From NCBI GenBank assembly GCA_022823775.1, contig JAJEHI010000198.1:1-36603 (forward strand): 36,603 nt of DNA, in the 5' to 3' direction. A program made the position numbers and the translations under genes. This document shows positions 1-36,603 of the stretch, piece after piece. Every line of letters starts with the position of its first letter. Position 1 is the first letter of the stretch. This stretch comes from Defluviicoccus sp. (GTDB lineage Bacteria > Pseudomonadota > Alphaproteobacteria > MPNO01). The notes beneath the pieces were generated by a model, which saw nothing but the letters and a program-made list of their open reading frames with translations, was not told the DNA's origin and did no database searches.

Positions 1-154
1 CTTTACGGGCGATCCGCTGCTTGATGACGTCACCGCCCAGATCGGCATCGATCAGACCCTTCCCGGCGCGCTGGATCGCCTCGAACAAAGCACCGTCTTC
101 CAGCCCTTCGCGCCTCGCGAATCGGGTGAACGCTCTCGTCCCGAAGACGCGCAA
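1..154 (-). CDS. RelE/ParE-family toxin, 5' part only (runs off the left edge)
   Basis: Reading the minus strand from a TTG at 154 gives about 51 residues of an open frame that continues past position 1. It starts MRVFGTRAFTRFARREG and continues with GLIDADLGGDVIKQRIAR, a pattern I recognise from the small RelE/HigB-like mRNA-interferase toxins of type II toxin-antitoxin modules, which are usually about 100-110 residues, so roughly half is visible. The TTG start places the conserved MRxF at the N terminus, is preceded by a purine-rich GAGAG stretch, and lies about 27 nt downstream of a predicted promoter. In this family the antitoxin gene (often an XRE-type DNA-binding protein) commonly follows the toxin and would lie outside the window. 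Family assignment is fairly sure; activity and partner are inferred. Confidence 0.72.
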   Translation of the reverse strand, partial: MRVFGTRAFTRFARREGLEDGALFEAIQRAGKGLIDADLGGDVIKQRIARK

Positions 155-187
155 TCCACTCTCTAGCGGGCTGAAACAGATCGTCGG

Positions 188-216
188 ATCGTAGCACCCG
201 GTGCGATAATTTACAA
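188..216 (-). promoter_or_regulatory. Predicted sigma70-type promoter of the RelE-like toxin gene
   Basis: On the minus strand a -35 box TTGTAA (216-211) and a -10 box TACGAT (193-188) are separated by exactly 17 nt. Transcription would start near 181, about 27 nt before the TTG start of the toxin gene. Found by eye only. Confidence 0.42.
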
Positions 217-327
217 TCGACGGTCGTTCGGGTTCAGGGCGACGGATGCCTGCGAACCTGTCCTCGCAGTCTCCGCTAGGACCCCGTCCGGCTCCGGCGT
301 ATCATCCGCCCGGCGCGACAGGCGCGG

Positions 328-414
328 GGGCCCGTGGTGGAATTGGCAGACACAGCAGACTTAAAATCTGCTTCCCGAACGGGAGTGCCGGTTCGAGTCC
401 GGCCGGGCCCACCA
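328..414 (+). tRNA. tRNA-Leu (anticodon UAA)
   Basis: The acceptor stem GGGCCCG (328-334) pairs fully with CGGGCCC (404-410), followed by discriminator A and an encoded CCA (412-414). The anticodon stem GCAGA/TCTGC (355-359/367-371) encloses the loop CTTAAAA, giving anticodon TAA at 362-364. A long variable arm (class II) and the TΨC segment GGTTCGAGTCC are present, as expected for leucine tRNA. A TATCAT -10-like hexamer lies at 300-305, but no convincing -35 box was found. The convergent RidA gene ends 13 nt downstream. Confidence 0.97.
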
Positions 415-427
415 GACATTCGTCGCT

Positions 428-817
428 TCAGTCGTCGATCACCGCGGTGAAGTCGCACTGGATGAACACGCCGTCGCGGCCCGAGACGTCGGGCTGGGTA
501 TGGCGCGCCGGCCTGGCGTCCGGGTCGGGGAACATCCCGGTCCACAGATCGTTGAGCGCGGCGCGGTCGGATGCGTCCTTGAGGTAGATGTTGACCTTGA
601 GGATGTCGTCGGTCGTGCCGCCGGCGGCCTCCACGGTCTCGCGCATGAAGCGGAAGACCAGCGCGGCCTGCCCGGCGAGGCTCGGCGGGTATTCGCCGGT
701 CTCCGGATCGCGCCCGAGGATCACCCCCGACATCACCAGGTTGCCGATCCTGGACGCGTTGGGGATCGGGTTGGCGTGCCTGAAGCTCTCGATCTCGATG
801 CTCTTGCGTCTTGCCAT
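428..817 (-). CDS. RidA/YjgF/Rid-family protein
   Basis: A 129-residue Rid-family protein. Family members form trimers and many hydrolyse reactive enamine/imine intermediates such as 2-aminoacrylate. Visible signatures are the N-terminal strand region around RIGNLVMSGVILGRD and the segment ARPARHTQPDV, whose Arg105 matches the arginine needed for imine deamination in RidA. The position matching the usual Glu120 of the VEIEA motif is Gln (FIQCDF), so this is probably not an archetypal RidA. I chose the ATG at 817 (MARRKSIEIES) because AAGGGG lies about 9 nt upstream; the longer frame from 886 would run into the upstream gene. It follows the GFA gene by 13 nt on the same strand, so the two are probably cotranscribed. 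Confidence 0.88.
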   Translation of the reverse strand: MARRKSIEIESFRHANPIPNASRIGNLVMSGVILGRDPETGEYPPSLAGQAALVFRFMRETVEAAGGTTDDILKVNIYLKDASDRAALNDLWTGMFPDPDARPARHTQPDVSGRDGVFIQCDFTAVIDD

Positions 818-830
818 GCGGCGTGTCCCC

Positions 831-1268
831 TTACCTGTTCTCGAAGTATTTCGCGAAGTCGGGCAACATCTCGAAACGCTCGACATCCGGATCGAGATGC
901 ACCCAGGGCAGCGCGCTGCGGGCCCAGATGTTCGCCTGGATCGGCACCCAGCCCGGATCGTCCAGCGTGCCGACGAAGATCACTCTGACATGCGGGCGCG
1001 CCGGCCCGCCGGCGAACACCGAGGTGCCGCAATCGCCGCAGAACCTGACGTCGATCTCGTTGCCGCTGTCGGCGACGCGGCGCCGCACCTTGGGCTCGCC
1101 CTCGTCCACCGCGAGTCCCTCGGCCGGCACCTGGATCGAAATGCCGAACGCGGCCCCGGTCCGCTTCTGGCACTCCGTGCAGTGGCAGGCGTAGGAGACG
1201 AAAGGCTCCTCCGAACAGGTATAGCGGATCGCGCCGCAGGCGCAGCCGCCCGAAAACGGAACCGGCAT
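831..1268 (-). CDS. GFA-domain (CENP-V/GFA) zinc-binding protein
   Basis: A 145-residue protein of the GFA family, named after glutathione-dependent formaldehyde-activating enzyme; most members have unknown substrates and an S-adduct-processing role is only a family-level guess. The zinc-binding cysteines are all visible: C9/C11 (GCACG), C28/C30/C33 (CHCTEC) and C77/C80 (CGDCG), the usual arrangement for a complete single-domain member. The start at 1268 has GGAGG about 9 nt upstream. It is the first gene of a two-gene unit with the RidA-family gene, a pairing that could reflect handling of reactive metabolites (inference). Confidence 0.9.
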   Translation of the reverse strand: MPVPFSGGCACGAIRYTCSEEPFVSYACHCTECQKRTGAAFGISIQVPAEGLAVDEGEPKVRRRVADSGNEIDVRFCGDCGTSVFAGGPARPHVRVIFVGTLDDPGWVPIQANIWARSALPWVHLDPDVERFEMLPDFAKYFENR

Positions 1269-1353
1269 CGCACATCCTCCCCGTCGTCGCGCATCGGTCG
1301 GGCAGGATCATAGCCCCGTATCCGGGCGGCGTCGCCCGCGGCGGCGCGCGGGT

Positions 1354-2979
1354 CTACGCCCCGGTCATCAGTTGTGACATCGCCTCGCCGTGGTACTCGG
1401 CGTTCCTGCGCCAGCTTTCGCCCGCTTTCCGCCGACGTTCCTCTTCGTCGTCGGCGTAGCGGCTCGCGATCGCGCGGGCGCTCATGCCGATCAGCAGTTC
1501 GCCGGTAAGCCAGTTCCCGTGGCCCCTCCGCAGCTTCTTGAACCCGCCAACGATCCGGTCGACCTCTTTCTGGCTGAATTTCCCCGACGAGACGTGTTTC
1601 GCGAACAATTCGCGGACGGCGTGCTCGAAGTCCGCTTCCGGAATATCCTTTACTCGGAAACGAAAATGCCCGGCCTCCTGGGCAAACGACCCGTCGGCCT
1701 CCATGGCTCGGTCGATCTTTTTCTGCCGGCCCAGCCGCGATCCTCCGACCTTCACTTCCACCGCCGCGGTGCGGGTGTATGGGCGGAAAACCCTGAAGGC
1801 ATCGACGACGAAGTCGCGCTGGACCTCCTCGATCAGCGCGTCGTAGCGGCGCTTCACCGTCCGTCCGCCCATGTCGACCCTCGCGGCGGTCTTGGACGCG
1901 TTTGTCGTTACCGTCTGGCCCGCGTCTTCGAGGAGGCGAACGGCATGACGTTCTCCGGCTCTGCCCACCGCGCTCGGGAACAGGCCTCGCAACGTCTTCT
2001 TTTGCTCGTCGGTCAGCTTACGGAACGCTCTGCCAACGGCTTTCTGAACCGGGACGCCCGGATACGGAGTGTCGGCGTGCTTCTTCGCCCGGTGGAGGCT
2101 GTGCGCCGCCGCGGCTTGCCGGACCTTGGGCGTCGCGCGGACGAGCTTTCGAACGCCAAGCTTGACCAACCGAATGAGCGGCGCGCTGAAGGGGCCGCCG
2201 ACCGCGCCCAGCGTATTGAGCAAGCCCATCCCGCCATGCTCGATGAAGGCATCCCAGTCCTCCCGCCTGGCCGCCTCGATGGCTTTGCCCCAGCTCTCGT
2301 AGGCGTCTCGCGCGGAGAGGAAATTGCCGAGGCCAGGCGTCAAGTAGAGGATCGTCGTGCTCAGCTCCCCGCTGCTCGGGAAGCCGGACAGCCGGTCGTC
2401 GCCGTCATCCGGCTCGGCTGACGACTCGCGCGGTCGGGATTTCGCATCGCCCGTGTCCGCGTTCGTCACCTTGTCCGCCAGGGCGACAACCATCGGCCCG
2501 GGAACGACGCCGATCTCCCGGTCTTCCATCGGGTCGCGAACCGCCGCGAAATAACCGCCATACTCAGGCGGGAAGTCCACCTGGAGCCCAGTCTCACCGG
2601 TGAACCGGCTTACCTTCCCGGTGTCCTCCGGCGAGAGCTTGGCGAACACGGGTTCGCTGCCCTCCGCCGGATTTTCGAACGAAAAGGCCTGCGCCTCCTC
2701 GTAGGCCCGCCGGCGCACGTCGAGGTCCCATTGCGCGCGGGTGAATTGGGAGCGTTTGCGGTTGGAGTCGCGCCACGCCTCGGCCGGCGAGAGCTCTTTC
2801 GTGACGGCAGTGGCCTCGGCCATGCGCATGGCGATGTCCGGGTCGACGAAGAACCCGTCCGGCGGGCCGGCTTCGTCGGTGAGGTCGAATTCGCCGGTTT
2901 CCGGGTCGAACGGGGGCCAGGTCGGCGGCAGGAGCGCAGGCCGCGCGGCGCGCGGCCCGTACGGGGACGGGGCGATCAT
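1354..2979 (-). CDS. Large protein with predicted C-terminal PD-(D/E)xK nuclease domain; toxin- or phage-like
   Basis: A 541-residue protein that I cannot assign to a named family. The N-terminal ~190 residues are polar and proline-rich (PPTWPPFDPETGE near 19-31). Residues ~205-300 form a glycine-rich helical stretch (LTPGLGNFLSARDAYESW, then GGMGLLNTLGAVGGP) resembling the linker that precedes toxin domains in polymorphic toxins. Residues ~335-445 carry a restriction-endonuclease-fold signature in the right order: GRAGERHAVRLLEDAG with E343, KRRYDALIEE with D380, AAVEVKVG with E408-x-K410, then GRQKKIDRA with Q419. The C terminus is basic then helical. The start at 2979 has AGGAGA about 5 nt upstream. 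No candidate immunity gene is adjacent: downstream is the GFA gene, upstream a Rieske gene. Alternatives are a phage or mobile-element accessory nuclease. The domain call is moderately sure; the toxin role is inference. Confidence 0.62.
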   Translation of the reverse strand: MIAPSPYGPRAARPALLPPTWPPFDPETGEFDLTDEAGPPDGFFVDPDIAMRMAEATAVTKELSPAEAWRDSNRKRSQFTRAQWDLDVRRRAYEEAQAFSFENPAEGSEPVFAKLSPEDTGKVSRFTGETGLQVDFPPEYGGYFAAVRDPMEDREIGVVPGPMVVALADKVTNADTGDAKSRPRESSAEPDDGDDRLSGFPSSGELSTTILYLTPGLGNFLSARDAYESWGKAIEAARREDWDAFIEHGGMGLLNTLGAVGGPFSAPLIRLVKLGVRKLVRATPKVRQAAAAHSLHRAKKHADTPYPGVPVQKAVGRAFRKLTDEQKKTLRGLFPSAVGRAGERHAVRLLEDAGQTVTTNASKTAARVDMGGRTVKRRYDALIEEVQRDFVVDAFRVFRPYTRTAAVEVKVGGSRLGRQKKIDRAMEADGSFAQEAGHFRFRVKDIPEADFEHAVRELFAKHVSSGKFSQKEVDRIVGGFKKLRRGHGNWLTGELLIGMSARAIASRYADDEEERRRKAGESWRRNAEYHGEAMSQLMTGA

Positions 2980-3011
2980 TTCGGTCTCCTGAGGATGTGA
3001 AAAGCGGGGCT

Positions 3012-3043
3012 CGAAACGAAAAACGCCGCCCGGCCGGGAGGCG
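3012..3043 (-). terminator. Intrinsic terminator between a promoter and the nuclease-domain gene
   Basis: Read on the minus strand, CGCC-T-CCCGG pairs with CCGGG-C-GGCG across 3043-3024 (one mismatch), followed at once by TTTTTCGTTTCG (3023-3012), the classic GC hairpin plus U-tract. It lies downstream of the Rieske beta gene (stop at 3154), whose transcript it could end. It also lies between the promoter at 3070-3098 and the start codon at 2979, so it could act as an attenuator or as the 3' end of a short RNA. Confidence 0.62.
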
Positions 3044-3069
3044 GGGCGACGTATTCGCGTCGAGGTTAC

Positions 3070-3098
3070 ACTTTACGGTCGGATTCGCGTCCCGTCAA
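3070..3098 (-). promoter_or_regulatory. Strong predicted promoter with A/T-rich upstream element
   Basis: Minus strand: -35 TTGACG (3098-3093), a 17-nt spacer, and -10 TAAAGT (3075-3070). Directly upstream (about 3100-3150) is the most A/T-rich stretch of the window, with A and T runs like an UP element. The predicted start is near 3063, leaving an ~84-nt leader that contains the terminator hairpin before the start codon at 2979. Confidence 0.55.
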
Positions 3099-3153
3099 CC
3101 CATTATTGTCTTTTTTGACACTTTATTAGAAAAATTTCCACTGAAGCCCGGCC

Positions 3154-3678
3154 CTAGAACGGGATCGAGATAGCTTCGTGCACGGCGTCGCAGTTGAGCA
3201 GCGTCGCCTTCTTGGAGGCGATCCGGAAGCTGTCTCCTTCGCGCACCAGCCGGTAGTCGTAGCGCCCGCCGAAGGATCGCTGGCCGTGCCCCGACCGGTA
3301 GTCGAGCATGACGAAGCGCGCGCCGACCTCGTAGGCGTCGGCGTCCGGGTCCGGAGGATCGACGGTGACGTTGCCGATGGTGTGGCTGGTCCGGCTGTGC
3401 GGGATCTGGGCGTAGACCCTGGGGTGGCGCAGCCGGGCGAGGCGGGTCGTCATCAGTTCGCGGTCGTCGAAGAAGAGCGAGACATGCTCCCACGGGTCGT
3501 CCTGGTCGACCCTGGCCGGCGCCCAATAGGTCCCGTCCTCGGTGAACAACTCGATCCAGTCCTCGAACCGGCGGTCGTCGAGCAGCCCGACCTCGCGGAT
3601 CAGGAAACGCTCGACCTCGCGCGCGACCAGAAGCTCCGCGAGCGCCGCGCCGCCGCGTCCGTTCTCCGCGCCCGCCAT
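3154..3678 (-). CDS. Rieske aromatic-ring-hydroxylating dioxygenase, beta (small) subunit
   Basis: A 174-residue SnoaL/NTF2-like small subunit of a ring-hydroxylating oxygenase; in this family the beta subunit has a structural role in the alpha3beta3 enzyme. Typical features are EVERFLIREVGLLDDRRFEDW near the N terminus, LFTEDGTYWAP, the central segment SHTIGNVTV and a C-terminal YDYRLVREGDSFRIASKKATLLN. Length fits the family (160-190 residues). The ATG at 3678 overlaps the alpha-subunit stop by one base (TGATG), indicating translational coupling. The substrate cannot be read from sequence. Minus-strand transcription probably ends at the hairpin at 3012-3043. Confidence 0.92.
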   Translation of the reverse strand: MAGAENGRGGAALAELLVAREVERFLIREVGLLDDRRFEDWIELFTEDGTYWAPARVDQDDPWEHVSLFFDDRELMTTRLARLRHPRVYAQIPHSRTSHTIGNVTVDPPDPDADAYEVGARFVMLDYRSGHGQRSFGGRYDYRLVREGDSFRIASKKATLLNCDAVHEAISIPF

Positions 3679-4961
3679 CACGCGCGCGACATGAGGGAGA
3701 GCCAGGTCGCGTAGTGGTTGCGCATCGCGACCTCGCTGGTGCCGATGGAGCTTACCCGCCCGGTCGCCGGATCGACCTTTTCTTCCCCGGCCCTGGCGAG
3801 CAGGATCCATTCGTTGCCGGTGGTCGAAAGCCCCTCCTGCGCCCGGGCGAACGCCTCCACGTCGTCGGTCTGGACCATCGAGGAGGCCGAATGGGTGCCG
3901 TTCAGGATGCGGATCTGCTCGCGGAACATCTGCTCCGGCGCGCCTTTCAGCCGGATCGGATAGACGAAGATCTCCGTCAGATCGGCCGCGACCGGGCGGA
4001 TGACGCGGATATGCGGGTTGAGCTCCTGCATCGCCATGTTGGGATAGAAGATGACGTTGTGCCGCGTCTTGGTGAGAACCTCTTTCGTACGCTCCGGTCC
4101 GTGCCGCGCCTCGAGCCGCCGGACATATTCCCTGTGGAGCTCCGACGTGTTCTCGATCTGCGGCAGCCCGCCTTGCCAGGAATGGCCGTTGGGAAGGGCC
4201 GAGACGCCGAGCGGGTCCATCGACTTCACCCGGCCCCGCTTGCCGCGGAACTCTATGCCGCCCTTGTCGCCCTTGCGCCGGGCGAATTGCTGCCCCGTGG
4301 GCCGGGACGAGGATTCGTGGCTGTAGGCCGGGTGGTACATGTCCGACAGGTTGTCGATCTGGAACTTCCAGTTGCCGCGATACATATAGCGGTGGACGCC
4401 GCCCCGGATCTCGACCTCGCCGTCCGGCGCGCTGTCCGCGAGGTCCTCGAGGCAGACCGCGTTGGCGCCGAGCCAGTCGCGCAGACCGGGCCCTTCCTCC
4501 GACTGGTTGGCGAACACGAAGCCGCACAAATCGTCGACCCGGGCGATTCGTCCCATCCCGTCGCGCACCTTGTCGGGATGGCGCCCTTCGGGATAGCCCT
4601 CGGGCTGGGTGACGAAGTCGAGGTCGCCGTTCGTGTCGTAGGTCCAGCCGTGATACATGCACATGAAACGCTTGGCGTTGCCCTCTTCCTCCGCGACCAC
4701 TTTCACGCCGCGATGGCCGCATCGGTTGTAAAGGACGTGGACCTTGCCGTCGGTGTGGCGGACCATGACGACGGGTTGGGCACCGATACGCGTGCACAGG
4801 AAATCGCCGGGTTCCGGCACCTGGGAGTCGTGGCCGACATAGACCCAGCTGCGGGCGAAGATGCGCTCCATTTCGAGGTCGAAGATCGCCCGGTCCTGGA
4901 ACAGGTCGCGGTGGATCCTGGTGTCGGTCACCAGCCGTGACAGGTCGCCGTTCGCCAGCAT
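3678..4961 (-). CDS. Rieske aromatic-ring-hydroxylating dioxygenase, alpha (large) subunit
   Basis: A 427-residue catalytic subunit that would activate O2 at a mononuclear iron with electrons from its Rieske [2Fe-2S] cluster. Cluster ligands are C81/H83 (NRCGHRG) and C101/H104 (CMYHGW). The mononuclear iron site is visible as the bridging D207 plus H210 and H215 in NLSDMYHPAYSH. I set the start at 4961 (MLANGDLSRL) because GGAGAG lies 4 nt upstream; the frame could extend to 5027 but that extension is arginine-rich and unlike the family. Ferredoxin and reductase partners are absent nearby. It is divergent from the ureide operon (132 nt between starts), so coregulation is possible. The substrate is unknown. 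Confidence 0.93.
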   Translation of the reverse strand: MLANGDLSRLVTDTRIHRDLFQDRAIFDLEMERIFARSWVYVGHDSQVPEPGDFLCTRIGAQPVVMVRHTDGKVHVLYNRCGHRGVKVVAEEEGNAKRFMCMYHGWTYDTNGDLDFVTQPEGYPEGRHPDKVRDGMGRIARVDDLCGFVFANQSEEGPGLRDWLGANAVCLEDLADSAPDGEVEIRGGVHRYMYRGNWKFQIDNLSDMYHPAYSHESSSRPTGQQFARRKGDKGGIEFRGKRGRVKSMDPLGVSALPNGHSWQGGLPQIENTSELHREYVRRLEARHGPERTKEVLTKTRHNVIFYPNMAMQELNPHIRVIRPVAADLTEIFVYPIRLKGAPEQMFREQIRILNGTHSASSMVQTDDVEAFARAQEGLSTTGNEWILLARAGEEKVDPATGRVSSIGTSEVAMRNHYATWLSLMSRA

Positions 4962-5032
4962 GTCGCTCTCCGAATCTCGGTGCGCCGCGATCTTGCGGCG
5001 TCCGGGGGCACGGTTCAACCGCGACAAGCCGG

Positions 5033-5061
5033 CTGACCCCGCACGGCCGGGGCGGTAGACT
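5033..5061 (+). promoter_or_regulatory. Candidate promoter of the allG-allF operon
   Basis: CTGACC (5033-5038) and TAGACT (5056-5061) are separated by 17 nt and lie about 35 nt upstream of the first gene of the plus-strand ureide operon, which itself has AAAGGAA ahead of its GTG start. Matches to consensus are 4/6 in each box. Found by eye. Confidence 0.33.
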
Positions 5062-5093
5062 AGCGGCCGCGAAAGTCAAAGGAAATTCCGCCG

Positions 5094-5279
5094 GTGGAAG
5101 ACCGCAAGGACCCGATCCAGGACCTGCTCGACGGCCCCGTGGCCGTGATCAATATCGGGCTCGCGCAGTTTGCGCGGACGCTCGAAGGGCAGGGGGTCGC
5201 CGCGGTGCAGGTCGACTGGTGTCCGCCCGCCGGCGGCGACCGGCGGATGATCGATCTTCTGGACAAGCTCGGCGCATGA
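5094..5279 (+). CDS. Stand-alone FdrA-domain protein (detached piece of AllF)
   Basis: A 61-residue protein starting at GTG, with AAAGGAA about 10 nt upstream. The core GPVAVINIGLAQFARTLEGQ followed by VQVDWCPPAGGDRRM resembles the short terminal domain found fused to long FdrA/AllF proteins (motif roughly 'VINVGL..FA..L...G..VVQ.DW.PPAGG'). Here it is a separate gene at the head of the operon, while the main FdrA body is two genes downstream. The stop codon overlaps the ATG of the DUF1116 gene (ATGA, 5276-5279), implying coupled translation. It probably completes the AllF subunit of the carbamoyltransferase; that is inferred from domain composition and linkage. Confidence 0.78.
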   Translation: MEDRKDPIQDLLDGPVAVINIGLAQFARTLEGQGVAAVQVDWCPPAGGDRRMIDLLDKLGA

Positions 5280-6544
5280 CGAAAGGCGACGTCGCCGCCG
5301 CCGTCGAGGCGGCCAACGCGCGCGCGGTCGAACGCATGCTCGCGGCCGACCCGGTTCTTGTCGACGTCGCCGTCGCCGGGGATGCGATCGCGGGCCTCGG
5401 GGACCGCACGATCCTCCATGCCGGACCCCCGATCGAATGGCCCGATATGTGCGGCCCGCTCAAGGGCGCCGTCGCGGGCGCGATCGTGCTGGAGGGCTGG
5501 GCGGCGGATCTGGACGAGGCGGCCGAACTCGCCGCGGCGGGCGGAGTCGCCTTTCATCCGAACCACCATTTCGACGCGGTGGGTCCGATGACCGGCACGA
5601 TCACGCGCTCGATGCCGGTCATGGTGGTGGAGAACCGGTCTTTCGGGAACCGGGCCTACTGCACCCTCAACGAGGGGCTCGGAAAGGTGATGCGCTTCGG
5701 CGGCAACGACGCCGAGGTGCTCGCCCGTCTCCGCTGGCTTGCCGAGACGTTCGGGCCCGCATTCGGCGCGGCCCTGCGCGAGGCCGGAGGGACACCGCTC
5801 AAGGCCATGATCGCCCGCGGACTGTCCATGGGCGACGAGATGCACCAGCGCAACGTGGGCTGCACAAGCCTGCTTCTGCGCGCGATCGCGCCGGTGCTCG
5901 CCCGCGCGGTCGACGACCGGGAGCGGCTGGCCGGGCTGTTCGAGTTCATCGGCGGCAACGACCAGTTTTTCCTCAACGTCGCGATGGCGATGGGGAAGGC
6001 CATCATGGACCCGGTGCGGGGCATCGAGGGGTCCAGCGTGGTCACCGCGATGAGCCGCAACGGGACGACGTTCGGCATCCGCGTGAGCGGGCTCGGCGAC
6101 CGCTGGTTCACCGCGCCGGTCGAGATGCCGCGCGGGCTCTACTTCCCGGGCTTTTCGGAAGACGACGCCAATCCGGACATCGGCGATTCCACCATCGTCG
6201 AGACGATCGGTCTCGGCGGATTTGCGATGGCGGCCTCGCCCGCCGTTGCGGGTTTCGTCGGCGCGGGTACGGCGGCCGAGGCGCTGAACTACACCCGGGC
6301 CATGGAAGAGATCACCGTCGCCAGGAACCCCGAATGGACCATCCCCGCGCTCGATTTCGCGGGCGTTCCGACGGGCATCGATATCCGCAAGGTGGTCGCC
6401 AGCGGCCGGACGCCGACCATCAACACCGGGATCGCGCACCGGGAGGCGGGCATCGGCCAGGTCGGCGCGGGGATCGTGCGCGCGCCGATGGCCTGTTTCG
6501 AGCGCGCGCTGGAGGCATTCGCCGCCGCGATGGGCGTCGCATGA
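5276..6544 (+). CDS. allG: DUF1116 protein, AllG/YlbE-type oxamate carbamoyltransferase subunit
   Basis: A 422-residue member of DUF1116. In E. coli the YlbE protein (AllG) is reported to work with FdrA (AllF) and YlbF (AllH) as the oxamate carbamoyltransferase of allantoin catabolism, which phosphorolyses oxalurate to oxamate and carbamoyl phosphate. Family-typical segments include GGVAFHPNHHFDAVGPMTG, ARGLSMGDEMHQRN, IEGSSVVTAMSRNGT and the C-terminal GVPTGIDIRKVV and QVGAGIVRAPMACFE. It overlaps both neighbours by 4 bp (ATGA at each end), a tightly coupled operon. A paralogue lies at 32374-33618. Family is certain; the reaction is assigned from context with fdrA, DUF2877, carbamate kinase and pucG. 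Confidence 0.9.
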   Translation: MTKGDVAAAVEAANARAVERMLAADPVLVDVAVAGDAIAGLGDRTILHAGPPIEWPDMCGPLKGAVAGAIVLEGWAADLDEAAELAAAGGVAFHPNHHFDAVGPMTGTITRSMPVMVVENRSFGNRAYCTLNEGLGKVMRFGGNDAEVLARLRWLAETFGPAFGAALREAGGTPLKAMIARGLSMGDEMHQRNVGCTSLLLRAIAPVLARAVDDRERLAGLFEFIGGNDQFFLNVAMAMGKAIMDPVRGIEGSSVVTAMSRNGTTFGIRVSGLGDRWFTAPVEMPRGLYFPGFSEDDANPDIGDSTIVETIGLGGFAMAASPAVAGFVGAGTAAEALNYTRAMEEITVARNPEWTIPALDFAGVPTGIDIRKVVASGRTPTINTGIAHREAGIGQVGAGIVRAPMACFERALEAFAAAMGVA

Positions 6545-8031
6545 GCGCCGGCGTCGCCGCGACCCGGACGCGCGCCGGCTTCTATCTCGATTCGGTCGCG
6601 CTGATGCGGATCTCGCAGGCGGTGCAGGATCTCGCCGGGGTCTCCGCTGCGTTCCTGACGATGGGGAGTCCCTCCAACAAGGAATTGTTGCTCGATGCCG
6701 GGCTGCTCGACGCCGGTGCGGAAGCGGCGGGGCCCAACGATCTGGTGATCGCCGTGCGCGCGGACGACCGGGACGCGCTGCGGGCGGCGTTCGAAACGGC
6801 GGAGGCGGCGCTTTCGGGGCCGGCGACCGGAGGTGGGGAAGACTCCGGCTGGAACCCGCGTTCGCTGGAGACCGGGCTCCGCGCGCTTCCCGCCGCCAAC
6901 CTCGCCATCGTTTCCGTCCCCGGCGCATTCGCCGCGCGCGAGGCCCGCCGGGCGCTCGAACGAGGCCTCAACGTGATGCTGTTCTCCGACAACGTCCCGG
7001 TTCGGGAAGAGGTCGCGTTGAAGGCCCTCGCCCGCGAGCGCGGCCTCCTGATGATGGGACCCGACTGCGGGACCGCGATCGTCGCCGGCGCGCCGATCGG
7101 CTTCGCCAACGCGGTGCCGCGCGGCGACATCGGATTGGTCGCGGCCTCCGGCACCGGGTTGCAGGAGGTGGCCTGCCTGATCGCGCGGGCGGGCGGCGGG
7201 ATCAGCCACGGGATCGGCGTGGGGGGCAGGGACCTCGGCGCCGCGGTGGGCGGCGCGATGACGCTGGCGGCGATCGACGCCCTCGACCGGGACGAGGCTA
7301 CCCGCCGTGTCGTCCTGATCTCCAAGCCGCCGGACCCGGACACGGCGAGGCGGATCGCCGACCGGATCGCGGCGAGCCCGAAGCGTTTCACGCTCTGCTG
7401 CATCGGCATGGCCCCCATGGACCTGCCGGAGAACGCCCGGCAGGCGGCCACGCTTCGCGAGGCGGCGGAAGACGCGCTGAAGGGGGCGGGCGGAGCCGAA
7501 CCCGGAGCCACGCTTCGCGAAGCCTCGCGGAGATTCCGCCACGCGAAAGGGTCGGTGCGCGGACTGTTCAGCGGCGGGTCGCTTTGCGCCGAGGCGCAGG
7601 CCGTGCTGATGGCCGCCGGTATCGCCTTCGTCTCCAACGTGCCCATACCCGGGGCGGAGGACGCAAGCTCCGGCCACCGACTGATCGATCTCGGCGCCGA
7701 CGAATTCACTCGCGGGCGGCCCCATCCCATGATCGAGCCCGCCGTGCGGGACGCGCCGTTGAAGGAAGCGCTCGCCGATCCCGATGTCGGCGTCGTGCTG
7801 GTCGATGTGGTTCTCGGCCACGGCTCGCACGAAGATCCCGCCGGCCGGCTCGCCGCGGTGCTCGCCCCGCACGACCGCGAGGCCCCGGTGGTGATCGCGT
7901 CGGTCTGCGGCACCGACCGGGATCCGCAGAACCGCGCCGCTCAGGTCGAAACGCTGCGCGAGGCCGGGGTCGTGGTGGCCGAGTCCAACGCGGGTGCCGC
8001 CGAAACCGCGGCGGCGCTTCTCGCCGGTTGA
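6541..8031 (+). CDS. allF: FdrA-like acyl-CoA synthetase-fold subunit (AllF) of oxamate carbamoyltransferase
   Basis: A 496-residue FdrA-family protein with the fold of succinyl-CoA synthetase alpha/beta: an N-terminal region LTMGSPSNKELLLDAGLL, a Rossmann-like middle (LMMGPDCGTAIVAG; VAASGTGLQEVACL; SHGIGVGGRDLGAAVGG) and a ligase-like C-terminal half (GLFSGGSLCAEAQAVL; HPMIEPAVR; VVLVDVVLGHGSHEDP). The short end domain seen in longer FdrA proteins is missing and is encoded separately at 5094-5279. Translation starts inside the DUF1116 stop (ATGA). The last 91 bp overlap, tail to tail, the C-terminal codons of the DUF2877 gene on the other strand. Role as carbamoyltransferase subunit follows the E. 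coli AllFGH precedent. Confidence 0.9.
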   Translation: MSAGVAATRTRAGFYLDSVALMRISQAVQDLAGVSAAFLTMGSPSNKELLLDAGLLDAGAEAAGPNDLVIAVRADDRDALRAAFETAEAALSGPATGGGEDSGWNPRSLETGLRALPAANLAIVSVPGAFAAREARRALERGLNVMLFSDNVPVREEVALKALARERGLLMMGPDCGTAIVAGAPIGFANAVPRGDIGLVAASGTGLQEVACLIARAGGGISHGIGVGGRDLGAAVGGAMTLAAIDALDRDEATRRVVLISKPPDPDTARRIADRIAASPKRFTLCCIGMAPMDLPENARQAATLREAAEDALKGAGGAEPGATLREASRRFRHAKGSVRGLFSGGSLCAEAQAVLMAAGIAFVSNVPIPGAEDASSGHRLIDLGADEFTRGRPHPMIEPAVRDAPLKEALADPDVGVVLVDVVLGHGSHEDPAGRLAAVLAPHDREAPVVIASVCGTDRDPQNRAAQVETLREAGVVVAESNAGAAETAAALLAG

Positions 8032-8951
8032 GCCCGGAGCCGGCGGCCGATCCCCTTGAGCGCGGAGACCGCGCCCGCCAGCGCGTCCCAGCCGGAGCTG
8101 TGTCCGATCGCATCCAGCCCTCGCAGCGCCTCGGCGAGCGCAGGACCGTCGCCCCGGGCGAGCGCGTCCATGGCGCGATGCAAAGCGTCGGCACCGAGGC
8201 CCTTCGCCGCCGCCCGCAGGTGCGCCGCGCTGATCCGGTTGGTCCCGGCGGGCGCGGCGGCGAGAGCAAGGCGGGCCAGCGCGTCCGCCAGTTCCGGATG
8301 CCCGGACATCGAGAGCGCGATCATGGCTCCCCCGAGATAGTCGTCGCCCGAGGGCGTGAGCCCGGGGCCGAGCCCGATCAGCCGTTCGACGGCGCCGCGC
8401 GGCGGCGATGCTACCGCGCCGTCGGTCAGCCATCGTTCCAGCTCCGAGATCGCCGGTTGCGCTCTCCGCAAGAGCCGGGAACCGGGCGGAAGCGCGGGGT
8501 TTTCCGGCCGGGCGAGGGGCGCAACACCCTCCGAGAGGTCGAAGCCGGAAAGCGCATCGGAGAGTCGCGCGAGCGCTGCGGCGAGGCCGTCGCCGGTCCA
8601 TTCGCGGGGGCCGCGCGGCGGATCGTGCAGCTTCGCTCGGGCGAATGTCAGGACCCGGCGGGCGCCGATCCGGAGTCCCCCGTCCCGAGGCGCGACCGGA
8701 TCGCCCGGCCGCAAGCCCGATTCCCCCCAGTCGGGCATGGCTTCGTCCGGCCCGGTCAGCGCGTTGAGCGGCCCGGCCCCCAGGGCGGCGGGTCCGATGC
8801 AGGCGATGGCGCCCGAACCGGCGTGGGCGAGATAGGCGCTCCGGCGGAATACGGCGAGCACGGAGCCGCCATCGGCCGCGAGCGCCTCGAGACACTTCGC
8901 GGCCTCGCGGCCGACCAGGACGAGCCGGATCGCCGCCGGATCCTCAACCAT
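7941..8951 (-). CDS. allH: DUF2877 protein, AllH/YlbF-type oxamate carbamoyltransferase subunit
   Basis: A 336-residue DUF2877 protein with the hallmark GLGPGLTPSGDDYLGG, followed by TNRISAAHLRAAAKG. In E. coli the homologue (YlbF/AllH) is the third component of the oxamate carbamoyltransferase. I chose ATG 8951 (MVEDPAAIRLVL), which overlaps the carbamate kinase stop by 8 bp and gives a normal N terminus; a frame from 8990 would lie further inside the kinase gene. The C-terminal ~30 residues are low-complexity (Ala/Ser/Pro/Thr) and are encoded in the 91 bp that overlap the end of allF on the plus strand, so this tail is probably a by-product of a lost earlier stop. Confidence 0.88.
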   Translation of the reverse strand: MVEDPAAIRLVLVGREAAKCLEALAADGGSVLAVFRRSAYLAHAGSGAIACIGPAALGAGPLNALTGPDEAMPDWGESGLRPGDPVAPRDGGLRIGARRVLTFARAKLHDPPRGPREWTGDGLAAALARLSDALSGFDLSEGVAPLARPENPALPPGSRLLRRAQPAISELERWLTDGAVASPPRGAVERLIGLGPGLTPSGDDYLGGAMIALSMSGHPELADALARLALAAAPAGTNRISAAHLRAAAKGLGADALHRAMDALARGDGPALAEALRGLDAIGHSSGWDALAGAVSALKGIGRRLRAQPARSAAAVSAAPALDSATTTPASRSVST

Positions 8952-9906
8952 CGCGGACGATATGAGTTCCCGTCCTGCCATCCAGCGCATCGGCCGCGCG
9001 TTCCAGCGGCCCGATCACCACGCGTTTCCCTCCGCGCTCGATGAAATCGATCGCCGCGTCGATCTTGGGTCCCATGCTGCCCGGCGGGAACTGGCCGTCG
9101 TCGCGGTGGGCCTTGATCTCGGCGAGGGTGGCGGATTCGAGGCTGCGCTGGGAGGGCGTGCCGAAGTCGATCGCGACGCGGTCGATGCCGGTCAGGATCA
9201 TGATCGTGTCGATGCCGAGTACCCGGGCCATCATCGCGGAAGTCAAATCCTTGTCGATGACCGCCTCGACGCCCGTCCGCGTGCCGTCGGGGCGGCGCAG
9301 GACCGGGATGCCGCCGCCGCCGCCCGCGATCACCACCGCGCCCCGGGCCGCGAGATCGCGGACCAGCGAGAGGTCGGCGATGTGGCGCGGTCTGGGGGAG
9401 GGGACGACGTGGCGCCAGCCGCGCCCGGAATCCTCGCGCATTTCCCATCCCGTTTCGCGGGCGAGCGCCTTCGCCTCCTCCTCGGAGTAGAAATAGCCGA
9501 TCGGCTTGGTCGGGTCGTCGAAGGCCGGGTCGTCGGGATCGACCTCGACCTGGGTGAGAAGGCAGACCACGTGGCGCGGATCGCCGGCCGTGCGCAGCGC
9601 GTTCTCCATGGCCTGCAGCAGGAGGTAGGCCACCCCGCCCTGGCTGTGGGCGACGCAGATGTCGAGCGACATCGGCGTCACGCGGTTCCGCGCGATCGCC
9701 TGGCGCATCATGATCTTGCCGACGACCGGTCCGTTTCCGTGGGTCACCACCAGCTGGTTGCCCAGGCGCATCAGCGGCAGCAGCGATGCCGCGGTTCGCT
9801 CCGCGTATTCGCGCTGTTCCGCGACGGTGCCGGAGGTGGTCTCCGGGTGGACCGCGTTGCCGCCGATCGCCACCAGGAGACGGTCCGGAATCGGGAAATT
9901 GGCCAA
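8944..9906 (-). CDS. arcC: Carbamate kinase
   Basis: A 320-residue amino-acid-kinase-family enzyme that transfers phosphate from carbamoyl phosphate to ADP, the ATP-yielding last step of oxalurate catabolism. Signatures are LLVAIGGNAVHP at the N terminus, VVTHGNGPVVG, MSLDICVAHSQGGVAYLL, VIAGGGGGIPV, the conserved VEAVIDKDLTSAMMA, and FPPGSMGPKIDAAI near the C terminus; the length matches ArcC/YbcF. The start is TTG at 9906 with AGGAG 9 nt upstream; there is no nearby ATG that preserves the first strand. It lies upstream of allH on the same strand with an 8-bp overlap, matching the ylbF-ybcF linkage of E. coli. Confidence 0.95.
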   Translation of the reverse strand: MANFPIPDRLLVAIGGNAVHPETTSGTVAEQREYAERTAASLLPLMRLGNQLVVTHGNGPVVGKIMMRQAIARNRVTPMSLDICVAHSQGGVAYLLLQAMENALRTAGDPRHVVCLLTQVEVDPDDPAFDDPTKPIGYFYSEEEAKALARETGWEMREDSGRGWRHVVPSPRPRHIADLSLVRDLAARGAVVIAGGGGGIPVLRRPDGTRTGVEAVIDKDLTSAMMARVLGIDTIMILTGIDRVAIDFGTPSQRSLESATLAEIKAHRDDGQFPPGSMGPKIDAAIDFIERGGKRVVIGPLERAADALDGRTGTHIVRDG

Positions 9907-10039
9907 GGCAGATCGCTCCTCGATCCGGTCGAGCCTAGCCCAACGCCCGGCGCTTTGCGACGCGCAATCGTTGTGGCGCCGGCCGAATTAGGCTATCGCC
10001 CCCTGTCGGAAAGACCGGAGTCCGGGGAAGTGTGAGCGC

Positions 10040-11278
10040 ATGTCGGAACTGTTCGGAGACCTCAACCCGCCGCCGCGCCTGTTGATGGGACCGGGGCCGA
10101 TCAACGTGGACCCGCGCGTGTTGCGGGCGATGTCCATGCCGATGCTCGGCCAGTTCGATCCCGTGTTCACAGGCTACATGAACGAGGTCATGGCCCTGTC
10201 CCGGCAGGTCTGGCGGACGGAGAACCGCTGGTCGCTGCTGGTCGACGGCACCGCGCGCGCGGCGATCGAGGCGATCCTGGTCTCCGTCATCGAGCCGGGC
10301 GACCGGGTGCTGGTCCCGGTCTCCGGCCGGTTCGGCCAGCTGCTCTGCGAGATCGCGGAGCGCGCCGGCGCGGAAGTCTGCGTCATCGAGACCGAATGGG
10401 GCACGGTCTTCACGCCCGACCGGGTCGAGGACGCGCTCAAGCGGGAACGGCCCAAGCTGGTGGCCGCGGTGCATGGCGACACCTCGACGACGATGGCCCA
10501 GCCGCTCGACGAGATTGGCCCGCTCTGCCGGCGCTACGGGGCGCTCCTGTTCGTCGACGCGACGGCGACGCTGGGCGGGATGCCCCTGCCGGTCGACGAG
10601 TGGCGGATCGACGCGGCGGCGGCCGGGCTTCAGAAATGCCTCTCGGGTCCTTCGGGTTCGGCGCCCATCACCTTCAACGAGCGGGTGGTCGAAACGCTCC
10701 GTCCCCGGCATCACATCGAGCAGGGCATCCGCCCGGAAGGCGTCGCCGAAGGGGAAGGGGCGCAAATCCGTTCCAACTATTTCGATCTGCCGATGCTGAT
10801 GGATTATTGGAGCGAGATGCGCCTCAACCACCATACCGAGGCGACGACGATGCTCTACGGCGCGCGGGAGTGCTTCCGCATCGCCCTCCAGGAAGGGCTG
10901 GAAGCGCGGTTCGCCCGCCACGCCCTGGTCGGGCGGGCGCTCGTCGCCGGGCTCCAGGCAATGGGGCTCGAAATCTTCGGCGACATCGACCGCAAGATGG
11001 TCAACGTCACCGGAATCGTCATCCCCGACGGCGTCGACGGCGATCGTGCGATCCGCGGCATGCTGGAGGATTTCGGCATCGAGATCGGAACCTCTTTCGG
11101 TCCGCTGCGGGGCAGGATCTGGCGGATCGGGACCATGGCCTATAACTGCCGCAAGGATGCGGTCCTGACCACGCTTGCCGCCTTCGAGGCGACGCTCCGG
11201 CAGTGCGGCTATTCCGCGCCGGCGGGCGCCGGCGTCGATGCCGCGCTCGCCGTCTTCCGCGCGTCCGAAGCGGCCTAG
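10040..11278 (+). CDS. pucG: (S)-ureidoglycine-glyoxylate aminotransferase, PucG-like (class V PLP enzyme)
   Basis: A 412-residue class V aminotransferase. PucG converts (S)-ureidoglycine and glyoxylate to oxalurate and glycine, supplying the substrate of AllFGH. Visible are the N-terminal MGPGPINVDPRVLRAM, GQFDPVFTGYMNEV, the cofactor-binding D173 in FVDATAT and the Schiff-base lysine K199 in GLQKCLSGPSG. The same superfamily includes alanine-glyoxylate and serine-glyoxylate aminotransferases, but the GQFDPVF segment and linkage to allFGH and carbamate kinase favour PucG. The start at 10040 follows GGGGAAG by about 12 nt. It is divergent from carbamate kinase (133 nt apart), a likely shared control region. 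Confidence 0.85.
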   Translation: MSELFGDLNPPPRLLMGPGPINVDPRVLRAMSMPMLGQFDPVFTGYMNEVMALSRQVWRTENRWSLLVDGTARAAIEAILVSVIEPGDRVLVPVSGRFGQLLCEIAERAGAEVCVIETEWGTVFTPDRVEDALKRERPKLVAAVHGDTSTTMAQPLDEIGPLCRRYGALLFVDATATLGGMPLPVDEWRIDAAAAGLQKCLSGPSGSAPITFNERVVETLRPRHHIEQGIRPEGVAEGEGAQIRSNYFDLPMLMDYWSEMRLNHHTEATTMLYGARECFRIALQEGLEARFARHALVGRALVAGLQAMGLEIFGDIDRKMVNVTGIVIPDGVDGDRAIRGMLEDFGIEIGTSFGPLRGRIWRIGTMAYNCRKDAVLTTLAAFEATLRQCGYSAPAGAGVDAALAVFRASEAA

Positions 11279-11281
11279 GGC

Positions 11282-11977
11282 TTGAAGCGGTTCTACAAGG
11301 GCGCGCGTTCCGCCCCGGTGGAGGGCGGGTTCGGCGTGTTTCTCGACGACCGCCCCGTAATGACCCCGGGAAAGCGGGTTCTGACCGTGCCGCGGGCCGC
11401 CCTCGGCGACGCCATCGCCGGGGAATGGTCCGCGCAGGAAGAGACGGTCGATCCGATGTCGATGCCGCTGACCCGGTTCGCCAACACCGCGCTCGACATC
11501 GTGGGCGAGAGGCGGGACGAGGTGGCGGCGGAGATCGCGGGCTACGGCGAAACCGATCTCGTCTGCTACCGCGTCGAGCGGCCGGACGAGCTGCGGCGGC
11601 GGCAGGAGGCGGCCTGGGACCCGCTGGTGGACTGGATCGCCGAAGCGCACGGCGCCCGTCTTGAGATCACGACGGGGCTGATCCCGGCGCCGCAGCCGCC
11701 CGAAGCCGTCGAGGCCCTGTGCGCCCGGGTTACGGCATTCGACGATTTCGCGCTGGCGGCGTTCCAGCGCGCCACCGGAGCGCTCGGCTCCGTCGTGCTG
11801 GCGCTCGCGATGACGACCGGGCGGATCGACGCGAAAGACGCCTGGGCCGCGTCGACGATCGACGAGTCGTATCAGGCCGAACGCTGGGGCGAGGACGGCG
11901 AAGCCCGGGACGCGCGCGAGGTACTGCGGTTCGAGCTCCTGGCCGCCGACCGCTTCATCCGGCTCTGCCGCTCGTAG
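11282..11977 (+). CDS. ATP12 family F1-ATPase assembly chaperone
   Basis: A 231-residue ATP12 homologue that binds the F1 alpha subunit during ATP synthase assembly. The family is characteristic of Alphaproteobacteria and mitochondria. Visible motifs are MKRFYKGA at the start, [38 protein letters not shown], the acidic-aromatic [12 protein letters not shown], and the C-terminal [19 protein letters not shown]. The start is TTG at 11282, only 3 nt after the pucG stop and without a good spaced ribosome site, so translation is probably coupled. The final 23 bp overlap the lipB end on the opposite strand. Confidence 0.93.
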
Positions 11978-12629
11978 GCGCCGTCGAGGCGAGCTCCTTC
12001 GGCCTTTCCCCGAAGGCCGACGCGAACCGGCGCAGCAGCGCGTCGTCCACCTCGTCCATGGAGGCGGCGATTCCGAGGTCGGCAAGGGAGGTCACCCCGT
12101 GCTCGCCGATCCCGCAGGGGACGATCCCGTCGTAATGGGACAGGTCGGGCGCCACGTTGAGGGACACGCCGTGATAGCTGATCCAGTGCCGCAGGCGGAG
12201 CCCGACCGCGGCGATCTTGGCCTCGCCGCCCGGGCGTTCGACCCAGATTCCGACCCGGCCCTCCCGGCGCTCCCCCGCGATGCCGAACTCCGCCAGGGTC
12301 GCGATCAGCCACCCTTCGATCGCGCGGACGAAACGCCGCACGTCGCGGCCGCGGGTGGCCAGGTCGAGCATCAGGTAGACCACCCGCTGGCCGGGGCCGT
12401 GATAGGTGAACTCGCCGCCCCGGCCGCTCGCGTGGACCGGGAAGCGGCCGGGCGCGAGCAGGTCTTCCTCCCGCGCCGAGGTTCCCGCGGTGTAGAGCGG
12501 CGGATGCTGGACCAGCCAGGCGAGTTCGTCCGCGCTCCCGGCGCGGATCGCGGCGACACGCTCTTCCATCCCGCGAACCGCCTCTTCGTAGGGCTTCAGC
12601 CCGGGCTCCACCAGCCATTCGACCGTCAT
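11955..12629 (-). CDS. lipB: Octanoyl-[ACP]:protein N-octanoyltransferase LipB
   Basis: A 224-residue LipB that moves octanoate from acyl carrier protein to lipoyl domains, the first step of lipoate synthesis. The sequence shows [12 protein letters not shown], the substrate-binding [12 protein letters not shown] (70-81), catalytic K138 in [16 protein letters not shown] and catalytic C172 in IVPCGI. The start at 12629 ([10 protein letters not shown]) is the normal family N terminus, with a weak GAGA about 7 nt upstream; an extension to 12731 would run towards the tRNA gene and is rejected. Tail-to-tail overlap of 23 bp with ATP12. Confidence 0.97.
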
Positions 12630-12731
12630 CGGCAATCTCGCATCAGGTCGTGCGCCTTGCGGCACGCATTGCATTTTGCTATGTCCGCTCCCCGTAATTT
12701 GGCGGTAGCCGGACAAGAGTCCAACAAGCAT

Positions 12732-12818
12732 GCGGTCGTGGCGGAACTGGTAGACGCGCAGCGTTGAGGTCGCTGTGGGAGCAATCCCGTGGAAGTTCGA
12801 GTCTTCTCGACCGCACCA
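12732..12818 (+). tRNA. tRNA-Leu (anticodon GAG)
   Basis: Acceptor stem GCGGTCG (12732-12738) pairs with CGACCGC (12808-12814), then discriminator A and encoded CCA (12816-12818). The anticodon stem CAGCG/CGCTG encloses TTGAGGT, giving GAG at 12766-12768. Class II variable arm present. A possible promoter (TTGCGG 12657-12662, 17 nt, TATGTC 12680-12685) lies upstream but is weak. A strong hairpin follows at 12825. Confidence 0.97.
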
Positions 12819-12824
12819 TCCCGC

Positions 12825-12860
12825 CGGGCCCGCCCAATCGAAGGGCGGGCCCGCTTCGTT
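12825..12860 (+). terminator. Terminator-like hairpin after tRNA-Leu(GAG)
   Basis: CGGGCCCGCCC (12825-12835), a 7-nt loop AATCGAA, and its perfect complement GGGCGGGCCCG (12843-12853), followed by CTTCGTT. An 11-bp GC stem with a short, imperfect T stretch, 6 nt after the tRNA CCA end and upstream of mgtE. Confidence 0.6.
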
Positions 12861-12889
12861 TCTCGCGTCGAATCCGTTCGGAGGCCGAC

Positions 12890-14287
12890 ATGATCCAGTC
12901 GCGCGAGGTTGCGGCCCCGGACGGCGACGGCGTCGTGGTCGGGGAGCTGATCGGGCTCAATCCCGAGGTCGCCCGCTCGGTGATCGACGCGCTCGATTCC
13001 GGCCGGACCGGGCAAGCCGCCGAGGCCATTGCCGCGCTTCACCACGCGGAGGTCGCCGATCTACTCGAACAGCTGAATCCCGACCACCGGGCCGCGGCGG
13101 TCGATATTCTCGCGCCCGCATTCCCGCCGGAGATCCTGCCGGAGCTCGACGAAGCGGTTCTCGAGGACGTGGCGGAACGTCTGGGCACCCAACGTCTGGC
13201 GGGCGCGATCGCCGGGCTGGAGTCGGATGACGCGCTTCTCCTGATCTCCTCCGTCGACGAGGCCGAGCAGCGGCGGGTGATGCAGGCGATCCCCGCCGCG
13301 CTGCGCGCCGCGCTGGAACAGGGTCTCGCCTATCCCGAGGACAGCGCGGGCCGGCTGATGCAGCGCGACCTCGTCGCGGTGCCGACATTCTGGACCGTCG
13401 GAGAGACCATCGATTACCTGCGCGAGGCGGACGACCTGCCGAACGACTTCTACGACATATTCGTGGTCGATCCCGGACACCGCCCGGTCGGAACCGTCGC
13501 GCTCAGCCATGTGCTCCGCACCCGGCGTCCGGTTCCGATGCGGGAGCTCTCTCGCCGCGATGTCGTGACCGTACCCGTCGGCATGGATCAGGAAGAAGTC
13601 GCCTACGCATTCGCCCAAAAGGACCTCGTCTCCGCTCCCGTGGTCGACGACGGCGGCCGCCTGATCGGAGCGATCACCGTCGACGACGTGGTCGACGTCA
13701 TCCACGAGGAGGCGGAAGAGGACCTGATGCGCCTCGGCGGCGTCACCGAGACCGACATCTACGAGGCCGCGATCGACACGGGAAAGGCGCGGTTTTCATG
13801 GCTCTTCGTCAATCTCCTGACGGCGATCCTCGCCTCCGTCGTGATCGGATTTTTCGAAGCGACGATCGAACGGATCGTCATCCTCGCTGTCCTGATGCCC
13901 ATCGCCGCGTCGATGGGCGGCAACGCCGGCACCCAGTCGCTCACGGTCGCGGTGCGCGCGATCGCGATGCGCGACCTGACCTCCGCCAATGCCTGGCGGG
14001 TGCTTTCGAAGGAAGGGTTGGTCGGGCTCCTGAACGGGGTGCTGTTCGCCCTGATCGTCGGCCTCGTCGCCTGGGTGTGGTCGGGCGAAGTCGCCATCGG
14101 CCTGGTCATGGCCGCGGCGATGGCCGTCACGATGGTGATCGCGGGAATCGCCGGCACCGCGATCCCGTTCTGCCTTTCGCGCACGACCGTCGACCCCGCG
14201 GTCGCCTCGGGCGTGCTTCTGACGACGATCACGGACGCGATCGCCTTCCTCGCCTTTCTCGGTCTCGCGGCGTGGTGGCTGCTCTGA
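12890..14287 (+). CDS. mgtE: Magnesium transporter MgtE
   Basis: A 465-residue inner-membrane Mg2+ channel. The cytoplasmic N domain (about 30-135; [27 protein letters not shown]) is followed by paired CBS domains (about 140-265; [35 protein letters not shown]), the connecting plug helix and about five transmembrane helices from ~290 onward, including the signature [18 protein letters not shown] that lines the pore. Length and order are normal. ATG 12890 has GGAGG 5 nt upstream. A short hairpin (CGCGACC-GTTT-GGTCGCG, 14292-14309) just after the stop could help end the transcript but has no U-tract. Confidence 0.97.
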
Positions 14288-14362
14288 CCGCCGCGACCGT
14301 TTGGTCGCGCCGTCGCGGGATGAAAGAATGGCGGCCCCGTAACCGAAGCGGAGACGCAGCAA

Positions 14363-15199
14363 ATGCCGCGTAACGAACCGCCGCGCGGTTGGCCGCCGGG
14401 CCGGCCGCTCGCGATTTCCTTCCACGTCATGTGCGAAGCCTGGCCCGACGACGCGGCGCCCGGCGTCGGACCCATGGGAAATCCGATAAAGGCGGGCGTG
14501 CTCGACACCCAGGCACGGTCGTGGGCGCGCTACGGCATGACCGAAGGCGCATGGCGGCTGCTCGACATCGTCGCCGAGGCCGGAATCCCGTGCACCACCT
14601 ACGCGAACGGGATCATCGCCGAGCGTTGGCCCGAGCTGCTACGGCGCATCGACAGCGACGGACACGCCATCGGCGCGCATGCCTGGTCGCAGAACGTCCT
14701 TCCCGTCTACCAGGACCGCGAAAGCGAGGAGCGCGATCTCGTGCGCGGCATCGAGGCGTTCGAAGCCTGCATCCGCAAGCGGCCGGAGGGGTTCATCAGC
14801 CCGCGCGGGACCAGCAGCGAGAACACCGCCGGACTTCTCGCAAAGCACGGTTTCCGCTGGACCGCGGACACGTTCGACGCCGACCTGCCCTATCTCACCC
14901 GGACGGCGGAGGGCCCGCTCGCCTGCGTTCCCTTTACGATGGAAGTCAACGATCTCCCGATCACCATGCGCTACGGACACGAACCCGAGGCATTCACGCG
15001 GACGCTCGCGCGCATCCTCGATCGCTGGCGGGACATCGGAAGTCCGGTGGCGACGCTCGACGTCACCGCGCACGCCCACGTGTTCGGCCGACCGGCCGGC
15101 GCGATCGAGTACAAGGCGGCGATCGACATGGTCAAGCGCCTGGACTGGGTCTGGCTCACCACCCACGACCGGCTGGCCGAGCTGGCGTTTCTGGATTGA
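14363..15199 (+). CDS. PuuE-like polysaccharide deacetylase-family hydrolase
   Basis: A 278-residue NodB-fold protein. Visible are LAISFHVMCEAWP at the first strand, YANGIIAERWPELLRRI, GHAIGAHAWSQN (the histidine-containing second motif), ISPRGTSSENTAGLL, TMEVNDLPITMRYG, and the C-terminal HAHVFGRPAGAIEYK and WVWLTTHDRLAEL. The usual catalytic Asp-Asp of chitin/peptidoglycan deacetylases is not at the first motif, and the protein looks closer to PuuE-type enzymes, a cofactor-light allantoinase/cyclic imide hydrolase branch. That would fit the ureide genes upstream, but the substrate is inferred. GGAGA lies 8 nt before the start. The stop overlaps the TTG start of the next gene (TTGA). Confidence 0.78.
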   Translation: MPRNEPPRGWPPGRPLAISFHVMCEAWPDDAAPGVGPMGNPIKAGVLDTQARSWARYGMTEGAWRLLDIVAEAGIPCTTYANGIIAERWPELLRRIDSDGHAIGAHAWSQNVLPVYQDRESEERDLVRGIEAFEACIRKRPEGFISPRGTSSENTAGLLAKHGFRWTADTFDADLPYLTRTAEGPLACVPFTMEVNDLPITMRYGHEPEAFTRTLARILDRWRDIGSPVATLDVTAHAHVFGRPAGAIEYKAAIDMVKRLDWVWLTTHDRLAELAFLD

Positions 15200-16146
15200 G
15201 CGCCGAGGCGCACATCCCGGTCCACGTGCTTGCCGGCTTCCTCGGCAGCGGCAAGACGACGCTCCTCAACCGCCTGCTCGCCTCGCCCGCCCTCGGCGAC
15301 AGCGCGGTGATCGTCAACGAGTTCGGAGAGGTCGCGGTCGATCACGCGATGATCACCGAGGCGGCCGAGGAGACGATGATCCTGAAGAGCGGCTGCATCT
15401 GCTGCGCGGTGCGGGGCGACCTGGTCGATTCGCTTTCCGACCTCGCCGGTCGCCGGAACGTCGGCGCGGTGCCGCCCTTCGCGCGGGTCATCGTCGAGAC
15501 CACCGGGCTCGCCGATCCCGGACCCGTCCTCCAGACCCTGGCGACCGACCCGGCGCTGGTCGGCCGCTATCGGTCGGGGTCGGTGACCGCAACGGTCGAT
15601 GCGGTCAACGGGCCGGGACAGATCGAACGGCACGAGGAGGCGCGACGCCAGATCGCGGCCGCCGACCGGGTCGTCCTTACCAAGCTCGACCTCGCGGACG
15701 ATGCCGCCGAAACGACCCTGGCGCATACCGTGGCCCGCATCAATCCGGGCTGCCCAATACTTCCCGGCGCGGCGGTCGATGCCGGGATGCTGACCGCGCC
15801 GGCGGAGCCCGCCCTGCGGCGTGTCGACGCGGAATTCAACGGCCACGGCGGCGGAATTGTCGCCCATTGCCTCGTCATCGAGCGGCCGCTCCGCTGGGCC
15901 GGATTCGTCCGGTGGCTGGACTCGCTGACCGCGCTTCGCGGCTCGGACGTTCTGCGGATAAAGGGGATCCTCCGAACGCGTGAATTCGACCGTCCCGTCG
16001 CGGTCAACGGCATCCATCACCTGCTGCACCCGCCCACGACGCTCGATGCCTGGCCGGACGGGCGCAAGGAGACCCGTCTCGTTATCATCGCCGACGGGAT
16101 CGACGGGATCGATCTTCGCGCCGGGCTCGATGCTGCGGGTGCATGA
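15196..16146 (+). CDS. CobW/COG0523 family GTP-binding metallochaperone
   Basis: A 316-residue G3E GTPase. Visible are the P-loop GFLGSGKTT (14-22), the metal-binding CxCC motif in SGCICCAVRGDL (C67/C69/C70), the Walker-B-like IVETTGLADPGPV, the specificity motif TKLD and a C-terminal CobW_C-like region (HCLVIERPLRWAGF). Such proteins deliver metals (Zn, Co, Fe) to target enzymes. The start is TTG 15196 inside the upstream stop; the next in-frame candidate would delete the first strand before the P-loop. Tight coupling to the deacetylase-like gene suggests that one of the neighbouring proteins is its metal client (inference). Confidence 0.9.
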   Translation: MSAEAHIPVHVLAGFLGSGKTTLLNRLLASPALGDSAVIVNEFGEVAVDHAMITEAAEETMILKSGCICCAVRGDLVDSLSDLAGRRNVGAVPPFARVIVETTGLADPGPVLQTLATDPALVGRYRSGSVTATVDAVNGPGQIERHEEARRQIAAADRVVLTKLDLADDAAETTLAHTVARINPGCPILPGAAVDAGMLTAPAEPALRRVDAEFNGHGGGIVAHCLVIERPLRWAGFVRWLDSLTALRGSDVLRIKGILRTREFDRPVAVNGIHHLLHPPTTLDAWPDGRKETRLVIIADGIDGIDLRAGLDAAGA

Positions 16147-16168
16147 CCGAAGGAACATGGAGGCAGGA

Positions 16169-17401
16169 ATGACGCGGGACGAATCGCTCAACATGACGCT
16201 GATCGCCCACGACACGCTGGCCGGATGGGGCGGCATGGGCGAGGGGATGGTGATCCAGGAAGCGTCCGGCGGTCGGCGCATCCTGTGGCTCGCGCACGAG
16301 GGCCCGCCCAAGAACTTCACCGGGGTCGACGTGACCGACCCGCGCAAGCCCAGGGTCGTCGTCCAGACCGATCTTGCGCACAACAACATGCGCTCCAACT
16401 CCCTCGACCTCGTGGGCGACGTCATGGCGGTCGCCTACCAGACCCGCGGTCCCGGCGGGTTGATGGATCCCGGGTTCGGCCTCGAACCGGCGGGAATCGA
16501 GTTGTTCGACGTGAGCGAGCCGGAGTCGCCGAAGACGATCGGCTTCTTCGATTGCTCGGGACCGCATTCGATGGGGGTGCATCAGCTCTGGTTCGCCGAC
16601 GGGAAGTACATCCATTTCTCCGGCGGGGCGGCCGATTTCGAGCCCACCCACCCGGCGGATTCCCAGTTTTACCGGTCGATCGACGTTTCCGATCCGGCGA
16701 AACCGGTCGAGGTCGGCCGCTGGTGGGTGCCCGGAACGCGCGTCGGCGACGATGCGCCCCCTCCGAAACGGCACCCCACCTACGACATCGGCATCCGGGC
16801 GCACAACACGAATGTCTATCCGGAGCGTCCCGACCGGGTCTATCTCGCCTATATCGACGGCGGGATCTACATCCTCGACATTTCCGACATGACGGATCCG
16901 AAGCCGGTCAGCCACTGGAACCCGCACCCGCCCCAGAACGGGTTCAGCCATACCGTCCTGCCGCTGTTCGACCGCGACCTGCTGATCGTGAGCGACGAAT
17001 GCATACAGGACGGCGGCCGCGACTGGCCCAAGCTCACCTGGGTGCTGGATGCGCGGGAGGAGAGCAACCCGGTGCCGATCTCGACCCTGCCATTGCCGGC
17101 GGTCGAGGAGTTCGGCCAGCGCGGCGGGCGCTTCGGTTCGCACAACATCCACGAGAACCAGCCGGGATCGTTTTCCTCCGACACGCTCATCTTCGGCACC
17201 TATTTCAACGGCGGCATCCGGGTGCACGACGTTTCCGACCCCTACCGGCCGGAAGAAGTCGCTTACTACGTTCCCGCCACGCCCGAAGGCTCGCGCCTCG
17301 GCGCCATTCAGCTCAACGACGTGTTCGTCGACGAGAACCGGCTCGTCTACACGGTCGACCGGTTCACCGGCGGGCTCTACGTGCTGGAGCTCGATATCTG
17401 A
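16169..17401 (+). CDS. LVIVD-repeat beta-propeller protein
   Basis: A 410-residue soluble protein built from repeats containing 'D(V/I)SDP..P' units: GVDVTDPRKPRVV, LFDVSEPESPKTIG, SIDVSDPAKPVEVG, ILDISDMTDPKPVS and VHDVSDPYRPEEVA, spaced as blades of a beta-propeller. Scattered conserved histidines (GPHSMGVHQLWF, RAHNTNVYPE, NGFSHTVLP, GSHNIHENQPG) could form a metal site, in keeping with the COG0523 gene immediately upstream. I see no signal peptide. Start at 16169 has GGAGG about 6-7 nt upstream. The biochemical function is unknown. Its end overlaps the opposite-strand gene by 25 bp. Confidence 0.82.
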   Translation: MTRDESLNMTLIAHDTLAGWGGMGEGMVIQEASGGRRILWLAHEGPPKNFTGVDVTDPRKPRVVVQTDLAHNNMRSNSLDLVGDVMAVAYQTRGPGGLMDPGFGLEPAGIELFDVSEPESPKTIGFFDCSGPHSMGVHQLWFADGKYIHFSGGAADFEPTHPADSQFYRSIDVSDPAKPVEVGRWWVPGTRVGDDAPPPKRHPTYDIGIRAHNTNVYPERPDRVYLAYIDGGIYILDISDMTDPKPVSHWNPHPPQNGFSHTVLPLFDRDLLIVSDECIQDGGRDWPKLTWVLDAREESNPVPISTLPLPAVEEFGQRGGRFGSHNIHENQPGSFSSDTLIFGTYFNGGIRVHDVSDPYRPEEVAYYVPATPEGSRLGAIQLNDVFVDENRLVYTVDRFTGGLYVLELDI

Positions 17402-18078
17402 GGCTCGGCATAGGCCTCGATCCCGCGCGCCTTGAACGGGCCGGAGGGAATCTCGACGCCGTCGGTAAAGCGCTCGAAGAGAGGCGGGAGGCCGAGCGCG
17501 CCGATCTCCGAATCGGGCGGGCAGCGGACGACCTCCACGTCCGCCCCTCCGAGCCTCGCCAGTTCGCGCTGCCGCCGGGGATCGGGCGCGGTCCGGCCTT
17601 CGATCTCGATCGTCAGCACTCCGGCGCCGGTCCAGAAGGCGCAGTCGCAGCGGATCATGTCGCCGTCCGCCGGCACGAAGGCGCGCGGCAGCGGGCGCGG
17701 CGCGGCGAACGTGAATGCCCGGTAGTCGAACAGCGAGTCCAGCGTCCCGAGCCGCGCCCTTAGCGATTCCTCGTCAGCCTGTACCCGTTCCCGCACATGC
17801 GCGAAGTAGCGTCGCAAGAAGCCCGCCTGGGGCTTCGACCAGGGATCGGCACGGGCAAGCGTGTCGTCCTCGATCTGGCGCAACTCTTCCTCCGGGGTAC
17901 CCCGCCGGGGTTGCGGGATCGCGTATGGGCCGTCCTGGAGGCGGAGCGGCGTCCCCGCCGCGCGATCGATGCCGACATGGGGAACGGCGCAGCGCGGGTT
18001 GCCGTCGGGTCCTTCCGAAATCCAGTCGTCGCGCCAGCCGGCGCAGCCGTAAGCGACGATCAGGACATCCGCTGCCAT
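17377..18078 (-). CDS. Hypothetical protein with possible PD-(D/E)xK-like core
   Basis: A 233-residue protein that I do not recognise as a named family. Residues ~135-190 run MIRCDCAFWTGAGVLTIEIEG then RRQRELARLGGADVEVVRC, a strand-D-strand-ExE-helix-strand pattern like small restriction-endonuclease-fold proteins (DUF559/Vsr-like): D145, E158, E160 and a following Arg-rich helix. The N-terminal ~100 residues (GCAGWRDDWI; RRYFAHVRERVQADEESLRARL) are unassigned. It starts 4 nt after the RidA-family stop and is probably cotranscribed with it. Convergent overlap of 25 bp with the LVIVD gene. Nuclease activity is a guess from pattern only. Confidence 0.6.
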   Translation of the reverse strand: MAADVLIVAYGCAGWRDDWISEGPDGNPRCAVPHVGIDRAAGTPLRLQDGPYAIPQPRRGTPEEELRQIEDDTLARADPWSKPQAGFLRRYFAHVRERVQADEESLRARLGTLDSLFDYRAFTFAAPRPLPRAFVPADGDMIRCDCAFWTGAGVLTIEIEGRTAPDPRRQRELARLGGADVEVVRCPPDSEIGALGLPPLFERFTDGVEIPSGPFKARGIEAYAEPQISSSST

Positions 18079-18082
18079 CCGG

Positions 18083-18508
18083 TCAGTCGACCACCGCGAT
18101 GGCGTTGATCTCGACCAGGCAGCGCGGGTCGGTCGCGAGCTGGACCACCTGGACGGTCGTGGTCGTCGGCTTGTTGTCGCCGAAATATTCCGCCCAGACC
18201 TTGTTGAGCGAATCCTGGTCGGAGAGATCGGTCACGAACCGGTTGGCGCTGACGATGTCGGAGAAATCGGCGCCCACCGCATCGAGGCCGCGCCTCAACT
18301 GGTCGAGCGCTATGCGCGTCTGCCCTTCCATGTCGCCCGGCATGTCGTCGAACTCTTCGGGGCGGTGCGGGTGGTGGTGATAGACCGGCGCCGCCGTCAC
18401 GCCCGCGAGAAACACCGTCTTGCCCCCAGTCACGGTGATCGCCGGCGCGTAGGGCATCCACATGTCGGGCGCGTCCGGCCAGTGCACGTGCTCGATCGAT
18501 TTCGCCAT
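18083..18508 (-). CDS. RidA-family protein lacking the catalytic arginine
   Basis: A 141-residue Rid-family protein (AITVTGGKTVFLAGVTAAP; GQTRIALDQLRRGLDAVGADFSD is the typical helix; CLVEINAIAVVD at the end). The arginine that binds the carboxylate in deaminating RidA (in PARS/T-x-V) is replaced: the segment reads KPTTTTVQV with T116 at the Arg position, while the VEI glutamate (E133) is kept. Imine deaminase activity is therefore unlikely. A His-rich loop (YHHHPHRPEE, 43-52) is unusual. ATG 18508 is preceded by AGGGAGA. Divergent from the ThDP enzyme gene. Confidence 0.88.
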   Translation of the reverse strand: MAKSIEHVHWPDAPDMWMPYAPAITVTGGKTVFLAGVTAAPVYHHHPHRPEEFDDMPGDMEGQTRIALDQLRRGLDAVGADFSDIVSANRFVTDLSDQDSLNKVWAEYFGDNKPTTTTVQVVQLATDPRCLVEINAIAVVD

Positions 18509-18533
18509 CGTCGTCTCCCTGTCTCGGAGCGGA

Positions 18534-18562
18534 ACTATATGGGAAGCCCCCCGGCTTGGCAG
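18534..18562 (-). promoter_or_regulatory. Candidate promoter of the RidA-family/nuclease-fold pair
   Basis: Minus strand CTGCCA (18562-18557), 17 nt, TATAGT (18539-18534), about 26 nt upstream of the ATG at 18508, in the 103-nt divergent gap to the ThDP gene. Found by eye. Confidence 0.4.
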
Positions 18563-18611
18563 TACCGGGACGTGCCGCCACACTGACGGCGTGCCGCACA
18601 AGGAGACGGGT

Positions 18612-20435
18612 ATGGACCAGCAGGCAGAGCGTTTCGCTTCGGAGATTCCGGTCAACCTGCCGCGGAACCGGGCGGAGCCCGAATACGGTTCCGACCTGAT
18701 ATGCGACCTGCTCCAGGCGATGGGGTTCGAGCATGTGATGCTTACCCCCGGTTCGAGCTTCCGGGGGCTCCACGATTCGCTGGTCAATTACACCCGGAAC
18801 GCGAGGCCCGAGATCGTCCTCTGCGGGGCAGAGGAAATCGCGCTCCACATGGCGCAGGGCTACAGCAAGGTCACCGGCAAGGCGAGCCTCGTGATCCTCC
18901 ACGATCTGGTCGGGCTGCAGCACGCCATGATGGCGTTCTACAACGCCTGGGCGGACGAGGTTCCGGTCCTCGTGCTGGGCGGCTCGGGACCGGCCGATCC
19001 CGCCGAACGCCGCGCCATCGACTGGCTCCATTCCGCCAATACCCAGTGCGAGGCGGTGCGGCCCTACACCAAATGGACCGACGAGCCGGTGACGCTCAGG
19101 GCGGTGTTCGACTCCGTCCTGCGCGCGCGGCGGATCGCCGAGAGCGCCCCGCAACGCCCGACCTACGTCTCGATCGACGCTGGTCTCCAGGAGGATCGGC
19201 TGGACGACCCGGCGGCGCTCCCCGATGTCGGTCTGCCGCGATACCGGCCGGCGCCGCCCATCGCCGCGGCGGAGTCCGAAATCGTGGCGGCCGCCGACCT
19301 TCTGACCGAAGCATCCATGCCGCTTGTCTTCGGCGGCCGCTTCGGCCGCCGCGCGGAGTCGGGTCCGCCCCTCGTCAGGCTGATCGAGCTGCTGGGCGCC
19401 GCCTACCAGGACGGGACCGACATCGTGTGCGTCCCCACCTCCCATCCGCAGAACCTGAACGGCGGTTACAGCCCGCCGCCCAACCCGGTCCGCGGCGAGT
19501 CCGATGTCGTCCTCGGCATCGACTGTCCGGACCTCACCGCGCTGGTCGGCGGCTATGCCGGCGCGCGCGGCGACATGCGGAACGCGATGACCGGCGAGCG
19601 CAAGGTGATCGACCTTTCGGTCAACGATCTGGGCGTCGATCACTGGTCGAACGCCGGCGGCGGCCTCGCGCCGCTCGACGTTCAGCTGCTCGCCGAACCC
19701 CTGCACGGGCTCCATCAACTCCTCGCCGAAATCGAGCGCCGGGCGGAAGGAGAGCCGGCCTGGTACGGGCGTGCGCAGGAGCGCCGCCAAGACCTCGCGG
19801 ACCGGCACGAGGCCCTCCGCTCCGCCCAGCGCGAACGGGCGGCGGAAGACTGGGATGCGACGCCGATCTCGGTTCCCCGCATGATGGGGGAGCTGTGGCA
19901 GGCGGTCCGCAACGAGGACTGGGTGCTCGTCAGCAGGAACGGGCGCTGCTGGTACGAAGGCATCTGGGATTTTCCGGGCGCCGGCAGCTTCCTCGGCCAT
20001 AACGGGGGAGGCGGCGTCGGCTACGGCCCCGGCGGAGTCGTGGGTGCCGCGCTGGCGCTGAGGGAGAGCGGAAAATTCCCTCTCGCCATCCTCGGCGACG
20101 GCGATTTCACCATGAACCCGTCCGCCCTATGGACGGCGGCGCATTACCGGATTCCCTGCCTGGTCGTGCTGCACAACAACACGTCGTTCGGCAACGACGA
20201 GGAGCACCAGATCGCGCTCGCCGAGACGCGCGGCCGCCCGGTCGAGAACGCCTGGATCGGCCAGCGCATGGTCGCGCCCGAACCCGATTACGCCGCCATC
20301 GCCCGCGGCTACGGCGCCTGGGGGGCGGGGCCGATAACCGATCCCGCGGACCTGGCGGGCGCGTTCCGCGACGCCGCGGCCCAGGTCGCGCGCGGCGGTG
20401 TGGCCCTGGTGGATGTGCATACGCGGCTGAAGTAG
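18612..20435 (+). CDS. Thiamine-diphosphate-dependent enzyme (acetolactate synthase/decarboxylase-like)
   Basis: A 607-residue ThDP enzyme with the three-domain order of acetolactate synthase-like proteins: N-terminal Pyr domain with catalytic E74 in GAEEIALHMAQGYSKVTGK, a central domain (~220-400) and the C-terminal PP domain with the cofactor motif GDGDFTMNP (495-503) to HNN (521-523). The central domain diverges from acetolactate synthase and has its own GGYSPPPNPVRGESDVVLGID segment, so the reaction (2-oxoacid decarboxylation or carboligation) cannot be named. ATG 18612 has AAGGAGA 5-6 nt upstream. It is divergent from the RidA-family gene and convergent with a Rieske operon. Confidence 0.85.
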   Translation: MDQQAERFASEIPVNLPRNRAEPEYGSDLICDLLQAMGFEHVMLTPGSSFRGLHDSLVNYTRNARPEIVLCGAEEIALHMAQGYSKVTGKASLVILHDLVGLQHAMMAFYNAWADEVPVLVLGGSGPADPAERRAIDWLHSANTQCEAVRPYTKWTDEPVTLRAVFDSVLRARRIAESAPQRPTYVSIDAGLQEDRLDDPAALPDVGLPRYRPAPPIAAAESEIVAAADLLTEASMPLVFGGRFGRRAESGPPLVRLIELLGAAYQDGTDIVCVPTSHPQNLNGGYSPPPNPVRGESDVVLGIDCPDLTALVGGYAGARGDMRNAMTGERKVIDLSVNDLGVDHWSNAGGGLAPLDVQLLAEPLHGLHQLLAEIERRAEGEPAWYGRAQERRQDLADRHEALRSAQRERAAEDWDATPISVPRMMGELWQAVRNEDWVLVSRNGRCWYEGIWDFPGAGSFLGHNGGGGVGYGPGGVVGAALALRESGKFPLAILGDGDFTMNPSALWTAAHYRIPCLVVLHNNTSFGNDEEHQIALAETRGRPVENAWIGQRMVAPEPDYAAIARGYGAWGAGPITDPADLAGAFRDAAAQVARGGVALVDVHTRLK

Positions 20436-20538
20436 AGGACGGCAAAATTCCACAGCATTCCAACCTCAACCCTATTGCTGTCCGGTTTAACTTCGGGACG
20501 GCCTCCGTGCCGATGGGCGAGACCGTCTCCGCTCCCCG

Positions 20539-20628
20539 CTGTCACCCCGGACTTGTTCCGGGGTCCAGGCAAGCCGGGCAATAGCGGTGCCCGTGACTCT
20601 GGACCCCGGAACAAGTCCGGGGTGACAG
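20539..20628. repeat. Perfect 30-bp inverted repeat (interspersed palindromic element)
   Basis: Arms 20539-20568 and 20599-20628 are exact reverse complements (30/30) around a 30-nt spacer. The arm core ACCCCGGACTTGTTCCGGGG is itself near-palindromic and resembles interspersed intergenic repeats common in alphaproteobacterial genomes. It sits between the converging ThDP and Rieske genes; as RNA from either strand it would fold into a long stem and could limit read-through, though no U-tract follows. Confidence 0.85.
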
Positions 20629-20694
20629 TCTTGGGTTCGGCCACGGTGCGGGCTTTCTGTCGGCTGCCGGTGAGAAATCCGGCGCGCGGCCCTT

Positions 20695-21231
20695 TCAGAG
20701 CCACCACTGGATGACGTATTCGTAGGGCCCCTCGCGGTTGACCAGATCGACCCGCTGGAGGGCGATCCGGTAGCCGTCCGGCGTCTTCCTCAGATAGTGG
20801 CGGTATTTGCCGGTGAAGTTGCGCACGTCGTAGCGCAGATATTCCGCGCAGTGGAAGCGCGAGCGCACGACCACGTCGCCGTTCGGGTCCTCGGATTCGA
20901 CGATGACGTTGGAGACCACGTGGCAGAGCCGGTTCTCCGGCGCCTGGCTGTGCGCCTGGGGATGGTTGTTCCGGCGGATCCGCATCTTCATCAGGTTCCG
21001 GTTTTCCCAGAAGATGTTGGGAACCCCCTCGCCGTCCTCCTGATCCTCCGTAACCGGCATCCAGTAATGCCCGTCCTCGGCGAACAGCGCGAGCCATTCG
21101 TCCCACCGCTTCTCGTCGAGGATTTCCGCCTGGCGGTAGAGGAACCGCTCAACCGCGAGCTGGGTCTCGACGCTCACCGGAGCGGACGAGCACCTGTCGC
21201 CCGCCGCCAGCTTTTCCGCTGCTTCGCCCAT
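20695..21231 (-). CDS. Rieske aromatic-ring-hydroxylating dioxygenase, beta subunit (second system)
   Basis: A 178-residue SnoaL-like small subunit: VERFLYRQAEILDEKRWDEW, LFAEDGHYWMPVTEDQ, HVVSNVIVES and the C-terminal YRHYLRKTPDGYRIALQRVDLVN. It follows the alpha gene by 4 nt on the same strand. Similar in layout to the pair at 3154-4961 but clearly diverged, so probably not a recent duplication. Confidence 0.93.
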   Translation of the reverse strand: MGEAAEKLAAGDRCSSAPVSVETQLAVERFLYRQAEILDEKRWDEWLALFAEDGHYWMPVTEDQEDGEGVPNIFWENRNLMKMRIRRNNHPQAHSQAPENRLCHVVSNVIVESEDPNGDVVVRSRFHCAEYLRYDVRNFTGKYRHYLRKTPDGYRIALQRVDLVNREGPYEYVIQWWL

Positions 21232-21235
21232 CGCC

Positions 21236-22561
21236 CTACGCCCCCGCGCCGTTGGCGGTCATGTAGTCCCGCCATGCGTGCATCATCGAGCGCATCGGAA
21301 GCTCGCTCATCGAGGACGGGGCCGAATACATGATCCCGTTCTCCTCGCTGTCCTGGCCCGCGTTGCGGTGGAAGCTCACCCATTCGGTGGCGTTGCTCTC
21401 CAGCCCGTGCTGGCATTTCCACCAGTTGAACAGGTCGTCGGCGTTGACCATCGTCGAGGGCGAGTTCACCAGGTAGTAGTACGCGAGCGAACGCTGGTAG
21501 ATCGCCTCCGGCGCGCCCTTCAGCCGGAAATGCCAGATCTCGCTGAGCGTCCGGTTGGGGCTGAGCGGGCGGATCGTCCGGAGCTGCTGCAACGGCGGCT
21601 GGACGGAATTGCACGGATACAGCAACACGTGGTGGAGATCGACACCGAGGATCTCCTCGGCCTTATCCTCGCCGTAGGACGCATACATGCGTTCGACGTA
21701 TTCGTTGGTGTCGGGATCGTCCGGGCGGAGCCCCATATAGCCTTCCAGCGTGCAGTGGCCCTGCGGGAGGCCGGTGGTGCCGAACTTGTCCCAACCGTCG
21801 ATTCCGTGGCGCACGAAGTCCGACAGGAAGCCGTAGGACATCGGCGGATCCTCGCCGTCCTTCTTCATCTCGTTCTCGACGCTGCGCGCCGCCGCGCCGG
21901 TCGACTCGTGGGTCGCGCCGGGATGCGAGGCGTCGATCTGGTTTTCCAGAAAGAGCTTCCAGTTGGACTGCTGGATCATGTGGAAGCAGTCGCCGACCAC
22001 CTCGATCTCGCCGTCGGGCGAGCGGTCGACGAGCTGGTCCAGCGCCAGCCCGGCGCGCCCCAGATGGGTCTTCAGATCGGGACCGTCCTCGGCCAGAGAG
22101 GCGAACCAGAAGCCGCGATAGTTGTCCGCCCTCGGCGCCTTTCGCAGGTGGAAGGCCGGATCGTTCGGGTCGAACCGCGTGCCCTCGTAGCCCTTGGCGC
22201 CGGGCACGCTGTCGAGCCTTCCGTCGAGCTCGAACATCCAGGCGTGGTAGGAGCAGCGGAACAGCTTGCCCGCGTTCCCCTTGCGCGCCGAGCAGATCTG
22301 CGCGCCGCGATGGGGACAGCGGTTGTAAAGGACGTTGATTTCGCCGTTCCAGTCGCGCGTCATCATCATCGGCTGGCGGCCGACGCGGGCGAGGTAATAG
22401 TCGCCCGGCTCCTTCACCTGGCTTTCGTGGCCGATATAGATCCACAGCCGTTCGAAGATTCGCTCCATTTCCAGGTCGAAGATTTCCGGGTCCACGTAGG
22501 CCTTCCGGTGCACCCGGTCCGGTTCGACCAAGGCGGCGATTTCGCTTTCTGACCAAGTCAT
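21236..22561 (-). CDS. Rieske aromatic-ring-hydroxylating dioxygenase, alpha subunit (second system)
   Basis: A 441-residue catalytic subunit. Rieske ligands: C82/H84 (NRCPHRGAQ) and C103/H106 (CSYHAW). Mononuclear iron site: D210, H213, H218 in ENQIDASHPGATHES. The start at 22561 (MTWSESEIAAL) has GGGAG about 8 nt upstream; a longer frame to 23311 is a shadow of the SDR gene. Family relatives act on aromatic acids or anilines, but the substrate is unknown, and the ferredoxin/reductase are not in the window. Divergent from the SDR gene 99 nt away, which could supply a dehydrogenation step. Confidence 0.94.
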   Translation of the reverse strand: MTWSESEIAALVEPDRVHRKAYVDPEIFDLEMERIFERLWIYIGHESQVKEPGDYYLARVGRQPMMMTRDWNGEINVLYNRCPHRGAQICSARKGNAGKLFRCSYHAWMFELDGRLDSVPGAKGYEGTRFDPNDPAFHLRKAPRADNYRGFWFASLAEDGPDLKTHLGRAGLALDQLVDRSPDGEIEVVGDCFHMIQQSNWKLFLENQIDASHPGATHESTGAAARSVENEMKKDGEDPPMSYGFLSDFVRHGIDGWDKFGTTGLPQGHCTLEGYMGLRPDDPDTNEYVERMYASYGEDKAEEILGVDLHHVLLYPCNSVQPPLQQLRTIRPLSPNRTLSEIWHFRLKGAPEAIYQRSLAYYYLVNSPSTMVNADDLFNWWKCQHGLESNATEWVSFHRNAGQDSEENGIMYSAPSSMSELPMRSMMHAWRDYMTANGAGA

Positions 22562-22660
22562 TTCTTTTCTCCCGCAGGCGGCGCGATCATTGCGGCTCGC
22601 CGCGCAATTGACTAGAGCATTTTCGCCGGAAATGGAATCCATCCGGGGGAGAACGGAACA

Positions 22661-23443
22661 GTGGGCGATTTCGACGACCGTGCGGTGCTCATCACCGGCC
22701 CGGCCAAGGGCATGGGGGCGCAAATCACGCGGCGATTTGCCGAGGACGGCGCGAACCTCGTGCTCGCCGGGCGGGATACCGCTGCAATCGAACCGGTCGC
22801 CGGGGAAGCCCGGGCGCTGGGGCGCGGCGCCATCGTCGCGCCCTGCGACGTGACCGATGCGAAGGCGGTCGAGGCAACGGTCCAGGCGGGGCTCGACGCG
22901 TACGGCAAGATCGACGTGCTGGTCAACGTGGCCGGCGGCACCGGCCCGCTGGGCGCGCCGTCCTGGGAGATTGAGCCGGACGATTTCGACGGGATCGTCG
23001 AACTGAACATGAAGGGGGCGTGGCTCACCATGCGCGCGGCGATCCCGCACATGATGGAGCGGCGCTACGGCAAGATCGTCAATGTCGGCGGCACTTTCGG
23101 GCTGCGCGGCCGCCAGGGACGGATGGCCTATTCCGCCTCCAAGTGGGGACTGCGCGGGATCACCAAGTCGACCGCGCTCGAGGTCGGGCCGCACAACATC
23201 AACGTCAACTGCGTCTGCCCCGGCATGGTCGACGGGCCGCGCTTCCGCAAGGTCTGCGCCGAGCGCGCCGAACGTCTCGGCATCACCGCCGAAGAGGCGC
23301 GCCGGCAGCACGAGGACGAATACGCGCTCAAGCGGATCTCAACCGATTCGGACGTCGCCGAGGCGGTGCTCTTTTTCGCCAGCGACCGTGCCCGTAACAT
23401 CACCGGCCAGGACTTGGCCGTAGACGGCGGCTGGGTGATTTAG
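22661..23443 (+). CDS. Short-chain dehydrogenase/reductase (SDR)
   Basis: A 260-residue classical SDR: cofactor motif TGPAKGMG (12-19), NVAGG (89-93), active-site Y157 and K161 in YSASK, and the C-terminal ITGQDLAVDGGWVI. The usual catalytic serine position (IxSxxG) reads NVGGTFG, with Gly144 and a Thr one residue later, so the triad is non-standard. GTG start with a GGGGAGAACGG stretch upstream. The amidohydrolase gene follows after 10 nt, an operon. The substrate is unknown; a dihydrodiol or alcohol from the adjacent Rieske enzyme is one possibility (inference). Confidence 0.92.
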   Translation: MGDFDDRAVLITGPAKGMGAQITRRFAEDGANLVLAGRDTAAIEPVAGEARALGRGAIVAPCDVTDAKAVEATVQAGLDAYGKIDVLVNVAGGTGPLGAPSWEIEPDDFDGIVELNMKGAWLTMRAAIPHMMERRYGKIVNVGGTFGLRGRQGRMAYSASKWGLRGITKSTALEVGPHNINVNCVCPGMVDGPRFRKVCAERAERLGITAEEARRQHEDEYALKRISTDSDVAEAVLFFASDRARNITGQDLAVDGGWVI

Positions 23444-23453
23444 GAGCACGGAG

Positions 23454-24869
23454 ATGAAAACGGTCGATCTTCTGATCAAGGGCGGAGCGGTCGTCTCGCC
23501 GAGCGCAACGATCGAGGCGGATATCGCGATCGACGGCGAGCGCATCGTAGGCATCGCGGCCGGGGAGATGTCGCCGCCGGCGCGGGAGACCGTGGATGCT
23601 ACCGGGCTCCACGTCCTCCCCGGCGCGGTGGACAGCCACGTCCATTTCCGCGAGCCCGGATACGACTACAAGGAGAACTGGGAGACCGGCACGGCGGCGG
23701 CGGCCTGCGGCGGAACCACCACGGTTTTCGAGATGCCGAACACCCATCCGCCGACGGGCACGCTGGAGGCGCTGCGCGACAAGCAGGCGCGCGCCAAGCG
23801 GCAGGCCCATGTCGATTACGGGATCTACGGCCTCCTCGACGAGAACAATATCGACCGACTCGAAGACCTGACGCGAGCCGGGGTCAGCGGCTTCAAGTGC
23901 TTCATGGGCAACACCTTCGGCGATCTGCCGGCACCGTCGGACGGGGCGATGCTGGAGGGGTTCGAAATCCTGGCGAGACTCGGGATGCGCTGCACCGTCC
24001 ACGCCGAGAACGCGTCGATCATGGCCCGGCGCGAGACGAAGATGAAGGAGGCGGGACGGAACGACGCGCGCGCCCATCTCGCCGCGCGCCCGGAGATCTG
24101 CGCCGTCGAGGCGGTCGGCCGTGCGACCGCCTTCGCGGAGTGGACCGGGGCGCGTCTCCATATCGCGCACAAGAGCTCGGCCGACGGGCTTGACCTCGTC
24201 CGCCGCGCCAAGGCGCGCGGCGTCGACGTAACGGTCGAGACCTGCCCGCAATACCTGATCTTCTCGGTCGATGACATGGATGCGCTGGGCGGCCAGCTCC
24301 GGGTCAACCCGCCGATCCGCGAGAAGGGTCACGCCGAGGCTCTGTGGGCGGCGCTCCATGACGGGACGATCGACATGATCGCCACGGACCACGCACCGCA
24401 TCTGCCGGAGGAAAAGGCGTCCAACAGCATCTGGGAATGCGAGTGCGGCTTCCCCGGGGTCGAGACCCAGATGCCGATCATGCTGACCCAGGTCGCGGAA
24501 GGCCGGCTCACTCTCAACCGGTACGTCGAATGGTCGGCGGCGGCGCCGGCGCGCGCCTGGGGCTGCTATCCGCGCAAGGGGCTTATCGCGCCCGGTTCGG
24601 ACGCCGACCTCGCCATCGTCGACCTCGGAGCCGAGGGGAGGATTTCGCGCAACGAACTTCATTCCCGAAGCCACATGACGCCGTGGCACGGTTTCAAGAC
24701 CAGGGGGCGCGTGGTCCACACGCTGGTGCGGGGCAAGATCGTGGTGCGCGACGGGGTGCTCGCCGACACCGCCGGCTGGGGCCGTCCGGTGGTTCAGGAC
24801 ATGCCGGAACCGGCGCCCCGCAACACCGACAAGACGACCGAGGCGATCACCGCCTACCGGCCGGACTAA
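23454..24869 (+). CDS. Dihydroorotase/allantoinase/hydantoinase-type cyclic amidohydrolase
   Basis: A 471-residue binuclear metal amidohydrolase. All ligands are visible: H62/H64 in DSHVHFREPG, the carbamylated lysine K148 in SGFKCFMG, H183 in TVHAEN, H239 in HIAHKSS and D312 in ATDHAPH. The overall order and the C-terminal SHMTPWHGFKTRGRVVHTLVRG match allantoinase/dihydroorotase-like enzymes that open five- and six-membered cyclic ureides. Allantoinase would feed the ureide pathway at 5094-11278, but dihydroorotase or hydantoinase activity cannot be excluded. ATG 23454 has GGAG 4 nt upstream after the SDR stop. Confidence 0.9.
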   Translation: MKTVDLLIKGGAVVSPSATIEADIAIDGERIVGIAAGEMSPPARETVDATGLHVLPGAVDSHVHFREPGYDYKENWETGTAAAACGGTTTVFEMPNTHPPTGTLEALRDKQARAKRQAHVDYGIYGLLDENNIDRLEDLTRAGVSGFKCFMGNTFGDLPAPSDGAMLEGFEILARLGMRCTVHAENASIMARRETKMKEAGRNDARAHLAARPEICAVEAVGRATAFAEWTGARLHIAHKSSADGLDLVRRAKARGVDVTVETCPQYLIFSVDDMDALGGQLRVNPPIREKGHAEALWAALHDGTIDMIATDHAPHLPEEKASNSIWECECGFPGVETQMPIMLTQVAEGRLTLNRYVEWSAAAPARAWGCYPRKGLIAPGSDADLAIVDLGAEGRISRNELHSRSHMTPWHGFKTRGRVVHTLVRGKIVVRDGVLADTAGWGRPVVQDMPEPAPRNTDKTTEAITAYRPD

Positions 24870-24944
24870 AAGTTGGGGCCGTTCCTCAAGGCGCAAAAGC
24901 GTTTTTCGACCGGGCACGGTCGCAGCCGGCCGTTGCTCGGGAGG

Positions 24945-25053
24945 CCCCTCACCCTAACCCTCTCCCCGGTGGGGAGAGGGGACTCACTCGCCGCCGCCTC
25001 ATCCTCCTTACCTTCTCCCCTCCCGCTTGCGGGAGGGGTTGGGGGAGGGTGAG
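24945..25053. repeat. Composite interspersed palindrome with two hairpins
   Basis: Two GC hairpins lie side by side: CCCTCTCCCC-GGT-GGGGAGAGGG (24958-24980) and CCCCTCCCGC-TT-GCGGGAGGGG (25017-25038). The outer flanks CCTCACCCTAACCC and GGTTGGGGGAGGGTGAG are also largely complementary, making one nested palindrome. It resembles a family of interspersed intergenic repeats seen in many proteobacterial genomes. It sits between converging genes and has no coding content. Confidence 0.8.
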
Positions 25054-25086
25054 CCGGTCGGGTACAGCCCGCCGCGACCCGGTCAG

Positions 25087-25184
25087 GTCGGAAAATGCCG
25101 TAGCGCATCTGTTCGGCATGAGGAGCTAACCGACAAGAATCCTCACCCTGAGTAGGCGCGCCAGCGGCGTATCGAAGGGTCGCC
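25087..25184. repeat. Remainder of the 24870-25184 gap: further palindromic repeat sequence
   Basis: After the composite palindrome, ATGCCG (25095-25100) and CGGCAT (25114-25119) form a short hairpin flanked by GTCGG/CCGAC. Then 25141-25180 (CCTCACCCTGAGTAGG, then CGCCAGCGGCGTATCGAAGG) resembles another interspersed repeat type. No gene, promoter or tRNA is visible in this gap. Confidence 0.55.
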
Positions 25185-26342
25185 CTACCCCAGCCCCAGC
25201 AGCTCCTCCACCACGGCGAGTTGGATTTCCGCTGCGGGAGCCAGATCGGCGAGCGGCACCGATTCGTTCGCCGCGTGGCCCTCATGCGCCCCGCCCGGGC
25301 CGAAGGTCAGGATCTCGATGCCGTCATCTGCGAAATAGCGCCCGTCGCTCGCGCCGACGGCGATGAGTTCGCGCGGCGGCGCGCCGGTCGTCTCTTCGAT
25401 CGCGCGATGGAACGCGGCGATGCAGGGCGCATCCACAGCAGAAGCGAAACCGTTGGTGCCGGTCAGAAACTCGAACGAGTAGCTCTCTTCCGGCTCGCCC
25501 GACGTGGCGAGCGCGGCCTGCATCTCGGCGAAGGCCGCGTCCACCTTCTCTTCGGACAGGGTGCGGCGATCGATCTCGATCGTGCATTCGCTCGGCACCG
25601 CGTTGGTGTTGTGCCCGCCACGGATGGTGCCGATGTTCATGGTGGACTTGTGTCCGCCGCGCCGACGCACCGTCAGCCTCGGTCCGACCTCGCGCCGCAG
25701 GGTCTCGATCAGACGCATCATGCGGAGGATGGCGCTGTCGCCGGCCTCGGGATCGCCGGCATGGGCGGCTCGGCCCCGGGCGGTCAGCCGGGTCCAGAAC
25801 ACGCCCCGTTCGGCGGCGATCGCCTGGCATTCGGTCTGTGCGCCGAGGACGAGGTAATCGGGCCGAACGACCCCTTCCTCGCGCAGGAAGGCGAGCCCGT
25901 TCGGGCCCAGCCGCTCCTCGTCGCCGACGAAAGTGAACGCCACCTCGCCGTTGCGCGGCCCGCCGGCCTCGGCGATGCGCTCGGCGAGCCAGAGCTGCAC
26001 CGCCATCGAGGCCTTGCAGTTGCCCGCGCCGAGCCCGTGCAGCCTGCCGTCGATCACGGTGGCGACGAACGGGTCGGTGCGCCAGTTCGCCCGCTCGCCC
26101 ACGTCGACGGTATCGGCATGGGCGTTGAATACCAGCGACGGCCCGCCCTCGCCCATCCTCCCGACCGCGTTGGCGACGCCGTCGGCGCGCGACAGAGTCT
26201 CGGTCGCGTAGCCCGCCGCAGCCAACCGCTCGGCGGCATAGGCGCAGATCGCGGTCGTATCGCCCGGCGGGTCGGTGGAGGGGATGGCGATCAGATCGCT
26301 CAGGATCGCCTTGACGGCATCGTTTACCTGTTTGCGTTGCAT
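25185..26342 (-). CDS. M20-family zinc hydrolase (ArgE/DapE/carboxypeptidase-like)
   Basis: A 385-residue M20 metallohydrolase that would cleave an N-acyl, N-carbamoyl or peptide bond. Visible: H75 and D77 in NAHADTVD, the catalytic E142 with E143 in GDEERLG, H194 in AAHAG at the dimerisation/lid domain, and the C-terminal histidine segment GGAHEGHAANES. The residue that normally bridges the two zinc ions (Asp of 'G(R)GxxDMKG') is Asn here: GLGAGNCKASM, N108. ATG 26342 lacks a strong ribosome site. It is divergent from the amidohydrolase with only 43 nt between starts. The substrate is unknown; amidase of the ureide/heterocycle pathway is inferred. Confidence 0.88.
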   Translation of the reverse strand: MQRKQVNDAVKAILSDLIAIPSTDPPGDTTAICAYAAERLAAAGYATETLSRADGVANAVGRMGEGGPSLVFNAHADTVDVGERANWRTDPFVATVIDGRLHGLGAGNCKASMAVQLWLAERIAEAGGPRNGEVAFTFVGDEERLGPNGLAFLREEGVVRPDYLVLGAQTECQAIAAERGVFWTRLTARGRAAHAGDPEAGDSAILRMMRLIETLRREVGPRLTVRRRGGHKSTMNIGTIRGGHNTNAVPSECTIEIDRRTLSEEKVDAAFAEMQAALATSGEPEESYSFEFLTGTNGFASAVDAPCIAAFHRAIEETTGAPPRELIAVGASDGRYFADDGIEILTFGPGGAHEGHAANESVPLADLAPAAEIQLAVVEELLGLG

Positions 26343-26385
26343 GGTCCGACCGATTGAAATGGGGAAAACACCGGAAAGGTTCTAC

Positions 26386-27906
26386 ATGCCCGAAGCGACA
26401 CCCGACGGCAACGTCACCGTCATCCGCGGCGGAACGGTGCTGCCTTTCGACGGGACCGACCGGATCGTCGAGAATGGCGAGGTCTGGTTCGAAGGCGGCG
26501 AGATCCGCGCGGTATGCGCGAAGGGCGGCTACGACGCGCCGCCGGGCGCCGCGGTAACCGCCATCGAGGCCGCGGGCCGGATCGTCATGCCGGGGCTGAT
26601 CAACGCCCATTCGCATTCCTACACCGCGCTGCTGAAGGGCACGGTGGATGCGTTGCCTCTCGACCTCTACATGATCCGCGCCATTGCCGGCGGCACCGAC
26701 CGCACGCCGCGCGAAATCTGCGTTTCCGCCCAGGTCGATTGCATCACGCTGCTGAAGTCGGGCGTCACCTCGGTGATCGACCACTACTCCGAACGCCCGC
26801 AAACCACCGCGGTGGGGCTGGATGCGGTTGCGGCGGGATACCGAGAGGCCGGGCTGCGCGCCCGCATCGCGCCGATGTTCGCCGACCTCCCTTATCTCGA
26901 TACGGTGCCGATAGACGCGGACCGGCTGCCCGCCGACCTGCGCGAATTCTACGCAGGCATGCGTCCGCCCGACGCACGGGCCTATTTCGATACGGTAGAA
27001 GCGGCGCTAAGGGAACTGGATACCGGCTCCGGGCGGATCGGGCTCCTGCTCGGGGTCGACGGGCCGCAGCGGTGCAGCGACGCGCTGATCGAGATGACCG
27101 CCGACGCCAAGCGGCGTACCGGCCTTGGACTTCACACCCACATGCTGGAAGCGAAGACGCAAGCCGCGATGCGTCCCAACGGCGAAGGTTTCGTCGAACG
27201 CCTGGCGCGACTCGGCATCGTCGACGAAAAGAGCTCCTTCGCCCATTTCGTCTGGTCGGCCGACGACGACATCGCGGCCGCGCGCGAGGCGGGGCTGACC
27301 GTCATCCATCCGGCCCCGTCCAACATGATGCTGGGCTCCGGCGTCTGCCCGATGCTGCGCCTCGTCGAGACAGGTATCCCGGTCGCCTTCGGCTCGGACG
27401 GCACGAATTGCAGCCCGGCCGCGCTGCTGGAGACCGTCCGGGTCGCGGCCTACCTCTCCCGCCTGACCGAGCCCGACCCCGACAAGTGGATCGACGCTCC
27501 GGGCATGCTCGCGCTTTCGATGGAAGGCGGCGCGCGCGCGATGGGCGAGCCGGGGCGGATCGGCACGCTCGCGCCGGGAGCCAGGGCGGATATCCTCGTC
27601 ATCGACACGCGCAGCCACTGGCACATGCCGATGGGCGATCCCTGGCGGCACGTGCTGTTCTACGAGCAGGGCGCCGGCACCGAGCATGTCTGGATCGACG
27701 GGCGGCAGGTCGTACGCGGCGGCGCGGTGCTGACCGTCGACGAGGACGCGATCTTCGCCGAGGCGAACGAGATCGCCGCCCGCTACGCCGAACGCATGGG
27801 CGGACGCGAGGACTTCATCGCCCGGCACCACGATCCGTTCCGCGACATGCTGCTGGAAGCCCACGACCGCGACATCGGCATCGAAAGGCTGGTCCGGCTG
27901 CGGTGA
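26386..27906 (+). CDS. Amidohydrolase of the AtzA/TrzN/SsnA (cytosine deaminase-like) group
   Basis: A 506-residue metal-dependent hydrolase. Visible: an N-terminal beta-sandwich half (VIRGGTVLPFDGTDRIV), H75/H77 in LINAHSHSYTALLKG, HTHMLEA near residue 250, HFVW with the next histidine, and the catalytic Asp in GSDGTNCSP, then GTLAPGARADILVID and the C-terminal WIDGRQVVRGG. Relatives deaminate or dechlorinate N-heterocycles. ATG 26386 (MPEATPDGN) follows AAAGG by about 8 nt; upstream in-frame ATGs would lie in the divergent M20 gene region. selA starts 40 nt downstream on the same strand. Confidence 0.88.
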   Translation: MPEATPDGNVTVIRGGTVLPFDGTDRIVENGEVWFEGGEIRAVCAKGGYDAPPGAAVTAIEAAGRIVMPGLINAHSHSYTALLKGTVDALPLDLYMIRAIAGGTDRTPREICVSAQVDCITLLKSGVTSVIDHYSERPQTTAVGLDAVAAGYREAGLRARIAPMFADLPYLDTVPIDADRLPADLREFYAGMRPPDARAYFDTVEAALRELDTGSGRIGLLLGVDGPQRCSDALIEMTADAKRRTGLGLHTHMLEAKTQAAMRPNGEGFVERLARLGIVDEKSSFAHFVWSADDDIAAAREAGLTVIHPAPSNMMLGSGVCPMLRLVETGIPVAFGSDGTNCSPAALLETVRVAAYLSRLTEPDPDKWIDAPGMLALSMEGGARAMGEPGRIGTLAPGARADILVIDTRSHWHMPMGDPWRHVLFYEQGAGTEHVWIDGRQVVRGGAVLTVDEDAIFAEANEIAARYAERMGGREDFIARHHDPFRDMLLEAHDRDIGIERLVRLR

Positions 27907-27946
27907 ACCCCTCACCGCTATGCCGTCCGTGCTAATGTCCGGGCCC

Positions 27947-29377
27947 ATGCCGAAGGACAGGTCGATACCGCGTTCCTCGATCCCGTCGGTCGACCGGCTG
28001 CTGGATATGCCGGGCCTGCGGACGGCGGCGGAACGTCATGGCCGGACGCTGGTTGTCGAGGCAGCGCGGGAGATTCTGGACGAGGTCAGGCGCTCCATCG
28101 CAACCGGCGCCGAGACCGATCCCGGCGCGGTCGAGCCGCCGGTCCTCGCCGCCAGGATCGCGGCGCGGGCGGCCAAGGCGGCGTCGCCCTCGCTCAGGCC
28201 CGTCTTCAACCTTACGGGGACCGTGCTCCACACCAATCTCGGGCGGGCCGGCCTCGCACAGGAGGCGATCGACGCGGTTGTCGAGGCGGCAGCGCGGCCC
28301 TCCACGCTGGAATACGATGTCGGTCGGGCCGGACGCGGCGATCGCGACGGCCATGTGGAGGGTCTGCTCCGTCGTCTCACCGGCGCCGAGGCCGCGACGG
28401 TCGTGAACAACAACGCCGCCGCGGTCCTCATCGTCCTGTCCACTCTCGCCAAGGGGCGCGAGGTGCCGGTCTCGCGCGGCGAGCTGGTCGAGATCGGCGG
28501 CTCGTTCCGCATGCCCGACGTGATGGCGGAGGCGGGCTGCATCCTGCGCGAGGTCGGCACGACCAACCGCACCCACCTGCGGGATTTCTCGGCCGCGATC
28601 GGCGAGGAAACCGCTATGGCGATGAAGATCCACGCGAGCAACTACGCGATCCAGGGCTTCACGGCCGAAGTGCCGGAAGCCGAGCTCGCGGCGCTCTGCC
28701 GGGAGCGCGGGATCCCTTTCGCGGTGGATTTGGGGAGCGGCGCGCTGGTCGAGCTGGAGCGCTATGGGCTCGCGCACGAAACGACCGTACGAGAGACGCT
28801 GGCCGCCGGCGCCGACCTCGTGACCTTCAGCGGCGACAAGCTGCTCGGCGGTCCTCAGGCCGGGCTGATCGTCGGCCGAACCGACCTGATCGCCGAGATC
28901 AAGCGCAATCCGCTCAAGCGCGCGCTCAGGCTCGACAAGATGACGCTCGCGGCGCTCGCAGCCACGCTCGCCCTCTATCTCGATCCCGACCGCATCGCCG
29001 GGCGCCTGCCCACGCTGCGGCACCTGACCCGCCCGGCCGACCGGATCGCGGATCTCTGCGCGGAGCTTGCGCCGGCGGTCCGCGACGGCGTCGGCCCCGG
29101 CTTCGACGTCGAAACCCGGCCGTGTCTCAGCCAGATCGGCAGCGGCGCGCTTCCGGTAGCGAGCATCCCGAGCCACGCCATCGCGATCGCGCCGACGGCC
29201 GCACGAAGAGGCGGAGCGCTCAAGCGGCTGGCCGCGACCCTCGCGGCGCTCCCGGTGCCGGTCATCGGGCGCATCGCCGACGGCGTGTTGATACTCGACC
29301 TCCGTTGCCTCGACGACGCGGACGGGTTCCGCGCCCAGATGGCCGAACTCTCTATCGGAGGCACACCGGAAAAATGA
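27947..29377 (+). CDS. selA: L-seryl-tRNA(Sec) selenium transferase SelA
   Basis: A 476-residue PLP enzyme that converts seryl-tRNA(Sec) to selenocysteinyl-tRNA(Sec) using selenophosphate. Matches to E. coli SelA run end to end: VFNLTGTVLHTNLGRAGL, VVNNNAAAVLIVL, VSRGELVEIGGSFRMPDVM, EVGTTNRTH, DLGSGALVEL, the PLP lysine K298 in FSGDKLLGGPQAG, KRALRLDKMTLAAL, CLSQIGSGALPV and PVIGRIADGVLILDLRCL. Three in-frame ATGs are possible (27920, 27935, 27947), none with a good ribosome site; I chose 27947 because it gives the E. coli spacing to SVDRLL. It overlaps selB by 4 bp (ATGA). Confidence 0.97.
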   Translation: MPKDRSIPRSSIPSVDRLLDMPGLRTAAERHGRTLVVEAAREILDEVRRSIATGAETDPGAVEPPVLAARIAARAAKAASPSLRPVFNLTGTVLHTNLGRAGLAQEAIDAVVEAAARPSTLEYDVGRAGRGDRDGHVEGLLRRLTGAEAATVVNNNAAAVLIVLSTLAKGREVPVSRGELVEIGGSFRMPDVMAEAGCILREVGTTNRTHLRDFSAAIGEETAMAMKIHASNYAIQGFTAEVPEAELAALCRERGIPFAVDLGSGALVELERYGLAHETTVRETLAAGADLVTFSGDKLLGGPQAGLIVGRTDLIAEIKRNPLKRALRLDKMTLAALAATLALYLDPDRIAGRLPTLRHLTRPADRIADLCAELAPAVRDGVGPGFDVETRPCLSQIGSGALPVASIPSHAIAIAPTAARRGGALKRLAATLAALPVPVIGRIADGVLILDLRCLDDADGFRAQMAELSIGGTPEK

Positions 29378-31314
29378 TCGTGGCGACCGCGGGTCACGTC
29401 GACCACGGCAAGACGTCGCTGGTGCGCGCGCTGACCGGTATCGACACCGACCGCCTGCCGGAAGAGAAGCGGCGCAATCTGACCATCGACCTCGGCTTCG
29501 CCTACGTCCCGCTGGAAGGCGGCACGGTGCTGGGCTTCGTCGACGTGCCCGGCCATGAGCGATTCATCCGCAACATGCTGTGCGGCGTGGCGGCGGTCGA
29601 TTACGCGCTGCTCGTGGTGGCGGCCGACGACGGGGTGATGCCCCAGACGGAGGAGCATCTGGCGATCCTGGATCTGCTCGGTGTCGAAGCGGGCGCGGTG
29701 GCGATCACCAAGACCGACCGGGTCGATCCCGGCCGGGTCGACGAGGCGGTCGAGGAAGTCGAGCTCTATCTCGACGAGACCCGGCTCGCGGGCGCGCCCT
29801 GCTTCCCGGTCTCCTCGGTGGACGGCAGCGGGATAGAGACGCTGAAGGCGCATCTCGAAGCGGCGGCCGCGGAGGTCCGGCATCGCCCGGCGGGCGGTCA
29901 TTTCCGCCTGGCCGTCGACAGGGCGTTCACAGTGGTCGGCGCCGGGCTCGTGGTCACCGGAACGGCGTTCTCGGGAAGCGTGTCGGTCGACGACCGGCTG
30001 CTTCTCTCTCCGGCGCGGATACCGGTGCGCGTGCGGGGCATCCACGCCCAGGACCGCAAGGCGGAGCGCGGCCGCGCCGGGGAGCGTTTGGCACTCAACA
30101 TCGTCGGCCAGTCGCTCGGCAAGGACGATGTCGCGCGCGGCGATTGGGTGGTGGCGGAACCGGCGCACCTGCCGGTTCGGAGAATCGACGCAACGGTCCG
30201 CATCCTCGGCGACGAAACCCGCCCGGTCGCACACTGGACTCCGGTTCACGTCCACCTCGCCGCCGCCGACGTCACGGGAAGGCTCGCGTTGCTCGAAGCC
30301 CGGTCCCTGGCACCCGGAGAGTCCGGCCTCGCCCAGCTCGTGCTCGACCGGCCGATCGGCGCGATGCACGGCGACCGCTTCGTGCTGCGCGACCAGTCGG
30401 CGACGCGCACCATAGGCGGCGGGACCGTGGTGGATGTGCTTCCGCCGGCCCGGGGACGGGCCAGGCCGGCGCGTCTCGCCTACCTTAAGGCGGTGCGGGA
30501 GCCGGACGCCGCCGCCGCGCTGCAAGCGGCGGTGAACGCCGCGGTGGAGGCGGTCGACCTGGTCAAGTTCGCTCGCGCCCGAAACCTGACCGAATCGGCG
30601 CGCGAAGAGGTCTTTGCCGCGGCGGATACGGTACGGCTCGGGGACGGCGAGCGCGATGTCGCGCTCTCGCGCATGCGCTGGGCGGAACAGAAGTCGAGCG
30701 TCGCGGCGGCGCTCGCCCGCTGGCACGAGCGCAACGAGGACGCCGTCGGGCCGACCGAAGCCAATCTGCGCTCCGCGATGGAACCCCGCATTTCGGTCGA
30801 TCTCCTGCGGCTCGCCATTCCGGAACTGGAGCGCGAGGGGGTGCTGGTCCGGGAGGGCGCGCGGGTGAGGCTGCCCGGCCACCGGCCCAAAATGACCGCG
30901 GCCGACGAGACGTTGTGGCATTCCCTGGAAGCCATTTTGCGAGACGGCGGCAACCGGCCTCCGCTGGTCAGCGAGATCGCCGAAGAGACCGGGTACGAAT
31001 CCCGGCGGATCGCCGCCTTCCTGGGCCGCGCCGCGAAGCTGGGCCTCGTGGTGGGGGCGACGAAAAACCGCTACTACCTGCCCGCCGCGCTGCGCGGTCT
31101 CGCCGACAGCCTGGAACGGGTGGCCGCCGAGTCCGCGGACGGCACCGTCACCGCCGCGTCTTTCCGGGACAGGGCGGGAATCGGCCGCAACCTCGCCATC
31201 GAGGTGCTCGAATATTTCGACAAGATCCGCTTCACCCGGCGCTCCGGCAACGAGCGCAAGATCCTCCGCCCGGCGGACGAGGCGTTCGGCGGCGGCGCGG
31301 GACCGGAGGCCTGA
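29374..31314 (+). CDS. selB: Selenocysteine-specific translation elongation factor SelB
   Basis: A 646-residue GTPase that delivers Sec-tRNA(Sec) to UGA codons marked by a SECIS element. G1 is [10 protein letters not shown] (6-15), G3 DVPGHERF (57-64), G4 ITKTDRVD (111-118); an EF-Tu-like domain II/III region follows ([15 protein letters not shown]), and four winged-helix SECIS-binding segments fill the C-terminal ~270 residues ([61 protein letters not shown]). Length is normal for SelB (600-650). ATGA overlap with selA gives coupled translation. It ends 12 nt from the convergent enoyl-CoA hydratase gene. Confidence 0.97.
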
Positions 31315-31326
31315 TCGCTCGCTCGA

Positions 31327-32199
31327 TCAACACGAACTCCCGATCGGCCTGTCCCGGGTCCAGTCCCAGGTCCCGCCGTCGCGTTCCCGCACGGCCTGCT
31401 TCCAGCCGACCTCCCGGGCCCGCTTCGTGAAGTTCAGGCCTTCCGGCGAGTGTCGGGCGATCCCGTCGAAGATCGTCGCGAGCCGCTGGGTGTTCATGAG
31501 GCCGGTCGCCTCGATCGCCTGGTTGATGACGAGTTTCTGCATGGCCAGCTGGTTGACCGGCACGCCCGCCATGCGCCGGGCAAGCGCCCCCACCTCGTCG
31601 TCGAGCGCCTCGGCGGGTACTGCCTTCAGCACGAGGCCCATCTCCGCCGCCTCCCTGCCGGCGATCCTGTCGCCTGTGAACAGCAGCCTCTTCGCCTTTT
31701 CCGGCCCCAGCCGGTAGACCCACATGGCCGTCGTGGGGCAGCCCCAGACCCGCGCCGGCATGTAGCCGATCTCCGCGTCCTCGGCGATCAGCGTCAGGTC
31801 GGCGCACAGCGCGATGTCGGAACCGCCGGCGAGCGCGAGGCCGTGCACCTTGCAGATCACCGGCTTCAGCGCCCGCCAGAGCGACATGAAATGCTGGGTG
31901 TTCGCCCACATGAACGCGTAGTCCCGGATCGGGTCCCAGGGCATCTCCTGACCGACATAGCCGCCGTCGCCGCCGCCTTCGGGTCCGCTCGCATAACGCT
32001 TCAGATCGTAGCCGGCGCAGAAGGCCCGTCCGGCGCCCGAGAGCAACATGACGTGGACATCCGGATCCGCGTCGGCCCGGGCGACCGCGTCGGAAAGCGC
32101 GCTCGGAATTTCGTCGTCGATGGCGTTCAGCACCTCGGGACGGTTGAGGGTGATCCGTGCGATCCGCCCGTCGCGCTCATACAGCACACTCGTCGTCAT
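31327..32199 (-). CDS. Enoyl-CoA hydratase/isomerase (crotonase) family protein
   Basis: A 290-residue crotonase-fold enzyme acting on an acyl-CoA. The oxyanion-hole segments are GAGRAFCAGYDLKRY and VHGLALAGGSDIALCADL; ITLNRPEVLNAIDD is the typical N-terminal strand. The active-site loop reads AEIGYMPARVWGCPTTAMW rather than the usual PE...G-P, so hydratase activity is not assured. I chose ATG 32199 (MTTSVLYERDG) with GGAG about 6 nt upstream over the ATG at 32211. It sits between selB and selC on the opposite strand and has no obvious link to selenium. Confidence 0.9.
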   Translation of the reverse strand: MTTSVLYERDGRIARITLNRPEVLNAIDDEIPSALSDAVARADADPDVHVMLLSGAGRAFCAGYDLKRYASGPEGGGDGGYVGQEMPWDPIRDYAFMWANTQHFMSLWRALKPVICKVHGLALAGGSDIALCADLTLIAEDAEIGYMPARVWGCPTTAMWVYRLGPEKAKRLLFTGDRIAGREAAEMGLVLKAVPAEALDDEVGALARRMAGVPVNQLAMQKLVINQAIEATGLMNTQRLATIFDGIARHSPEGLNFTKRAREVGWKQAVRERDGGTWDWTRDRPIGSSC

Positions 32200-32234
32200 C
32201 CCGGTCTCCAATCATTCCTCGTCATGATCCGCGG

Positions 32235-32264
32235 TTGACGCGGCCGCCGTCCCGCCCGCACTCT
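32235..32264 (+). promoter_or_regulatory. Candidate promoter of the tRNA-Sec gene
   Basis: TTGACG (32235-32240) is a 5/6 match to a -35 box, 34 nt before the tRNA 5' end, the expected distance for a tRNA promoter. The -10 region (about 32258-32264, GCACTCT) is a poor match. Found by eye. Confidence 0.28.
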
Positions 32265-32273
32265 CCCGGCCGA

Positions 32274-32369
32274 GGAAAAGAATCGCGGCCCGGTGGCCCG
32301 CCCGGTCTTCAAAACCGGTGAGGGGCGTGAGACGTCCCTGGTGGGTTCGACTCCCACTCTTTTCCGCCA
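32274..32369 (+). tRNA. selC: Selenocysteine tRNA, tRNA-Sec (anticodon UCA)
   Basis: A 96-nt tRNA with the 8-bp acceptor stem diagnostic of tRNA-Sec: GGAAAAGA (32274-32281) pairs fully with TCTTTTCC (32358-32365), then discriminator G and encoded CCA (32367-32369). The anticodon stem CCGGT/ACCGG (32302-32306/32314-32318) encloses CTTCAAA, giving TCA at 32309-32311. An extended GC-rich D arm, a long variable arm (GAGGGGCGTGAGACGTCCC) and GGTTCGACTCC in the T arm are all present, much as in E. coli selC. The convergent DUF1116 gene ends only 4 nt away and no terminator is visible between them. Confidence 0.97.
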
Positions 32370-32373
32370 TTTC

Positions 32374-33618
32374 TCACGGAACCCCGTAGCGCTCCTCGTA
32401 AGCCGCGACCGCGGCCTCGAAGCATTCGATGGGCGCGCGCACGATACCGGCGCCGATCTGCCCGCCGTCCCGTCCGGCGATGCCGATGTCCATCACCGGA
32501 AGCACGCCGGTATCGACCACGCGGTGGATGTCGATGCCGGTAGGCGTTCCGCGATAGCCCAGATACGGGATCCTGTAGTCGGAATTCTCGCCGACGGTAA
32601 TCGCATAGAGCTGGAGGTTGCGCTCGACCATCGCCGCCGCCGATCCGCCCTGATATTGCTGCAGCGGAAACGCGGCGGCCTGCGCGAAGCCGCCCAGGCC
32701 GACCGTCTCGGCGATGACGCTCTCGCCGCCCATCCAGGTAATCTCGTCTTCGGTGTGCCCCTCGAACAGCCTGGCGTCGATCGACGCGTGCGGCCCGAGG
32801 AACCATCGGTCGCCCAGCCCGCCGACCCGGATGGCGAAATTGCTGCAGTTGAACGCCATCGCGCTGACGACGCTCGAACCCTCGATACCGGCGGCGCCAT
32901 CGGCGGTGCACTTGGCGGCGGCCATCGACAGCCGGAGGAAGAAATAGTGGTCCTCGGTGAGCGCGGCCACGGTCCCTTCGACGGCGTCGCGCATCGCCGA
33001 ATCGAGACCGAGAAAATGGGGGAATAATTCGCGGGTGAACAGGAGCGAAGCCGCCGTGTTGCGGCTGTGCAACTCGTCGCCCATGTGCAGCGCGCGCCGC
33101 ATGATAGGTTTCAGCGCGATGCCCCCGGCGGCGCGGACGGCCTGGGCCAGGACGGGGGCGATGACGTCCTGGACGAACAGCAGCCGCTCCTTCACCCCCT
33201 CGTCGTAGACACCGTAATTTAGGCGGCGCGGATCGGTCCCCTCGTACATGTTGCAGAATCCGGTATTGCCGTGCGCCCGGTTCTCGACGACGAACACCGG
33301 CATCGAGGCGGTGTAGATGCCGGCGAGAGAGCCGACCGCGCCGTAATCGTGGCAACCGTCGACGACGATCCCGCCGTTCTCGAATTTCCGGACCGCATCC
33401 TCCCGGTCGGACGCGAGCCCCTCGAACAGGGCGCCGCCGATCAACGCGTCTCGCTGTCCGCCGACATAGCCGTTCCAGGGCATCGGCGGACCCGAAGTCA
33501 GAACGGTGTTCGGCGTCATTCCCGGCAGCGCCTCGATCGCCGGAACGACGTCGGTCAGCACGGGCTCCGCCTCGCAGAGGCGCACGAATGCGAGCTCGTT
33601 CGCGTCAGTCCTGTTCAT
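32374..33618 (-). CDS. Stand-alone DUF1116 (AllG/YlbE-like) paralogue
   Basis: A 414-residue DUF1116 protein, paralogous to AllG at 5276-6544. Shared landmarks are the HDYGAVGSLAGIYTASMPVFVVENRAHGN region, RRALHMGDELHSRN, IEGSSVVSAMAFN, VGGLGDRWFLGP, GTPTGIDIHRVVDTG and GQIGAGIVRAPIECFE. Differences: HPNHHFDAVGPMTG of AllG reads CHDYGAVGSLAG here. No FdrA or DUF2877 gene is adjacent, so it may form a different enzyme or borrow partners. Start at 33618 (MNRTDANELAF) follows GGGATGGA; a longer frame reaches 33675. It is divergent from the Rieske/flavoprotein operon (130 nt apart). Family certain, function unknown. Confidence 0.88.
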   Translation of the reverse strand: MNRTDANELAFVRLCEAEPVLTDVVPAIEALPGMTPNTVLTSGPPMPWNGYVGGQRDALIGGALFEGLASDREDAVRKFENGGIVVDGCHDYGAVGSLAGIYTASMPVFVVENRAHGNTGFCNMYEGTDPRRLNYGVYDEGVKERLLFVQDVIAPVLAQAVRAAGGIALKPIMRRALHMGDELHSRNTAASLLFTRELFPHFLGLDSAMRDAVEGTVAALTEDHYFFLRLSMAAAKCTADGAAGIEGSSVVSAMAFNCSNFAIRVGGLGDRWFLGPHASIDARLFEGHTEDEITWMGGESVIAETVGLGGFAQAAAFPLQQYQGGSAAAMVERNLQLYAITVGENSDYRIPYLGYRGTPTGIDIHRVVDTGVLPVMDIGIAGRDGGQIGAGIVRAPIECFEAAVAAYEERYGVP

Positions 33619-33662
33619 TCCATCCCGGCCCGTTTTCGCGCCCGCCGTCGGGCGGGCCGCGG

Positions 33663-33691
33663 TTGCCATCACCATGGCCCGGGGCTAGTCT
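33663..33691 (+). promoter_or_regulatory. Candidate promoter of the VanA-like/TcuA-like operon
   Basis: TTGCCA (33663-33668, 5/6), 17-nt spacer, TAGTCT (33686-33691), about 57 nt upstream of the ATG at 33749 in the divergent gap to the DUF1116 paralogue. Found by eye. Confidence 0.4.
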
Positions 33692-33748
33692 TTGCCGCAA
33701 GGGCCGCGACCGGCCCGCCGGCAGAAACGTCAACCTGGAGCGCTTGGA

Positions 33749-34819
33749 ATGGCCGCGGATACCACTAATCTGCCCTTCGTCAGAAACGCCTGGTACATCG
33801 GAGCGTGGTCGGAAGAGCTCGAGAGCGGAATGCTCGGGCGGACGATCATGAACCAGCCGCTGGTCTTCTTCCGCGACGCGGACGGCAAGGTGGGTGCTTT
33901 GGAGGACCGGTGCTGCCACCGGGGCGCCCCGCTGACCCACGGCACGGTGATCGAGACCGGCCTCCAGTGCGGCTATCACGGGCTCGTCTACGACACCACC
34001 GGCGCCTGCGTGACGGTCCCGGGCCAGGACAGGATTCCGCCGGAAGCGCGGGTGGTGAGCTACCCGATCATCGAGCGCAACCAGATCGTCTGGATCTGGA
34101 TGGGCGATCCGGCGCGCGCCGACGAGAGCCAGATCGTCGACTACCCCTATCACGACCAGCCCGAAAAGTGGCCGCATCGCAAGGCGATGTTCCAGATCAA
34201 GGCCAACTACATGCTGATGATCGACAACCTGATGGATCTGACGCATCTGGGTTATGTCCACGGCCGGACGATCGGCGGCGATCCCAACGCCCATGTCGAG
34301 GCCGACATGGAGACGAGGCCGACCGAGAACGGCGCCTATTTCATCCGCTGGCTGCCGGATTGCCAGCCGCCGCCTACCTACGTGAAGGGCGGGCAGTTTA
34401 CTGGCCGCGTGGATCGCTGGCAGGAGTTCGAGTACGTGGCGCCTGGGATCGTGCTCCAGTGGTCCGGCGCCCTCGAAGTCGGCCGTGGCGCGAGAGAAAA
34501 CCGCGACCAGAAGGGCTTCCATCTGCGCCTGCTGCACGGCGCGACGCCGGAGACCGAAACGACCTTCCACTATTTCTGGTCGACCTCGAACGGCTACCGC
34601 CAAGACGAGCCGCAGGCGACCCAGGACATGTACGACGAGATCTACCCGACCTTCATCGAGGACAAGACGATCATGGAGGCGCAGCAGGAGCGCCTCGACC
34701 TCGATCCCGACCGCAGCCTCGTGCCGATCAACGCCGACGGCGCGCTCGCGCTCGCCCGGATCGCCATCGACCGGATGATCGCGCGGGAGCAGGCGACGGT
34801 CGCCCAGGCCGCCGAATAG
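33749..34819 (+). CDS. Single-component Rieske oxygenase, vanillate O-demethylase oxygenase (VanA)-like
   Basis: A 356-residue Rieske non-heme iron oxygenase of the O-/N-demethylase group. Rieske ligands C55/H57 (DRCCHRGAP) and C74/H77 (CGYHGL); mononuclear iron site D163, H166 and H171 in NLMDLTHLGYVH. VanA-type enzymes work without a beta subunit but need a flavin/[2Fe-2S] reductase (VanB), which is not present here. ATG 33749 follows GGAG at 12 nt with TTGGA nearer; PFVRNAWYIGAW at the N terminus is typical of the group. Probably cotranscribed with the flavoprotein 82 nt downstream. Substrate unknown. Confidence 0.9.
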   Translation: MAADTTNLPFVRNAWYIGAWSEELESGMLGRTIMNQPLVFFRDADGKVGALEDRCCHRGAPLTHGTVIETGLQCGYHGLVYDTTGACVTVPGQDRIPPEARVVSYPIIERNQIVWIWMGDPARADESQIVDYPYHDQPEKWPHRKAMFQIKANYMLMIDNLMDLTHLGYVHGRTIGGDPNAHVEADMETRPTENGAYFIRWLPDCQPPPTYVKGGQFTGRVDRWQEFEYVAPGIVLQWSGALEVGRGARENRDQKGFHLRLLHGATPETETTFHYFWSTSNGYRQDEPQATQDMYDEIYPTFIEDKTIMEAQQERLDLDPDRSLVPINADGALALARIAIDRMIAREQATVAQAAE

Positions 34820-34901
34820 CTACGGCGACGCGCACGCCATCTTCGGCGACAACGAGGCCGCCGGCCGGCCGGGCTGGCGCGTGCCCCTTGGAGACTGTTG
34901 A

Positions 34902-36380
34902 ATGAGCGACCCGGAGTTCGATGTCGTCGTCGTGGGCGCCGGCAACGCGGCGTTGTGCGCCGCGCTGGCGGCGGAGGAGAACGGCGCTAAGGTGCTGGTG
35001 CTGGAACGCGCCAACGAGGACGAATCCGGCGGCAATTCGCGCTTCACGGCCGGCGCGATGCGTGTCGTCTATGACGGGGTCGACGACCTCAAGGCATTGA
35101 TGCCCGACCTCACCAACGAGGAAATCGCCAATACCGATTTCGGCACCTACACCCAGGACCAGTTCTACGATGACATGGCCCGGGTCACGCAGTACCGCGC
35201 CGATCCGGACATGGTCGAGCTGCTGGTCACGCGCTCGCGCGAAACGCTCCTTTGGATGCGCGAGAAAGGGGTGCGCTTCGCGCCCATCTGGGGCCGCCAG
35301 GCATTCAAGGTCGACGGCAAGTTCAAGTTCTGGGGCGGTCTCACGGTAGAGGCTTGGGGCGGCGGTCCGGGGCTGGTCGATTCGCTGCACGAGATCGCCA
35401 GCAAGCGTGGCATCGAGATCCGCTACGGTCACCGCGCCACGGAGCTGATCTTCGACGGCGTGACGGTGAGCGGAGTCAAGGTGAAGACCGGGGGCCGGAT
35501 CGAAGATATCCCGGCGAAGGCGGTGGTGCTCGCCGCCGGCGGCTTCCAGGGCAACTACGAATGGCGAACGCGCTATCTCGGTCCGGGCTGGGAGCTCGCC
35601 AAGGTGCGCGGGACCCGGTTCAACACCGGCGACGGCATCCGCATGGCGCTCGACATCGGCGCGATGCCCTACGGCAACTGGTCGGGCTGCCACGCCGTCG
35701 GATGGGAGCGCAACGCGCCGGAGTTCGGCGATCTCGCGGTGGGCGATCAGTTCCAGAAGCACAGCTACCCGTTCGCCGTCATGGTCAACGCGACGGGGCG
35801 GCGCTTCGTCGACGAAGGGGCGGATTTCCGCAACTACACCTACGCCAAGTACGGCAGGGTGATCCTCGAGCAGCCGGGGCAGTTCGCCTGGCAGATCTTC
35901 GACGCCAAGGTCCTCCATCTGAAACGCGACGAATACAACATCCGCCAGATCACCAAGGCGACCGCGAACACGCTGGAAGAGCTCGCCCCGCAGCTCGACG
36001 GGGTCGACCCGGACGCCTTTCTGGACGAGATAAAGGCCTACAACGCCGCCGTCCGCACCGACGTCCCGTTCGACCCCAACGTCAAGGACGGGCGCCGCAC
36101 GGAGGGGCTCGCCATTCCGAAGTCGAACTGGGCCAACACGATCGACGAACCGCCGTTCGAAGCCTACGCGGTGACCTGCGGCATCACGTTCACCTTCGGA
36201 GGTTTGCGGATCGATACCGAGGGACAGGTGCTCGACACCGAGTCCGAGCCGATACCCGGCCTCTATGCGGCAGGCGAGCTGGTCGGCGGCATATTCTATT
36301 TCAACTACCCGGGCGGCAGCGGGCTGACCTCCGGCTCGGTGTTCGGCCGCATCGCCGGCGCCTCGGCCGCAACTGCGTAG
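34902..36380 (+). CDS. FAD-dependent dehydrogenase, tricarballylate dehydrogenase (TcuA)-like
   Basis: A 492-residue flavoprotein of the fumarate reductase/succinate dehydrogenase flavoprotein superfamily. The FAD-binding motif is VVVVGAGNAALCAALAA (8-24) followed by LVLERA; the ESGGNSRFTAGAMR segment matches TcuA-like proteins. A central capping domain (~125-340) and the C-terminal GITFTFGGLRID...IPGLYAAGELVGGIF...GGSGLTSGSVFGR complete the fold. TcuA oxidises tricarballylate to aconitate; the substrate here may be a different carboxylate or steroid-like compound. The start has TTGGAGA about 7 nt upstream. It follows the VanA-like gene and is followed by a partial gene after 20 nt. Confidence 0.87.
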   Translation: MSDPEFDVVVVGAGNAALCAALAAEENGAKVLVLERANEDESGGNSRFTAGAMRVVYDGVDDLKALMPDLTNEEIANTDFGTYTQDQFYDDMARVTQYRADPDMVELLVTRSRETLLWMREKGVRFAPIWGRQAFKVDGKFKFWGGLTVEAWGGGPGLVDSLHEIASKRGIEIRYGHRATELIFDGVTVSGVKVKTGGRIEDIPAKAVVLAAGGFQGNYEWRTRYLGPGWELAKVRGTRFNTGDGIRMALDIGAMPYGNWSGCHAVGWERNAPEFGDLAVGDQFQKHSYPFAVMVNATGRRFVDEGADFRNYTYAKYGRVILEQPGQFAWQIFDAKVLHLKRDEYNIRQITKATANTLEELAPQLDGVDPDAFLDEIKAYNAAVRTDVPFDPNVKDGRRTEGLAIPKSNWANTIDEPPFEAYAVTCGITFTFGGLRIDTEGQVLDTESEPIPGLYAAGELVGGIFYFNYPGGSGLTSGSVFGRIAGASAATA

Positions 36381-36400
36381 ACGCGCGCAAGGAGTCCGTC

Positions 36401-36603
36401 GTGCCGGTCATCGTCGCCGAGAACGATCCGATCATCCGTAACATCCAAGTCGTCCTCGACCCGGACACGCCTTCCGACCGGCAGGACGCGATCGCCGACT
36501 ATTTTTCGGTCGACCTGCCGGATTTCGACGCCTGGCGGGACGAATTGCGTGCCCGGGTTCCTACGGTCTTCCCGGCCGAGTTCCGCATGGCCGACGATGC
36601 GGA
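36401..36603 (+). CDS. 5' part of an unassigned gene (runs off the right edge)
   Basis: From GTG 36401, with AAGGAG 6 nt upstream, an open frame of 67 codons continues to the window end. It begins MPVIVAENDPIIRNIQVVL and includes RQDAIADYFSVDLPDFDAW. The N terminus is reminiscent of D-isomer-specific 2-hydroxyacid dehydrogenases, but too little is visible to be sure. The 20-nt gap to the flavoprotein stop indicates the same operon. Confidence 0.6.
   Translation, partial: MPVIVAENDPIIRNIQVVLDPDTPSDRQDAIADYFSVDLPDFDAWRDELRARVPTVFPAEFRMADDA

Follow-up and report, generated by a model that had tools for sequence, protein, structure and literature searches.

An AllG-type protein encoded apart from AllF and AllH

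What can an AllG-type protein do where its usual partners are missing from the locus? In E. coli, AllG (YlbE) belongs to the oxamic transcarbamylase AllFGH, for which all three subunits are needed, and deletion of any one of the AllF, AllG or AllH genes abolishes oxamate formation (PMC11326118). The window analyzed here, a whole contig of 36,603 bases (C147) from a Defluviicoccus genome of 4.8 Mb, encodes an ordinary AllG and also a stand-alone homolog, which we refer to as AllG3. Among named genomes, its nearest relatives are Defluviicoccus MAGs. The initial annotation had described the latter as a lone, full-length DUF1116 paralogue, divergent from a VanA-like Rieske oxygenase and a TcuA-like dehydrogenase, and our domain and profile matches bear this description out. 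The locus contains the following features:

32274–32369, plus strand: tRNA-Sec, tail to tail with AllG3; same position in four further genus members
32374–33618, minus strand: AllG3, stand-alone AllG/DUF1116 protein of 414 aa; PF06545 match, separate clade, AF2 model matching 3clq
33619–33748, no strand: intergenic/promoter region separating AllG3 from the divergent Rieske gene, from the alignment of five Defluviicoccus genomes
33749–34819, plus strand: VanA-type Rieske oxygenase; PF00355 and PF19112; same position in all genus members
34902–36380, plus strand: TcuA-like FAD dehydrogenase (flavoprotein); NF006130 at 600 bits, cut-off 369; same position in all genus members
36401–36603, plus strand: start of a D-2-hydroxyacid dehydrogenase gene, truncated by the contig end; matches the complete gene at 92% over 67 aa

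AllG3 is an intact, full-length member of the AllG/DUF1116 family. The PF06545 profile matches it as one domain over positions 1–215 of 215 (246.5 bits against a gathering cut-off of 27 bits, E 2.7e-73), and the codon-position GC pattern of the ORF is that of a real gene. The ORF spans 32374–33675 on the minus strand, with translation starting either at the ATG at 33618, which is likely, or at an in-frame upstream ATG at 33675. Neither AllF nor AllH was found adjoining AllG3, judging by the gene content of the window and by profile matches. The Rieske gene, of the Rieske/VanA_C domain type, starts at an ATG within an ORF listed from 33692.

This divergent arrangement of AllG3 with the VanA-type Rieske and TcuA-like genes is present in all five members of the genus (the window and four others). 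Across the four other members, AllG3 and its two divergent neighbors are 86–98% identical, TcuA being 94–98% identical, and the operon of the relatives continues past the D-2-hydroxyacid dehydrogenase gene with MmgE/PrpD and cupin genes. Alignment of the five genomes also reveals a conserved stretch, GGGGCTAGTCT, upstream of AllG3 and the Rieske gene, in their putative promoter region. On the other side, tRNA-Sec ends five bases away from the AllG3 stop codon; this adjacency, of which only the synteny was examined, is not thought to be part of AllG3 function.

The tRNA-Sec gene belongs to a selA-selB-tRNA-Sec island (27920–32369), in which an enoyl-CoA hydratase gene separates selB from selC. 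Genes for the alpha and beta subunits of a ring-hydroxylating dioxygenase lie further away, at 20695–23311.

AllG3 forms a separate clade of the AllG family

Phylogenetic analysis places AllG3 in a separate, previously unseparated deep clade of the AllG (DUF1116) family. In a careful IQ-TREE analysis of 63 sequences, a single branch sets 28 AllG3 sequences apart, with UFBoot/SH-aLRT support of 100/100 and a stem length near 1 substitution per site. A quick tree built from 87 sequences recovered 32 AllG3 rows with an SH-aLRT support of 100% and a stem of 1.43. A DUF1116 phylogeny had been put forward earlier as a check for a separate clade, and the answer is a fully supported one (100/100) on a stem of 1.0–1.4 substitutions per site.

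AllG3 is found in many Alphaproteobacteria and also in Actinobacteria, namely in Asanoa ishikariensis (58% identity) and on Rhodococcus plasmids (64–65%). One AllG3 row labelled Acidobacteriota is nearly the same as a Defluviicoccus sequence and probably represents a mis-binned contig (L030). In Pfam, all DUF1116 proteins carry the label of an oxamate carbamoyltransferase subunit, and the AllG3 clade indicates that this label misfits part of the family.

Most AllG3 hosts lack both AllF and AllH

In the 87-sequence tree, AllF adjoins 48 other AllG rows versus none of the 32 AllG3 rows, with searched flanks of about 1.5 to 14 kb, varying by locus. Weak matches to the AllF profile (at most 56 bits) span only positions 104–332 and resemble succinyl-CoA-synthetase-type proteins. 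A carbamate-kinase query gave no match in AllG3 loci, while it matched beside many AllF-linked AllGs.

According to profile searches, AllH and full-length AllF are both absent from 17 of the 23 distinct AllG3 genomes, four pairs with identical match coordinates having been counted as duplicates; AllG3 thus occurs without AllF and AllH in most of its hosts. The genomes surveyed are mostly draft MAGs, although three of these 17 (G119, G143 and G236) are rated 99–100% complete. The other six genomes, that of the window among them, have both AllF and AllH, and in the three of them that were checked (G000, G084 and G222) AllF adjoins another AllG. The window itself holds such a locus, whose ordinary AllG, AllG1, serves as an in-window control:

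5312–6541, plus strand: AllG1, ordinary AllF-linked AllG; PF06545 at 301 bits, placed among AllF-linked AllGs in the tree
6544–8028, plus strand: AllF of the AllG1 locus; Ligase_CoA domain, 840 bits to the AllF profile
7944–8990, minus strand: AllH of the AllG1 locus; PF11392, 81 bits

An amino-acid-kinase gene is also present in the AllG1 locus, beside AllF and AllH, and a third AllG of the genome, on contig C101, likewise has an AllF. AllG1 and AllG3 of the window share 41% identity.

The AllF of the AllG1 locus seems to be split (4937–8028): AllG1 is preceded by a short N-terminus-like ORF and followed by the main AllF. The short ORF is 38% identical to the AllF N-terminus over 62 aa, and comparable fragments are present in other Alphaproteobacteria. 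The AllH and amino-acid-kinase genes (7944–9906) are opposite in strand to AllF, convergent with it and overlapping its 3' end, and a third Rieske gene (3678–5027) adjoins AllG1.

AllG3 retains the AllG fold and switches conserved residues

The AF2 model of AllG3 (pLDDT 88.7) adopts the fold of 3clq, a DUF1116 protein from Enterococcus faecalis (TM 0.92, Z 53, 36% identity), and AllG3 has the same PF06545 domain and fold as E. coli AllG. 3clq is also the only close structural match: Foldseek and VIA-align searches with the AllG3 model returned no other credible one, and a remote fold relative that could reveal the mechanism was not among their results.

We compared the 32 AllG3 sequences with the 48 AllF-linked AllGs in E. 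coli numbering, taking positions conserved at 93% or more within each group. Sixty-two positions are identical and conserved in both groups. Twelve others are fixed differently, reading from AllF-linked AllG to AllG3: H47T, M57Y, M104L, R139N, R261F, G263C, D301M, D304E, M318Q, V328Q, A336M and H388G, with a two-residue deletion in AllG3 near the last of these. AllG3 has thereby lost four cationic or histidine residues (His47, Arg139, Arg261 and His388) and gained an invariant cysteine; its invariant set, in model numbering, comprises Cys258, Gln313, Gln323 and Glu299. The segment HPNHHFDAVG of AllG1, earlier reported as altered, indeed reads DGCHDYGAVG in AllG3. Unlike AllG3, 3clq keeps AllG-type states at the main switches even though it comes from another phylum.

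Judging by their position and conservation, the switched residues may line one pocket or active site, and the active site of AllG3 probably differs from that of ordinary AllG. Compared with E. coli AllFGH, AllG3 is set apart by the absence of AllF and AllH, the twelve fixed substitutions, its separate clade and its different neighbors. Because it occurs without AllF and AllH, belongs to a separate clade and has conserved residues switched, AllG3 is unlikely to be a subunit of an oxamate carbamoyltransferase. The same features point to an enzyme with a new substrate or one that works alone, as the initial annotation had suggested.

A glutamine-synthetase-family ligase is the recurrent neighbor of AllG3

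That suggestion had also taken the Rieske/TcuA pair as part of the defining gene set, and here it does not stand. The pair is kept in all five Defluviicoccus members but was found in no AllG3 locus outside the genus, and within 1.5 kb of 29 TcuA-like loci in other Alphaproteobacteria, with homologs 70–78% identical, neither a VanA-type gene nor AllG3 was found. We therefore rejected Rieske/TcuA as a conserved AllG3 partner set, its association with AllG3 being confined to Defluviicoccus. The partner that does recur, a ligase of the glutamine-synthetase (GS) family, had been missed.

A GS-family gene is present in the locus in 20 of the 32 AllG3 rows, and the linkage spans Alphaproteobacteria, Asanoa and the Rhodococcus plasmids. 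Many AllG3 orthologues at 66–73% identity adjoin this ligase rather than Rieske/TcuA. The two genes are most commonly divergent; the ligase can also lie upstream and co-directional (L046, L068) or downstream and co-directional (L039, L069, Rhodococcus), and in L052 two ligases and an SDR gene lie upstream of AllG3. Since the linkage recurs in differing gene orders, it points to function rather than to inherited order.

Among 385 alphaproteobacterial genomes, full AllG3 occurs in nine, and all nine encode the ligase class, versus 18 of the 385 overall. The two genes are adjacent in seven of the nine genomes, and G084 carries two AllG3 genes, each adjoined by its own ligase. The co-occurrence becomes nine of ten when a contig-edge AllG3 fragment of G012, a genome without the ligase at the threshold, is counted. 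One-sided Fisher tests gave p values of 1e-13 at the genome level, 1e-11 at the genus level and 2e-7 at the family level; the G012 fragment is counted at the genus and family levels, families are taken as 149, and relatedness is only partly removed by this grouping.

The remaining surroundings are diverse. One set of neighbors comprises TetR, an APC permease, a metallophosphoesterase, alpha/beta hydrolases and an agmatinase-like gene; another a GbcA-like Rieske gene, a D-2-hydroxyacid dehydrogenase and PhyH dioxygenases; and a third SDRs and a flavin monooxygenase. Rieske genes also lie near AllG3 in several GS-linked loci. The constant pair consists of AllG3 and a GS-family, mostly amine-glutamylating ligase, and the oxidizing enzymes vary. 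Because the other neighbors differ between loci, no single substrate fits them all.

A further example is a Rhodococcus plasmid cluster (L123:7686–25346), which combines AllG3 with two GS-like genes, a glutaminase, a gamma-glutamyl-GABA hydrolase family gene, an APC permease, a flavin monooxygenase, an esterase and an acetate-CoA ligase, and which looks like an amine-degradation cluster. A 344-aa hypothetical protein encoded between AllG3 and the ligases was considered as a substitute for AllF/AllH and has no Pfam match.

The linked ligase resembles amine-glutamylating enzymes

Most AllG3-linked ligases belong to TIGR03105, and the closest PDB entries are glutamate-methylamine ligase (9qur) and GmaS (7cql). 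We aligned the ligase of L048 with 7cql, 9qur and true glutamine synthetase chains, and found that Thr replaces the ammonia-binding Asp50' and that the Glu-flap carries Trp. GmaS likewise lacks the Asp50' Asp and the Glu-flap Glu of true glutamine synthetase (PMC7948447). Because these two positions are changed as in GmaS, the ligase sequence suggests that the substrate is an amine rather than ammonia. In L049, L052 and the Rhodococcus plasmids, the ligases are of another kind, GS-like pairs that are more distant.

The recurrent neighbor of AllG3 is thus a GmaS-like ligase of the type known from the N-methylglutamate pathway, of which, to our knowledge, DUF1116 proteins are no described part. 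A search of a limited set of papers for DUF1116 together with gamma-glutamylation found none that links the two, which is not proof of absence. A route in which a Rieske oxygenase acts after glutamylation is established for aniline and 1-naphthylamine, the AtdA/NpaA dioxygenase systems using a GS-like ligase together with the oxygenase (PMC11335346). Gene classes similar to those of AtdA/NpaA and of the isopropylamine pathway (Ipu) are found near several AllG3 loci, whereas AtdA/NpaA as described use a glutamine-amidotransferase-like enzyme and no DUF1116 protein.

In Defluviicoccus, the tie is weaker than in the orthologues, because the ligase is encoded on a different contig from AllG3 in all five members (C144 in the genome of the window) and falls in a sister subclade of the GS tree, which is also present in genomes without AllG3. 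This placement led us to reject a one-to-one co-evolving AllG3-ligase pair in the genus. In L033, the closest AllG3 relative outside the genus, the best ligase match reached 382 bits and none was in the strong class. In all five members, a second VanA-type Rieske gene lies divergent to the GmaS-like ligase of Defluviicoccus (L059:7830–10375), a layout that mirrors that of AllG3.

Proposed role of AllG3 and alternative explanations

We propose that AllG3 works as a DUF1116 enzyme on its own, in gamma-glutamylation-type amine catabolism, and not as an oxamate carbamoyltransferase subunit, a proposal that we consider about equally likely to be right or wrong. It draws on the deep separate clade, the independence from AllF and AllH, the replacement of conserved cationic residues and the recurrent association with the ligase. 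A GmaS-type or related GS-family ligase would join glutamate onto an amine or amine-bearing compound, pathway-specific oxidases (Rieske, PhyH-type or flavin monooxygenase, differing by locus) would alter the glutamylated product, and AllG3 would act on the amine or on the glutamylated compound by transferring or hydrolyzing an acyl or amide group. We infer that AllG3 and the ligase share a substrate, that the chemistry is of the acyl/amide type and that the clade-specific invariant cysteine may play a role in it. AllG3 probably serves amine breakdown rather than allantoin breakdown. Its role in Defluviicoccus itself is less certain, the pairing with the ligase being one of co-occurrence only; there, the VanA-type Rieske/TcuA operon would supply the oxidizing genes with the ligase encoded elsewhere, which is the weakest point of the proposal. 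We also advance, tentatively and as unlikely, that AllG3 could be the first DUF1116 enzyme to consist of a single subunit. In this reading, which covers its alphaproteobacterial and actinobacterial hosts, a Cys-centered site would have replaced the carbamoyl-phosphate site and would act on gamma-glutamyl amides by hydrolysis or by transfer of an acyl group other than carbamoyl; none of the known amine pathways is described with such a step.

Several other explanations have to be weighed against this. AllG3 could be a carbamoyltransferase that acts as a single subunit and uses a new acceptor or donor, for instance converting a substituted urea and phosphate to carbamoyl phosphate and an amine that the ligase then captures. 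Such an amine product would account for the adjacent amine ligase, the fold is that of AllG, the 62 positions invariant in both groups imply that part of the active core is shared, and the loss of cationic residues could reflect another carbamoyl acceptor and not another reaction. However, the residues lost, His47, Arg139, Arg261 and His388, are fixed in nearly all AllF-linked AllGs, and the carbamate-kinase query found no match in AllG3 loci; we regard this explanation as possible but unlikely. The loss of the AllG-type cationic residues would also be compatible with a non-catalytic binding or regulatory protein, which we consider very improbable, since the new strictly conserved set of Cys258, Gln313, Gln323 and Glu299 is what would be expected of an active site.

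In Defluviicoccus, AllG3 might instead belong, with the VanA-Rieske, TcuA, hydroxyacid dehydrogenase, PrpD and cupin genes, to a lineage-specific oxygenated-acid pathway unrelated to glutamylation. Conservation of the arrangement in all five genus members, with a nearly identical TcuA, and the location of the ligase elsewhere favor this idea, but the many orthologues at 66–73% identity that have the ligase instead, and the Rieske genes near AllG3 in several GS-linked loci, which may make both contexts one theme, leave it rather improbable. As the genome of the window encodes AllF and AllH, AllG3 could also be an alternative AllG subunit that uses those of the AllG1 locus to form a second oxamate-type transcarbamylase. 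Borrowing of AllF and AllH from another locus is ruled out for most AllG3 genomes by the 17 of 23 that have neither, and with the fixed residues changed and the clade separate, this last explanation is largely refuted and, to us, scarcely credible.

For amine catabolism, the proposal we prefer, the recurrent ligase neighbor offers a concrete lead to a DUF1116 function outside allantoin metabolism, and AllG3 points to a possibly unrecognized component of bacterial amine degradation, Rhodococcus plasmids included.

Other DUF1116 genes

Our survey also brought up other DUF1116 loci. Seven AllG-like sequences (L085, L086, L088, L089, L090, L102 and L120) are without AllF in their short flanks and fall outside the AllG3 clade, some of them on very long branches. 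Many plasmids of E. coli and other enterobacteria (H4, H6–H9 and others), mostly conjugative, carry DUF1116 genes about 42% identical to AllG3. On the Aminobacter IncP plasmid pSR8 (L126:6244–11337), AllF, AllG, a ring-opening amidohydrolase and a carbamate kinase are encoded together, with no AllH annotated; this cluster may represent a transcarbamylase that acts on a ureido acid from ring cleavage.
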